A DNA stretch of 64,000 nt from Gracilaria domingensis (lineage: Eukaryota > Rhodophyta > Florideophyceae > Gracilariales > Gracilariaceae). The position numbers and the translations under genes are program-made. The notes under the pieces were generated by a model. That model was not told where the DNA came from, made no database searches, and saw only the letters and a program-made list of their open reading frames with translations. Numbering within the stretch: the stretch's first letter is position 1; every line of letters begins with the position of its first letter. Shown here piece after piece: positions 1-64,000 of this stretch. The stretch lies in the NCBI GenBank assembly GCA_022539475.1, contig VCMS01000301.1:1-64000 (forward strand), written 5' to 3'.

Positions 1-519
1 TTCCAATACTTCTAGCGCTATGAATACTATGAACTATTCTAAGCGCTAACTTCAGAACCTAGCAGCGACTCCCTACGTCAAAAACTATTATTAACGCTTT
101 ACTGATTTGCGTCACTTACCTAAGATGAAGCACTTGTAGTCGATCCACCTTCTCGCTGCTACAAAGTTCCGATTTCCCAACCTAATAATTGCAATATGCA
201 AGCGTTAGAACCACTATTATTAAGGTTGTTTCTTCTGATCCAAATCGTTTGAACAATATTTTTGAGCTATTGCTCAATGCTCTCACTCTGAAACGTAGAT
301 AGTATATACAAGTACGTTAAATAAAACTGCTTAGGACAACTCGTTTCCCGCATTGGTCTCCTACTCTACAGTACAACGAGGGCTCTCGGATGAAGTGCCA
401 TTAAGACATTTGGAAACGATCCACAAACCGTAGGCAGAAACTGCGCATGAGATAATATCCATCAGACGTTTGAAATTGGGGGCTTACTGTATTTCCATTA
501 ATTTTTGGACACCTTTGTT
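1..519. other. No supported gene
   Basis: AT-rich sequence with short open stretches only. I see no domain, tRNA or repeat here. Confidence 0.5.
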
Positions 520-735
520 GATCACTTACACGAACAGTACTTTTCCGCAACGGCCCAAAACAGTTACGTCTATCCAGGTGTAAGAGCTGCAATATATATA
601 AATATGACTCTGTGCCTTCCGGTGGTGAATTGCACATAGAGGCGATCAAGGTTCCATTTAATTACAACTCTTTGCGATTCAATCTCAAGAGTTCAAGAAT
701 TTGTGAGAAGCATGAGATTCCAAAAGTTGACTCAC
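520..735 (+). pseudogene. Left part of an unidentified locus split by a retroelement
   Basis: After a stop near 519 a plus-strand frame stays open to the left edge of the retroelement at 736. It includes a Cys pair (RCKSC). If one copy of the 5-bp target duplication and the element are ignored, the same frame remains open on the right side from 8056 to about 8274. This suggests the insertion fell inside coding or formerly coding DNA. I do not recognise the protein family. There is no start codon in this piece, so it would be an internal or C-terminal segment. Codon-level support is weak because a second frame is also open on the right side. Confidence 0.3.
731..735. repeat. Target-site duplication CTCAC (left)
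   Basis: The 5 bp CTCAC directly abut the left LTR, and the identical 5 bp abut the right LTR at 8051-8055. Five bp is the length expected for a Ty3/gypsy integrase. Confidence 0.93.
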
Positions 736-1252
736 TGTTAGAACACTGGGTCTGAGGTTGAGAACGTGAACGATGGTGACTGCCGAGGAGAAGTCGGGCA
801 GTCGACCAGGGTTTATATGGAGAATCGGACCTTCGAAAATGAGGTCGCTAACGCAGATTTCTAGAATATCCCTCAAACTAATGTGTCTATGAGTACTGGC
901 CCGTGCGTCGGAATTAGTGTAGAAACTGTGCGTAGAAATCGACAGTGGAGTCGTCTAGAAGCTTCTAGAAGTTCCTGCAACGTGTCCATTTGTAGAAGTT
1001 CCAGCAAGGCACCGAAACTATGAAGTCAGTCATGACGTCAACTGACGAGGCGGACATCACACGTGACATGTCTTGGTAACATTATGACAACTAATGTCAA
1101 ACAAAGACTCTGAGGATCATTAGGGTATCAAATCGGATCGCTAGATCACGGGGAATTCAAAGAAAGCATCAAAACATTAAATGACTAACTAACAGCGTAG
1201 CAATATAACAAATTCAAATAAAAACATGACCAGAATTAACGAAATCCTAACA
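736..1252 (-). repeat. 3' LTR of the chromovirus
   Basis: 517 bp, bounded by TGTTAG and CTAACA. It lies just beyond a purine-rich tract (minus-strand reading, 1253-1270). It differs from the other LTR at three positions. Confidence 0.96.
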
Positions 1253-1287
1253 TCACTTCCCCCATTAAGGAGAGTCGTCCCGACTCG

Positions 1288-1800
1288 TTAGTTGTTGGGC
1301 GTACCATTCGGAATAGGATGATTTTCAAACTGTCCTGGAGGGTTAGGGAAGAGAACCATATCGGAACGCGGTTCAAACGTTATGGAAAGATCAATATTAT
1401 CTCCAAATTCCTCGATGTGTAGAATAGCACTTTCAATTGTATTCAAGAATGTATCTCCGGGGTCCGGCGAGAGGTGACCAAACTGAGATACGAGGTAAGA
1501 GAATAGGAATAGAACGAGCTCTTCATGAATATCTTCAAGTGTGCCATCTTCATAAGCTTTGAAGAGCTTTCTTAGCAAGATCGCATTCTCTGGGGTTAGA
1601 AATGGTCCTCGAACTTGCAGAAAGGCAAAGCAAATATGACATGAGGCCCATGCAAGACGAAATCTCTCGAAAAGTTCATCGGTAATACCATCAAACCAGG
1701 TAAGCATCCTTCGTCCCCCAAGAACTGTACGACTGTAGAACTGACTGGCGTTGTCGAGTTGCAGATTGTTCGCGATGTTCGGCTGTCCGTTGTTCGTCAT
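1288..1800 (-). CDS. Accessory 170-aa protein at the 3' end of the chromovirus
   Basis: An ATG-initiated frame between the chromodomain and the 3' LTR, inside the retroelement. The protein is acidic, with hydrophobic stretches such as FLFSYLVSQFG, and Asn/Pro-rich ends. I find no retroviral domain in it. Ty3/gypsy elements usually end pol close to the LTR, so a separate downstream frame is extra. It could be an envelope-position accessory gene or captured host sequence. No signal peptide or transmembrane segment is evident, so I do not call it an envelope protein. Function unknown. Confidence 0.55.
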   Translation of the reverse strand: MTNNGQPNIANNLQLDNASQFYSRTVLGGRRMLTWFDGITDELFERFRLAWASCHICFAFLQVRGPFLTPENAILLRKLFKAYEDGTLEDIHEELVLFLFSYLVSQFGHLSPDPGDTFLNTIESAILHIEEFGDNIDLSITFEPRSDMVLFPNPPGQFENHPIPNGTPNN

Positions 1801-1835
1801 TGTTGGTGATGGGTGGTTACTGGGCCCGGAGATGT

Positions 1836-3278
1836 TCAGAGGTTGTGGCTTCTTTTATACTGCTCGAGGAGGTCAAAACAGTTTTTGAGTTCGGATTCAG
1901 GGAGCCACATATTTTCGTGATCGGGATAACCAAGCCATTTGACAAGGTATTCTGACATGCGTTTCCGTTTTCGATGATTAAGAATTGTTTGTACTTCATA
2001 TTCTTCTGTTCCGTCAGATAGTTTGCTGGCTGTGGGCTTTGGCTGTGATTTCCTCATGATAGTGTCCTCGTGGTATCTTCTGAGTAATTGACAGTGAAAC
2101 ACGTCATGTATTTTTCTTTGCTTCATGACAGGTCCTATATCAAGTCGAAAGGTAACTGGGCTCACTTGTTCAGTGATGATGAATGGACCGCAGTACTTGA
2201 TTCCAAACTTGTTCCGTGGGCCTGTTTCGTTCATCTTGAGGTTTTTAGTTGAAAGCATGACTTGGTCGCCAACTTTAAAATCGCAAGGCGTTCGTTTCTG
2301 ATTGTAGTACGTTTCAGAGTACTTGTTTATCTTGGAGATTTGGTTTCGTGCAAGCCTAACAGCCTCCGAGATACTTGTCAAAAAATCAGAAGCAGCTTGA
2401 TTCTGGGAGGTAATTATGTCCATTGGTAAAACACGTGGTTCTTCCCCATATGTGAGAAAGAAGGGAGTAAATGACGTGGTAGAATTGACTGAAGAGTTGT
2501 AGGCAACTTCAAATTGAATGAGATGCTCGTCCCAATTATTCTGTCTGTAATTGACAAAACATCGGATCATTTCTTCGATCTTCTTATTCATTACTTCAGT
2601 TTGTCCATCAGTCTGTGGGTGATATGCTGATGATGGCTTCAACTTTGTGCCAAGTGATCGGAATACTTCCTTCCAGAACTTACTCATAAATATCGAATCT
2701 CTATCGGATACTATGGCATCAGAAAGTCCATGATGACGATAGATATTCTCGAGATATAGCTGAGCAGTTTCGACGGCCGTAACGTTCTTGGTTGTGGGTA
2801 TGATACGTATTAGTTTCGAAAGGCGATCAACTACGACGTAAATGGCACTGTGTCCAGACTTGGTGCGTGGAATTGGAGTAATGAAATCCATTGTGATCTG
2901 AGACCACTTCTTCAATGGCGGTTCTAAGGGCTGGAGGTATCCCTGTGGCTTCTTGGTAATTGGCTTCGTCTCTTGACACCTCTGGCATGTTTTCGTGTAG
3001 GTGTATACGTCTTTTCTGAGGGTCTTCCAAAAGTATGATTTCCAAATTCTTCTTAATGTCTTTTTAAATGCCATATGTCCTGACGAAGGGATATCATGAT
3101 TCTCAAAAAATCTTAGTTCTGATTTCTCCACTCGGTACACACAGCTTATTCTTGAAATAGAGAAGATTACCTTTTCGTTCAAAGGGGAGTTCAGGGTTCT
3201 CGTATGAAGCAGAGAATTCGTTGTCATTCTTGTATCCTTCAGTGAATGCGCGCATATCCTTCTTAGATATTTCACCAA
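1836..3278 (-). CDS. pol: Integrase and chromodomain part of the chromovirus pol
   Basis: The integrase part shows the His-His-Cys-Cys zinc region (ending [10 protein letters not shown]). The catalytic core follows, with Asp in MDFITPIPR, Asp in SDRDSIF, and Glu in the [16 protein letters not shown] block. The tail carries a chromodomain with the typical [20 protein letters not shown]. Chromodomains of this group bind modified histone tails and guide integration. This is one part of the retroelement at 736-8050. Confidence 0.93.
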
Positions 3279-5460
3279 TAAGAGATAAAGAATTCAACGG
3301 GTTGGTTCTGGAGATTGCTTCATCTAATAGAGAGAGGTTACTAGCCAGCGGATCTTCAACATGCTTAGGATATCTTGAGAGAGCATCTGCAACTATGTTG
3401 GATTTTCCTTTGATTGGTTCGAAAGTGAAATCAAACTCAACGATCCTTTCGAGCCATCTTACTTGACGTTGGGAAAGATTTGGCTGTGTTTGCAGATACT
3501 TCAGTGGAAAATGATCTGTACGCACTTTGAAGCGTTGTCCATGTAAGTAGACTCTCCAAACTCTTAACGTGTCTACAACTGCAAGAAGTTCTCGCTCGTG
3601 GGCGGCGTAGCGTTGCTCGGCTGGATTCAGGGTTCTTGAATGAAATGCAACAGGTCGGGCAATACCGTTTTCTACTTGTTCCAATACTGCTCCTAGGGCA
3701 TACTGAGATGCGTCAGTGGTTACGATGATAGGCAGTTTCGGGTCAAAATGACGGAGCACTGGTGTACTTGAAACTGCTTCTTTCAGATTTGTGAAGGCGT
3801 TTTCTTGATCCCCTCCCCACTTGAATGGGTTCTTTCCACATAGAGCGGTTAGTGGTTTTGATATTTCGGAGCAGTTCTTAATAAATCGTCGGTAGTAATT
3901 AACAAGTCCAAGAAAAGCTTGAACATCAGTCTTATTCTTCGGTGTTTCCCAATTTGTGATGGCTTTCACTTTTTGTTTCTCTACTGATATTCCTTCGGGT
4001 GTAACCACATGCCCGAGGTATTCAACCTCCTTCTTTAGAAATTCACACTTTGAAAGCTTCCCATACAGCTTGTGTGCACGAAGTTGGTCGAATACTTTTC
4101 TAATGTGCTCCATATGCTCCTCTACAGTTTTGCTGTAAATAAGAATGTCGTCGAGATACACCAAGACAAATTTATCCAAATGGTCCTTAAGTACATTGTT
4201 CATTAAGCTCATGAAACTTGCAGGTGCGTTGGTGAGGCCGAAAGGTAGGACAAGAAACTCAAAATGACTATATCTAGTTCTGAAAGCGGTCAGTGGAATG
4301 GAGGTATTAGAGAGTCGAATTTGGTGGTAACCCCACCTTAAATCGATTTTTGAAAATACTTTTGCGCCACGGAGTTGGTCAAAAATATCATCAATCCTTG
4401 GAATAGGGTAACTATTTTTGATGGTCAACTTATTGAGGGCTCGGTAATCAATGCAAAGTCTTAGGCTCCCATCCTTCTTTGCTGCGAAAAGAACAGGGGC
4501 ACCCCAAGGGCTTGAACTAGGTCGAATAAAACCTTGTTCCAAAAGTTCATGGAGTTGCTTCTTTAGCTCTTTCAACTCTTTATCTGACATTCGATATACG
4601 CCTTTCTTCTGAGGTGTTGCTTCAGGGGATAACTCGATATGAAAATCTTGTTCTCGGTGAGGGGGTAATCCTTTTGGTAATTTCTCTGGAAATAGGTCCT
4701 TGTATTCTTCAAGTAGTTCTTTGAGTTTATGATCATTCGCTGGTTCATAGGTTTCTTCTTTTGAAGGCCGAAGTGCTACAACAAATACAGGTAGCTTCCT
4801 TCGAATTGACTTCTTGATTGTGTTCACAGAAATTAACTTCTCGTTCTTCTTAATGTTTGCTTTGATGAAAATGGTTCTGGAATTGTGAACAAAAGAAATT
4901 TCATTGGTTCGGTGGTTGATATAGGGGTTATATTCATATAGCCAGTCTTTTCCTAAAATGACGTCATATCCGTATAATGCACATATTGCAAAGCGTCTAT
5001 TTTCTCGTAGTTCTTCAATCTGGATATCTACTCCATCTTCTCGGGTTTCCTGGAGCACAGTAATGGAACCGTTGGCCATTTCGGCTTCATAACTAGTGTC
5101 AATGGTTGGGATCTTCATGCTTTTGCAGATGGCTTTGGACAAATAACTGATTTCGGAACCGTTATCGAACAGAGCCGTACATTTTCTGCCATTGATGAAT
5201 ACATATGCAAGGAGTAGTCCAACAGAAGGTGTTTCAAATGGTGACGCTAAGCGTGAGGTAAGAAGTTTATGTCTTCCATTGCTTAATATTTTTTCTTGGG
5301 TACGATGTTTATCTGCAGATTCAATGGGTACGGGGTTTGCTGGCTTAGTCAATGGTTGCGTTTCGATGGAATTCAGTGGGGTGCAATGGTGGTCCGGTGG
5401 AACTGACGTGGGTTCTTCAGATGACCCTGGAGTCAGTTCCTCTGGGAGTTTTTTGGGCAC
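3103..5460 (-). CDS. pol: Protease, reverse transcriptase and RNase H part of pol
   Basis: From the N-terminus on the minus strand: an aspartic protease motif ([12 protein letters not shown]), then reverse transcriptase with [13 protein letters not shown] and the YLDD active-site box ([14 protein letters not shown]), then RNase H with [15 protein letters not shown]. The order is standard for Ty3/gypsy. The start overlaps the end of gag by a few tens of bases, as expected where this family shifts frame between gag and pol. Confidence 0.95.
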
Positions 5461-6347
5461 TGTTTATCGCGTGCCATGTGTCCAGGTTGTCGACAGCGGA
5501 AACAGAGTCCCAACTTTCGACAGTTCTCGCGCTCTTCCTTGGTTAACTTCTTCAGCTTCATATTTCCAATATCCATGGGTACCGGTCCTTGAGATGATCC
5601 AGAGCCGCCAGGTTGCCTGCCAAATCGCGCCTGTCCACCCCTTCGGAAAGCAGATTCCACCCACTCAGCGTCTTTCATTGCATTAGTCAAAGATTTGTAC
5701 TCATTGGTGCAAAGCTCTTTCCAGATGTAACTTTTCAAGCCTCTGGTATATCTGTCGATTTGCTCTTCCATACTGATGTTGGGGATTTCAAGCACAATCT
5801 TGAGGAAGTCTTCATTGAACTGTTGAACATCTTTGAACTGCTTCCACTTGCTTAGTTTGTCCCGAGCAAGTTTCTCTTTGTTGACAATAGTAAATCGTTT
5901 CTGAAGATGTTCAAAGAGTTCCTCAAGGGTTTGCAGCTCCAGTCCATTTCTTTGCTGGGCGAGATACCACTCATGAGCAGCTCCACTGATGTAACTAAGC
6001 ACGATCGTTAATGCTTTGTCGTCGGGGGTTCCATCAAGATAATTGCGAATATGAGTGATCCAACTGTCAATGTTTTGCTTTCCAGTGAACGTTGGGGGCT
6101 TGTTGATCTTTGGATTCGTGGCTGGGCTGTCCTTATTGGCTAGGACACTGAGTGAGGTCTCGAGAGCGGATATCTTCGTTTGCGCTTCTTGCTTCAACAA
6201 TTCCATCTGAGCCCGTGTTTCATCAAGCGCGCGAGCCATGCTTTGGATCATTTGGCCTGCACGCACCTGTGGGGGTGTGCCTGGGTTGCCTTGAGGGGTC
6301 GTCATGGTATAAGCTGCGCGAACGGAGAACCTTTGAAATTGGCTCAA
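5433..6347 (-). CDS. gag: Gag of the chromovirus
   Basis: A capsid-type region ([20 protein letters not shown] and following) precedes a CCHC zinc knuckle near the C-terminus ([17 protein letters not shown]), which binds the element's RNA. The length of about 300 residues is normal for Ty3-type Gag. The start is preceded by the tRNA-like leader segment and the zinc-finger frame described separately. Confidence 0.93.
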
Positions 6348-6456
6348 ATCGGGGGGTTGCCAAAATAAATTGTCTAATTTTTCGAAAAGTGCAAATCAAG
6401 CCTCGCGCTGCCACTTTTAAAAAATTGCAATTTGCAGGTTGCAGACAAGCAGTGCC

Positions 6457-6528
6457 GCGCGCCTGGCCTAGTGGGTAGGCGGCGCCGGTGCAATTTCAGA
6501 GGTTCTAGGTTCGATTCCCTTCACTGTA
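6457..6528 (+). other. tRNA-like A-box/B-box module in the retroelement leader
   Basis: Positions 6464-6475 read TGGCCTAGTGGG, matching the pol III A box. Positions 6508-6518 read GGTTCGATTCC, an exact B box. They are separated by 32 bases, as in tRNA genes. The T-arm stem pairs poorly and no clear acceptor stem forms, so I do not call a functional tRNA. It may be a tRNA-derived SINE fragment or a relic inside the 5' leader. It lies antisense to the element's transcription. Confidence 0.5.
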
Positions 6529-6839
6529 AGTTGCAATTGCAGCCGGAGTGGTTCAATTAAGGTTTCTTCAGTTCAATTACAAAGCGTCAAGCGACTGGGA
6601 AGATAGTAAGCCCTGTACGGCGACTTCTCCCTTGACAATGCTAAGTAATACGAACGTAGCGGAAACTGGAACACAACCACAAACGGTAGCTTAAAGGGTA
6701 GAACAATCGATTCTTGGAAACTTTTGTCAACACGAGGTGTTTACGTTATAATTTACTTGAAATAACGCTGTTGACGTCGGTTTTCCTTGTTGACAGCTGC
6801 TTGGTGCTTGCGTCCACCTCGGTGATCCTCGTAATGCTT

Positions 6840-7406
6840 TCAATTATTGAACGAGAGTATACCACATTCGTAGCAGCCCGGTGGGGAGCGCTTGTTCTGG
6901 AGCTTGTTGCGGTGTCGGCTACCAGACAAATGTTCGCGAAGTTGCACTCGGCTATTGAAACGGAGTTCACAGTCGTCACACCTGGGGGTCTTCAAGCGAC
7001 GTCGAAGGTTACGTATACGCTGTCGCTTGATTCGATCGGTGGCCAGGCGAAGGATATGGATATTAGCCGCGTCGTCTATGCGGAGCAGATGACGTGGAGT
7101 ACCCTCGGTAGCCTCGGTAACCGATCGGTTCCTTGAAATCGGATTGCTGTCAACAGGATCGGGTTGTTGACGAGCTGGTGACGACGGTGGTGACGGTGTG
7201 TATGAAGGTGGTGTACTCGGTTCCAAGGTGGACACGGCAGCGGAAACAGGGGTTTCGGTGGTGTTGACAGGGGGTGGCGGCGGTGGCGGCGATGACGGCG
7301 GTTCGGTGGATATTTCCGTGTTCGTATAGAACGACGGCGATGACGGCGGTACTTGGGATCGGCGTATTGAGCTCACTGGAAACACCCAAATTGGGTCAGA
7401 AATCAA
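6840..7406 (-). CDS. Zinc-finger reading frame upstream of gag
   Basis: An open frame in the 5' leader of the chromovirus, between the primer-binding site and gag. It has a Ser/Pro-rich first half (including a run of prolines), then a basic segment (RIKRQRIRNLRRRLK). It ends with a C2H2 finger of the U1/matrin type: C-x2-C-x12-H-x5-H within CDDCELRFNSRVQLREHL. No ATG occurs in frame, so expression would need splicing or a near-cognate start. Standard Ty3/gypsy elements have no protein before gag. This may be a captured host finger that acts on RNA or DNA. Confidence 0.45.
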   Translation of the reverse strand: MISDPIWVFPVSSIRRSQVPPSSPSFYTNTEISTEPPSSPPPPPPPVNTTETPVSAAVSTLEPSTPPSYTPSPPSSPARQQPDPVDSNPISRNRSVTEATEGTPRHLLRIDDAANIHILRLATDRIKRQRIRNLRRRLKTPRCDDCELRFNSRVQLREHLSGSRHRNKLQNKRSPPGCYECGILSFNN

Positions 7407-7533
7407 CAGTCAGTAATGAGCTGGACGTCTGTGGCTCATCCAAACCAAGGGAATTTTGTATAGCAAAATCCACTAGGGCTGGATGGTCACTCAGTTTCAA
7501 ATGAGCGCAATACTTACTTGCGATGGCTACCAA

Positions 7534-8050
7534 TGTTAGAACACTGGGTCTGAGGTTGAGAACGTGAACGATGGTGACTGCCGAGGAGAAGTCGGGCAGT
7601 CGACCAGGGTTTATATGGAGAATCGGACCTTCGAAAATGAGGTCGCTAACGCAGATTTCTAGAATATCCCTCAAACTAATGTGTCTATGAGTACTGGCCC
7701 GTGCGTCGGAATTAGTGTAGAAACTGTGCGTAGAAATCGACAGTGGAGTCGTCTAGAAGCTTCTAGAAGTTCCTGCAACGTGTCCATTTGTAGAAGTTCC
7801 AGCAAGGCACCGAAACTATGAAGTCAGTCATGACGTCAACTGACGAGGCAGACATCACACGTGACATGTCTTGGTAACATTATGACAACTAATGTCAAAC
7901 AAAGACTCTGAGGATCATTAGGGTATCAAATCGGATCGCTAGATCACGGGGAATTCAAAGAAAGCATCAAAACATTAATTGACAAACTAACAGCGTAGCA
8001 ATATAACAAATTCAAATAAAAACATGACCAGAATTAACGAAATCCTAACA
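7534..8050 (-). repeat. 5' LTR of the chromovirus
   Basis: 517 bp, the partner of 736-1252. The primer-binding site lies immediately inside it at about 7518-7533. That site reads TTGGTAGCCATCG on the minus strand, and its TGG complements the CCA end of a tRNA. Confidence 0.96.
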
Positions 8051-8055
8051 CTCAC
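8051..8055. repeat. Target-site duplication CTCAC (right)
   Basis: Right-hand partner of 731-735. Confidence 0.93.
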
Positions 8056-9481
8056 GTTGCTTAGGTGATCTTCCATGTTTTGGTTTAGTATCTTTAGTAT
8101 CCGCGCCTTGTACGGGAGCAAGTCTCTACCGGGCCCCGGTTACTCTCCTTCGCCCCTCCAGGGAAGAGATGACGCTCTCATATCACCCTTCGAGTTATCT
8201 GTTGGAAAATCTCTTTTCATCGGGAACCCGTGTTATGAGAAATCATGGCGAAAGCAGAAGGCCGCACTTCTAGCCACGTTTAGTCAGAATTTGCACTTTG
8301 TGCAATTTCGGGCGAAACCACAGCCTCAGTCGGAATGGAACTTCCAGGAGGTCAGTGCAGGCCTTCCGTTTCGGTCAAACGGTTCAGGAAAGCAGAAGAT
8401 TCTTACAAGTATTTCCTTTGTTTGTAACTGGGTGGAAGGGACGCCAGTTTTCCTATGCACCGATGTGCTACCGAAAAGGACTGCATGCGATTTTACTTCG
8501 GGGCGAAGTGATTCATTGAATAAGAAGAATTCCCACGTCAGTTGTTCACCAACGCAGAATTCAATCTCAACTTCAGCAGGAAACAGTAACAAGGAACCAA
8601 AGTCTACACTGAACGAGAACCGTTCGTCGTTTAATTCGAATTCGTTTTCCACCGCTAAACTGTCCTCAGAGAGAAGCGAGGGAAAGAAAGAAAAGGAAAC
8701 AGTTGGAAAGCCGCGAGGAATAAATGATCGTTCGCAGAGGAGAAACGACCCCGTCCGGCTCTCAACAAGTTCTAACCGTACAAGTTCGAATCGTACACGA
8801 ACAACATCTATTTCGACATTTGGTTCTTAAGGAAGGACAGCTGTTAACCGCCCGGCTCTACAACATGACTTTGAAGCGGAGTACCGCGTGCAAACGTGCA
8901 TTCTTGACGATTTAGATGCAGACACGCATTGTATTCCTTTCTTGTATGCGTCGTTTAATTTGTTGGAGAGAATAGAGCACTCGGATAACTATCATTACCA
9001 GGCCCCATTTGAGATCGGGTTTAGTTTGGAAGACGCTACTGAGCAATATCAAAACTCCATTGATAACGTTTTCATGGACGGATTCTCTCTCAGTTCTTGT
9101 GTACGAAGAAAATTTTCTTATAACAGAAGTTCTGTTCTTCCAAAAACGCCGAGAATCTCTCTGAAACTTGTTGTCGATATTGACTCGATTGATTTCGTCA
9201 CCATTCCGTGGGGAGGGAGTGCCTTTCGAACAGCATGCAAAATATTCCTTCGTTTTGAGACTCGACATCAGGAACCAGAGATCTACCTTACACCAAATAA
9301 CAACTTGGTCCATTTTCCATCCAAAAAAATGAGAATGAGAGAAAAATACTTTCTCAATCACTTTTATAAGAGGGTTTACAAGAACTCCGAACGTAATCGC
9401 GAAAACCGAGACGATGCAAGGCCAATTGCATTCAAAGTTTTTGATATAAGGTTAAGACTCTCATACGAACCAGTTCTGTGA
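8056..9481 (+). pseudogene. Unidentified protein gene, interrupted by an in-frame TAA
   Basis: An ATG at 8075 opens a 251-codon frame to a TAA at 8828-8830. The same frame then continues open to 9481. The first half is Ser/Asn-rich and basic near its end. The second half is more globular (for example QTCILDDLDADTHCIPF and PFEIGFSLEDATEQYQNSI) and ends in basic residues. I recognise no domain. No frameshift separates the halves, so a point nonsense change in an otherwise coherent protein is the simplest reading. The retroelement at 736-8050 sits directly upstream and has probably cut off the true 5' end. A competing frame is open at 8056-8274. Confidence 0.4.
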
Positions 9482-10653
9482 GAGCAATGGTTCCAGAGAG
9501 TATGGTTATCATGGCGTTAAGCGGTGGTGAATCTGTGCTGCAGCTCTTTCATCAGAAGAAAAGTGGTCCTCAACCTCAGGATAGCTATCAAGCGTGCTCC
9601 GAACTGCACAAACTTTTTTGGTATCTAGTCGGAGAGCTTCCTTTGCTCATTTCCCGTCGTGCGTCATCATGTTCTCATTGCATCAAAATATACTGAGATT
9701 CTGCTGAAAGCAAACTTTCTACAACTTTCCAGCCATTGAGAATGCCTTGAACACCTACAAAACTTTGTCTAGATACAGAGAAGTACGTGAATATTCAATG
9801 ACGGAACGTCATACGTGGGGAATATATTTTCCTACCAATATCGCTTTCGATTGCAATAATTCGCTTAAACCATTTATAGTTAATATCATTCAATGATGTA
9901 TGGAAACCTTTATGCGGCTTGTCTTCATTAGTTAATTCGTACTAGAAATATTATTTTCATTGTCATAATCCTTATTAACATCGAATCTGTGCAAACTTTG
10001 GCCATAAAGTGACCGAAATGAAGGCGTTCATATCAAACTTTCGTGAAAACGTGCAAGTCGTGGCGGCGAACTTTTTATGTTTTCGTAAATGGATATATTT
10101 GGGGCATATGTTGGCTCTATTTTTGCCATACGTTGGCCATATTTTTACAATATCTTCCTAAATGCAAATTGATTTTCTTGGCAAGATAGGCGTGCTCAAA
10201 AACTCTCGAGCTAAATGCCCTCATTTTGGTCATGTTTCGGCCATATTTGGGCCCTATTCGATGTTCATAGAGTAGATTTCCTTCCCCGAAAATTTTTTTC
10301 GCTCTTCAAAACAATAAAGAACTATGTTCAATCAGAACTACCTCCTCGATATATATATTAATATCTATTCTTGTCGTGCAAAATACTATCTGCATCACTT
10401 CGATATTTCAATTTCCTTCTTAAATTTTTTAACCCTTTCTGCGATAAGTTTTAAAAAGCCCTGTGTCTGTTCCCTCTGCTTATTCCTTCGCTGTGATTAT
10501 TAAAACATGGTTCGGGTACTACGTTCTGTCCTTCTCGTTAATGTTTTTGTCTGTCCCATAACGACGGTCTAGGGAACTTAAAATCTTTGCTAGTCTAGCC
10601 AGTGAGGTACCGAGTAGAAATGTAAACACATATATTATAGATGGTACGACCCC
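9482..10653. other. AT-rich stretch without a gene
   Basis: No coding signal. A degenerate motif resembling TTGGCCATATTT recurs at about 10090-10150 and 10220-10258. Confidence 0.5.
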
Positions 10654-10716
10654 TAAACTATTTTTTTGATAAAATTTGACGCTTTTGCACTAGGATTTGT
10701 CGTTAATATAGATAGG
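10654..10716 (+). repeat. 63-bp direct repeat, copy 1
   Basis: Identical over 63 bp to 11414-11476. It begins TAAACTATTTTTTTGA and ends TAATATAGATAGG. The copies enclose 697 bp of non-coding sequence. Confidence 0.9.
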
Positions 10717-11413
10717 GCAAGAATGTGATAACTTGAGCAGCATAATACCCTAAGATTCTTATAATATCCCTCCACATGCGAACAACAACTCTGCAAGTAG
10801 CCCCTAAGCCACCCGCATCGATCGCTGACAACAGCACACGCTGCGAACAATGACTTCCAAGCTCTCGAACAATGACACGTTTCAACAAAACTCTATCGCT
10901 CATAAGTTCGTTACATTGTCACGCCACAGCGCCAATCCCTGTGTACGTCTTCCTAGTGCCTTTCTCTCCTTGATAGAGTAGATAGCGAGACCTTCAGTCC
11001 CACCACTCGACTACAACACACCATATGTTCCATCTTTCCAAAAACCTGCCGAAAATGGGTCAAAATCGCATATTCTTTAATAAATAGATCCGCACCCGAC
11101 ACGTTTCCGAAACTCTTTGGAGTGCCTTTTTTACACGTATTCCACCTTCACTCTACGCGTTTAGCCGCGTTACAAGTCCAGCAAGAGTGCAGAAGCAGCA
11201 AGGCGCTGTTACACGTTTCGCCGTGGCACCTTGTTGTTTCAGAAGGTGCACTACATGGATTGCACAAGGTGCCCAACATGGCCAGCCCAAGGTGCAAATC
11301 GGCACCTTGACAGTTTTGTATAATGATTTTTTGATGCATTTTGGGCACATTGCACCTTAAATTTTAGGTAATATACATAGTGCCTGGTGCACAACTGCAC
11401 TAGGCCAATTTTT

Positions 11414-11476
11414 TAAACTATTTTTTTGATAAAATTTGACGCTTTTGCACTAGGATTTGTCGTTAATATAGATAGG
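11414..11476 (+). repeat. 63-bp direct repeat, copy 2
   Basis: Exact partner of 10654-10716. The intervening segment holds a small inverted repeat (AAGGTGC and GCACCTT at about 11291-11310) and no gene. Confidence 0.9.
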
Positions 11477-11862
11477 CACGTGAAAAGTACGGTAAAGGCG
11501 GCCATTTTGTGCTCTAACTGACTTTATTTTCGTGCTCCGCACCCGCACAAAGCTGACTATGAGGTGTGCACACACACACGATGACTTACCCACGCTGTAT
11601 ATGCAGATATATTTTAGCATTCTAATTTATTGTGCTAAGTTAGCACTTTCATTTGTGAAAGTTATATTCTATTCTGAATTTGTGTTATACAAGCCCATTT
11701 TTCAACGTTACATATACGCAGAACACTACACAAGCCCTGCAAACGTGCTTCATATTGCATACATGCGCTACATAGGCTCCGAACACGTGAAAAGCAAGCG
11801 CAACACGCGCGCACCACTCACGACGCACATTCCCGCAGCACAGGTCACACACAAAAATGATA

Positions 11863-12067
11863 CGCGCTACCGAGGCGCACATCACGCCTCACGCCTGCGC
11901 TTGACACGCGCTACACAGGCGCACAGCACGCGTCAAACATGCGCTTGACACGGGCTGCACAGGCGCACAGCACGCATCCGACATGCGCACGACACATGCC
12001 AGACACACGTCCCGCACGAGCACCTCACGCGCTACACAGGCGCGCAGCACATTCGCGACACACGCCA
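11863..12067 (+). repeat. 44-bp imperfect tandem repeat, GC-rich
   Basis: Three contiguous 44-bp units begin at 11863, 11907 and 11951. Each starts CGCGCTAC or a close variant and ends near TTGACA. A partial fourth unit begins at 12029. The period is not a multiple of three and the open frames across it are not convincing genes. Confidence 0.8.
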
Positions 12068-12242
12068 GTCATGAGTACAGGCCGCGCCCAGCAGAAGCAG
12101 AGCACGTGTAACGGCCAGCGGAGCATAAGCCAATCACAAGGTTCAAGAAAGGCAGTGTATCACGACATCCGGGCCAGTACTATATGCAGTCGCGCCGCAC
12201 CCAAGTCCAATGTGCACGACTCAATATTCCTTTGGGAACTCT

Positions 12243-13955
12243 TTACTCTTCATCATCATCGCAAACTACTTTGTTACACCGCCTCTTTCGCTTCCTAGTT
12301 GGAGCAGGCGTCGTGGACATGCAGTCCTCATCCCCACGCGCACTGTTTTCATGGTTCTCGTGATGGTCGTTCTCTATCAAGTCCTTCACTTCCTTTGGAG
12401 AGGTCAGTGAGTTCTCCATTCTGTCTTCCTCTTCCACGAGTTCCTTCATTTCTTCTTCTCGCAATGCTATACGCTCCAGTTCTCTGTTACGCAGGTCACA
12501 AAGATTGAAAGGAAAGGCCAAGGTTCCTCTCTAGAGCTCTTCAAAGCGATGAAAAGGTACGTCGTCGACGATCCATTGCGGTTTTCCATTGACTCCCATC
12601 ATTATCTGCCCCTCCTGACTCAGTTCATCTGTTTTCTTCCACTCCTCGTCGGCCCTCGTACCGTCCATGCGTGCAATAGGATTTTGTATGAAGATTTGTG
12701 CGAGTGATAACGCCCCAGGCAGCACATCATACATATCTTCCACCATACGACTACGGAAGTCGTTGTTGAGTTCAACGTTCACTAGAGTCGGTATTGTTCC
12801 AATCATAAACCCATTCGTATCAACATCTGAGTAACCAGCGAGAAGCTCTCCTTCTTCCAGGCTCCTTGAGTCGAGGAAGGTAACGTTCGCTCCATACTCG
12901 CAAAGGTTCTCTACCAAATCACAATGTTCCTTTGCGTAGAAATCGTAGTCTTCCTTTGTCAGAGTCTCTGTTCGAATCACGCATCCAACCACTAGAATTG
13001 CCAGCGAATCATGACCCCCAATACGAACTGCGAAAGTGCTTGGCAATACAATGCTCGAACCGATCGTCAGAAACATTGTGCGTACTGCAGACTTGTCCAT
13101 TGCCCCAAATGCGGCCACATACTCGTAGAACAAACCGTCTTCTCCCTGTGACCCCGTATAGCATCTTACTATTCTCTCGGTTACTGTGAAAAACACTCCT
13201 GCTCCCTCTACACTTTGCTCAGAAAGAGCTCCTTCCACTGAGGGTAATACGGTATAGATAATGAAACTGCCACACTTTGTGTTCTCCGACGCTGACTTCG
13301 GGTTCGGCACCCATCCGTCCCAGGCATGAGTACTGCTCTCAAGTACTCCCACAGATCTTGAAAACACCCAACCCCCGTCCTTCCCGACGCCTGCAACATC
13401 ACGCCCTGCATCAACGACGCGCAGAAAGTCTCGCATCCCGCCGCTCTTTGGGACACGAAGTCCGATTCGGCAGCATACTTTAGAGACGAATGCAATGTCT
13501 TGGAAAGTCGGAGATCTATCGTTGTCGGCCCCGTACAGTGCCTCTCTCAGCCCGCGCTCCAGAATCAGGCCCAGTACATGCTGCTGCGCAACTAACATGG
13601 ATTCAAACATAGCGTTAGTATCGGGTCTTGTCCCCATTACGTACAACTCAGACTGAATTGCCAGCCCGACGCACTGCTCTTCCAGTTCCAAAGGACACTG
13701 AGAGCAGCTTGGATCTACGTTGAAATCCCCGTGTTCCTTAATCATTTCCGAATATTCTGCAAGGTCGACAAGTTCTGTGAAGGATAGATCTAACATTGCC
13801 GTTCCGTATCCCAAACCATGAATAAGCCCTTCGTACGACGCTTTCCAGGCGCCGCTTACACATTTTTTCGCATCAGATCCATCAATAACAAGCGCTTCTC
13901 GGCCATCAGCAAGAATTGCAAGAGGTCTCTCGGCATTCCCGATAAGCATAGACAT
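12243..13955 (-). pseudogene. Unidentified protein gene with an in-frame TAG near its 3' end
   Basis: An ATG at 13955 begins a 474-codon frame that meets TAG at 12531-12533. The same frame stays open for 95 more codons to 12243. The extension looks like real protein: a Glu/Arg-rich helix (LERIALREEEMKELVEEE), a basic nuclear-localisation-like RKRKRR and an acidic end. The main part has Cys clusters (SCSQCPLELEEQC) and no domain I recognise. It diverges from the protease-like gene at 14467, with about 500 bp between them. The pair may belong together, either as host genes or as cargo of a mobile element. Function unknown. Confidence 0.5.
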
Positions 13956-14466
13956 GGGATTCGGATTCTAGGATAACGAGGGAACAATCAAGGTGTATCG
14001 AAAGTGAGAACTTCAGAGAATGGCACAGCGCCACGGAATTATTCACTCCCGGGACCTTCGCAGCAGTTCGTTCGAAAGCCAAGAGCGTTGGCTTTAAACT
14101 CATGGAGTCCATTTCTCTTGAAAAGGTGTCTCTTTCTTCCAGTCTCAGTTTCTTTGACAGTCAGGAAATTTTTCTAATCACAGTAATCTTCATTTTTCGC
14201 CCACTTCCTGACCGTTTTACAATTTAAAAACGCCCTCAATAGATTTAGGAGACTCAAATTTACAGTTCCTGTACCTCCCCCCGCGGACCCCCCCTGGTTG
14301 GGGGGCGGAGCCCAACAAACCCCCCTTCGTTCTGCTCGCATTTTTCGTTGCGCACAGCTTGGCCGATTGAACCGACATTTTGGCTCCTCGGCTCACGCCT
14401 CTCTCGTAGTTGTATGCAATCTTTCTACTGCGTAGAAGTATCTCTTTACCATCCGTATCGGGCTCA
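13956..14466. promoter_or_regulatory. Shared intergenic region of a divergent pair with a GC-rich hairpin
   Basis: About 500 bp lie between the two divergent starts. At about 14285-14305 a run CCCCCC, a short loop TGGTT and GGGGGG can form a strong hairpin, inside a wider C-rich tract. A role in transcription is inference from position only. Confidence 0.35.
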
Positions 14467-16493
14467 ATGGATTTAAGCAATAACTGTGACTTGTCGGACG
14501 CTGAAAGTGAGGATGAAGGTCTGCTTGACATGGCCCAAGAACTTTCCACACTGACCGACAAGGTCTATCGCCGCATTCAACAGGCGCGTACCTCTGCTAT
14601 CCGCATCGCATATGTAGATTTGTTCATTGGGCCTCTGATGGGGCGCAGTACATCTTCAAAAAAGGTGTCATCCCTTGCCCAGGAGATCCGGTCCAGTTAT
14701 GAGTATCACTTTTCTGAACCGCTGATTGTTATACGATTCATGCAGAGAAGGTCATCTTTGTGGAAAGCTTCTGGTTCTCGGCGGTGGTCATCGCCTGCTT
14801 ACCGGTGCGAGACAGAAGAACATGCTACTCTTTCCTTATCAAGAAGTGGATCTCTCTGATCTCGAAGACTCTGGAACTCCGTTACACTTCCGCCGACATG
14901 AGTTTATGCTCATGCATCACCTTCAGGCTTCCGAGCTTCGTCCAGATGGATATAGAATTATGGAACAGGTAGCTCTCTACGGGGTACTTCGCACATATTG
15001 GCTGTGGAAGGAGAAGAAGCGCATTACTAAACTCCAACTCACAAGACCCAGCGATAGACCGAAAGCAATCACACACCGAAAGCTGTACGCATTGTACGAA
15101 ATCCTGTACAGGCCCGCAAAGCGCAGACGCAAGCACGCAATTTCCTTTCTAAGTAGCCCGGTGCATAAGACACGCGTTTGTTATATGTCCGGAGCAGACA
15201 GGTTGCTCAAGGCGAAGGTTGTGCGGGATTTTTGCTTTCTTGAGAGCTTCGCCAACACCAAGTTTGCCCTCACAACTTTGAACACAGTACGCCACTGGTC
15301 TGCCGTTAAGATTCGAAACGCAGTGAACAAAATGTTCAATGAACTGGAGAGTGGAGGAAGCACAGTGCTCAAATTTGTGGATGACCGGAAGAAGCGCTCC
15401 AAATCAAGAGGTCGTTGGGCAAAGCGGTCTTCCGCTAAACAGTCCCCCGCTAAACCGCCTCCGTCTCCAGCAGCATACAATGAAACAGCTGTTGTGAAAT
15501 CCAAGCCACCAGTAGGCTGGGAGCACTACATGAACTGGACTGCAAATGGTGATATGGAAATGTTGGACGAACTGGGTCGTAAGTTGCAGGAAGAGGACGA
15601 TAAGTTTAAGAAAGAGATTGGCTCTACGGTTGTAGTCATTGACGATAACAAGGAAAAGCTGCAAGTCGTGGAGAACGTTCGTCAGACAATGATGTCGAGG
15701 ATGAGGAAAGGCGAGACTGCATTCGATATTGCAAAGCTTGTGACAGAAGAAGCGTCAAAGTTACAATCTGAAGTAGACAGAAGTGGTACCTTGGTTGTGA
15801 ATGGCGGAGTACTACAAGATGAGCTGAAGCTAAATCGAAGGGATGTGACGTCTATCACTAATCTAAGCTGGGCCACCCCTCAAGCCGTGTTGTACACCAT
15901 GTTTTTCTTGAGTAACTGGACTTTACCAGGCATGAAAGATGTCTATGTATTGGATCCAGTACTCACGCAGGGATGGTGGGACGAAGAATTGGTACCTGGT
16001 AGTGATTCGTTCTCCAGCAGAGAGGTAAGAGTGCGTATGCATCCTCTATCGAGAACCAACAAACATGAACTTGTCTGGAGATCAAAAGTAACGTTCATAT
16101 TCATGTGTGGACGTAGGCATTGGACATTGGCCGTATTATTCGATCTCCCAACTCTCTTGGAGCACTTGCAGAACAATTCTGACTTTGAAAAGTCGTCTTT
16201 ACAAATCAAAGCGGGCAAGATGCCTAGTCTTCGACATTATTGACAAAGCTAATTCTCCACACTCGAAGTTAACGAAGAATCTCGTTCGATACTTGTGCTG
16301 TGCAAAACCCGGACCTACTCTAACCGAGGAAGATCTGCTCGCAAACATGACGGTTCACGAGCATCGGAGAAAGCTCCAGAGAGGAGCGGAGTGTGGTTTC
16401 TTTGCAACATACCATGCCTCGCTTGTTTTGTGGAACATGCAGCTATTCCGCATTGCAAATGCAACGCAACGGAGACATTCTCTTACTGATTAG
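14467..16493 (+). pseudogene. C48 (Ulp1/SENP)-like cysteine protease gene, frame-disrupted
   Basis: ATG at 14467 (MDLSNNCDLSDAESEDEG) begins an acidic N-terminal region. A long basic middle contains KKRSKSRGRWAKRS and several Lys/Glu-rich helices. The last part carries the protease signature: His in GRRHWTLAVLFD, Asp in VFDIIDKAN, and the Cys box RGAECGFFATYHA. These three residues are in the order of the Ulp1 family, which removes SUMO-like modifiers. The gene runs through three frames, with switches around 14730-14850 and around 16210-16240, so it is probably a pseudogene unless introns explain the switches. Ulp1 domains are often carried by DNA transposons, and the divergent partner supports that possibility. 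No transposase is seen nearby. Confidence 0.55.
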
Positions 16494-17134
16494 TACGAAA
16501 ACTACTCTTTTACTCGCTACTCTCACGTAATACAAAGCCGAATGCGGGTAATGCACTTCAAGTGCACGAGAGGTGGCTTTCAAACGGTCCAAAGTAGCGT
16601 TTTTCTGTCGGATGATGATACCTTTGAGCACAGTGCAATTGAGACTGCACGGGAGGACGCACAGCTGGCAGGCAGCAGATATGAAGATCAGAAGAACACG
16701 GCGAAGGATTATCCTTCCAGCTGCACAAGAAGCAAAACCAGAAGTACTGAACCGAAATAGAAAATAGGCATATCTGAGACGGTCAGGCCCGCTGTAGAGC
16801 ACGACGCCCAAAGCACAGATTCAGGGACAAAGCACTTGTTTGCACATGATGGTTCTTCAGCCTTGCCCCAGCTAAAAACGACAGAGGAGAATGCGGGCAG
16901 TTTACGACGGTCTTCAAAGGTGAATCAGAGTAGCGTGGTACAGGCCCTGGTTAATTTTTCTATCCGAACAGGAATTGAAAGCCAGTATTAGAACGATATC
17001 ATGAAGAGAGTAATGGAAGACCCCAAAATCCATAGCGCAGCACACTCACGGACGGAACTAATGACATTATTCAATCGATCTCCGATCTTACTCCAATTAT
17101 CGAGCGCCATATCAAAGACGCCCAACGTCGAATT

Positions 17135-17395
17135 ATGGAGACCTCGAGAGCCACGAGCGATATGAGTAATGCCCTGCGACCATCAAAAGGACCACATTCA
17201 TCGGTGACAACTACAGCGGTACAACGGACTACCGAACACATTAACACGGATTTCGACGTACCATCAACCGTTGTAGAAGGAGTGCTACTGATCAAGGAGA
17301 GCGATGATGAAGGCATTCAGAAGGAGTGGCTGGAATGTATGGAAAAAGCCAAACGTCTTATTGACCAGGCGAGGAAGATGAGAAGACCCAGTTAA
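17135..17395 (+). CDS. Small hypothetical frame
   Basis: An ATG-started frame of 86 codons, open upstream from about 17040 as well. Polar sequence with a basic end (RLIDQARKMRRPS). It lies downstream of the protease-like gene in a frame that gene also uses, so it may be its distal end. No domain recognised. Confidence 0.3.
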   Translation: METSRATSDMSNALRPSKGPHSSVTTTAVQRTTEHINTDFDVPSTVVEGVLLIKESDDEGIQKEWLECMEKAKRLIDQARKMRRPS

Positions 17396-17399
17396 TGGA

Positions 17400-18170
17400 A
17401 ACTGTGGTAAATGAAGTATTTTTCTTGAGAACTTTGCGCCCATTTCATATTATCTCAGGTCTGATTCTCTTCAGCGTCAAGCTACAGCGTTCAATTCTAC
17501 CCTATCTGTTTCCGATGTGCCCTCATATCGAGTTTGCTCCCTGTTCCAAAATGGAGGAAACATTCCTCCATTTTGGACAACAAGCTTAATTTCCCAATAA
17601 TGGTGCAAAATTCACAGCGCGCAAGGGTACATTTTAATCGAAGAGTTATAATTGTCTCTTAATTTTTCGGCATGGATAGATGACGTCATTATTGGGCAAA
17701 TGGACACATAATCAACGCCTTCGTTTTTATTTCAACTATTTCAGATCATTGACCATATTCGATTACTTGGTTTTTGCTCCTTTCATCGCGTTCGGCTACA
17801 ATGATATCAGGATCAGCAGAGGATCAGAAAGCCCTCTCCTATATATGTGGTTATCATCCCTCCATACACACTTCTGTGTTAATTATGACTATGTATTATT
17901 TATATTTTCGGCATATATATTCCATCCAATTTTTTTGGACATTGGGAGCTGGAAGTAATGGCGATACGACTGCGCCTTACCTGTTGATGTTCCCCCGCGG
18001 AAATTATCTCTTGCCAAAGTTGTGATACACTGTGGCCCATGATTCCGGTGTTGACGCATGTGATACACCTCTAGGTTTCAGTAAGATGACCTGATCCCTT
18101 GATTAGGCGTCAGGGTCACCTTCACGTTTCGCTACATTTATTTTCATTCTCGTGCTGTTATTCCAACGCT
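17400..18170. other. AT-rich leader of the palindrome-bounded element
   Basis: Apart from the palindrome at 17545-17577, no gene is supported in this stretch before the ATG at 18171. Confidence 0.5.
17545..17577. repeat. Left boundary palindrome
   Basis: Perfect 15-bp arms at 17545-17559 and 17563-17577 surround ACA. The core matches the right-hand palindrome at 25 of 27 positions. Confidence 0.9.
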
Positions 18171-20693
18171 ATGCCAACCGTTGCTGTCGTCTCATCGTCA
18201 CTGTCTGGTGACCGTGGACCAATATCAATCGGAGTCAACACGATTGGAATGCTTCCGATCTGTATTGAGTGCAAGTGTGGAATTTCTTCTCAACGAGCAT
18301 TGGAAACACACCTAACCCAAAAGCACTGCATCAGTGCAAGCCAGTCTCGTGATGCTTCCGAAGCTGTTTTCGCTCGTAAGAAGGAGATGACGTCAGCCAT
18401 GGGCTGCTCACCTTTTTGGCCCTCGTACCTCGCAGCACCTCAAAAACTGGATGAGCCTTCCCCACCCACTTTGGATCCCCTTCTTTGCCTGGACGTCTGC
18501 AATGGCTTTCAATGCGACAGGTGTCTTTCTTGTTACACGGATAAGAAGCCACTTGCGGTTCATTTGCGCAAAGCACACAATGTTACGCTTTTCAGAGGGT
18601 CAAATGGAGGCATTGCTGAACACAAGGAGGTGAAAGTGCAAAGGATTTTCTCCACTGGGAGACTCCGGCGGTACTTCTCTGTATCGATGAACAAAACGAT
18701 AGGTGAGCTCACTGTCGTCTCCAATATCGACAGTTTGGTACAAATTACTCCTAACGAAGTCAGGAACTCTTCAGATCATGACGATACAATTGCAGATAAT
18801 TCGAACTCAACTCAAGGCGAAGATGCTCGTGTATCAATGGCTTCATCTAAAACCGAAAAAATGTTGAACGGTTTCTGCAGTAACGAAGAAGGAGTGAACG
18901 TTCAAGATAAGCTCAAATCAACTTTTGTGTCTATATCAAAAGTTGACGATGTTCTGAAGGCACGTAGTAAATCAATGAATGTGGTTCATTCACTTGCGTC
19001 GATCGGACAGAGCGATCCACCCTTCCACTGCATCTCTGCGGACGTCAATAGTTATTTGGAGACCATACCAAAGCTCACTCTCGATATTCCGCACTCAGTC
19101 CTTATTTGGTGCAATTTGAGATCGAAAGGGGAACGTCGTGATCATTTCCGCACCGTTACTGAGAAAACCAGAAAGCAGTACGCCACAGAGCTTTGCCGTT
19201 TCATACTTTTCCTTTACCGTGCACTTCAACTTCGGCCTGACATCGTGGATCAGGGAACTCTTGCGGTGCTTAAGGAATATATGGCATTGTGTTCATCCAA
19301 AAAAGTCTCTATCATACTTCCTAGTACGAAAAAGAGTGATTGCGAAAGGTTGAAGCCCCTACATGAGCTTTTCAAATCCACTCTTCTGAAACATTGGCCT
19401 TTGTGTCAGTCTACAGCCCGTATGGACGTGAAGACATTCTTTTCGTGTAGATGTGTGAACGATGATGGTGGAGAAAGGTACAGATTCCACGAAGCATGGG
19501 AAATAACAAAACCGCTTGCAGCTCTTCAGTACGCTATAAGCTGCTGCGCGATTGTCGAGGTTCATGTTACCAACCAAATGTTGCAGGCAAACCCTTGTGA
19601 TGACGCGATATATGAGGCTCGATTCACCAAGATTAAGGATGCTGTTATGGTCAATCAAAACACAGTCGCGTCCTATGTCAGGAGCATGCTCGATTGTTCT
19701 ATGGGTCTTCTCTATCAAGAAGATATTGATGTATCATTTGAGGCATGCCTACATCATTCGTATTGTGGAATCGTCAGGGATACTCATTTGTCTCTCAAAG
19801 ATCTTGGAAGAAAGGTTTCTAAGTCTCATAGGAAAATTGAGGACCTGTTTTCGAAGCTCTTGTTTGGCAATGGAATGCCCGATGGATTTCAGAGTCAGAT
19901 CGGATCCCTACACGATGATCTGAGTGAAAATTCTATCGGTTTTTCTTTTCTTTCGTACCAAAGAGAACGTCTTTGGATGAAGAAAAATATTGCACATGTT
20001 CTACTCTTCCTTCAAGTCCCTGGTACTTCGGAGGAGGTAAACGGTTCTGCTCCAAATGAAGATATCGTCACTCTCTTCGGATCAAAGATGCGTAAATCAG
20101 TCACGATCGAGTGGATCACTCGTTGTCAGGAGCTCCAGCGACAGCTTTTATTCTGTATTCACATTTCTTCGGGATCTCTAGCTCGAGCAACGGAGTTGTC
20201 GACGTTGCGCTTAAAGAATGATACATATGGCATGCGGAACATCTTCATGTCTCAAGGACGGATAATGATCATCACCAGATGGTCGAAAACCAGAAATTTG
20301 AAAGGATTTGCTCATCCGATTCCACGATTTCTAGATCAGACGACCAGTGACCTATTCATAAAGTATCTAATGCTTATCAGATCTTTGGAGACATCGCTGG
20401 TGGGACTATTTCACGGAAGAGATGCTGCCGCTTTTCATTGGACGCGATTGTTTGTCAATAATGGCGTGCCGACTCAAGAGGCTCAGATACGGTCTGCTAT
20501 TTCGAAGGAGCTCTTCTTCAAAGACATTCAATTGAAATTCAATGACTATCGCGGGTATAACGTCGGTATGGTTCCTTTGGTGGCGGAGGGTAAAGCTCAA
20601 AGTCTTATTGAAGAGATTCGAAAAAATTCTTGCTCTATTGGACACGAACAGGCCGGTCATAGCTTCGAAGTTGCGGAGAGAGCTTATGCATGA
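18171..20693 (+). CDS. OrsD-type C2H2 finger plus tyrosine-recombinase-like protein
   Basis: From ATG 18171 the protein shows a C2H2 finger at residues 31-52 (C-x2-C-x12-H-x4-H). A second C-x2-C/H-x4-H pair follows (FQCDRC and HLRKAH), then KVQRIF and RYFSV as in OrsD-domain proteins. The middle is all-helical (TRKQYATELCRFILFLYR), like a core-binding domain. The last part resembles a tyrosine recombinase: Arg in SLARATEL (box I), a Lys in TRWSKTRNLKG, Arg in NDYRG, and AGHSFEVAERAYA. In that last motif GHS and Tyr have the same spacing as GHS and the nucleophile in XerD-type enzymes. The first box-II His is replaced by Asn. A TGA follows two codons after the putative catalytic Tyr, and the helicase continues in the same frame. 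The recombinase call rests on motif reading alone. Confidence 0.6.
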   Translation: MPTVAVVSSSLSGDRGPISIGVNTIGMLPICIECKCGISSQRALETHLTQKHCISASQSRDASEAVFARKKEMTSAMGCSPFWPSYLAAPQKLDEPSPPTLDPLLCLDVCNGFQCDRCLSCYTDKKPLAVHLRKAHNVTLFRGSNGGIAEHKEVKVQRIFSTGRLRRYFSVSMNKTIGELTVVSNIDSLVQITPNEVRNSSDHDDTIADNSNSTQGEDARVSMASSKTEKMLNGFCSNEEGVNVQDKLKSTFVSISKVDDVLKARSKSMNVVHSLASIGQSDPPFHCISADVNSYLETIPKLTLDIPHSVLIWCNLRSKGERRDHFRTVTEKTRKQYATELCRFILFLYRALQLRPDIVDQGTLAVLKEYMALCSSKKVSIILPSTKKSDCERLKPLHELFKSTLLKHWPLCQSTARMDVKTFFSCRCVNDDGGERYRFHEAWEITKPLAALQYAISCCAIVEVHVTNQMLQANPCDDAIYEARFTKIKDAVMVNQNTVASYVRSMLDCSMGLLYQEDIDVSFEACLHHSYCGIVRDTHLSLKDLGRKVSKSHRKIEDLFSKLLFGNGMPDGFQSQIGSLHDDLSENSIGFSFLSYQRERLWMKKNIAHVLLFLQVPGTSEEVNGSAPNEDIVTLFGSKMRKSVTIEWITRCQELQRQLLFCIHISSGSLARATELSTLRLKNDTYGMRNIFMSQGRIMIITRWSKTRNLKGFAHPIPRFLDQTTSDLFIKYLMLIRSLETSLVGLFHGRDAAAFHWTRLFVNNGVPTQEAQIRSAISKELFFKDIQLKFNDYRGYNVGMVPLVAEGKAQSLIEEIRKNSCSIGHEQAGHSFEVAERAYA

Positions 20694-20714
20694 ACACGGG
20701 AAGAGCTTTATGAC

Positions 20715-22241
20715 ATGCACAACTTCAAAATCCACACATACCGCCAGTTTTCGAACAAGTGGCATGAACTTCTAGGACTATTGGTCGGTCGTAAGACTAA
20801 CCTATGCACTGATGACCTTACCGTCCTGAAGAAACCCAAACTTTCCCACAGCAAGCAAGAGACGGTCCTAAATTTCCATGATGGAAATCAAGATCGCTCT
20901 GCTGAAGATGTTAGCCTTAAACGAAGCCAAAATGAAATGGGTGTGCTGCAGAGCCAAAACAGTTTTGACTACGGTCGTGTTCTTCGAGGAGGATCCAACT
21001 TCCTCGTCGCTGATAAGCAACATTGCTCAGTCGGTACCACATTAATTGAAGAGGACCCCAATAAGTACGAACATATATTGCCGTTCCTATTGGGAGAACT
21101 GCGAAGAATGGTGAAGGACCCTGGTGCAAAGTTCAAATCTCAAACGCAATACAACGTCACTGCCGCCGTGACCGAAAGAAGAGAAAACGCCTTTGCCGTG
21201 ATGCCAACTGGAGCTGGGAAGTCTCTCTGCATTTTACTACCAGTTTTCATGGCTCGTGGTTCTCTCTCAACCATCATCATAGTCCCTCTGGTCTCTTTGG
21301 TGCGGGAGTTCGAATTAAGGGCTGCAACTCTTCATATTTCAACCTGCACAAATCTTCCCACCCCTGATCAAGCAGATCTTTACATACTGACACCAGAGAA
21401 GCTGAGAGGAGATTCGTTTACGCAACTGATCTCCCGACTTTTGGAATCAGCCTCACTGGCACGGATTGTTATAGATGAAGCTCATCTCACCAGCATGTGG
21501 TCCAACTTCCGTCAAGCTCTTCGAGATATACGTTACGCTCTAGCCAGGATTCCGTCCGGTATTCCTAAAGTTTTCCTAAGCGCAACAGTGCCGCCTACCG
21601 AAAGAAACGATATTGTTGCCGTTCATGGGGAACGTCGGGCTACGTTATTCTCTATGCCAACGGTACGAAAGAATTTGGAGTTTTCAGTATTCCGCAAAGA
21701 CTTGGGAACATCAAATACCGGGCGATCATCTGGTGGAAGATATACAGACGCTCAGCAAGAAATGTTACAGGCTACCGTGAATACACTGAAACAAGAACTG
21801 GAAAAAATTTCCCGTTCTGAAATGCTGGCCTATGGAACTGACGGTGAGGCCATGCCATTTTTCCGGGTTCTCGTATATGTTATGCAGAGGAAGAATGTGG
21901 AGCAGTACGCAGATGTGTTGAGTACATCGTACCTCGATGTATTCTCTTTTATCACAGATGCAGATTCAAACCTTGATTTAAAGGTTAGTGTACTTCAATA
22001 CCACGCTGCAATGGATTCGAGAACTAAAGAAAAAATGTATGAAGTTTGGCGCACCCCCAAATGCGCACGAACGCAAGAACACTCTTCTAGATCAGTAAGG
22101 ATTGTGGTAATGGTTTCCACATGTGCTTTTGGAGCAGGTATAGATGCCTCAAACGTTCGGCTGGTATTGCATGTCGGTGGTTCGACCTCCTTGAAAGACT
22201 ACGCTCAAAAGGCAGGTAGGGCTGGGAGAGATGGACAATAG
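20715..22241 (+). CDS. RecQ-type SF2 DNA helicase
   Basis: An in-frame ATG at 20715 lies 21 bases after the TGA of the upstream frame. Helicase motifs in order are Walker A (MPTGAGKSLC), DEAH (VIDEAHL), SAT (FLSATVP), and the motif IV-like YHAAMDSRTKEKMYE. Motif V/VI is STCAFGAGID with QKAGRAGRDGQ. These belong to the RecQ family, which unwinds DNA 3' to 5'. A TAG at 22239-22241 falls directly after AGRAGRDGQ, where related proteins continue with residues like GRCIVLY. The window does continue with that sequence in the same frame. The Q-rich spot suggests a CAG-to-TAG change. If translated separately, the helicase would lack its C-terminal domain. Confidence 0.85.
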   Translation: MHNFKIHTYRQFSNKWHELLGLLVGRKTNLCTDDLTVLKKPKLSHSKQETVLNFHDGNQDRSAEDVSLKRSQNEMGVLQSQNSFDYGRVLRGGSNFLVADKQHCSVGTTLIEEDPNKYEHILPFLLGELRRMVKDPGAKFKSQTQYNVTAAVTERRENAFAVMPTGAGKSLCILLPVFMARGSLSTIIIVPLVSLVREFELRAATLHISTCTNLPTPDQADLYILTPEKLRGDSFTQLISRLLESASLARIVIDEAHLTSMWSNFRQALRDIRYALARIPSGIPKVFLSATVPPTERNDIVAVHGERRATLFSMPTVRKNLEFSVFRKDLGTSNTGRSSGGRYTDAQQEMLQATVNTLKQELEKISRSEMLAYGTDGEAMPFFRVLVYVMQRKNVEQYADVLSTSYLDVFSFITDADSNLDLKVSVLQYHAAMDSRTKEKMYEVWRTPKCARTQEHSSRSVRIVVMVSTCAFGAGIDASNVRLVLHVGGSTSLKDYAQKAGRAGRDGQ

Positions 22242-23201
22242 GGACGTTGTATTGTGCTTTACTCCCCTCTTTTGGCGGATCGTTTTCAAGGTCAACTGCA
22301 AAAGATTGATGAGGAAACACGTTCGCAAGGAAGTCATGGGAATCTAGTAGAATGGTTGAATATGAGAAACTGGATGGAGAATACCACACTCTGCAGAAAG
22401 AACTGGCTTCATGTTTTAATGGATGGAACGTCACCTGGAATGTGCATGTTTGATGGTCTTTCTCGCAACTGTGATGTATGTCTGAAACTCTGCAACGCAG
22501 ACCTGTCACAAGAAAAGCACTCTCCATATTCTTGTTCATCTACGGAGGCTTCGAAGAAAGTTGAGAGAAGTCCTGAGAAGCTACCAGTTCCTATTGTGAC
22601 TCTATCGGAATCTCAGAGCGCACCTTTCTCTGAGATCGTTTCTCAACCAAGTGCCATTTCAATGTCATTGTCCCACAACATCATGCAGTGTGAATCAATT
22701 GCCACAGAGTTTGATATGATGTGCCTCCTCTGCTTCATATCTACTGGAAAGTATGTCCGTCTAGTCGACCATTCTTACTGTTCCTGGAAGGCTCGTCGTT
22801 GCTTTCAATGCCACTCGGCTGATCACGGATGTAGATCATGTCCGAACAAGATGAAGCCTGCCAACGGAACATGTTTTCGGTGTGGAATGGGCGACAGTAA
22901 GGGTCACAGGGTACATTCGGAGGAAATGGGTTTCGGGAATTCTTGTAAGCTTGAGATTCTGCGAACTCTAGGATGATATCTCTGGCGCAAAAGCAAAGCA
23001 TTGAGAAAAAAGGTGGTAGAAGATCTTTTCGATGACCTGACTGCGCAGCGTTACGGGTCGATTGAAAAATCTGAGTCGAACACTCCATCTTCCCAAGAAG
23101 ACTTGTTTATGGCACAGTGGATGAGTAGGAAAACGAGTGACACCCCAAATCTGCTCATTCTCGGTTCTTGGTGGACAACGGTTCGTTCCAAATGCGATTG
23201 A
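22242..23201 (+). pseudogene. C-terminal part of the RecQ-type protein with Cys/His-rich tail
   Basis: Continues the helicase frame after the TAG, starting GRCIVLYSPLLADRFQ. It contains several Cys pairs (CDVCLKLC, CLLC). A dense Cys/His block follows (CFQCHSADHGCRSCPNK and CFRCGMGDSKGH), resembling zinc knuckles found at the end of fungal finger/RecQ proteins. A third in-frame stop, TGA, occurs at 22974-22976. The frame then stays open to 23201 with LRKKVVEDLFDDL and following. No frameshift is seen anywhere between 18171 and 23201, about 1,680 codons. Confidence 0.65.
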
Positions 23202-23279
23202 GTATTAACGGAAACATAATGCAAAGTCAAGGCCAAGTGTAACAAAGATCAATAGAGCATCCTTTTGATTAATGATCAT

Positions 23280-23313
23280 TTTGAAATGGAGGAAACTTTC
23301 CTCCATTCTGAAA
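23280..23313. repeat. Right boundary palindrome
   Basis: Perfect 11-bp arms (AAATGGAGGAA-type at 23285-23295 and 23297-23307) surround a single C, with further partial pairing outward. It lies about 80 bp after the last stop of the helicase frame. Confidence 0.88.
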
Positions 23314-24159
23314 GACAGCTGTGGGGAAATGGCTTTGGTCTCAGACAATGTCCCAGCTCAGTTGACTGGAGTGTTTGGACATGATCGTCGACAAATAGCA
23401 AACAATCATTGCAATAAAGATTCAGAGTGGTTGCCACACATGGCAAAGCGACATAGTTCACCAAGGCAGCAGCAAAAGTGGCCAAACATTTACTTTGTAG
23501 TTTATGTCATATAGGTAGCTTGAACTGCTTTCGGCATCCTCCGTCAAATATTAAAGTAACGTAAGTTCTTGACACTAACAATCATGGATTGCACTACTTG
23601 TAACATGATTCTGGCTTGTCACCTGAACGTAAGAGGCAACCACCGGTTCTGCCACCGATTCAAAGCCCCTACATTATATTTGATTCCATAGCGTTAACGC
23701 TTGTGCGATTTCAAGGCGAAGAAATAACGGAAGAGCTCACATTCAATGGTTCTAGAGCTCTGAATCATTAATCATTGATTCCAGCCAAATCAACCGGAGC
23801 GCCGTGGCTCCTACTTACAGGACCAAAAAATTGGAAATTTCTTTTGATTCAAACAGCATCCGTACAGTAAGGTAAAACCAAACATTCGCTCTATAGAGCC
23901 TGGAATCAAAGCCCGGCGTAAGTGTCCATTGATTCCCTTACATGGCCGAACGCATCTAAAATCATTGATTCCATAACGAAGATATTAGTAGGTTCAAGCG
24001 TCTTCGAAACCATATATTTCGGTACTCAATTAGCCACCAATGTCAGCCCCTAATCCCCTAATTTGAGACCGTTAAGCCCCTAATCAACTTTCCTCAAAGC
24101 CCCCGACAAGGTATAACTAATCCCCTAATCCCCTAATTCCCTAATCCCTAAATCCCCTA
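23314..24159. repeat. Intergenic stretch with recurrent CATTGATTCC and TTAGGG-like repeats
   Basis: The 10-mer CATTGATTCC occurs at 23773, 23928 and 23963, with a variant at about 23679. From 24046 to 24160 the sequence is dominated by CCCCTAAT, CCCTAATC and close variants. On the other strand these read TTAGGGG or TTAGGGA, resembling eukaryotic telomere repeats. No gene is supported. Confidence 0.65.
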
Positions 24160-25170
24160 ATGTATGAAACCCTCTCTTCTAATTTGAACTCTCGCGCGTT
24201 TAAGAACGGTTTCCGTTTGACACGGGAGGAATTTGGGATTCTCTATTCTCGGGTTGGCCACTGTCTGACCAAAAGCGTCAATATGGAAGCACGAGCTGAA
24301 CGACCTGGTATTACACCACATACCTGCCTGGCAATCACTTTACGGATGTTCGCAGGGTCTAGTTACGGCGACATAATGCTTTCATTTCATGTAGGTAGAT
24401 GTGCGGCCTACCATGTGTTCCATCACACTCGAAAGGTTCTGATGCATGAGTTACCTCTCCCAGACCTCTCGCAGTCGTTTCCAGATCTTGAGGAGCTCGC
24501 GCTGGAATTCAAACATTCTAGGAAGAGGATAAGCACTCTCACGGTTTGCGTCGGGGAAATTGATGGGATCTCAGTGCATATGAAGAAGCCGTTATGTCCC
24601 AATGCTGCGGGGTTTTATTTTCGTAAGAACTTCTACTCCCCACCAGTCCAAGCGCTGGTGGATTCGCACTATCGCTTTCAAGATGTTTTTATCCGATGCG
24701 TGGGCTCGAGACTGACCAATTGGCTCAGGCTGTTTCTGCACTTGGACGATGTCTTACTAAAAACAATCTTAGAGCTTAGTATTGGATTGCTGGTGATGAC
24801 GCTCATGTTTGTTCTAACAGTCTAGTTACTCGTATACTTATTTCGCAGCCAAAAACGCGTTGGCAAGATCGGATTCAACTTTTATTTTTCCTCCCTACGG
24901 ATTCATGTAGAACAGGATTTTGGTATGCTGGTTGACCGATGGCGGATTCTGAACTTCTTATAGTTCTTACTGAATGTTAAGTGTGAAATTGTCGCCGTCA
25001 GTATGAAGCTACATAACTTCTGCATCGATCAGAGACCGTCTGCTTGCAAGGATATCACGGAAGAAGAGGTGTGTGATGGCAATCAGAACGTGCGCTCCGT
25101 TCATGGTATGAGTGTTGCAAGGAGAGGCATGCGGATTGGGTACCTGTTGGGGATGACGAGGCAGAAGTAG
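24160..25170 (+). pseudogene. PIF/Harbinger transposase, decayed
   Basis: The DDE nuclease of the Harbinger superfamily (DDE_Tnp_4 type) is recognisable. A helix-turn-helix-like start (LTREEFGILYSRV and TLRMFAGSSYGDIM) is followed by the first catalytic Asp in GEIDGISVHMKKP. Then come FYFRKNFYSPPVQALVDSHYRFQDV, a GDDAH block in another frame near 24790, the third acidic residue in VEQDFGMLVDRWRIL (about 24895-24945), and a final LHNFCID. The region moves between frames around 24715 and 24855 and has stops near 24823 and 24960, so it is inactive. No terminal inverted repeats or TAA-type duplication were identified with confidence. A separate Myb-like partner, usual in the family, was not found. 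Confidence 0.85.
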
Positions 25171-26982
25171 ATTGTGCCTTCGTATTGTCTAAGAGAGACT
25201 CTTTAGTGGAAATAACTGCGAAGAAGGTACTAACCTGTCCCTAACCGATTGGTCCGCCATGCAACATGGCTAGCCTTTGAACTGCACTGCCTCTCAGTTA
25301 TTGAAATTGTTATAAATGTTATGAAGGCCAACGTATCTCGGGATTCTTCAAGAACAAGAAACAGAAGCGGTGCAGACACTGACGAGCTTGCGGTGGATTA
25401 TGTGAAAAGCGAGTTCGATGGCCACACAGCATCTTTAAGCCGTGATAATTGCAACATCCACGATCTCAAAGAAAGAGAATTATTCTTTGCTTCAACAAAG
25501 TTTCTGCCTTCAGACACGTACGTCCATTTCCTTAATCTCTCCTGATCTCTAACAACTCGTCCGTCGAGCTCAGCATCTTCCCTAGTCCTACCCCGCCCCC
25601 CTCCCTTACGTCTACTTCGTCGCTCCACGCGCGGCTACAATTATGTCATGGAACATGAGTTTTAAATAGAGGATGAAATGTCTCTTGTTCAATCGAAACG
25701 AGATCATCAACGCAAGCGAGAAAATGCGAATCAATGCGCCGCGTGCTCGTCTCGCAAATCCTGTACCCACCAAATGGGTTGCCACAACCTTCTTCAACAC
25801 CTTTCAGACCACTGCACCGAACAAGGAAGAGCCAGAGAACTATACTAAATCACGTGTATTGGATACTTCCATGTTGGATGCCGATTTCGATAAGCATATT
25901 AAATCGGCTAGCACCGCTTGGAAGAAGAAACGAGCTTTCAATCAATCCGTCGCTTACCTTCCGTTCGATGCCCTCCCACCGCAGCCCAACTATGAGTCCA
26001 CGGTTGTTGATGTTATTCCCTTCGAATCTGGACGGCCGGTTCAGGACCATTACGATGACCCACCTCCCATTTATGCATCCGCGAAGCCTCCGATCAAACC
26101 GAAGGAGCATAGTAATCGAACGCACCTCACAATCTCACATGGACGATTTGATTGATGGAGACATGATTATCGCTTCGTAGATTATGCTGTCCAGAAACGC
26201 GAGCAGAATAAAGCAGTGACTCATCACATTCCTACAAGACCAACTTCTATTTCACCGAAACCTGTCCCAGTGACTCTACCCCCGCAAATGCCCCCCCGTT
26301 CGGCTGGGTTCCACTCCTATCATCGCCAATCACACGCTGGACATTCTGCCAATTCCTAGCGACTGGGATCGAAACGTGCTTATGTTCTGGACTGATGGTC
26401 ACGAGATGCGGGTCGGTGGAGGTGAACATTTGTATTTGTTTGTCAAAGTGCCTTTGGGGTCAATCCATTCTAATCAGTTCGGTAGCGTTCGCTTTCAGAT
26501 TGAAGGTATGAAGCGTGTGCTATGTGCGTTGCAGCGTCAAACGAAATTGGCACCAAATGGACAAAGCAGAGACCAATCAGTGAAGATGACACCGGAAGTG
26601 TATGGTGAAGTCTCAATCATTATCATTGGTAACACAACAAGGAAAAGCACCCGGCTTGGTGCTGCAGCTATTCGTTCCGGTTTAAATTTTCCCACAGAGT
26701 TCAAGGCAAAGAAGGTGGTCCGTTCTTGTCCATTCGAGGACGCTTATGCTCCTCGAGAACCAACGGACTACCTTAAGGTGAAGATGCCATATGAGAATAT
26801 CAACCGTCTCTCCCCAGATCACTGTGGTGCGACTTTCTGCTGCGTGTATGAGACACGTACATCCTCTACAGAGAAATTGTGCCTGAAATGGAAACTTCGT
26901 GGACCTGGCTGAATCCGACTGAAGAATGCGGTCCTGTCGCAGGCTAAAGTGTCTCATGCGAAGTTCACGCTTTCTATTCTGT

Positions 26983-27795
26983 TGTAAAACAAAACCCCAG
27001 CGATGGGATCGTCTCTCAAGGCGTTCGAGTCCTTGCCCTCTAGACGAGGTGAACTCAGTGGTGAGCCCTCCGAACACGGATAGTGCGGGTGTAAGACAGT
27101 CCGTGGTACGGGATATACCTACGGAGGTTGAGGAGTGAACGGGCCTGATCCAGGAATCCGGGGAAAAGTGACGGAATGGTTGAGAAAAAAGGTACCGTAG
27201 AGCGGTGTAAGCCCTTGGCAGAAGGGGGAGAAAGAAGGGAAAAACAAAAGAGGAAAAGAGAGGAACCCCGTGGCGGGACGTGCGGCAAGCGGCAACAGAC
27301 CCGGCGCTGGGAGAAGACGATGTGTATTAAGCCCACGCGGCACAACTCTATACAGAGACGGAAACGCTACCAATTGTGGTGAGAGCAGTACAACTGCACA
27401 GTAAAAGAAACAGAAAGTCCGAAGACACGGAATAAATAAGCCCGAAGGCAAGGCCACAATGGTCAGTATTGCCTGAGTGATCCCGAGGGATGAATCCAGT
27501 CCGTACTGTACGCGGTGACCCTCCTGAGGGAGTTGTACACTTCGCGCAGGCGAACTTGGTTCAGAGCCGAACTCGGTTACCCTTTTCTGAATGGGGAGGA
27601 GGTGATCGGGAGGTCACCTCTTATATCGTAACCGATAAATTAGTTAAACTAAATTAAATAATCTAATGCACACCTAAGCAGGTCCATAGACGTGGTGCAC
27701 GTGACAACCCGCGGCAGCGGCCAGTAAAATATTCGACAATCACAACAAAACATGTGTGACCACACCCATTCCTACACACGCGTACACGCGACCAA
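26983..27795. repeat. Dispersed LTR-like repeat, copy 1, inside the polymerase alpha pseudogene
   Basis: About 0.8 kb shared in patches with 32648-33335, for example GAGCCCTCCGAACACGGAT, GCGGCAACAGACCCGGCG and CTTATATCGTAACCGA. It begins TGTA and may end near TACACA, as a solo LTR would. Family and orientation are not established. The two copies are clearly diverged, so the insertion is not recent. Confidence 0.65.
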
Positions 27796-29009
27796 TACTC
27801 ATCTGCGCCACGTCATGGCCGACCTCTCAGGGTGCCATACTCGATACTGCCAAATGGTATCCCATCTGTGGGCCAACACTCATACCTTCCGAGTAACCAT
27901 AATCATCCTTACCAGGGGTTTATGAAAACCATCCGCGTGTACCGGGCGAGCACGTTTTGATCTACATCCTTCGCCTGATGATTTACTCGTTCCTGTCGAG
28001 TTGGCAACGAAAGACCCTCCTCCCGTATCTGCGTTGTGTGTGAGTATCGAGACGGTCCTAAACAGCAAAACAGGAGCACATGAAGTTGTCATGATCTCTG
28101 GCGTTTTTGTTCGAGCAGTCCTCCTGAATGGACCTCTTCATGATGTTGCTACGGAACCCGGCGGTGCTCACGGTACCAAAGAATTTGTCCTGGTTCGACC
28201 GAAAGATGACATGAGACTTCCATTCTGCTTTTCTGATCATGCTAGATCAGTGCTTGCTCGCGGTGGCGGTGTTGACGTGTTGTCGAGTGAATCCGCTCTT
28301 CTGAACAATTTTCGCACTCATCTCCTCCCAGTAGACCTAGATGAGATCATCCGCCATTCACTGGTGAGCTTTGTGTGCTACTCATTCGCATGAACGCGAA
28401 GCATTGTCTTGAATGGGGTCATTTTGTTCTTTTGGTTCATGAGTTTATCTAGGCGGAACTTACCTAACTTCATTCGACCCAACAATGAAGTACCTTCTTG
28501 GTTCCAAAATGATGTCAAAGCAGGCGAATAATCGTCGACATCCACACGGATGCGAAAGATTTGCTTCCGAAACAGAAGGACTACTCCTTGGTGACATTGT
28601 CTACAACCGTACTTGGTGGTTCAAATCCCGCAGCTTCAAACCGCATATTGCGCAGCAGCGTCAATGTCTCTCACTTGATTCTGTCCTCTCCCAAGGCGTT
28701 TTGCGTATGAATTGAGTAATATATCTCCCCATCATACAGAACCGTGATCTTGGAAGCAGTTGGGACGCTATGAAGAAACTATTGAAGCAGCGTACGCAAG
28801 CGCTGAAAAGTTTGGTGAGTCAGGACGCTGAGTCCCGTCAAAACACTTGGCAGGGCTTCACGCACGAGACAACGAGATTATTGGACACACTAATGGACCG
28901 CGTTCCCTCTAGGCCACCAGGAAAGAACGGGAAGCGAAGATTGGTGGAGAGTGTGAGTGACGAATTCGAAGGCGACAGCTTAAACGAGAACAAATGGGAG
29001 CTAGTTCCT

Positions 29010-29325
29010 CAGTACTCTTTGTATGCGTTGCTGAATTTGCCGTGGAGCTCTTACTCACCACTGTACGTAAAAGGCATAAGCCGTGTAATCGTACCAGGGA
29101 AAGTACCTTTGCGCAGAGTGGATTTCTGGGATTTGATATTCATGGCAAGGCGGTTGGCGTTTCTGGAACCGGTAAGAATGGTCAATTCTAAGATGATGCT
29201 TGGAGTTGGAGCTAGAGTGATTTCATGCGGCATCTACCGATGTGAAGAGGCTAAGGACATGGGTGTGGATTACGTGAGCTTTGATAATTTACTGGCTACT
29301 TCAGATATCATCTGTATCCCATGAA
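29010..29325 (+). pseudogene. D-lactate dehydrogenase (2-hydroxyacid dehydrogenase) fragment
   Basis: Two overlapping frames give CVAEFAVELLLTTVRKRHK, then LGFDIHGKAVGVSGTGKNGQ, then KMMLGVGARVISCGIYRCEE, then DMGVDYVSFDNLLATSDII. This is the NAD-binding half of D-lactate dehydrogenase, including the GxGxxG-type loop (GTGKNG). A frame change near 29190 and the abrupt ends show it is a relic of about 100 codons. It sits exactly where the polymerase alpha pseudogene lacks sequence between its exonuclease-like and polymerase parts. The preceding frame 28770-28990 matches neither gene and is unassigned. Confidence 0.72.
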
Positions 29326-31321
29326 AGTGCGCAAGCTCTGCAGAGAAAGGAGGACGCTGATATTAATTCTAAGGATCAGGGGTTCGGAAGTCCAGGAGGG
29401 AATCAGAACGACCGAGTCGGTGCAGCACCGTCAAAACCTAGTGGAAACGATGATAGAAAGTCAAGTAAGAGCAAGAGGGCGAGGAGAAAGCCCCAGTACG
29501 CCCGTCGTCTTGTATTAGAACCAGTGCAGGGTCTCTACGATCGATATGTGCTCCAGCTCGATTTCAACTCCCTGTATTCTTCATTTATCCAAGAGTTCAA
29601 CATCTGCTTCACAACTTTGCACCTCGATGAGAACCGAAATCAAGACGGTAGAAATGCGGGTGTGACTCTCGGGCCTGGAAATGACGTTCTGGAGCGCAGA
29701 ACGGTTTAAACGGTATGCTTCCACTTCCGAATCCTAGCCCTATAGAAGGGATATTACCAAGAGACCTCCGAAGTTTGGTGGAGCAGTGGGAGCAGGTCAT
29801 GAAACTTTTGAAAGAGGAAAGGCAACGTTCCGGGAAGGAGACACTGCGAGCTCAGCAGTTGTATACCGGCAACTGGCAATCAAGTTGACAGCTAATTCTT
29901 TTTTTGGTTGCACAGGTTTTGAAGGGGTGCACTTTTACGCTCAACTGTTGGCTGAGATGGTAAGTTGCCAAGGACGCGGTACCATTCAGAAGACTGTTGA
30001 CCTCGCACGAGATACGTTCAATGCAAAGGTCATACACGGCGATACTGGTTCACTGTTCGTTTACACGGGCATGGAAAGCATCCAGCAAGTTTGGAAACTC
30101 GGCACTAAGCTCAAGAGGGAGGTCACCAAGAAATATTGAACTTTGGAAATGGAGATCGATGAGATCCACAAGAATATGCTACTGCTGAGGAAGAAGAAGT
30201 ATTTTGCCCGGAAAAGCATTCTTGATCCCGCCAAGCCCGACAAAACCGTTAGCGAAGTGAACGGAATTGATCTCGTGAGGCACGATTGGTGTGACTTATC
30301 GCACGATGCCTCCGACCATTTTCTTGATCAGATCATCCACAACCAAAGCGTGAACATCGACGACTCGGTTGGCAACTTCCTCTCTTACCTCAGCAATCCC
30401 GCCTCCCGAGTGAAGAACAATGAGCTGTCGTTATCAAAGTATATCATTACAAGGGCTTTGAACAAAAGGGCAAAGGACCATCCCGAAGGACATAGTACAC
30501 CACATTTGGCGGTTGTCATGCGAATGATCAAGAGGGAAAGGCGAACTATTGGGCCAGGAGAGTACATCAAATACTTCATATGCACTCCGGCAGATGGAGA
30601 TACTTTTGCCTCCGGTGTAGCCTCCCGAGCGCATCATCCGGATGAGGTGAAAGCCTCTGAAGGAATGCTTGGCATGGACGTGAAGTATTACTTGGAAAGC
30701 CAAGTTCTCCCGCCCATCCTCAGATTGTGTGATCCGATCGAGGGCATCGAGGCGAGTCGTGAAGCGGTATCGCTAGCATTGGATGGCAGACCATTTAAGA
30801 AAAGAGATGATGAGTTGGATGGTTACAATGATTACTCTGCATTTTGAACACATTGAGGAGCCGAGAAGTTCAGCGACGTCGACGGTTTGATGATTACATG
30901 CGGTTCATGCTGTGCGGGGACAGAATTCCTCTGTGTGCATATCGAATCTTCAGATGATATGAAGAGCTCCGGTCTACAACGCGCGAACTGTATCATGCGC
31001 TTTTCTGGCTACCGGCTTCATAACGTCATTTTTTTCAGATCACGTGAATGAGTTCGCAAATACTACACATGCGAGATGGTTATTGACTCTGAAGATGGGT
31101 CATGAAAGAAGGAGACAAAAAACGTCGGATTGGGAGCCAACAGACTGCTGGAAAGGAGAACATTTAACAAAGCGTGGTTGTACAAACAGTTACGGTACCT
31201 CAAATATCTCTTGGACGTCAAGAAACGGTGCGAAGAGGAGGAGAACAGGAAAATGATGGACTTCAGTCTCGCTCAAGTTCAGAAACTTATTTCCACGTAT
31301 GAGAACAGCGGAAGGGGATAA

Positions 31322-31589
31322 AGTGGGAGAGATGTTTCTATAGAAAGCTTACCAATAAATTGTACTGATTTACAAAGCATAGCAGTGATCGTATGCCGAC
31401 GCCACACGATGTCCTGTCTCTAATAGACCACGCTACTACGATCCAAAAGTGGAGCCACCAGTTTATCAAATGATGTATCTATCTGAACTATAGAAGGAAG
31501 AGAGTAGACAAAACATGTCACAAATCAACTCTGCTTGTTGTGAATTATTTCTTCGCAGAATTCTTTCAGACATTTGTTCGCACGGGATA
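31322..31589. other. No supported gene
   Basis: Short AT-rich stretch after the polymerase relic. Confidence 0.4.
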
Positions 31590-32408
31590 AAATCCCCTCA
31601 AGAAATTCTGCATATCGCTGCATCCAATTTCAAGAGCGCGTTTGTACCTTTCGGAGCTGGTTCGCCGTGAACCAGCAAAGCGTTATTCCTCCTCCTCGAC
31701 ATCAATGTCGCTTCGACTGCGCTTCACTCCAGTTTCACTCTGTTCCCTCTGAACTTCTAATCGCTCCTTCAGACAACCGATGAAGTGGCTGAGCGATTTC
31801 GACATTTCATCTAGACTTACTTATATCTCGGAACTGCGTCTTCGCTGCGCCTAAACTTCTTTGCGTTTTGGTCCGGAGTTTTTGTTAACGCCTTCATCAA
31901 GCCTCCCTTCCCTTGCTCAAGTAATTTCGATGTCAATCGAATAAGGTTGTATTTTCCTGAGGGGTACCTACCCTGCCTACCAAAAACATTACCAGCGCTC
32001 TCTTAGAATCCATTTCGTACTCTCCGTTACCAACTAGATTTTGAAACGACACTATTCGAGTTGGGTCGTTCTGTCCAGGCGCCGACCACCTATTGTAAAC
32101 TTCGGTAAACTCGCTTCTCGCTTCATAAAACGTTCCTCCAGAAAGGACGGTGTTCTTTCACAGAGAAGACGTGCATTGGAATCCACCTCTTCCAGGCTTC
32201 CCGTAAAGTCCTCCTTTGATTCCACGAGGTGGTTACTAAATCCTTCTGCAATGGCAGCCCAAAACGCTTCGCGTGTGATTGGGCAACTGAGTTCTTCTTT
32301 TGTTAACTCCGATCCACATGCTTCTAACAAAGCATGACGGCACAGGTCGCCATCTCGTAAAAGAAGGAAGAGACGGGCATACTCATTCAGAGAGATATTT
32401 GGTTTCAT
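31590..32408 (-). pseudogene. Decayed hypothetical protein
   Basis: The first 118 codons on the minus strand (ATG at 32408, MKPNISLNEYARLFLLLRDG) form a plausible alpha-helical domain. Downstream, in broken frames, a Glu/Lys-rich helix and a basic-acidic end (KRSRSDIDVEEEE near 31690-31760) look like the rest of the same protein. I do not recognise the family. It lies just left of the second LTR-like repeat and may be cargo of a mobile element. Confidence 0.4.
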
Positions 32409-32647
32409 TCACCGGCCCCATACTTTGCGGTAGTTTTCCTCTTCATCACAATACGCACAGCACTAGTTGCGGACTTTATATCAGCAGGATTCAATTTCTT
32501 GAGAAAGACCTGTACTTCCGGCATGATCTCCCACGTTTTCTACCATTCAAAAGAATCCTACAGCTACGGTTGGTTGTCACTGCAACTCCGGTTCTTTCAG
32601 ATAAGTTCGTCGCAGCTCGGGCCCTTTTTCGTAAGAACGAAAAGGTG

Positions 32648-33335
32648 TAGTGCAAAACTCAATGATGGGAGACGCACTCAAAGCGTTCCAGTCCTTGCTC
32701 CATGTAAAGGGTAGGCTCAGCGGATGAGCCCTCCGAACACGGATAAAGCTGATGTAAGACCGCTTTTGGGACGGGATGTACCTACGAAGGTTGAAGAACG
32801 GGTCAGTAGCTAAAGTAGCTCCAGATCCGAAATTGGAGTGCAGAGAAGATAAAGTGAACCGGAATCGGTGAAAAAACTAGGAAGAGGAAAGGGAAAAGAG
32901 AGAAAGAGAGCGGAACCCCCCGGTAGGGCGTGCGGAAAGCGGCAACAGACCCGGCGACGGGAGACGAGTAGTGTGTATTGATCCCACGCAGCAGCATCTG
33001 TATACAGAGACGGAAATAATACCAACTGTCGTTAAGCAAACACCTGCAGATAATAATAGAAAAACAATAATCCGAAGACGGAAAAAGAGCTCGAAGGCAA
33101 CAGCCACAATTATTCAGAATTACCCGAATGATCCCGAGAGATGAAGCTAGTCCGTAGCGTACGCTGTCACCCTCTGGCAGGATTTGTGCACTTGGTGAAG
33201 GCAAACTAGTTCCGAGCCGAACTCAGTTACCCTTTACTGAGGTGCGGAAGTGGCGGCGAGGTCACCTCCTTATATCGTAACCGAACTATTTCACCTGTGA
33301 AAGGGTCAAAATAACCACACGCGTCCACGCGACTA
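32648..33335. repeat. Dispersed LTR-like repeat, copy 2
   Basis: Second copy of the repeat at 26983-27795, in the same orientation and shorter. Shared blocks include GAGCCCTCCGAACACGGAT, GCGGCAACAGACCCGGCG and CTTATATCGTAACCGA. It begins TGTA. Confidence 0.65.
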
Positions 33336-34330
33336 TCCTGTCGTACCCTGATCTTGCTGGCGCCAAACCCAGGGGGTATGCATGAACTTCCACCACAACG
33401 TACGCCATGATTGAGCCATTATTCATAACTTCATCCAACTTGGATCAATCTTGCGATGCAAGTTATGACCAGTATCAGCACTGATTACGCGAACTCGCGT
33501 TGTCCTACAAAAAGTATATCATACACCCGGCCACTATTTCGTTCTTAGAACGAGACCCTACAAGAAATTTTGCAATTTTTGGAACGCAGATTGAGTGCAA
33601 TTTTACATTTCGCAGTGCTTGAAATTAGCCAATTGGTAGAGGTATTTTATTTCAAAATTTGGAGGCTAATTTGAGTGGAACTTGACTCCGTAACACTCCA
33701 CCTGCCCTCAGCGCATCTTCAAGGCATCTCCACCGCTGACAGTATGGCGGCGTACCGAAAAATTATGCCGCGAGTTTTAGCGCAGCGACACATTTTTCAT
33801 CTTCACCGGGGCGTCGCTAACGCTATCGGTATCGGCTTAGACTTTCGGAGCTCTAAACGTCTTGCTATAAATTTTTTTATAGCAAGACTTTTAGCGACGC
33901 CGCTATACGGAAAGGACCAATCAAATTCGATTAAATCCTGGTGCATGTCATGCACGAGATGTGGAATGTGCTGATGAACTTACGTTTTCTTCAAATGGAC
34001 CTTCCGCTCCCAAAATTCGCCGCGCTAACTAGTCGCCAACACCAGAGTACCGTTGCTGTTGCCATATCTTGGCATGCTTGCGACTCTGTGCCTTTCGCAG
34101 CGCTTTCGAGCAAAAACAGAATACTGGAACAGCACGAAAATCTTTGTATACAATCTGTGCCCTGTCTTGCGCTTGTCTTGTGGTTTCGATGTTTCCTCGG
34201 TTGATCCCCTAGAAGCCTATAGCGTCACCTCCTACTCATTTGCCGGTGAAGATATGGCTCTATAGCGTTTTACAATTTTAGCGGCAGCCAATTAAAGTAG
34301 TACACGTGCGGGACGGATTATAGCGCTATA
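33336..34330. other. Gene-free stretch with a strong hairpin
   Basis: No supported gene. At 33869-33898 GTCTTGCTATAAA is followed after a few T residues by its complement. A second, outer pair (GGCGTCGCT near 33810 and AGCGACGCC near 33893) is compatible with a larger fold-back. This could be the core of a small non-autonomous transposon, but no boundaries were found. Confidence 0.45.
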
Positions 34331-35830
34331 CCGTCATGTCGTCGGCCGGGTGGAGATGCCCTCACAGTACCTTCCAAATGGACACCTCTCATATGCCAGA
34401 AACGACTGTCTTTACCATCTCCTTCCGAATGCACTCACGTTTTCGCTCCGTGCGCCGCTCCACCAGCTATATCGCCTTCTCCAAATGCACTCAACCTATG
34501 CGCGCCATAAACAACTCCATCAGGCTAGACAGCTCCTCATCAATGTCGCACCTCGCTCTCTGCATCTACCATCACCTCCGGGCCTCAAAGTGCACCGCCA
34601 GCAACCGCTTCGCCACGCCTCGCACCTCGTGTTGGAAGCGCAGATCACCACGCTCGCCACACGCACCTCAATCACCGCACGATCCAATCCCTAATTGCCT
34701 CTTAGATCGCTATGGGTGCTACGATGCTCCCTCCAGTGCTTTCGTCACACTTTGTGCTCTCGCTCAGTCGGAACAAGTTTTTGGGCTGCGTGCCTTTTGC
34801 CCCAAGTAGCTCAGTGTGCAGCACTTTGTCCCCAATATCTCACAGCTCTCGAGTCAGATTGTGTTCATCGCCCAAAAGCGTTGAACTCTCGTATACATCT
34901 CGCAGAACGTGTCCCACTTTCATCGCTTTCTTTCCAAACCTCGTGTTTCATCTTAGAACCACCCGTCACGTAGCAATCAGCTTTATGAGGGTTTTTACCT
35001 TTCTTCGTTTTGTTCAAGGGCCTTTTGCCGCACGTCACCACGTTATCTATTGACATAGAGCTTTTCGCTACCTTGTGACAGTGTCTTCTTGCTCTTCTCC
35101 GAAGCCGACGTCGCATCCATGCCTCATGCTGCTACGTCCAAACCACCATCCGCTTCGCACTGTGCCGAATTCAACGCAGTGACGGAAAACGATTTGAATG
35201 CCAATGGTCTCCCTTACTCAAATCGTCAGCACGTCGCACAACACCCCAGCAGTCACGCCTTTTCCCAACATGATGCGCGTTCGTCAACAGCAAACACAAC
35301 ATCGTCCAAGCCGCCCACGGAGCACGGCACAGGCCTGCGCATGGCCACGCCCCTCCTCACCAGCTCAGAGCGCAGCTTGCCGCAGTGTGCCTGCGGCGCC
35401 AGCGTATCGTCGACGAGTCGCAGCAGGCACAGGAAAGCATCGGCACGTGGCGCGACGGATGTGGCGACAAGCTGCAGCGCGACATGCCGGCGGTCGAGAA
35501 AGGACGGCAGCGTGGCATGACGCACAGTGGCGGCGGCGTGCTACGCGGTCACGTGCGCATACTGCAATCAGGTCTTCCCGGCATCCATCAGCAGCTGCTA
35601 TGAAGTCATGGGCTTGCTATACAAGCTGCACAGCGCGATGCGCATGCGCTTGCTGTCAAATAAAGGCATGTGAATGAAAACTGAGAGAGCGACGGCGCGG
35701 GCCGGCGGTGGCGGGAGTCGGCGGCAGATGGGCGAGCGGATTTCGAAAAGACGGGAGCACAGGACGGAGCAGGATGTTTGCGATAGAAGTGGCAGCGAGA
35801 GCGTCGGTGCCCAGAAGGATGAAGAGCGTG
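34331..35830. other. GC-rich anonymous stretch
   Basis: Several overlapping open frames on both strands reflect high GC content. None shows a recognisable domain or a coherent protein, so none is annotated. Confidence 0.4.
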
Positions 35831-35839
35831 GAGAGCCGC

Positions 35840-36205
35840 GCTATCGCGTTGCATTTTAATGCGTTGGCGCGCTGCACATAAATGAGCAGGCGCGCGCGAA
35901 CCCTTCCCAATAACGCACCATGCTAAGCAGCCGCGTTTTATTTGAACGCGCAGGTGAGCTGGTGCGTTGCATTTGAATGCGCACCATGCTTGCGAGTTGC
36001 ACTTGAATACGGGGGTGCGCCCACTCTCCTCCCTCGACTCACACGATACGCGGAGCGGGACGTTGCATTTGAAAGCGCTTTCATGCGGGCGCGCTGTTGC
36101 GTTTCATTTGAATGCTGGAGTGCCGGCGCATTGCCCTTGAATGCGCGGGCACCCGCACCCCTGCAAGGGCGCGCTGAAGTGTTGCATTTCAATGAACGGG
36201 CGCGC
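35840..36205 (+). repeat. Cluster of degenerate repeats around GCATT-TG-AATGC
   Basis: About eight variants of GTTGCATTTGAATGCGC occur, at roughly 35848, 35933, 35962, 35995, 36061, 36097, 36130 and 36179. They are separated by GC-rich spacers. The core is a small palindrome (GCATT, two bases, AATGC). Spacing is irregular at 30-70 bp. Confidence 0.6.
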
Positions 36206-38012
36206 GCGGCGCCACCCAAACACGAGCCACGCAGAGTCGGCATGCCTCGTGCTGCGCTCGGCGCTAACGTGCAGACACTTTTGCGCCATGTCTCCGTCGA
36301 GTCATGTCTAATCAACGGCGAGCGTACGACGTGCAGGCAGCGACCTTTGGGGCCGCCGTTGGTGTCGGGCTGTCTTTCACTGTCGCCCCATTCATGTGAA
36401 ACTCGCGACTCTCGTTTTCTTCGCGCAAGGCGCGGCGGCGGCAGCTCCGTGAGTGACGCGCCTGTCATACATCCACCACCGATGCCGTGGCGCCCATCTT
36501 CGGCGCCCGCATCGCAACGCGACGCGCCGCGTCAGCTCAAAATATCTGCCTGTTTGACTACGCCCTTCCGATGTCAGCCGCGGCGTCGCCGTGCTCGCGC
36601 TCGGTGCTGGCCTTCAGCGAGTTCGCGCCGTGCACCGCTGCACCCAGAGAGCGTCGCCTGACGCCGCTGCCACCGCTGCACATGACGCTTGAGGCTAGCG
36701 TTTTCGGGACCGACAACGCGTACGCCTCGGAGCTCAAGCAGAGTGTCACCTACATTGTGTCGCGAAGCTCCGGCATGGTGGCCAGCGACGAGTCCATGTA
36801 TTGCTGGCAACACCTACAATCAGTGCCGCGCTGCATGTGTGTGACATGAGTGCGTTGTTCTACGTGGACGCAACGCAGCTTTTCGGTGCTGCTCTCGTCG
36901 CGCTGTTCAATCTCCATGTCTCTTACGAGAGAAGCCTTACAGTGAACGCCGAATAAATGGCCGTCTGGCGAACATCCCAATTTCTTGAGCACCCGTCGAA
37001 GGTGCACATCTGTCGCAGCTTGAACGGCCTTGCTTAGATGGCATCGCGCGGCCCTAGACTCACATTCTCGTCGTCAGATGGGGCCATAAGCGCCACCGGG
37101 AGCTTCCTGCACACCTTCTGCCTCACTTGATGCCATCTGCTCATTGCATCGTGAATGTCTCCACCTCCTAGTGCCGCGCACTGGGAAGCCAAAACAGTTC
37201 ACCACTCTTGCGCTACCGCTCCGCATCTCTGTTGCACCCACCAGTTTTTCTTGCAAGTACCTACCAGCGACGTGCTTCCGGTTTCTGGCCTCACGCGCAG
37301 CACGCCCGCGCAGTTGCTGGACTACCGCGCACAACTTTTGAGGTGCTGTTCACTGCACCGTGGGCTGCCGCCTTCAAGTCTGTCAAATCCGCACAACGGC
37401 TTTACGCGGCTGCGCAAGTCGACAGTTTGGTACCACAAGCGCCACCACGTTGTCGATGCAGCTCGCGTCTGTGGTTTACGACTTGCACTAGCTCATCGCG
37501 TTGATTCAACCTACTCACACATCGATACAAATGCAGCCTCAGATTGCAACTATTCGCATGATCACCGTGGCGCGCCTTGGTTCAAGTCATTCCCATGTGT
37601 TTTCTGAAGCAGATTCGCTCGTGCACCTTGATCCGTCTGACGCCTCATATTTATACCGCGCTCCAGCTCAATACGCGGCCAAATAATTCTGGTTGGCTGT
37701 GTTGGATGTGTGGTAAGCTGTTCTGATCCTCGACACGCCAGAGTCTGGTCAATGTCGAGTGGTGCTACGACTGGCTCGCTGCTTGCCAAAGTACATTGGC
37801 CTGGATGTAGTCTTCGTGTCGCGCGATGCTGCAGTTCAACATGTTTTCACGCCTCCGTCCTAGTCGCTCTTCTAGGAACCCTTATCGCTTAAACAGAAGG
37901 CGAGATACCACCAAGTCGTGAATGATGTCCGCTCCAGCATGGGAGAGAATACAGCACCCTCAACGGCAGACAGGATTTTGCCTCCAGCTGCTCCGAACTA
38001 CATAGCATAGAG
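36206..38012. other. GC-rich anonymous stretch
   Basis: Overlapping open frames occur on both strands. No domain was recognised and no gene is supported. Confidence 0.4.
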
Positions 38013-39040
38013 TTGGGCTTTTCTAGATTGCGAAGGAAGCACTACTGCGTTCGTACTGCCACAGAAGTTGATGTGGGTCGCCGCATTGCGTTTGACAGCA
38101 TGGGTTTTAGTGATTTCAGGGGCGCAGCTCGCTGCATTCGAAACTATAGGGTTCAAGCTGGTTGTTCTTTTGCGCAGGAAAAGCGTTTGCCATTGAAGTG
38201 GTTTAGTGCGGCTTGTCATAATTTGTTTCTCCCCGTACACAAAAGAGACGCACCAAACTTCCAGAAGATTGATGCTTTTGTTGCTCCCGTTGTGGAAGCG
38301 AGAATGACTGTGGTTCATTGTGCGGAAAATGGGACACGTACTGCGATACTGCTGGCTGTGTGGCTTACGCTGTTCTGCTGCTCTTCTGATCCTACTCTTT
38401 GTTCAAACTTTTCGTTGGTGAGTTGATGGGACGGAACCAAGCAGTTTATTGGTTGTTGTCGAGATGGAAATGGGAGTTAGCAACACAGCAAGCAAAGACG
38501 TCAGCTCGTGAAGCTGTTCAAATGGTGGAGCGTCAACGCGGAGGACCGGCGATGCGCTATGACCAAGAAAAGATTCTGAACAAGTAAGAAAGAGAGCTGC
38601 AGTGGAGATATTCATTGGTGCAGGAGACAGATGAGCACGCCAATCCGCTGAAGCTCGTATACTATTCGATATAATGTAACAATGACGGGGTTTTACTGGA
38701 TCATGAACAATTTGGTAGAGATGGACGTCCGTTGAAGAAGTTGCTGGGGTTGATCGTTGTTTCCGAATTGGCTGTCAGTGGCAAAACTTACTTTTCCGAA
38801 CGTCTCGCTAATCAGAACACCAGGTTTGTTGTGGCATTCCAGGACACGCTTTGCTCTAGAGATGCATGCAGATATGTTGTATCAAAAGCAGCGCAGAAAG
38901 GCACGGTTAGTTCTGTTTTTGACGGATATAGTGAAACATAGAGCGACAGACGAGAGTGGTGACGTTGTGGGTTTTCTACGAGCTCTGCCGCAATCATTTG
39001 CATTGCGCCACGGCAAATTCTTTGCATGCTGAGGGCTCGG
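38013..39040 (+). pseudogene. Dual-specificity phosphatase plus P-loop kinase-like gene, decayed
   Basis: The first frame (to 38426) ends in a tyrosine-phosphatase signature: a helix FQKIDAFVAPVVEARMTVV leading to HCAENGTRT. This matches the HC-x5-R loop, which holds the cysteine that takes the phosphate. A second frame to 38587 adds GELMGRNQAVYWLL and SAREAVQMVERQRGGPAM, as after the loop in such enzymes. Further on, 38700-38940 reads GLIVVSELAVSGKTYFSERL and QDTLCSRDACRYVVSKA. This resembles the Walker A and following region of polynucleotide-kinase-like AAA_33 domains. Frame changes near 38400 and 38940, a stop at 38587 and an eroded P-loop mark it as a pseudogene. The fusion is plausible but unproven. 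Confidence 0.55.
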
Positions 39041-39734
39041 CGACGGTGGAGCCAGCGAACAATACCATCATCATGCAGTAGATATGGATGCACTGCAGAT
39101 TGGTATGACCAAGAGATTTATGAGTGTCCTGGTTCTGACGATGTGGTGGCGGGGTACAGATTTGTATATTATGTTTAAAACAGGAGTTCACCTGAAGCTC
39201 TAGTGAGCCACATTCGTCGTTTTTTGACGCTTGCTCAGAAAGTCCAGAGTTAAACCTCTCAACAATGCCTGTTGTATGAGTGTTCTTTATACTCATCTCC
39301 GTTATCGCATTATGTGTTAAACTGATTGGGGCGTGTGCTCTCTCATGAATGTGGAATTTCGGGGGTGTGGGTCAGTGTTGCACGACCTCTAAAAATTTTC
39401 TCCGTGATGCTCCTGTCACCTACTAGACTGCAAAGTTTTTGTCTGTGATAGCGTTCTGTCACGACAAATTCTCGTTTTCGTAACATAATCGAAAACTTAG
39501 AAAGTGGTCAAATGCTATGCAGATAGGGAAAAAATGCAACATATCTGACATAGCAGTGACGTACAGCAACGTACAGTCTGGTGACGTAGTTTGTTCGAAT
39601 CTTGAGGACTTTGTGCCTGTGGCACAGAGTCACCGACTCAGTCTAAGACTTGTTTTTCTGTGCCACAGAAGCTTCATGCTTGCACAGCTTCAGTTCTCGA
39701 ACCTCTTTGAAAGTGCTTCTCATTTTCTCTCCAC
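39041..39734. other. Gene-free stretch, includes the left hAT inverted repeat
   Basis: No gene is supported. The sequence from about 39600 is rich in short inverted motifs such as CTGTGGCACAG, which suggests the subterminal region of the hAT element. Confidence 0.45.
39624..39642 (+). repeat. Left inverted repeat of the hAT element
   Basis: 19 bp, inverted relative to 43334-43352, with a single mismatch. Confidence 0.65.
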
Positions 39735-40016
39735 ATGAGCATGAGTTCAACGTCAGAGCCGTCGCCCGTCAAAGAAATTGATGCCAAACCTGTTCCGAAG
39801 AACCGCAGCAGGCTGCTTTCTACGACGAACCCACACGTTCCGCCAAACAGTCCTCTATATTCCCCGGGTTGGGTTTGCAGAAACAAATGTAAATGTGCAC
39901 GGAAACGGTTTAGTTCGTTATGTCATGAGCCAGGTGGTTGTCTTTATAACAAAACTTCGACAACAGAAGATGCTATTCAGCAATCCAAAACTGCGCAAGA
40001 TCCGAAAATGAAATAA
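39735..40016 (+). CDS. Small Cys-rich hypothetical frame
   Basis: ATG at 39735, 93 codons, starting with a Ser/Pro-rich segment. A Cys cluster follows (CRNKCKCARKRFSSLC). It lies within the putative hAT element, antisense to its transposase. No family recognised; it may be a chance frame. Confidence 0.25.
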   Translation: MSMSSTSEPSPVKEIDAKPVPKNRSRLLSTTNPHVPPNSPLYSPGWVCRNKCKCARKRFSSLCHEPGGCLYNKTSTTEDAIQQSKTAQDPKMK

Positions 40017-40659
40017 CAATGCCGTTTCCGGCTCCAAACAGAATGTGCTCTCACCCTATACGACAATGTACTAGAGCTATCGTCACTATTTCGAGATACC
40101 ACGGGGTACGCTGATGAAGGCTGGAGTCTAAAAGGATCCCACTTTCACTTTGCGGGCTTCAACGCCTGGCGGTGAGATCTCTCGAGCTCCATCATTCACC
40201 TTGACGGTGTTACTCGCCTCACTACCTACCGTACGCGAGTAAGTTGGAGGCTGATGCGGAGGACGTGGGACAGGCCTTGATGTGCATGCGCCTACACCTG
40301 AACCTGTGTTCGTCGACGTTGGCGGCGGTGGTAAAGTTGAGGGCGGTGGCGGTGGCGCTGACGATCTCGAAGGCTTGTCAGAGCACCAGACTTGTTGGGC
40401 GCCACTGTTTCTTCAGGAACGGGCGAGATATTTGCAGTATCCCCTTCACGAAACCTTCGGGAGCTCGTTGAGCAGATTTAGATTTTGTCGTTGAGCCCGG
40501 CTCTGCATAGTTGACCTTCATTGGTGCCTCAGCACCGTTTTTATAGAGGTGAGAGGAAAAGGAGCTCGCCCAAACATCTTCGTTTAACAACTCGAACCTA
40601 AAATGGGATTCTTCACAGACTCTCCATACCTTCTGCATCCACAATGTTGGTACAACACT

Positions 40660-43017
40660 CTACTCAAAAAGCCGACGCATAACATCAGCCTCTGGAAGTT
40701 CTACACTTTCTGGCCCCACCTCTCCCCATCCAAGTTGGTCTGCCTCATTCTCATCATCCCCGTCTGCCTCTTCGATATTTGCGTCAGCGTCAAAGTAGGA
40801 CACAAAGTTACCCATTGTTTCTGTCCCCCCTGTCGGAGTTTGTGACGGCATCGCTATATTGGTCCGTACTTCTTTGGTTGGTTTGCGTCTCTTTTGAGAA
40901 GTTAATGCGCGATTAAAAGCGCAGAATATCATCTTCTCAACTTTCTGCGGTTGCAATCTGTTCCGTGGAGGGGTTCTAATTCTATCCTGGAGACTAAAAC
41001 TTCTCTCCACACTGGAAGAGGACGGACTGACAGAGAGTATGCGCAGAGCAAAGTCCTTCAGTGTCGTGCTGCTCCTATACTGCATCCAATATATAACTGG
41101 AATGTTCCTAAACGCCAGCAGAAGGTCCTTTTGTAGAGGGCTTTCACTCTGCTCTCTCCATGAAAAACGAACGTAGCTAAATTCTTCGAAGAGACGATGT
41201 ACAGCGCCGTCCTCTCCACCAGAACTCGGCAGCTTCTGTGTTGGGGGAAATACCGCGGATGTAACAAAAGCCCGAATGTGCTTCAAAATCAGAGCATTGT
41301 GATCCGTCTCGTCTTCATGAAGACTTCGAATGTCCAGGAAATAAGAGACGTAGTGCAAGGATGTGAGGAATGGTATTTTGCGTGATGTCCCTTGAAGCCT
41401 TTGGCGATATGTGCCGAGAACCTGCTCCTTGCGGTCCGCTGTGAAATACGACGTCAATGGGAGGGACGAAAGCAGATCTTCAAGCTGCCGTGTCGCGAGG
41501 TATATCTCAGATATGAGGGAGCCGTCGTCATCAAATACTCGTAGAGACTGTCTCACTACCTTAAGCACATGATAGATATCCAGGCATTTCTCGAATAAAG
41601 AACTGTCCCTGACAGTGGCTTCAAACATATCTCTCCTGTCAGAATTCCTGCCACCATATCAGTTCTTTGAGAATTCAGAGCAATTAACAAGTTCTTCGTA
41701 CACTGGCTCACCTCTTATGAAAGACTGCATCATGCCTTCAGAGCTCGCAAAACGTGTAGGCGCCATTTTCATGGGCAAAGCAGCAGTGCGTAAAGGGCGA
41801 ACTCTTCCATACTCATCAACCTCTCTGTTGGTGGTGATATACCCCGCATTACGCAGGTTCGCATTGTACTGATCTTTCAGTTGCTTAAATCGATGAAAAA
41901 ACTTTGAGTGCTTCCGCAAATCCGTCACAATTCTTGACAGTGTAGTCAGAATATCAGAGATCCAGGGAAGGTCACCTAGGTCCTGCATAAAGAGATTAGC
42001 CACGTGCGTTTGGTCTTGACTGGATATTATATGGTTGTACTTCGTAGCCAATTCTTCCTTGGCCTTGATACAGGCGCTCGCATTATCACTCACCACGGCA
42101 CATATGCGCTTCATGTCACCGAATTCTTCAAACACTTTGTCCACAAGATTCGCATATAATGATGAGTCGCAATTCAAAGAACCGGTATATATAGAGCGCA
42201 AAAAGTACGTTGTTCCAGACTTTTGTAACCCAGTTATGGTAATTAAAACATTGACTACATTCTCCGAGCTTGCATCCGTCCACCCATCAAATATTAGTGT
42301 CCCGTATGTTTGCCTCAATGACCCCGTAATAGCAGACTTCACCAAGCCGAACTGCTTTTCAAAGTATCCGTCGATACCTTTTCAGGCAACGCGCGCTATC
42401 CTGGGCAGATATTTTTCCATTTCCGGATCCAAAAGCTTCACGATCTGTGCCAGCTCATTTTGTCTTTCTTGACGGCTAAGAATACTAAACGGCAACATGT
42501 GGTGTACGACAAGACGTGTACAAAGCTCATTGAAGCGTTTCAGTTTCCGAGCTAAAGCCGCTTTAGCATTCACATTTGATGGTTGGGGTTCTACGGACTG
42601 AAGCTGGGTTGTAGAGGAGTGGTGTAGTTTGGCTACTCTTTCGGAGGCGGACGGTAAGATCCCGTCATTGCCTCGTTTTGCCGGGGTCAACGGTTGGCCA
42701 AAGCATTCTGAGAGACCTCCCATTTTTTCGTAAGCACGACGTAAAGACGCTGTTTTGAGTAGCTTCGCTAGAATTTCTGTAGATGTAAACGTACACTGCA
42801 AGAGGTGTTGTCCTACTTGTGTGGCATTTGGTGTTGCGGCCTTCGTTTGCCAGCCACAGCCATTACAGGTCGTGTATAGAATGTCGGATGTAGAATTGGT
42901 TTCCCTACATGGTTGTAAGGAGAAGCAATGTTGTGGCCACCAACTTTTTTTTCGGCCGACTTTGCTCGACGTTGACGAGAGTGTAGGAGAGCTTGCTGGA
43001 TGGGGGTTGGTGGCCAT
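40660..43017 (-). pseudogene. hAT transposase, single frame with two in-frame TGA stops
   Basis: From ATG 43017 (MATNPHPASS) the protein has a BED-type zinc finger (CNGCGWQTK and QHLLQC). The catalytic core of the DUF659/hAT type follows: Asp and Trp in LIFDGWTDASSENVVNVL, Asp in VVSDNASACIKA, then QTHVANLFMQDLG. It ends in the C-terminal dimerisation region with the third acidic residue (VSPSSSSVERSFS). The three visible pieces lie in one frame of about 786 codons. They are separated only by TGA at 42382-42384 and at 41659-41661, with no frameshift. All three catalytic acidic residues are still present, so decay is recent and due to point changes. Confidence 0.88.
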
Positions 43018-43333
43018 GTTGTTCTTTGCAACAAGAGAAAGTTTGGTTGGTAAATGCGGGGGATTGCGGGCTGCAGCAGTACATTGGTTGAGGAGAACAC
43101 AGAAAACTTCAGCGCGAGGCAATGGAGACGGATATCAGAGAAGTGCGCCAGTGACTCTGGGAAGCTAAAAGAACAGCGCCACGGCGCAGTGGGGTGTGGT
43201 GGAAAATCGGGATTATAAACTCTCATGCTGCGACAGTGGTGCGCTACTGGAACGTAGTGTCAAAGTGAGGAGTCTCCAGGTCCTTGAAGGACACAAACGT
43301 ACGTTTAGGAGCCACTGGCTCTGTGTCAGTACT

Positions 43334-43352
43334 ACTGAGTCAGTGACTCTGT
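43334..43352 (-). repeat. Right inverted repeat of the hAT element
   Basis: 19 bp, complementary to 39624-39642 with one mismatch. A local hairpin (CTGTACAAGACT and AGTCTTGCACAG) lies just outside. Confidence 0.65.
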
Positions 43353-44252
43353 ACAAGACTTGCAAGTTAAAGGGCAGTCTTGCACAGTCACGAGACTTAC
43401 TCAATTTGAATGAACGCCAAGTTGGCGCATCTCCCAGAACTTCATTGTACACGTTCAATACTGTGGCCCGTGTACCACTCGCAGTCACGTCTGCGACAGA
43501 CGACACGAACAGACCATAAGTTTTGTGTGCCGGTCATAAATTTTTGGAAGTCGAAGAACACTGGTGTGGGTTACTTGGTGCATCGCTATAAACGTTATTG
43601 CTTGTCCAATGAGACAAAAGTTGGAACCGGTTTGGATCAGGTACGGTGAGTTGGGACCTCCTTATGCGGACCAGTCGGCCGCTGGCTATAACCGTCCGCA
43701 AAGTGGAGACAGTTCTCTTGCATCTACATATGGTAAATGTAATGGGAAAATTTTCGTCTCCCTGTTGTTTATTTGAAGAGGTTCGACAAGCATGTGAACA
43801 CCTTCATCCGGACAACCGCGTACGAGCAGTGGATGAAGATATCCGTTGTTTACAGCACCAACGGAGATAATTTCTGCGAATCGTCAGCGCAAATACTCGG
43901 AGATGGAGATGCGCTCGTATGCAAGCGAAACGCATGACGTCGCTGGTGCCAAATACCTGTAATCACACCCGTCCAAACAAGAACTGTATTTCTCAAGGCT
44001 TTTTGAGATCGGGTATCTGACGACTGCCTTGCTGCGCATCGAGACGGAAGCGGGTTCGATGAAAATAATCATGTCGATTGGTATTCATTACCACTCGAGC
44101 AGGACCTTTAGAGGGATGGTATGGATCTATCTTCTCTCAATGACGTCGGTACACTGTAGCGTTACACTGCAGGGTAATGTTTGAAGAGTCTTTCAAGAGA
44201 TTTACGTCGGTGGGTGGGATCAAGCCTGACGAGCTGAACGGCGACTGGTGGC
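43353..44252. other. No supported gene
   Basis: Short frames on both strands without recognisable domains, between the hAT element and the metacaspase relic. Confidence 0.4.
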
Positions 44253-45384
44253 ATGGCGGCGAGCACCTTGCTTCGCTGCGTGGCAAAGACGCTTGCCCGC
44301 GTGGTGCCGCACGCTGCAAGCGCAGGGCAGCGCATTTCGCTGCTTCACTTCATCATCCGTGGACGAACCGTCGCAGTTCCGCCGCCGAGCCACAGCCCCG
44401 CCGCCGTGAACATCCGTAAATTCGTTACGCTCCCCAACTCACCCAGGTAGCACTACCGTTCCCCATGCACGCATAGCTCTATTGCTCACTGCTCCACCAT
44501 GGCTAAGCACGCCCTCGTGCTCGGCATCAACTACATTTGCTTCTCCCAAGATCGAAAGTAACCCCGGTCGTCCGTTTCTTTCGCACTACCGTGTTAATTG
44601 CCTGTTTTTGTAGTCACATTCTGTCTCAACGACGCCAAACAATTGCGTCGATCCTGCTCAAGACTGACTTCAACGTCGATTCACTTTCAGACGCACACCA
44701 GCGCTAGTAACCCTCCGAGTAATATCTCATCCTCAAGAGTCTGGAAACGCTCGTGCGCAAAGCCGGTTGGGCGACCAGGTTGTGTTCTATTCATCAGACC
44801 ACGGCACCCAAATGCCAATGAAGGACGTCAACGAGGCAGACGGTTTGGACGAGGCCATTCTCAACTCCTTACGAGGCATCGCTGATGATCAGCTGCGGTT
44901 GTACTTTGCGCTTTTTCCGCCCTAGGTGCGCTCCAGCGGCATGATGGACTGCTGTCACTCTGGCACCCTGTCTGACAGCACGAATCGCATCATACATGGC
45001 AATAAGATGACTGATGGTAACCGTCTTTCCGTGCCCACGGCGTCATTCTCTGGCTATTAGGTCAATCGCTTCATCCCGTACATTGTGTTGAAGACCCACA
45101 CCGGCGTCGAAAGTTCCTCTTCCCCATCCGCGCCTGGAGACGTTTATGTGCCAACACCCTTATGTAACAACGGTGACTTGTGCGTGTTGATTACTGCATG
45201 TCATGCCAACAAAAAGTGCAAAGACGTGCAACTGCAAAACGCCCCTGCGTTCGGAGCCTTCAAGAAGGCCTAGGAGATCGCTTACAAGACTAACACCACT
45301 GCTAAGCACCAGAACCTTTTCATGGAAGTTAGAGAGCCACTGCTCCGAGCTGGCTTTTTGCAGAACCCGCGTCTTGAATCTTGA
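44253..45384 (+). pseudogene. Type I metacaspase pseudogene
   Basis: An ATG at 44253 starts a possible prodomain (MAASTLLRC, then RTVAVPPPSHSPAAVN). The caspase-like domain begins MAKHALVLGINYI at 44499. It continues CLNDAKQL, DQVVFYSSDHGTQMPM (catalytic His; the usual Gly before it is Asp), ADGLDEAI, MMDCCHSGTLSD (catalytic Cys) and AFGAFKKA. It ends LLRAGFLQNPRLES near 45384. Stops occur at 44448, 44923-44925 and near 45058, and the frame changes at least once between 44560 and 44760. A short intron-like segment (GTAACC to TTTTTGTAG, 44558-44613) lies after the first strand. Metacaspases are Cys proteases that cut after Arg or Lys and act in stress and cell death. This copy cannot make a full protein. 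Confidence 0.85.
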
Positions 45385-46334
45385 ATGTGCATCAATTCAA
45401 TGTGGACCGTACCGACACGTGAACCTGTCTTTTTCAATGAAACTGCTTTACTTCCAACAATAATTCGTAGACAGAGAATTACTTCCAGACTGCAAACGGA
45501 GTGCAGGCGGTGGGCCACCGGGGGCAGACATCAAACTGTGAACTGCCATAGTCGCGTGATTCCAGATGCAGCGTTTGCGCTCCAAAATCTTGCACTCCCA
45601 TCGAGTACAGAATGCATTGCATCTGTGCGATATGAAACCCACGTAATTAAGCGCTGCTCTCATTCCGAGGTCAAACTGCGATCACATTGCCCCAATTGTT
45701 TCCAATCGCCATTCACTTACCCTCGGAATTTTGAAAAAAATTTTGTAGGGAGGGTTAGGCCTAATAAGCGTCTGATGCAGTATGGATTTGGGACAGATTG
45801 GGCAGGCAGCAGTCGGTGTATGACCCGATTCAGCGTCGTTGCGAAGGAACGCACAGGTGTGTACGTGTAGAGATAAATGGAGATGGAAACGCCACCTGGA
45901 AGGTTTCTTCTGACCTTAAAGGTCCTCACTGTCCTCCTCCTCCTGTTTAGCTACTCTCCCCTGGCAGGGGAACGTAAAGAAAGGGTAGTTTTTGTTAGAA
46001 ACTCGCGAGTAGTACATGATGGCGCCACTGGTGGATCCGATCTCCAACACAGCCGCACATTTTGCAGAAGGAATGCCACTGGCACAGTACACACTCATCG
46101 TCATATCCATTTAACATTCTGTACAGGAACGTGTGATACACAATGCAAATTTTGTTTGGATCCAACGCCTTCTTCGACGTTTTGGCAATGGTTTTGAGTC
46201 TACTAGAACTTCTAGCGATTTGCATCTGCTAGGCGCTAACTCAACTATGATTGAAAAAGCGAGGTAATTGAGATCACTTTCCGCGCGCATATGAAGTTGA
46301 CAGTCTGCGAGGATTCCGGCAGTGCACTTCAATA
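45385..46334. other. No supported gene
   Basis: A 161-codon plus-strand frame begins at 45385 without a recognisable domain. I treat this stretch as anonymous. Confidence 0.35.
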
Positions 46335-47133
46335 TCAATGACGAAACCATAGTGTATAAGAGTTCGACGAAATCAGGTTCTCAGCTTGTTTCGGAAGCTG
46401 AGGTGGAGGTTTGAAATCTCTATCGGTGCTAAACAAAACATTACCAACATCTACGTATATCTTCTCGATTTTAAGAAGATGTCTCATCACACGTAAGAGG
46501 AAGTCATCGACATCAACGTCATTCTCCAAAACCTCGGCAACAGCTCTCTCCAATCCGTTTACAAGGGCATCTATCACTTCGGTCAGTGGCCAATGGAGCA
46601 TCCAGAGCTCCATTCGTATTACCTCCTTTCCTATTTGAACACCGCCTTTGCTCTTTCTATCACTGCATCATGAGCAATACACATGGATCTCTCAAGGCAG
46701 GTCGAGAGGTAATCCGCGGAAAAGTCTTCAGTAACGTTCGAGGAGTCGAAGCGCAGTAATGCTCGGTCTCTGTAGTCTCGATCCTCTCTTATGCGGCCTT
46801 CAACTAAACACATAAACCTGCTCCCTCTCCTCTGTCCTTTTGCATGCCATTGCTTGCATATATAAGCACATCTCAATATGTATTCCGATATAGATCAGAG
46901 TGGGTGCGGGCATCAAACCATTTCTTGGAGATTGTGTCCTCGCTAGCTTTCGGACTGAAAAGAGCTATTGCGTTTTCACGTGGGGAAAAGCGCGGCATCC
47001 ATTTCCCCGCAATAACCATATGTCTGACGTAAATTTCCTTGAGCCCGAGATTAACAAGAATCGAGGATGAATAGCGAGCCATGGCGTCAAATACATTATC
47101 TCCTTTACCTCCGCCACGGAGCTTGGCACTCAA
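46335..47133 (-). pseudogene. Unidentified minus-strand gene relic in three frames
   Basis: Three consecutive minus-strand frames (47133-46873, 46876-46631, 46613-46335) abut each other with little or no gap. They read like successive parts of one protein: VRHMVIAGKWMPRFSPREN, then ERSMCIAHDAVIERAKAVF, then VLENDVDVDDFLLRVMRHLL. Each junction changes frame. I do not recognise the family. Either it is a decayed gene or the junctions are introns. Confidence 0.35.
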
Positions 47134-47933
47134 CGCGAAAAAGTTCTCCCATAACCTAATTTCACCCTTCCATTACTTGCAACCGCTTAACTGAATTCGA
47201 ATAGTATACTTTGCCATAATACGTCGTGCGTTGTCGCGTGCTACATATGCTCAGTTCGTCATCATTCGAAGCAAGACCCTTTTCAGCACCAGAAGACTTC
47301 TGCTCTGTGTCGATTTGAATTCTCGCCTAACGTACAACTTTCGGAATGTTGTCTGGCAGAACGACATCTTTCGAGATTAGGTTCGAACATTTCAAACCTC
47401 TAGTCTTCTTGATCGCTTTGGAAGCCCCCAAGTCCACGTGACTGCTGCTACACGGAGCGCTTTGCCCCTGTGCGGACGGCTTCTCCATGTGGTTACTGTG
47501 TGGCGATGAATTCAGTGTGGTCCGAGTAAATCTTGTTGGTTGGAGCTCAAATCCGCTGTCTTCCCGCAAGAATTTTGATACCATCTATATGGCTTCTGTG
47601 AAAGCACGTGTTGCCCTAGACACGGGAGGAAATGGAGACGAAACGCTTCTTCGCCTTCAAGGGCAGCCGGCCTTCAAGGGCACAGTCATGGTCGTAAACC
47701 ACGCGAGGACCCGCCAAAGGGGTACCAACCAGTATTGTAGCTAGACAGTGCAAGACACCGCCTCAAAAGCCTGTGATACATGGGCGCCGGTGATCACGAC
47801 GGCAGGGCGGCAGCGCTGTGATGGGGAACAGCTTCCCACAGGTATTCTTGGTATCACATGATGCTGTAAACTTTCGGGGTAGCCTTACAGAGGTACAGGT
47901 ACCTGGGAGTGTTCGAGAACCCTAGCAAATGAG
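47134..47933. other. No supported gene
   Basis: Short frames on both strands only; nothing recognisable. Confidence 0.35.
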
Positions 47934-48317
47934 GTGAAAAACTCCCTTAACATCTTTCGGTTGAATGTGTCTGTAAAGAATAAGTTCAAGAAATCGCTAA
48001 GGGAATGCAAAGAGCAGAAAATGGATATGTCATTGAAGGATATATTCGCCAAGGTTGAAATGAAATGTGATTCGCATAGGACCAGCCACTGGCTGCAAAG
48101 AGAAGTGGTTGGTACGCTGATCGACGTCGACTTTCAAAACAATCACAAGAGCAGAGGATTCAGCTGCTATTTCGACTCAATGAAGGAGATAGCCGGGACA
48201 TCGAGCCTCGGTGTGGGTATGAATATTGACGCAAATGTGGGGCTCAGTGGTGTTGTGGCGTGTGTTGCGCAGAACGTGAATTTGGACTATGAATATCCGG
48301 ACACTAGGGTCTTGTAG
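47934..48317 (+). CDS. Hypothetical protein
   Basis: A 127-codon frame beginning with GTG; the first in-frame ATG is near 48021 (MDMSLKDIFAKVEM). The N-terminal half is Lys-rich and helical. The C-terminal half is hydrophobic with Gly (GVGMNIDANVGLSGVVACVA). No domain recognised. It is isolated, with no obvious partner. Confidence 0.3.
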   Translation: MKNSLNIFRLNVSVKNKFKKSLRECKEQKMDMSLKDIFAKVEMKCDSHRTSHWLQREVVGTLIDVDFQNNHKSRGFSCYFDSMKEIAGTSSLGVGMNIDANVGLSGVVACVAQNVNLDYEYPDTRVL

Positions 48318-48414
48318 TTGTCTGTGAATGGGGAATAAAAGCTTTCTGCGGCAGATATGAACACTGCGCAAAAGTGCCATCTTGATATTATAGAGAGAGG
48401 AACACAGATGACAT

Positions 48415-49284
48415 TTAAAAAAAAAAATTGTTGTTCAAGATGTGTATGCAGGAACGGTCAACAGGAACCCCGCAATCAGATTTATTCAAGGCAATATTTT
48501 TGATTCTAGTCAGATTCGACAGGTTGTACATATACAGATTCAATGGCACCGCAAGTTGTTGAGTACAGATTAGAACGATCGTACTATGTCGTTCACGAGC
48601 TGTGTCGATGTTTTCTTGTATCCGTTTCTCACAAAAAGCAAATGGTCCACGACAGTAGTGCGGGTTCACTTCTGTTTGCCAGCGTAAGTAGGTTGGCAAC
48701 TCATGAAACTCTACACTAACGTGGTTGAACCATGCAGGGCCCTTTCGCCGTTCACTGACAGCAGTTTCAGTCCGCAGGTCAACTTTCTTCCAAAAACCTT
48801 GGGTTAAAAAGAACGAACATGCCCCATACATAAGCAGCAGGTACTTCAAGGTTCTTCACGATCACATCTTGCTCGACCTTGCACAACTGAAGCCCCTTTT
48901 AAAGACAACTCTGTGCAAAGAAGGCTGCCAATGATCTTATGGAACGACTGCTTTGCCTTTGTGATTGGTCTATATTTGTTCAAAACCTTGTTTGTCCCCA
49001 ACACGAAGTGCAGTATAGAGGTAACTGGGGAGCCAACAGCCACAAGGACAAATACGGAAAGCATGAAATGTACCTAAACACCCATTCTGCGCACACATAT
49101 GTACATAAGCCATAGCAGCAAAGCATACAGCCAGCACAAGCAAAAGTGCGCTGAAGGCTTGTTGATTACCATTTGTGCTCGGATCTGCGATGAACCAAGT
49201 TCCAACATTTGCTAGAAACGCACAAAGTATATCATAGAAACTGGTTGTTTCGCTCAAAAGTAACTTCTGAAGTAACATGCTCAT
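48415..49284 (-). pseudogene. Decayed putative membrane protein
   Basis: The minus-strand frame 49284-48970 contains a hydrophobic segment (FSALLLVLAVCFAAMAYVHM). An overlapping frame 49064-48846 adds another (MLSVFVLVAVGSPVTSILHF). Further downstream 48849-48415 is mixed. The two hydrophobic segments follow each other if the frame changes near 49060, suggesting a multi-pass membrane protein relic. No family assigned. Confidence 0.3.
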
Positions 49285-49808
49285 GATTGAACTGAAGGCG
49301 AAGATCGCAGTAGTGTCTCCTGCGGGTACATATAAGCATAACTCACTGACGTTCCTGGCCTTTCTGAAGAGAGAAAGCTTCTTGTGAACCTTTACTGTAG
49401 TTTAGTAATAGGAAACTGCTGTCCGCAATAAAGAAGATGAAGATTCGTAGGAAAAGGATACAAAGTTACAGTAACAACGGTACTGTACCAAGCACGACAG
49501 AGCAAGGCGTTACCAACGACCTGCGATTGAAACATACAACGCAGAATCATTTGATCCAAGCTTGGTATGAGCGAATGTATGATATGTTTCTCTCCAAGGA
49601 CAAGCGACTTGACCACTTAGCAGAATTTGCGTGCATGCCCACGTGAACGTCGTTATCCACCGCCGTAGTGACGGGCTTAGTATCCTTTGTAGTGTATATG
49701 TGTAAATGTTGCCTGACACTTTTACGACAGCGGCGGCGGATAGTTTCTACTACACATGTCATCGCCGGCCGCTGCATCATGCGCCCAGACAGAGCGGGAC
49801 GGTTGATT

Positions 49809-49876
49809 GATGGTGGCGATGGTGCAACTGCGGTGCGCCCACGTGGGTGCACCGCAGTTGCACCATCGCCACCATC
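49809..49876. repeat. 68-bp near-perfect palindrome
   Basis: Arms of 34 bp meet without a spacer at a CACGTG centre (49840-49845). Only one position pair mismatches (49837 and 49848). Each arm begins GATGGTGGCGATGG. The right edge directly abuts the RRP9-like fragment. Confidence 0.93.
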
Positions 49877-50060
49877 GGCTCAGCAGATGTTGAAAAAAAC
49901 TGCAGCGAACCTGATCCAAAAGTAAGTCCAGTCACAGCGCTTCTATGGCTCCGCAACGTTCGTCCCTCGGTATCCCGTTCCCAGCACGAACGTACCAAAC
50001 ACGGATAAGTTGGTCTACATACATGGCGACGTTTCCTTGGTGACGGCAGCAGCATCACCA
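49877..50060 (-). pseudogene. RRP9 (U3-55K)-like WD40 fragment, copy 1
   Basis: On the minus strand it contains DQLIRVWYVRAGNG and, in another frame, RSHRSAVTGLTFGSGSL with FFSTSAE. The last part matches 53562-53650 closely at the nucleotide level. Homology stops exactly at the edge of the 68-bp palindrome. It is truncated and frame-broken. Identification rests on its similarity to copy 2, which carries the diagnostic RRP9 stretch. Confidence 0.5.
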
Positions 50061-50337
50061 GAATGTCGTGCAAGCAGCGCGTATACGATGGACGCATCAT
50101 GCGGCTCCGGACGCAGCGGATGTCGACGGGCGCGACGGATTCAACAGCGGGAGGCGGCGGTGGCCCGGCGCATCACAGGCGAGATGGGAGAGGGGTTTGG
50201 AGGGAGGATGGGGACGATTTGCGCGAGAACGCTAGTCTTTTACTGCACTTTGAGACGAGTTGACTACTTTTCCATTACATTCCTCAGCAAACTAAATTGT
50301 CCGTTGTGGAAGTCTCCCGAGAAAGAGAGAACCATTC

Positions 50338-50574
50338 TTACTTGAATTTACATCCATGTCCAGAGTTCGCTGGTTTGGAGGTTCCAGATCCGGATGTCTC
50401 AGAGCTGGAGCTCCCAAACTTCGGAGTTGTAGATGTGGAGCTTTCGGTTGCGGAATTCCTCGTTACCTTCTCGTTTTCTCGTGCTTTGTTAGCTAGATAT
50501 CCACCCATCGCTGTGGTAGCAGTCGGTGCCACAACGTTTTGGACAAAACCCTTTCCATATCTTGAGGTGGACAT
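50338..50574 (-). CDS. Small hypothetical protein (78 aa)
   Basis: ATG at 50574 (MSTSRYGKGFVQNVVAPT), with a small Gly/Ala segment (TTAMGGYLANKA) and a Ser/Thr/Gly-rich tail. It is divergent from the UTP15 relic with about 285 bp between the starts. It is intact from ATG to stop. No family recognised. Confidence 0.4.
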   Translation of the reverse strand: MSTSRYGKGFVQNVVAPTATTAMGGYLANKARENEKVTRNSATESSTSTTPKFGSSSSETSGSGTSKPANSGHGCKFK

Positions 50575-50859
50575 GACAAAGAGCGCTATTTAAGGCCCTA
50601 CCCTTCCCGGCGATGGATTTCGTGATGGAGAGCGCTGATTAGCGTTGCGGAACGGTGAGCGCAAAAACTTCGGCGGCGTTGTTGAACTGCTGAACTGGCA
50701 GTTCACTTGTTCCTGCCGCCGGCGATCCATTTCTGTCTTTCTTTTGATCCGGATCACGTATTGCACGCAACACTGCGCGTTCCTCGTCGTGCCGCTCGCT
50801 CTCGTTGCATCCTCATCACGGGGCGACCACCTCTGGCTTGTTCGGTGGTTTCGCGAGCA

Positions 50860-52609
50860 ATGGCGGAGTGATTCCTTCCATTACCGGTGCAGAAGAAGGC
50901 GCCTCGGGTGCAATTGGCTCATCCGGGACAGCTTACAAATAGAAGAACGTTCAGAAAGTTGCCGCACATCGCTACGACGAGGGCTGTCACGCACGTGCAA
51001 TTTTCTTCACTGGAACCGTACGAACTTGCAGTCGCTCACGATTTCTCCATCTCTTTGATCAACGCGTCGGATGGCTACACCAGGAAGAGTCTCACATCGT
51101 TTCGCGATGTGGCATATAGCCCAGACTATAAGAAGGATGGATGCCTGTTGGTAGCTGGCGTTGCCGATGGCTCTGCCAAAATGTTTGACGTTGCGCATCG
51201 TACCGTTCTGCGCATTTTTGAGGCTCATCAAGGGCATTTCCGGATTCCTTCCTTTCTACTTAACGTTGATATAATGCGATTTCGTCTCATAGTTCACTCC
51301 GAGAGCTTCCTTGACGAAAACTTTCATCATTTGTCTTTCGCTCCTATCTGATCAACGCCTGTTTCCTGCACCTATCACAAGACTTGCTAACGTTTTATGT
51401 GCTTTTCCTTTCCTACCGAAGATCAGTTCGAACTGCCAAGTTCAGTGCAGATGTCCTTCGTGTTCTCACAGGTTCGGATGATCATACGGTCCGAGTCTGG
51501 GATCTTGCTACATCTACCAGCCTATTCGTTGTCGGGGAAGCTACCGACTACGTGCAAGTTCAACCACCATCATCTGCTTCCATGCACGTGGATGACAGGT
51601 TCTGCCGATCGAAAGGCCCGTCTGTATGACATGCGATCGAAGCAATGTATCTTTGAATTAGAGCATTCATCATCTATTACCGATGTTCATATTATGCCAG
51701 GTGGCGCCCACGCTATCACAATAGGATGCAGCGAAATGCGAGTATGGGATTTCTCTTTAGGGGAACGTGTGGTGTATAACTTGCAGCCACATTCGAAAGA
51801 TATCACGTGAGGCGTCTCGGATGTATTGGGCAATAGGATTTTGACTGGTGGTCTTGATGGATATGTGATGATTCATGACTTTTCAAACTTTCAGTCAAAG
51901 GGGTTAATATCTTTCAGCTCGCCCATTTTGTCAGTCGACCTTTGTTCGAGGAAAACGATATGCCGCCGGTATGGGAGATGAGAACCTGGAGATACGGGCT
52001 CATGCGAATCTGAAAGCGATGGCACGCGTCATTCCGACAAGACCCTTTCCAAGATCGGGAGTTTGAAGGTTGGGGTCGTCGGTCTGAAAGGATAGGGGAG
52101 CATCGCAGAGCTCCACGTCCTGGCACACAGTGCTACTTTGACGGGGTTGAAAGGAGAAGCCTAGCAATGAAGAAATTCTTATCACACACCTACCTCGACC
52201 CAAGCTTGATAAATGCGATATGAGTCTCAAGAGCTTTAATTTCGATAAAGTGCTAGACCTCGCCGTTGAAACGACAAAACCGCAAGTTCTCGTGTGTGCT
52301 GTTGAAGAACTTATCATTCGTGGATGTTGGAAAGGAGCCCCCTCTGGCAGAACAATGGACGAGTTGACTCCGTTGCTGCTCATGATCAGGAGAACTGTTC
52401 GCACCTCCCCATATACGGAATACTTGTCGTACCTGATGCGTGCAATACTAGATCTGTGTGGCTCTGAATCTGGAGGAGATGGACATGCTGATGTTCTCCT
52501 TAATGATGTTTTGAAGTACCTCGGATCTGAAATACAAGCCTGTCACAAGCTAACGGTTCTGAAGGGTAGTGTAGAAACCATTTTGAGCACCATGAAGTAC
52601 TCTGCGTGA
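50860..52609 (+). pseudogene. UTP15: UTP15 (U3 snoRNP WD40 protein) pseudogene
   Basis: UTP15 is a nucleolar WD40 protein of the t-UTP complex needed for 18S rRNA processing. An ATG at 50860 is followed at codon 4 by TGA (50869-50871). The frame then gives VQKKAPRVQLAHPG and the WD repeats DGCLLVAGVADGSAKMFDV, LTGSDDHTVRVWDL (about 51450), MTGSADRKARLYDM and ITIGCSEMRVWDFSLG. A UTP15 C-terminal domain follows at 52190-52609 (SFNFDKVLDLAVETT and AVEELIIRGCWKGAPSGRT). The reading frame changes around 51235-51420, where about 185 bp may be a former intron or an insertion, and again after 51810. Several stops lie at 51810-52200. It is therefore not functional as it stands. Confidence 0.78.
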
Positions 52610-52657
52610 AGTACTTGTACATATTTGTCTTGTCTACTGACTGGCGGAGATTGGGCG

Positions 52658-52825
52658 ATGGCCATGATTGGACGCAAATCAAAAAAACTAACTGGTAAAC
52701 AGACTAAACATATCCTTTCACATGGGTTCATGTACAAGGATAAAACCAGTAGAAAGCGCACTGGCGGCTTTTATGCAGGCAAACCGTTAATAAGCGTCAC
52801 GGAAGCAGAGAAACATAACAAATGA
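52658..52825 (+). CDS. Small basic hypothetical protein
   Basis: ATG at 52658, 55 codons, Lys/Arg-rich throughout (GRKSKKLTGKQTKHIL and KTSRKRTGGFYAGK). It follows the UTP15 relic by about 50 bp. It could be a genuine small nuclear protein or a chance frame. Confidence 0.3.
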   Translation: MAMIGRKSKKLTGKQTKHILSHGFMYKDKTSRKRTGGFYAGKPLISVTEAEKHNK

Positions 52826-52913
52826 GGTAGCGAAAATGAGCTTTTCATATCTATCGATCGTCTCTTCCCCGCAATATCGTTGTCGCCACCGTGTTCTTCA
52901 GTCAACAGTCCTC

Positions 52914-53438
52914 TTAGACCCCCGGCAGATAGTCGATGTCTGAGCACTCCAGAATTCGCAGATTTAGTGTCTGATAAGCCACAAACCGCTTTAGGTCGTA
53001 GAACGGCGACCCCGGTTTAATCCGATCTGGGGCAGTAGTGGACAACGCTTTCACCAGAGCCACAATGCCATTCGTTGCAAAGTCGATCTTATTCTCCAAC
53101 TGGTCCATTCTCTGGTTTGTGTCACCCAAGGCACTCTTCACACAGGCAGTTTCATCGCCCACCTCCCTTACGCCGTCCTTCACGGCTCCAACGTCCCTAT
53201 CTATTTGGTCCGCCAACGCGACCTGAACCCGATTGACATACCCTTCAACCTCACGCAATCGTTGTGCTGTTTCCTTCTTGAGAGCCCCAACGGCGCCACT
53301 CACTCGCGTTATTCCTTTCTGCATAGCTTCCACTGTGCCAGTCAAGGTTCTTTGACATACCCACGCCAAATCGGTGAGCTTGAACCTCTTCTTATACGCC
53401 ACGTAGTATGCAATCCCATCAATCGACACTGCCACCAT
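52914..53438 (-). CDS. DUF1664-like coiled-coil protein
   Basis: First in-frame ATG at 53438 (MVAVSIDGIAYYVAYKKRF), 16 bases after an in-frame stop. A short hydrophobic start is followed by KLTDLAWVCQRTLTG and long amphipathic helices (ALKKETAQRLREVEGYVN, then MDQLENKIDFATNGIVALV). The arrangement resembles the DUF1664 family, best known from plants, where a membrane segment precedes a TDLMYVTKR-like stretch and coiled coil. At 174 residues it is shorter than the usual 250-350, so the N-terminus may be lost. It is intact from ATG to stop. Function of the family is unknown. Confidence 0.6.
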   Translation of the reverse strand: MVAVSIDGIAYYVAYKKRFKLTDLAWVCQRTLTGTVEAMQKGITRVSGAVGALKKETAQRLREVEGYVNRVQVALADQIDRDVGAVKDGVREVGDETACVKSALGDTNQRMDQLENKIDFATNGIVALVKALSTTAPDRIKPGSPFYDLKRFVAYQTLNLRILECSDIDYLPGV

Positions 53439-53504
53439 GCCCACACCCGATCATGTTAAATATATCTGGGATTGTGGAAGTAGACCCTCTGTACGATGGT
53501 GGCA

Positions 53505-53840
53505 TTACCATATCGGTGTCTGAAACGTTCGTGATGGGAACGTGATACAGAGAGACAAAGGTTGCGGAGCCATAGACGCGCTGTGACTAGACTTACTTCT
53601 GGGTCAGGTTCGCGGCAGTTGTTCTCAACATCTGCTGAGCGGAAAGTGAAGATATGGTGTGCCAACGAAATTGCGTACGTTGAGACGCTTTTCGGGCACG
53701 GAGGTGAGGTAAACGCTATTGGTTCGATTCAACGCTTTTACCGTCACCGCTGGACCACTGTCTTTCATGAGGCATATCAAACCGCGCAGACCGCTGGTTT
53801 TACGGGTGCCCCGCCTTTCGACGCCGGAGTCCGTTTATGA
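53505..53840 (+). pseudogene. RRP9 (U3-55K)-like WD40 fragment, copy 2
   Basis: Contains SHRRAVTRLTSGSGS, then LFSTSAERKVKIWCAN and EIAYVETLFGHGGEVNAIGS. The stretch YVETLFGH after KIW is characteristic of RRP9, a U3 snoRNP protein. A change of frame continues it as FNAFTVTAGP near 53725. Only one to two WD repeats remain. Copy 1 (49877-50060, opposite strand) matches the start of this piece. It does not encode a full protein. Confidence 0.62.
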
Positions 53841-54115
53841 CGGCCGCAACAATGTTGCAGGAGTTAGTTGCGGTTTGGTGTTTTCAGTCGAAGCTACTTG
53901 TAGTGTTCTGCTTGTTAAGTCGCTTTTCCTTACCTTAATCTCCAGGCATGTCTTAGGTCACTGCTCAGCTCAATTAAATGCAAATTAGAGTTTATTCATT
54001 ATTCTTACTCGACAACCGCCGCCTACAAGCCTGATAACGATCTGACCTAGTCACTAGAGCTCGAAGATCCCTAAAATGTGCTTCACTGCGGAAAGGACTG
54101 TCAGGGACTGTGTAC
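53841..54115. other. No supported gene
   Basis: Non-coding between the RRP9 fragment and the next minus-strand gene. Confidence 0.4.
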
Positions 54116-55701
54116 TTAGAGGGTATTCCTCAAATACCGTTTTCCCTTACTGGATGCGACGCTTGCAAGGACGAAAGAGACGTGAGTCAGTTTTGCCGTT
54201 TGAGTCCTTCTGGTAACCAATTGAGCGGCTTTGCGCACGATAATTAGCCCATCTGCCTTTTGTTTAACGGTCCGATCCCCGCAACAGTCCTGAAAGAACC
54301 TAATGAACTGTTTAATACGAGACAGATGACATGCACTCTCGAACAGGCTTTCTTTCTTCCGGACTTCATGCTTGTCACAACAAGAATGAGAAACAGACCA
54401 ACGCAAAAACTGAGAAATAGTTGTGGTTAAGTCCTTGGTGTCCCACTCCTGCGGCCCACCTCGTGCGCATCCCACACTCCTATAGTAATTGAGGACATGC
54501 CGAAGCCCATCGCAATTACTGATCGTGACTCCTATGCCTTCGTAGGCGCACTCTCCTTGTGCAGACTTGGAACGAGTTGCAGATTTTGCTTCGGGGCTGT
54601 CAAAAATATGCTGTTTTCTGCTCATCAACGTCGCGACCCATAGTCTCCAAGCGAACTCAGTCAAAAAGTTATCGTTGCCATCAGCGAAGGATACTACTGC
54701 ATCAACATCTTTTGCGTCGCTGCTGTTGTGCATTAGGGGTTCGTTCTCATTCGGGCGTTCAATTGCTGTACCAGAAAACGAAGAATTTGATTTCAATTTC
54801 AGTCTCCACTCGTTGCGATTGTCCTTTTCAGGACTTGTATCTCTCACGGAACCCATGCATCTGCGACTTTGGCTCCTCAGATTCACTTCTCCTTCTGGTG
54901 ATACCCAAAGCTCGGCAGCACTAAGCTCTTCCCTCTTCATGAGGTCCACATTCCAATACATATCCTCTCCCTATGCAGTTGACGCATGTTTGGACCATAA
55001 AGAGACCCATGACTTCGGCGTTGGTCTCGGGTTTGATCCCGAATGCAACTCTCTCCTCGTATCAGACACTGTCTGCAGCGCCTTACCAGGCCTTATTTCA
55101 GAGTCTTCGTTAACCACCTTAACGCTTCTTCGAAGCTTTTGGCTTTCAGTACTGGCCAGTTCACGTTCTATTGATATCTTCATATCTGTGAGCTCAACTG
55201 CTTCTTGGGTCTGAAAGCCTTTCCGGAAATCTTTATCAGATGTAATTCTTCTAGTGCATGAGGCATTTTCCAGTGATGTAGCGCATTTCTCTCTCCGCAT
55301 TGTCCTAAATGTCTTCTGAGACCAACTGGAGTCAGTTCTTGGTACGTTGCTCGGTCCACGGTTTTGGCCTTCGACATTTCCAAAAGCCCTTCTCCTGCTG
55401 CCCCTCGTTTTGGTTCGGTGATTCTCGGCTTCGTCGCTTGATGACAGCTCAATCTCGGGGAAGCCAAGCTTCTCATCCGACAAAAAGTCCATTTCCCAAT
55501 TTGAATCGGACAGAGATCTTTTTGCCGAAGATTTGCGCTCCAGTCTTGCATCGGTGTACGATCTGGACTCGGTCCTCGGTATCGTGCTCTATCTGCCGTT
55601 CTTTCCTTTGACGACAGCACTCCTATCCGTCCTTCTCTTAGTGCCTCGCATCTTTGATCCCACAACCTACAACTCGACGATCGAGGTACAGAGCTCGGCA
55701 C
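54116..55701 (-). pseudogene. Unidentified minus-strand gene with an in-frame TAG
   Basis: The frame 55492-54974 ends at TAG (54971-54973) and continues in the same frame from 54970 to 54116. An upstream frame (55701 downwards) joins it with a frame change near 55500. The N-terminal half is Ser/Arg/Glu-rich and probably disordered. The C-terminal half is helical with Cys and basic residues (LRHVLNYYRSVGCARGG, then ISQFLRWSVSHSCC, then IKQFIRFFQDCCG and VRKAAQLVTRRTQT). The helical part vaguely recalls DNA-binding domains of recombinases, but I see no catalytic motif and do not assign one. Function unknown. Confidence 0.45.
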
Positions 55702-58411
55702 TACCTAGCCTTCTTACCAAAAAGCTCAGACAAGCCGGGTGTCGTAAGCGATCTTAGAGTGCCATCTTGTGCGACGTTGAAACAACTCTTAGAGTGAAAT
55801 CGGAGTTTGTTCACCTGACACGCGTACAGTTCTGTTCCCCTGTTGTGAGTTAGGTGCTGCGTCAATATGTGCTGTAGCCCAACATCATGTATCTTAGAAG
55901 GTCTGTTAAACGAGGTTAACAAGGAATAAGCATTTGCGTGTAACCCAATTCTCTGTAAGAAAGTGCTCCACAGCTGGTGCTCAAATTAGAGAGATCCAGA
56001 TAAGAGCTTCCTAAGGAACGGCGGCCGTTCCGTTCCAAGCAATATACAGTAGTGTGCAAGTTTTGTCCAAATTCATAACAAAACAAGCAGTGGAAAGTCT
56101 CCATGAAAGGTTTTATGGGCACTAGAGTACATAAAAATAGAAGAGTGTGTACGTGGAGATCAATAACACGTCCAGATGGAGGATTACACATCTACCTCTC
56201 AGTCCAATTTCAGCCCCAAAATCCCACTGGTTTCGTCGCTACAGCTCATTCTTTATCGTGTTTTAGCTACTTCTCGGCAGCTCACACGTCCTCACACCCC
56301 GTGTGGAGCCCATCCACAGCACCGTTCTCGGACATATTCACTGAGTAGATGCCAGCGCGTACTATCTCACAGCAGTAGCGATGGCCTGAAAACCTTAGGG
56401 TCTTTGGTACTTGCTAACCTATGGGGTCAGATAGTTGCCAAGGGGTCTCTTGCTTTACCGCAGGATGAAGGCGCAGCTCGAGCAGCCTAGGTATCGGCCG
56501 CGAGGCGCCTCGACCTCAGCTGTGGTGCACTGTAACGCAGTAAACCACGTGTACTATCTACACTACCTATGGTACAAAAAAATACATAAAAATTAGAGAA
56601 CCATTGGAGGGCAACCAAAGCACACGTATTCCATGTCTTGGATCTCAAGACAGCACGACCAATGACAGACCACCAGGCGTCGAATCTAAGGCTCAATATA
56701 CTACATACCTCCCCCTTTAGACTTTTCCGTCTCGGGAAAGTCCCATTGAGATGTTCGATGTGGGCTCAGTTTCCGGACGACGTTGGCGGGCTGGAGATTA
56801 ACGGGCATGAGAGAAAGAAAGGGCAGGTCTGGACCGGCATTGCAAGTCACCGATGTGTTTGAAAAATTGCAAGTTTTGACCTGAACTCCGATGGAAGATG
56901 TCCGCTACAGATCATATTGGCACTGCGGATGTTCAAAAAAAAAGTTAAACAGCAAAAATAAATTTACCAAACTCATCGGGTGTACTAAGTTTCGACCTAG
57001 CTGCTCACAACAGTTTTGATATATACCACTCTGTAAGTCTTCGTGCACGGGGATAATTGGACACCTACCACGTACTTTCCAGCGTAAACGTTGCGCAAAA
57101 CGATTCATTTTGAAAGTCTTAACATGTAACAAAATGTAAGCCTCGCTGTGGAGCAATAGATTTCCGCTTTCGGATGCATCTACTACATCTTGGTCACGGA
57201 ATCATTGATATTGGATGCATTATATACTACCTAAGATTTATGCTGCATTGTGACCAGAGTTTGCAATATTGAAATGATGCAGATAGCTTTTCGATGGCGA
57301 ACAAAGAATATTCGAACAAAGATTATTGATATAGATATTTTGAGAATAGGTTTCAGTAGACATATTTTTCAATTGTTGTGAAGCTCGTACAACATTTTCG
57401 GAACAGGAAAATTTTGACATGCGAAGTAATAGTTCTAGTACGATTTAACGAGTAAACGAAAGCTGCGAAAACATTTCCATAACAAGATGAATATTAATAA
57501 CTCTAAATGTCTGAAGATAAATATAGAAATACTAGTCGATACTATTAGGCCAATCCTTTTATGTTATTGAATGTTTAGGATGGAAACGTATCTAACCTTC
57601 ATTCTCGATCGCCTTAAACTTTTAGAAATCGTGGCTTACATTCTTGTACACCTTAATTTTTTTAGCCTCATTCTTTCCACTGGGAGAGAATAAATTCTTA
57701 AAAATACCTGTACGAGGCCGAGTTTTCAAAGATATTTAACGTTGTTCTGCTGGTAAAACAACCTCCATCCGAGAACGTCACTAGTCGCTACACCAGGTTG
57801 TTTTATTTCTTTCCACTTGGAAAGAAGAAATTCTTAACAAAACGCATACGACAGCGAGTCCTGAAAGATTTGCAACGTTGCACTCCAGGTAAGACAACAT
57901 GTATCCGAGGTTGCACTTAATCGCTGGGCTTTAGTCTATACTACAAACGATAGAACCCCCTGGATTTGCGGATCGTCTGTGTTCTGCAAAGTGGAATATA
58001 GTCTGTTCGCTTTGGAAACTAAGCTAGTTTTGGGTCTATTTGGGGCGCGCGAGGGGGTAGCAGAGGCTGGCACTCAAAAAATCAAGAAATTTTGGAATAT
58101 TAAATTCCATCTCGCGCAGTTTAGTTCTTGGGTGCCCTAGTTTTTGTAGAGGTTCTACTTCGCCGCACCACCCCATTCACTCTTTTCCGCGACCCTCTCT
58201 CAAAACTGCACTCGTGCTAGTTTGCGTTTCCATTTTCTCCCATGTTGCAATGCCAATCGCAACTCATCCCACCTCAATCATCCCATCACTTCTTCCCAGT
58301 CCACACCACCCCCGCTATTTACCCATTTCTCGCCCATCACGCGTTCATTTTGTAGAAGTCAGGTGCACAACTCTCCCCCTTCTCGTATACCCGCCTCGCC
58401 CCAAAACGGCT
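55702..58411. other. Long AT-rich gene-free stretch
   Basis: About 2.7 kb without a convincing gene. A diverged tandem duplication occurs at 57670-57930, described separately. Confidence 0.5.
57670..57930 (+). repeat. Diverged tandem duplication of about 135 bp
   Basis: The blocks starting TTCTTTCCACTGGGAGAGAA (about 57673) and TTCTTTCCACTTGGAAAGAA (about 57810) align over roughly 120 bp, to TAGTCGCT and TAATCGCT. The two units are clearly diverged. Confidence 0.65.
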
Positions 58412-59341
58412 TCAAATCCCTCCCATCCTTCTCTCCTCCTGTCCCCTCAGAATCCCCTTCGCAGTCCGCGCTACCTCCGCCGCACTCCTAAACCCAGTCA
58501 CCACCGGAGCTCCCACTCCCTCCCGCGGCACCTCCTCCACCACCTTTTTCATCTCCTTACGCCTCTTCTTCAGACGGCTCTTCCCATCCCCAACCCCACC
58601 ACCCTTTGTCTTCGGTGTCACAGGAGACCCCTTCTGCACCGCCACCCTTCCCACACTTCCCTTCTCCGTCTTTCCCTCCACACCTCCTTTCACCGTCTCC
58701 TCTTCCACCAATCTTTGCCTTTTGCACAGCTTCTTCACCTCCTTCTCCAGCACGTCCAACCTCTCGTTCAGAACCCTATTCTCCTCCCGCAACTCTCCAA
58801 CCTCCCTTCCCGCACACTCCACTATCCCATACACATGATTTCTCATCTCCACTCCCAATACCGACAACGAATTCCGCAGGCTCGAAATCGCCTCAACCGA
58901 AACACCACTACCACCCCCACTCAGCACCACACCGCCCATTTCCGTTACAATCTCCACAATTCCATCGTCCAGTTGCTCCTTCATCACCAACCCCAACATC
59001 CCCACCCTCGCCTTCATCTCCCCCACAAACCGCATCTCCCTGTCACCCTCTCCGCCCCCAATCTCTATCTGGTCTCCAACCTCTAACTGACTCAGATGCA
59101 CCGCACCCCTTCTCTCCATTGCGACCCCCTCCACCTCCAATTCTACCCCCTTCTCCACCTCATCACCATTCCCTCTCCTCGCCTCACACTTCTTTCCTTT
59201 ATCAGCCACTTCCTTCTTCTGCGACATCCGACCAGCCGCCGTAATCACGTCCTCTTCCCGCTTTGGTGACGGCGTCTGCGGTACCTCCTCCCCCTCCAAC
59301 AGCGCCAACAGCTCCTCATCCTTCACGTATCCGTTCGACAT
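58412..59341 (-). CDS. Hypothetical coiled-coil protein (309 aa)
   Basis: ATG at 59341 (MSNGYVKDEELLALLEGEE) gives 309 residues to a stop at 58412. A basic region follows the start (KKEVADKGKKCEARRG). A central segment contains GGGSGVSVEAISSLRNSL. A leucine-heptad coiled coil (GELREENRVLNERLDVLEKE) and a Lys/Arg-rich C-terminal part (KSRLKKRRKEMKKV) complete it. An upstream in-frame extension to 59437 is open but less likely. The strong strand bias (purine-rich coding strand) makes a long proline-rich shadow frame on the other strand. It is intact. No family recognised; a nuclear or cytoskeletal role would be a guess. Confidence 0.6.
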   Translation of the reverse strand: MSNGYVKDEELLALLEGEEVPQTPSPKREEDVITAAGRMSQKKEVADKGKKCEARRGNGDEVEKGVELEVEGVAMERRGAVHLSQLEVGDQIEIGGGEGDREMRFVGEMKARVGMLGLVMKEQLDDGIVEIVTEMGGVVLSGGGSGVSVEAISSLRNSLSVLGVEMRNHVYGIVECAGREVGELREENRVLNERLDVLEKEVKKLCKRQRLVEEETVKGGVEGKTEKGSVGRVAVQKGSPVTPKTKGGGVGDGKSRLKKRRKEMKKVVEEVPREGVGAPVVTGFRSAAEVARTAKGILRGQEERRMGGI

Positions 59342-59569
59342 CTTCAGAAAAAGAAGTAGTAGTTGGATCGAAGTTTCCGCTGCGATACAGTGCAATCGAG
59401 CTAAACTGTGCTGTCCACCCCCACTGTCCAACCACACGGGCTATATCCAGCACCATGATTGTCCCTGTTTCCCTCATCCCATTTCCCGCCAAAACATCTA
59501 CTGCACACCTCCGCACCTTCCACTATTTAAGCGCCACCCCTCTGTCCCCTCTTCACATAGTCCCCACCC

Positions 59570-59940
59570 ACCTCGCCTCGACCGGCGATATTTTTCTCTT
59601 CCACCATAACCTCACTCGATGGTTATAGCAAAACAGGAAGATATTGCCAGTGGAGGCAAGCTAGGGACTAGTGATTGTACTTAGAGTTGCTCACCCTCTG
59701 TCTCGACTGGGGGCATGTTCTTCTTCCGTCACATCCTTTGTGGGTTGTGACAAAAAAAGAATATGTCACCACTCGACACCGGATGGGTAACAATGGTAGC
59801 ACGTAGAGTAGTTCATCCTCCCTCTCAGCGTCCACTGGGGATATATTTATGTTCTCTCACATCCTTTCCCGGTTGTGATACAAGAGAAATACATCTCCAA
59901 TGGAGACGGAGAATATAGTCGTGATAACACGTAAAGGTAA
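59570..59940 (+). repeat. Tandem repeat of about 125 bp, roughly 2.5 to 3 units
   Basis: Related blocks start at about 59577, 59702 and 59838. Each has the order CGACTGG- or CCACTGG-like, a GATAT/CATG stretch, CACATCCTTT-like, and GGTTGTGA followed by A/G-rich DNA. It lies upstream of the coiled-coil gene, so it could contain promoter elements. That is inference. Confidence 0.6.
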
Positions 59941-59977
59941 CAATGTAATAAACAATAAATTTATGCTACTATCTCTA

Positions 59978-60292
59978 ACCAACCTTTCGAAAACCAGCTA
60001 TGACATGAGCTGGGTTACTCGAGCCAAAGATGGCAGATCCTGCAACTGAAATGTTTGCACCGGCCTTCACTACTCCTTTCACAGTACTCAGTCCAATACC
60101 CCATCCACCTGTATCCCTATTCTTGGGTACAACTCCCTTGCATGTCGCACCTTGTCAAGAACACCCTCCATAAACGCCTGTCCTCCAAACCCTGGCTCCA
60201 CCGTCATCAACAATAACATGTCTACAACTCCTTCGTTCATAAGTGCTTCTACGACCTTTATAGACGTATTCGGGCGCAATCCAACTCCATCC
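59978..60292 (-). pseudogene. Ribulose-phosphate 3-epimerase relic
   Basis: On the minus strand it reads LRPNTSIKVVEALMNEG, then MLLLMTVEPGFGGQAFMEG and RIGIQVDG, then in a shifted frame GLSTVKGVVKAGANISVAGS with AIFGSSNPAHVIAGF. These are the C-terminal strands of ribulose-phosphate 3-epimerase, including the metal-binding Asp of QVDGG and the phosphate-binding loop. The enzyme interconverts ribulose-5-phosphate and xylulose-5-phosphate. The first half of the protein is missing and the frame changes at the QVDG box, so this is a dead 3' fragment. Confidence 0.8.
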
Positions 60293-60575
60293 TTTTAATT
60301 ATGGCAATCCAAGTGAAGCTATAGAACCCGTTCACGTCATTTATGAAGCCAAAATGGCTCCTTTCATCCTGTATTCAAGCTCCCCGTAACTCGTACTTTA
60401 CAACTACTTTACAACTCAGGTTCGAAATCAGTTTCATTCATTGCACACTTTCTACTCTTCCACCTACCTTTCATAAACATCATCACACTTTGTGGCTTGT
60501 CGTCTCATACAAGCCCTATCATTCATTCAGTACAATCACATATCATACATTTCGCTCACTTTCACAGAGTGAACC

Positions 60576-61622
60576 ATGTTCCCGTTCTGCGCTTCCCAAC
60601 CGTTTTTACTTAAGTATCACTCTTTACCCCAGCAGTTCTCCGCCCCATCTTCCATTTCTATCGTCACACAAAACATTCGAACACTTGCAATGAACTCCCA
60701 GTGCGACATGCCTCCCACTCCGCCTCCGAGTCCCAGATACTCTGACGTCCCTCAGGTCTCATCTCCCGCCCGAAGGACTCGGGCCGTTATTGTTGGAAAG
60801 GGGCGTATAGGTACCATGCTGGCGAACGAAGAAGATACGGTCATTTCCGCACACGAATTCTGCAGCATGGCTGCTACCTCTCATCTTTCTGATGTACCGA
60901 TACTAGTTTGTGGAAGAACGAACACCCTGGAGACCGTAATTCAGGCTTGCCCTTATTCGCTCAGAGAGAATCTCGTTTTCTTCCAGAATGGAGACATCAT
61001 ACCATTGGTTTCGAAGCTCGGTGTGGACACATGTTCAAAAGTTGTCCTATACGTTGGTGTCCCCTCAAGAAACGCAGCTCCGCAGGATGGTGTCACTCCT
61101 CAAAGTCCGGATGGTCTCACTGTCGCAACAGGAAAGTGGGCCTCCAACGTTGCAGACAGGTTTAGGTCTATGGGTCTCACTTGCGGGGTTGTCGACGAAG
61201 ACACATTTCTCGTAAGCTATTATGAGAAGCTCGTGTGGCTATCAGCGTTCAACATCGTCGGGGCCTCAAGAGGTTTCATTCCTATGGACGTAGTCGCTAC
61301 GGAGTGCAGTACGGTTGTGCTCACAATAATGAAAGAGCTGTTGAAGATAGTTTCGCTTAAGACAGGTACTACTTTCAACCTGGAAGAGACCGTTGGGCGA
61401 CTTCTTGCATATGGGAAAACTCTCGTTGGCTTCCCTACTTCTTTCTCCGACTTTCAGTTTAGGAACGCGTACTTCTACGACTTTTCCCGCCAAGAAAGAA
61501 ACATTGTAGGCGGTGACCCCGCTCCTTTTCATACAAACTACGTCAACGTTGTTAAGGAAAAGTTATCCCCCTCCCCATTCCCCAGCTTTGAGGTTAGAAC
61601 ACATGACTTTTCGGTGTTGTAA
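60576..61622 (+). CDS. Ketopantoate-reductase-like oxidoreductase
   Basis: ATG at 60576 gives 348 residues; a second in-frame ATG at 60690 (MNSQCDMPPTPPPSP) may be the true start if the first 38 residues are leader or transit peptide. The fold begins with a dinucleotide-binding motif GKGRIG in AVIVGKGRIGTML. It continues with LVCGRTNTLETVI and NLVFFQNGDII, and has the helical C-terminal block YEKLVWLSAFNIVGASRG typical of ApbA/PanE-like enzymes. Such enzymes reduce keto acids with NADPH. The substrate here is unknown. The gene is intact from start to stop and is one of the few likely functional genes in the window. Confidence 0.6.
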   Translation: MFPFCASQPFLLKYHSLPQQFSAPSSISIVTQNIRTLAMNSQCDMPPTPPPSPRYSDVPQVSSPARRTRAVIVGKGRIGTMLANEEDTVISAHEFCSMAATSHLSDVPILVCGRTNTLETVIQACPYSLRENLVFFQNGDIIPLVSKLGVDTCSKVVLYVGVPSRNAAPQDGVTPQSPDGLTVATGKWASNVADRFRSMGLTCGVVDEDTFLVSYYEKLVWLSAFNIVGASRGFIPMDVVATECSTVVLTIMKELLKIVSLKTGTTFNLEETVGRLLAYGKTLVGFPTSFSDFQFRNAYFYDFSRQERNIVGGDPAPFHTNYVNVVKEKLSPSPFPSFEVRTHDFSVL

Positions 61623-62217
61623 ACCTTTTAGAGATAGTTAAACATAAAAGTTACTTTATCGAAATGACCTGTTCCTATTACATTACTTATATTGTTCGTC
61701 CTTCTGTGGTTCAAATATGCCCTTTAAATCCTACATCCCTTATCACTAATACTTCGCTAAGATTTTGCTAGATAGAAAATGGTCATTCCATATCATTAAA
61801 GTGCACGATACTAGTAACGAAACAAGTACAAAAATTGTGATATTTCTGAAGAACTAAGCGTTTGCATTACTTGGGGCACCCGTATAAAGTAAGGTAAACC
61901 TTTTATGGGTTTCAACCCGTAATGGAGGTTGTTTTACTCTTCTTGATTTCTAGGCTCATGTTAAAGATATTTACAGTTTTCTTTACCCACTTGAACCCGT
62001 ACATATAATTTATGACTAAATCATCCTTTCTTTACTTCAAATCGATGCAAAAACTTCTCGTCGTAGTAACGTTTTAAAACAGTAGTACAATACCCGTATA
62101 TGGTCGTTCTTAGACTCTTTTTATACTACGAAACACCTTGTGACCATCAATCACATCCTTCTCATTTGTATACCCACACCCATTTGCAAAACGAACCCTT
62201 TCGAAAGCTTTCAAAAC
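61623..62217. other. AT-rich intergenic stretch
   Basis: No gene. It contains the 3' flank of the reductase-like gene and the 5' flank of the HAD relic. Confidence 0.5.
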
Positions 62218-63088
62218 ATGTATAACTCAGAAGTTAGAGCTCAAGAAGTAACTCCTCACCAGCTGGCTAACGAAATATTCGAAAATGGCTACGCCGTGAT
62301 TAGTGATGTTGACGGTACTCTGAAAAGAGCTGGGGAGAACATTCCTGCCGAAACAGTCAAATGCATGAAGTACATCAATACACGCGTTGGTTTCGGAATT
62401 GCTACTGGGCGAGATATAGAGGATGCCGAGAGTTTCATGGAGCACCTGGGTGGCTACACTTTTGGCATCTCTGGAAACCAAGGCGCACGGGTGAGATTAT
62501 CTAATGGTACCGAAATTGATCAGGACCTTGACAGGGAAGGCTACGAAAGATGTGCAGCCGAACTTGAGAGACTTGCACTCTCCTTAATGAATCGCACGGA
62601 CTTCACGAAGAGCGTCAAAAAGCAGTGGTGAGCACTAGAAAAGACAGTGGACTCCCTAACTTCACGTACAATGGACTGTCGAAGTGGAAAACAGAAGCTA
62701 ACTCCGGTATTTCAAAAGTGTTGAAATCCTTTCCGAACCTGGTTGCGTACCCTCAAGATGAAAACTGTGACATAGGGGACATTCGTTTCACGAAAAATAG
62801 TGGGGCGCTAGCCTTGGTTGAAAACGACCCCCAGTTCGACACACATTTAATCGTTGCTTTCGGGAATGCTTCCAATGATGGTCCTCTATATGAAATGGCA
62901 ACCTCGCAGTTCATGTGAAGGGAGACGACCCTCCACCAGCGGTAACATATCTTGTTGATGGGGTGGAGGACATGCATGAGACCATCAGAAGGGTGGCAGA
63001 ACTGTACGGGTACAGAAAATGCAAGTGTCAATGGTTTAGAAATGCTCTTGGAATTTGTTTCAAGTGCTACGATGCCTTTAATACTTAG
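62218..63088 (+). pseudogene. Trehalose-phosphatase-like HAD gene, frame-disrupted
   Basis: ATG at 62218 (MYNSEVRAQEVTPHQLAN). The HAD motif I is complete (ISDVDGTL, first Asp the nucleophile), motif II is GIATGRD, and GISGNQGARVRL follows as in trehalose-phosphate phosphatases. A frame change near 62627 leads to SGLPNFTYNGLSKWK and VAFGNASNDGPLYE (motif IV region). Another near 62900 leads to AVHVKGDD and the end at 63088. Two frame changes make it a pseudogene unless unusual introns exist. It is convergent with a paralogue on the other strand, 52 bp away. Confidence 0.7.
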
Positions 63089-63140
63089 CTATGATATGAG
63101 ATCTCAGTAATAAAAGTGTCGTATATATCTCAATACCCTT

Positions 63141-63980
63141 TTATGAATCATGGTGGTTTTTATCGTGCTGCTTTTCCTCGTAGCCGTACAACAGAGCCAC
63201 CAACATAATTGTCGAATGTACATCCTCCACGCTTTCGAACAGGTTGTGTACTCCACCCGGGATACAATCTTCTTTGACGTGAACGCCGTACACGCCTACC
63301 TCATGCAAAGGCCCGTCGCTGAAAGCACTTCCGAACGTCACGACGTCATCCGTATCAATAAATCTCGGTTCATTATCCACAAGATTTTCTCCTCCGCTTC
63401 CTTTTGTGTATCGCTTGTCCACAATTTCGCAACTTTTATCGCCGGGATAGATAACAAACGCATCCATCTTCTGCAACAGGTCCCCAATAGCAGAATCCAC
63501 TTCTTCCTTCCACTGCCACAGTTTGTTGTACACGAAATTGGGAAGGCCACTATCACTTTTGGTCTCCACGAACCCCTTGTCATCATCATTCACAATACCA
63601 TGCCTCCTATTCAAATCCCTTGCCAGGAACAGTAGTCCGTCAACAGTGTGGTCAAGGGTGTGATCATTGAATGCACCCTTAATTTCTCTCTCGTCAGAGA
63701 AACGCAGGAAAGCTCCATGATTCGCCGAGACACCAAACTTATAGTCTCCGAGTCCTTCCATTTTCCCCTCCACGTCGCCCACATCACCCCCTGTGACAAG
63801 TCCGAAACCAACACGTTCGTCAATGAACTTCATACACTTCACAACTTCTTCTGGAATTGACTCTCCTTCTCTTCTCAACGTTCCATCAACGGAACTTAAT
63901 ATACCGTAACCATTGGCATATATGAACTTAGACAAGGTATTTGGTGAAATTTCCGCCAAGTCTCTCTGTTCCTCTGCCAT
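63141..63980 (-). CDS. Trehalose-phosphatase-like HAD protein lacking the nucleophile Asp
   Basis: ATG at 63980 (MAEEQRDLAEIS), 279 residues, intact. It is paralogous along its whole length to the plus-strand copy at 62218-63088. Motif I reads LSSVDGTL where the paralogue has ISDVDGTL. The nucleophilic Asp of HAD phosphatases is therefore replaced by Ser, and phosphatase activity is unlikely. Motif II reads LVTGGD instead of IATGRD. The motif IV region reads FGSAFSDGPLHE. The C-terminus ends in a His/Lys-rich tail. It may act as a sugar-phosphate-binding or regulatory protein; that is inference. The gene ends 52 bp from the end of its convergent partner. Confidence 0.72.
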   Translation of the reverse strand: MAEEQRDLAEISPNTLSKFIYANGYGILSSVDGTLRREGESIPEEVVKCMKFIDERVGFGLVTGGDVGDVEGKMEGLGDYKFGVSANHGAFLRFSDEREIKGAFNDHTLDHTVDGLLFLARDLNRRHGIVNDDDKGFVETKSDSGLPNFVYNKLWQWKEEVDSAIGDLLQKMDAFVIYPGDKSCEIVDKRYTKGSGGENLVDNEPRFIDTDDVVTFGSAFSDGPLHEVGVYGVHVKEDCIPGGVHNLFESVEDVHSTIMLVALLYGYEEKQHDKNHHDS

Positions 63981-64000
63981 TTTTCCTGATACAGTCACCA

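Follow-up and report, generated by a model that had tools for sequence, protein, structure and literature searches.

A likely decayed mobile element of Gracilaria domingensis with a zinc finger-RecQ helicase protein that contains a probable tyrosine recombinase

The window, by which is meant the whole 64,000-nucleotide stretch of G. domingensis DNA analyzed here, contains a unit of at least three genes: gene A, a Ulp1/C48-like protease gene, and a gene joining an OrsD zinc finger, a recombinase-like region, and a RecQ helicase (Table 1). Copies are named by contig, C301 being that of the window copy (VCMS01000301.1) and C66, C211, C275, and so on being other contigs of the same assembly.

Table 1. 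Features of the unit and their positions in the window
Feature	Position	Strand	Remarks
Unit common with C66	12383..23992	+	blastn, three pieces, 97.0-97.4% identity; left limit provisional
Gene A, 478 aa	12534..13967	-	divergent from Ulp1-like gene
Ulp1/C48-like protease gene, broken	14726..17395	+	frame stops at 16243; the C-terminal part follows at 17036-17395 in another stretch, as aligned pieces show
Left palindrome, 33 bp	17545..17577	.	155 bp past Ulp1-like stop; core 17549-17575
OrsD zinc finger-recombinase-like-RecQ gene	18171..23201	+	in-frame stops at 20691, 22239, 22974
OrsD (C2H2) region	18255..18581	+	PF12013, 26.1-27.1 bits in two scans; cut-off 26.6
Tyrosine-recombinase-like region	20080..20690	+	R 20184, K 20286, R 20550, H 20658, Tyr 20685
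RecQ-type helicase core (DEAD, Helicase_C)	21144..22235	+	Pfam
Right palindrome	23284..23310	.	~84 bp past stop of fusion gene
GATTC/GAATC array, 9 units	23607..23971	+	window's densest place for these units
Right terminus TTAGTAGG	23985..23992	+	endpoint of six diverged copies at 23992

Gene A could not be placed in a known family for want of a useful database match: searches of Pfam, NCBIfam, and PDB returned none, PHROG gave one match (E 0.34), and neither gene A nor the family protein P0003 had matches in viral contigs. Its homologues adjoin Ulp1-like matches at 11 other loci. An intact 1094-aa paralogue of the protease gene on C211 passes the Pfam Peptidase_C48 cut-off (22.4 bits against 20.7). 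The Ulp1-like gene lies upstream of the fusion gene in conserved order and orientation at four loci (C301, C66, C275a, and C275c), with the first 55 residues alone remaining in C275c.

The preliminary description had taken the fusion gene to be a single coding frame, which proves to be interrupted by three in-frame stops. The C2H2 finger that it reported is present as an OrsD-type region of borderline score, which is carried by 21 of 32 relatives (32 of the 44 family proteins were aligned), and the RecQ helicase is clear in Pfam (DEAD, 3e-16; Helicase_C, 2e-9), with a family profile that matches RECQ5 structures at 1e-80. In none of the three genes identified did Pfam scans detect a DDE-type transposase; weak DDE_Tnp_1_2 matches were seen in 3 of the 32 relatives (best 0.027). 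Inverted repeats, an Academ-type feature, were not found in the unit.

Between finger and helicase, the R, K, R, and GHS-x8-Tyr residues noted earlier are present in the window frame (positions were taken from C66 numbering through a gap-free alignment over 840 codons), and the spacing of H-x8-Y is identical to that of XerD (H270 to Y279). R, K, R, H, and Tyr are kept in 37, 37, 37, 35, and 36 rows, respectively, of a 37-row alignment, in which one row is the C66 piece and the others are 36 of the 44 family members P0002-P0045 (P0015, P0021, P0027, P0031, P0032, P0035, P0039, and P0043 were left out). Across the whole protein few columns are invariant, and these five catalytic-type positions belong to them; the histidine of box II occurs in just 3 of 37 rows. 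The combined pattern of box I and H-x8-Y was found in 43 of 46 family proteins (P0002-P0045, P0185, and P0186, with P0013, P0033, and P0044 missed) versus 0 of 19 other RecQ-type matches. Matches to the Phage_integrase profile were weak: one of 12 domains reached 8e-4, under the cut-off, and among 32 whole proteins a single one matched, at 0.0093 (the 12-domain alignment was hand-picked from the 37-row set, plus C184). The hhalign score was 25.0 versus a maximum of 18.6 in 60 shuffles, at an hhalign probability of 4.5%, and the Xer profile reached 3.5 bits at best versus 1.7 on reversed sequences. No recombinase was among the PDB matches of the domain, and PHROGs and NCBIfam gave no convincing match (PHROGs integrase, 1 of 12 at 0.15). 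The matches listed in a XerD search were all close relatives of XerD. The proposed fusion of a tyrosine recombinase to RecQ is supported by the conserved residues and weakened by the profile matches; judged from its sequence, the domain between OrsD and RecQ is probably a tyrosine recombinase.

The C66 copy aligns by blastn at 97% to window positions 12383-23994, and the flanks of the two copies are unrelated on both sides. The two contigs cannot be haplotypes of a single locus, because their flanks differ left and right. Six copies at 71-74% identity all end at window position 23992, ~680 bp past the right palindrome, and this sharp right end is common to eight places; in C66, it interrupts another OrsD-type reading frame. 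GATTC/GAATC units number 6-12 within the final 435 bp in all 8 copies that share the right end. The two 97% copies with unrelated flanks and the right end at eight places bear out the mobile unit of the preliminary description. Position 12383 was not accepted as the left end because the C66 limit adjoins a repeat piece, 12 bp away, which occurs also at window positions 56761-57959 and in C275a at the Ulp1-like gene, which is cut there. A left end, terminal repeats, and a target duplication were looked for and not found, and the right terminus has no inverted counterpart (CCTACTAA) in the window, hence none on the left side. Distant copies differ with a dN/dS of 0.13-0.16, and both close copies (C301 and C66) are broken and drifting. 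The first bases of the window's contig carry no telomere array, and the telomere-repeat check of the window yielded just one short array, of CTAATCCC, at 24117-24161.

The two 27-bp palindromic cores described earlier are real and identical at 25 of 27 positions. Each palindrome has 13-bp arms about a 7-bp asymmetric center, in the same orientation, with left and right centers that differ by one base. The exact core occurs four times in the 77.9-Mb assembly (two in the window and two in C66), and with up to two mismatches it occurs at eight places in 78 Mb, seven of them inside copies of the recombinase-RecQ element. The palindromes sit inside the unit at two homologous places, one downstream of each plus-strand gene and its stop codon; their sequence, not pairing alone, is kept at both places despite differences of at least 30% around them. 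They belong to the element family, as their presence at homologous places in copies indicates, and they do not bound it as had been supposed: homology continues 5.2 kb further left and ~680 bp further right, gene A and the Ulp1/C48-like gene lie outside the left one, and the ends of other copies lack them. The earlier interpretation therefore stands for the mobile unit, the probable recombinase-RecQ fusion, and the family-tied palindromes, and fails for the palindromes as ends. As RNA, the left palindrome folds at -23.2 kcal/mol (z -6.8; 0 of 200 shuffles fold as well) and the right one at -13.8 kcal/mol (z -2.6; 3 of 200); hairpins of such strength are not rare, with five in the window, two of which score higher (33853 and 49815).

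Two roles may be considered for these palindromes. They may be 3' hairpins of the two transcripts, which is slightly favored, or internal recombinase sites, on which the recombinase may act. The latter role extends to a tentative scheme in which the palindromes are recombinase core sites that the protein recombines, releasing its own gene as a circle, so that the cassette is separable from gene A and the Ulp1-like gene. Their architecture matches that of tyrosine recombinase sites (11-13-bp arms and a 6-8-bp spacer; PMC3212892), and the conserved sequence at two places in diverged surroundings is in keeping with such sites, as are gene A-Ulp1 pairs elsewhere without a detected fusion gene (genome searches, best-scoring candidates) and a palindrome on C35, where the 2.2 kb read contains no gene of the element. 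However, the C35 match could be chance, as a control pattern gave 2 places in the genome, and a genome pattern search found no site with a single palindrome past the Ulp1-like gene. The one-base difference between centers, the location past stop codons expected of 3' transcript elements, and a sharp family end located elsewhere also argue against core sites.

The same solitary pairs could mean that two elements have been joined, one of gene A and Ulp1 and one of recombinase-RecQ bearing the right end, although this is doubtful. Gene A-Ulp1 pairs are the commoner, with near-identical copies over 4.4 kb (C211 and C405, 100%; C333, 99.75%), and the contigs C31, C277, C49, and C298 carry the right end and gave no Ulp1-like match. 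However, the absence of the fusion gene rests on 1.5 kb covered downstream of the C211 Ulp1-like gene and on those best-candidate searches, the conserved arrangement at four loci points to one unit, and a palindrome follows both the Ulp1-like and the fusion gene. Improbable, in turn, is a plain RecQ gene of the fungal OrsD/telomere-linked kind, repeated through segmental duplication, with the recombinase-like residues an old inactive remnant. Such genes are repeated near fungal telomeres (PMC10532341, PMC4522978, and PMC7473861), and the weak recombinase profiles and the decay of both close copies would suit them, but the near-invariance of five catalytic-type residues is ill-suited to a remnant, and a sharp right end with insertion into another OrsD-type frame is ill-suited to plain duplication.

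Academ/AcademH and KolobokH transposons have inverted repeats and a transposase of the DDE type. They resemble the window unit in encoding a RecQ-type or other helicase (PMC3627910 and PMC10799480). They differ in that neither such a transposase nor inverted repeats were found in the unit. The captain of Starships belongs to DUF3435, for which Pfam scans with E limits of 0.5 or 1 gave no match, nor was there one among the 25 families listed for the 32 relatives. Starships are fungal mobile elements that, like the proposed transposon, rely on a tyrosine recombinase; they are much larger and have been described from Pezizomycotina. The OrsD-type or telomere-linked RecQ genes of fungi (Ustilago UTAS, Metarhizium, Agaricus, and Mycosphaerella; PMC10532341, PMC11457142, PMC7473861, and PMC4522978) share with the unit an OrsD region, a RecQ-type helicase, and repetition in the genome; in contrast, the available parts of these papers describe no recombinase domain, one of them reporting no domain beyond the helicase core, and a telomeric place was not seen for the window copy. 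In Cryptons, a tyrosine recombinase is likewise the sole candidate enzyme, and some oomycete members carry a C48/Ulp1 peptidase within the same element (CryptonF-2_PS and some CryptonS elements; PMC3212892); the intact C211 paralogue places this peptidase in the present family. Crypton ends have short (4-6 bp) direct repeats and no terminal inverted repeats, and GCR1_C is shown for CryptonF (PMC3212892); this domain was absent from the Pfam matches of the C66 frame and from the 25 families listed for the 32 relatives. The putative recombinase of the window unit differs in its fusion to an OrsD zinc finger and RecQ helicase, and a GATTC array marks the end.

The window thus most likely holds a broken, decayed copy of a multigene mobile DNA element whose main protein is a RecQ helicase fused to a zinc finger and a likely tyrosine recombinase. 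Its sequence suggests that, on balance, this is probably a decayed low-copy DNA transposon of gene A, the Ulp1/C48-like protease, and the OrsD zinc finger-tyrosine recombinase-RecQ fusion, and most likely a Crypton-like one with recombinase fused to RecQ and C48 alongside. The fusion protein would be the transposition enzyme, its tyrosine attacking DNA at the element ends while the zinc finger or N-terminal part holds the GATTC array; excision and insertion of the element may proceed through a Crypton-like circle. The helicase could unwind ends or hairpins or aid replication, and the substrate of C48 may be SUMO or a protein of the element.

The spread of repeated RecQ genes at fungal chromosome ends is without an accepted explanation. 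It is conceivable, if rather unlikely, that the fungal OrsD-RecQ ("telomere-linked helicase") class as a whole consists of tyrosine recombinases fused to RecQ, the enzymes of an unrecognized mobile-element superfamily, here with a C48 protease and acting on conserved palindromes within the element, through which the gene for the recombinase could be released as a separate circle. A recombinase domain between OrsD finger and helicase would make such RecQ genes self-mobile, would provide a natural fusion of strand-exchange enzyme and helicase, and would link C48 proteases to recombinase elements outside oomycetes.

The preliminary description had taken two palindromes as the ends of the element, which proved wrong: both are internal to a larger unit made up of gene A, an Ulp1/C48-like gene and a fusion gene that joins an OrsD zinc finger, a tyrosine-recombinase-like region and a RecQ helicase. 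Positions 12383–23994 of the window, which covers bases 1–64000 of contig C301, match another contig of the same assembly, C66, at 97.0–97.4% identity; the match falls into three pieces, and the sequences on either side of it are unrelated. A search with 315 bp taken from the right side found eight places, namely C301, C66 (97%) and six at 71–74% (C31, C277, C12, C298, C275 and C49), and the alignment of all six diverged copies ends at query base 313, equivalent to window position 23992. C31, C277 and C12 share an outer flank at 93–94%, so these three are not mutually independent, and C49 has 48 bp of the same flank. On C66, an OrsD-type reading frame (241303–242004, plus strand; 44.1 bits, similar to residues 23–193 of family protein P0005) is interrupted exactly where the right end of the copy begins; the remainder of this gene was searched for on C66 and not found. 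The last 435 bp on C301 hold nine GATTC/GAATC units, more densely packed than anywhere else in the window (mean 0.85), and each of the eight copies has 6 to 12 of them. A repeat of ~1.2 kb at window 56761–57959 also occurs beside the left limit on C66 and where the Ulp1-like gene is cut in C275a, one of three diverged copies (C275a–c) on contig C275.

Features neighbouring the element, together with a lone palindrome on contig C35, are listed in the table. The frame that follows the CTAATCCC array appears to encode a PIF/Harbinger-like protein and gave no Pfam match at 0.1; the DNA polymerase piece is probably a host gene.

Coordinates of features near the element and of a lone palindrome elsewhere in the assembly
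Feature	Location	Strand	Remarks
Open frames resembling gag, reverse transcriptase and integrase of a Ty3/Gypsy-type retrotransposon	window 1288–6395	-	identified by eye
CTAATCCC array, then frame	window 24117–24825	+	immediately right of the element
Family B DNA polymerase gene piece	window 30140–30847	+	Pfam 8.5e-34
hAT transposase remains	window 40660–43134	-	Pfam Dimer_Tnp_hAT 1.5e-6 in the 40663–41658 piece
Lone palindrome of the same kind	C35:61899–61926		86% match over 37 bp around the right palindrome

The palindromes themselves were present where first reported (17549–17575 and 23284–23310), with 25 of 27 bases alike, and their belonging to the element was borne out. The exact core, AATGGAGGAAACNTTCCTCCATT, has four copies in the 77.9-Mb, 680-contig assembly, two in the window and two on C66, where the pair is spaced 5,739 bp apart. 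With up to two mismatches, a shorter core, ATGGAGGAANNNTTCCTCCAT, was found at eight places (two each on C301, C66 and C275, and one each on C49 and C35) against two for a control pattern, and seven of the eight fall within copies of the element family. A longer form of the palindrome, with up to three mismatches, was found at seven places, with no control matches. The C35 palindrome, with no element gene within the 2.2 kb read there, may be a left-over site or a chance occurrence. Three further long hairpins (15–23-bp arms) can be seen upstream of the C275b fusion gene, in C275:39001–48500.

A role for the palindromes as a 3′ element of both transcripts, those of the fusion gene and the Ulp1-like gene, is slightly favoured because both follow stop codons. 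The right palindrome starts ~84 bp past the stop of the fusion gene. The spacing is much the same in C49 and C275a, and C275b has a hairpin related in sequence ~30 bp past the stop; the left lies ~155 bp past the Ulp1-like stop, or ~60 bp in C275c, and a degenerate form occupies the equivalent place in C275a. Degenerate right palindromes are also in place in C31, C277 and C12, and none was seen in C298, where one was looked for. It is possible that the palindromes are instead a same-direction pair of recombinase sites (13-bp arms, 7-bp centre) flanking the recombinase gene, a reading kept alive because their letters are conserved beyond pairing alone.

The proposal that the fusion gene joins a recombinase to a helicase is probably right. 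The helicase assignment is clear (family profile against RECQ5 structures, 1e-80); the partner is probably a tyrosine recombinase, with thin recombinase profile matches. Sixteen columns are invariant among 16 full-length relatives, including R672, K706, R794, H830 and Y839 (C66 numbering) and helicase D1102-E1103. In a 37-row alignment of the C66 piece and 36 family proteins, the two arginines and the lysine are each kept in all rows, the histidine in 35 and the tyrosine in 36, the deviating rows being P0013 and P0033; the box II histidine appears in 3 of the 37. The H-x8-Y spacing equals that of XerD, and box I combined with H-x8-Y was found in 43 of 46 family proteins versus 0 of 19 other RecQ-type matches. 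The Phage_integrase profile matched one of 12 domains at E 8e-4, below its cut-off, in the stretch leading into the second arginine, and one of 32 whole proteins at 0.0093, with weak DDE_Tnp_1_2 matches in 3 of 32 (best 0.027). With hhalign, box I aligned to Xer, Fim and P2 proteins at a score of 25.0 and a probability of 4.5% (controls: at most 18.6 in 60 shuffles; 11.8 reversed), and an Xer profile reached at best 3.5 bits across the 46 proteins (reversed sequences, 1.7). No recombinase was among the matches of a PDB search with this domain. One protein, P0045, carries OrsD and the recombinase-like domain with the helicase absent. The named relatives come from Alternaria, Didymella, Penicillium and Coniosporium and, together with the gene content, suggest that the genome is fungal.

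The C301 fusion gene contains three in-frame stops, and that of C66 stays open over 1384 codons before it is disrupted. Between these two copies, dN/dS, resting on few changes throughout, was 0.98 for the recombinase half (0.66 for its last 200 codons), 0.41 for the helicase part, 0.70 for the Ulp1-like gene and 1.11 for gene A; against C66, C275b gave 0.16 and C275a 0.13, synonymous sites being saturated or nearly so. Judged from these sequence comparisons, the fusion gene was long under selection, the C301 and C66 copies having since mostly drifted.

The Ulp1-like gene lies upstream of the fusion gene in C301, C66, C275a and C275c, and in the last of these the fusion gene is reduced to its first 55 residues. 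It is broken in the window, and a C211 paralogue is intact (1094 aa, above the Pfam cut-off). Gene A (478 aa) is divergently oriented and has no known relative. Its homologues are found with divergent Ulp1-like matches at 11 other loci (C66, C211, two on C333, three on C405, C2, C100, C454 and C275), and five more fragments (C337, C382, C12, C329 and C310) have no Ulp1-like match nearby. No fusion gene was detected among the best candidates scored at C211, C333, C405, C2, C100 and C454. Over 4.4 kb, identity is 100% between the C211 and C405 pairs and 99.75% for C333, and pairs lacking a detected fusion gene may represent a younger sister element that uses a different enzyme.

Going by the excerpted sources, RecQ genes have been described close to the telomeres of fungi (PMC10532341, PMC4522978, PMC7473861), and a link between OrsD and RecQ genes is on record for Ustilago and Metarhizium (PMC10532341, PMC11457142). 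Among the open-access matches listed, no title or abstract opening described such a recombinase–helicase fusion. The nearest published parallel among those found, again from an excerpt, is provided by those oomycete Cryptons in which C48 adjoins the recombinase (PMC3212892). The element is real, conserved and unusual.
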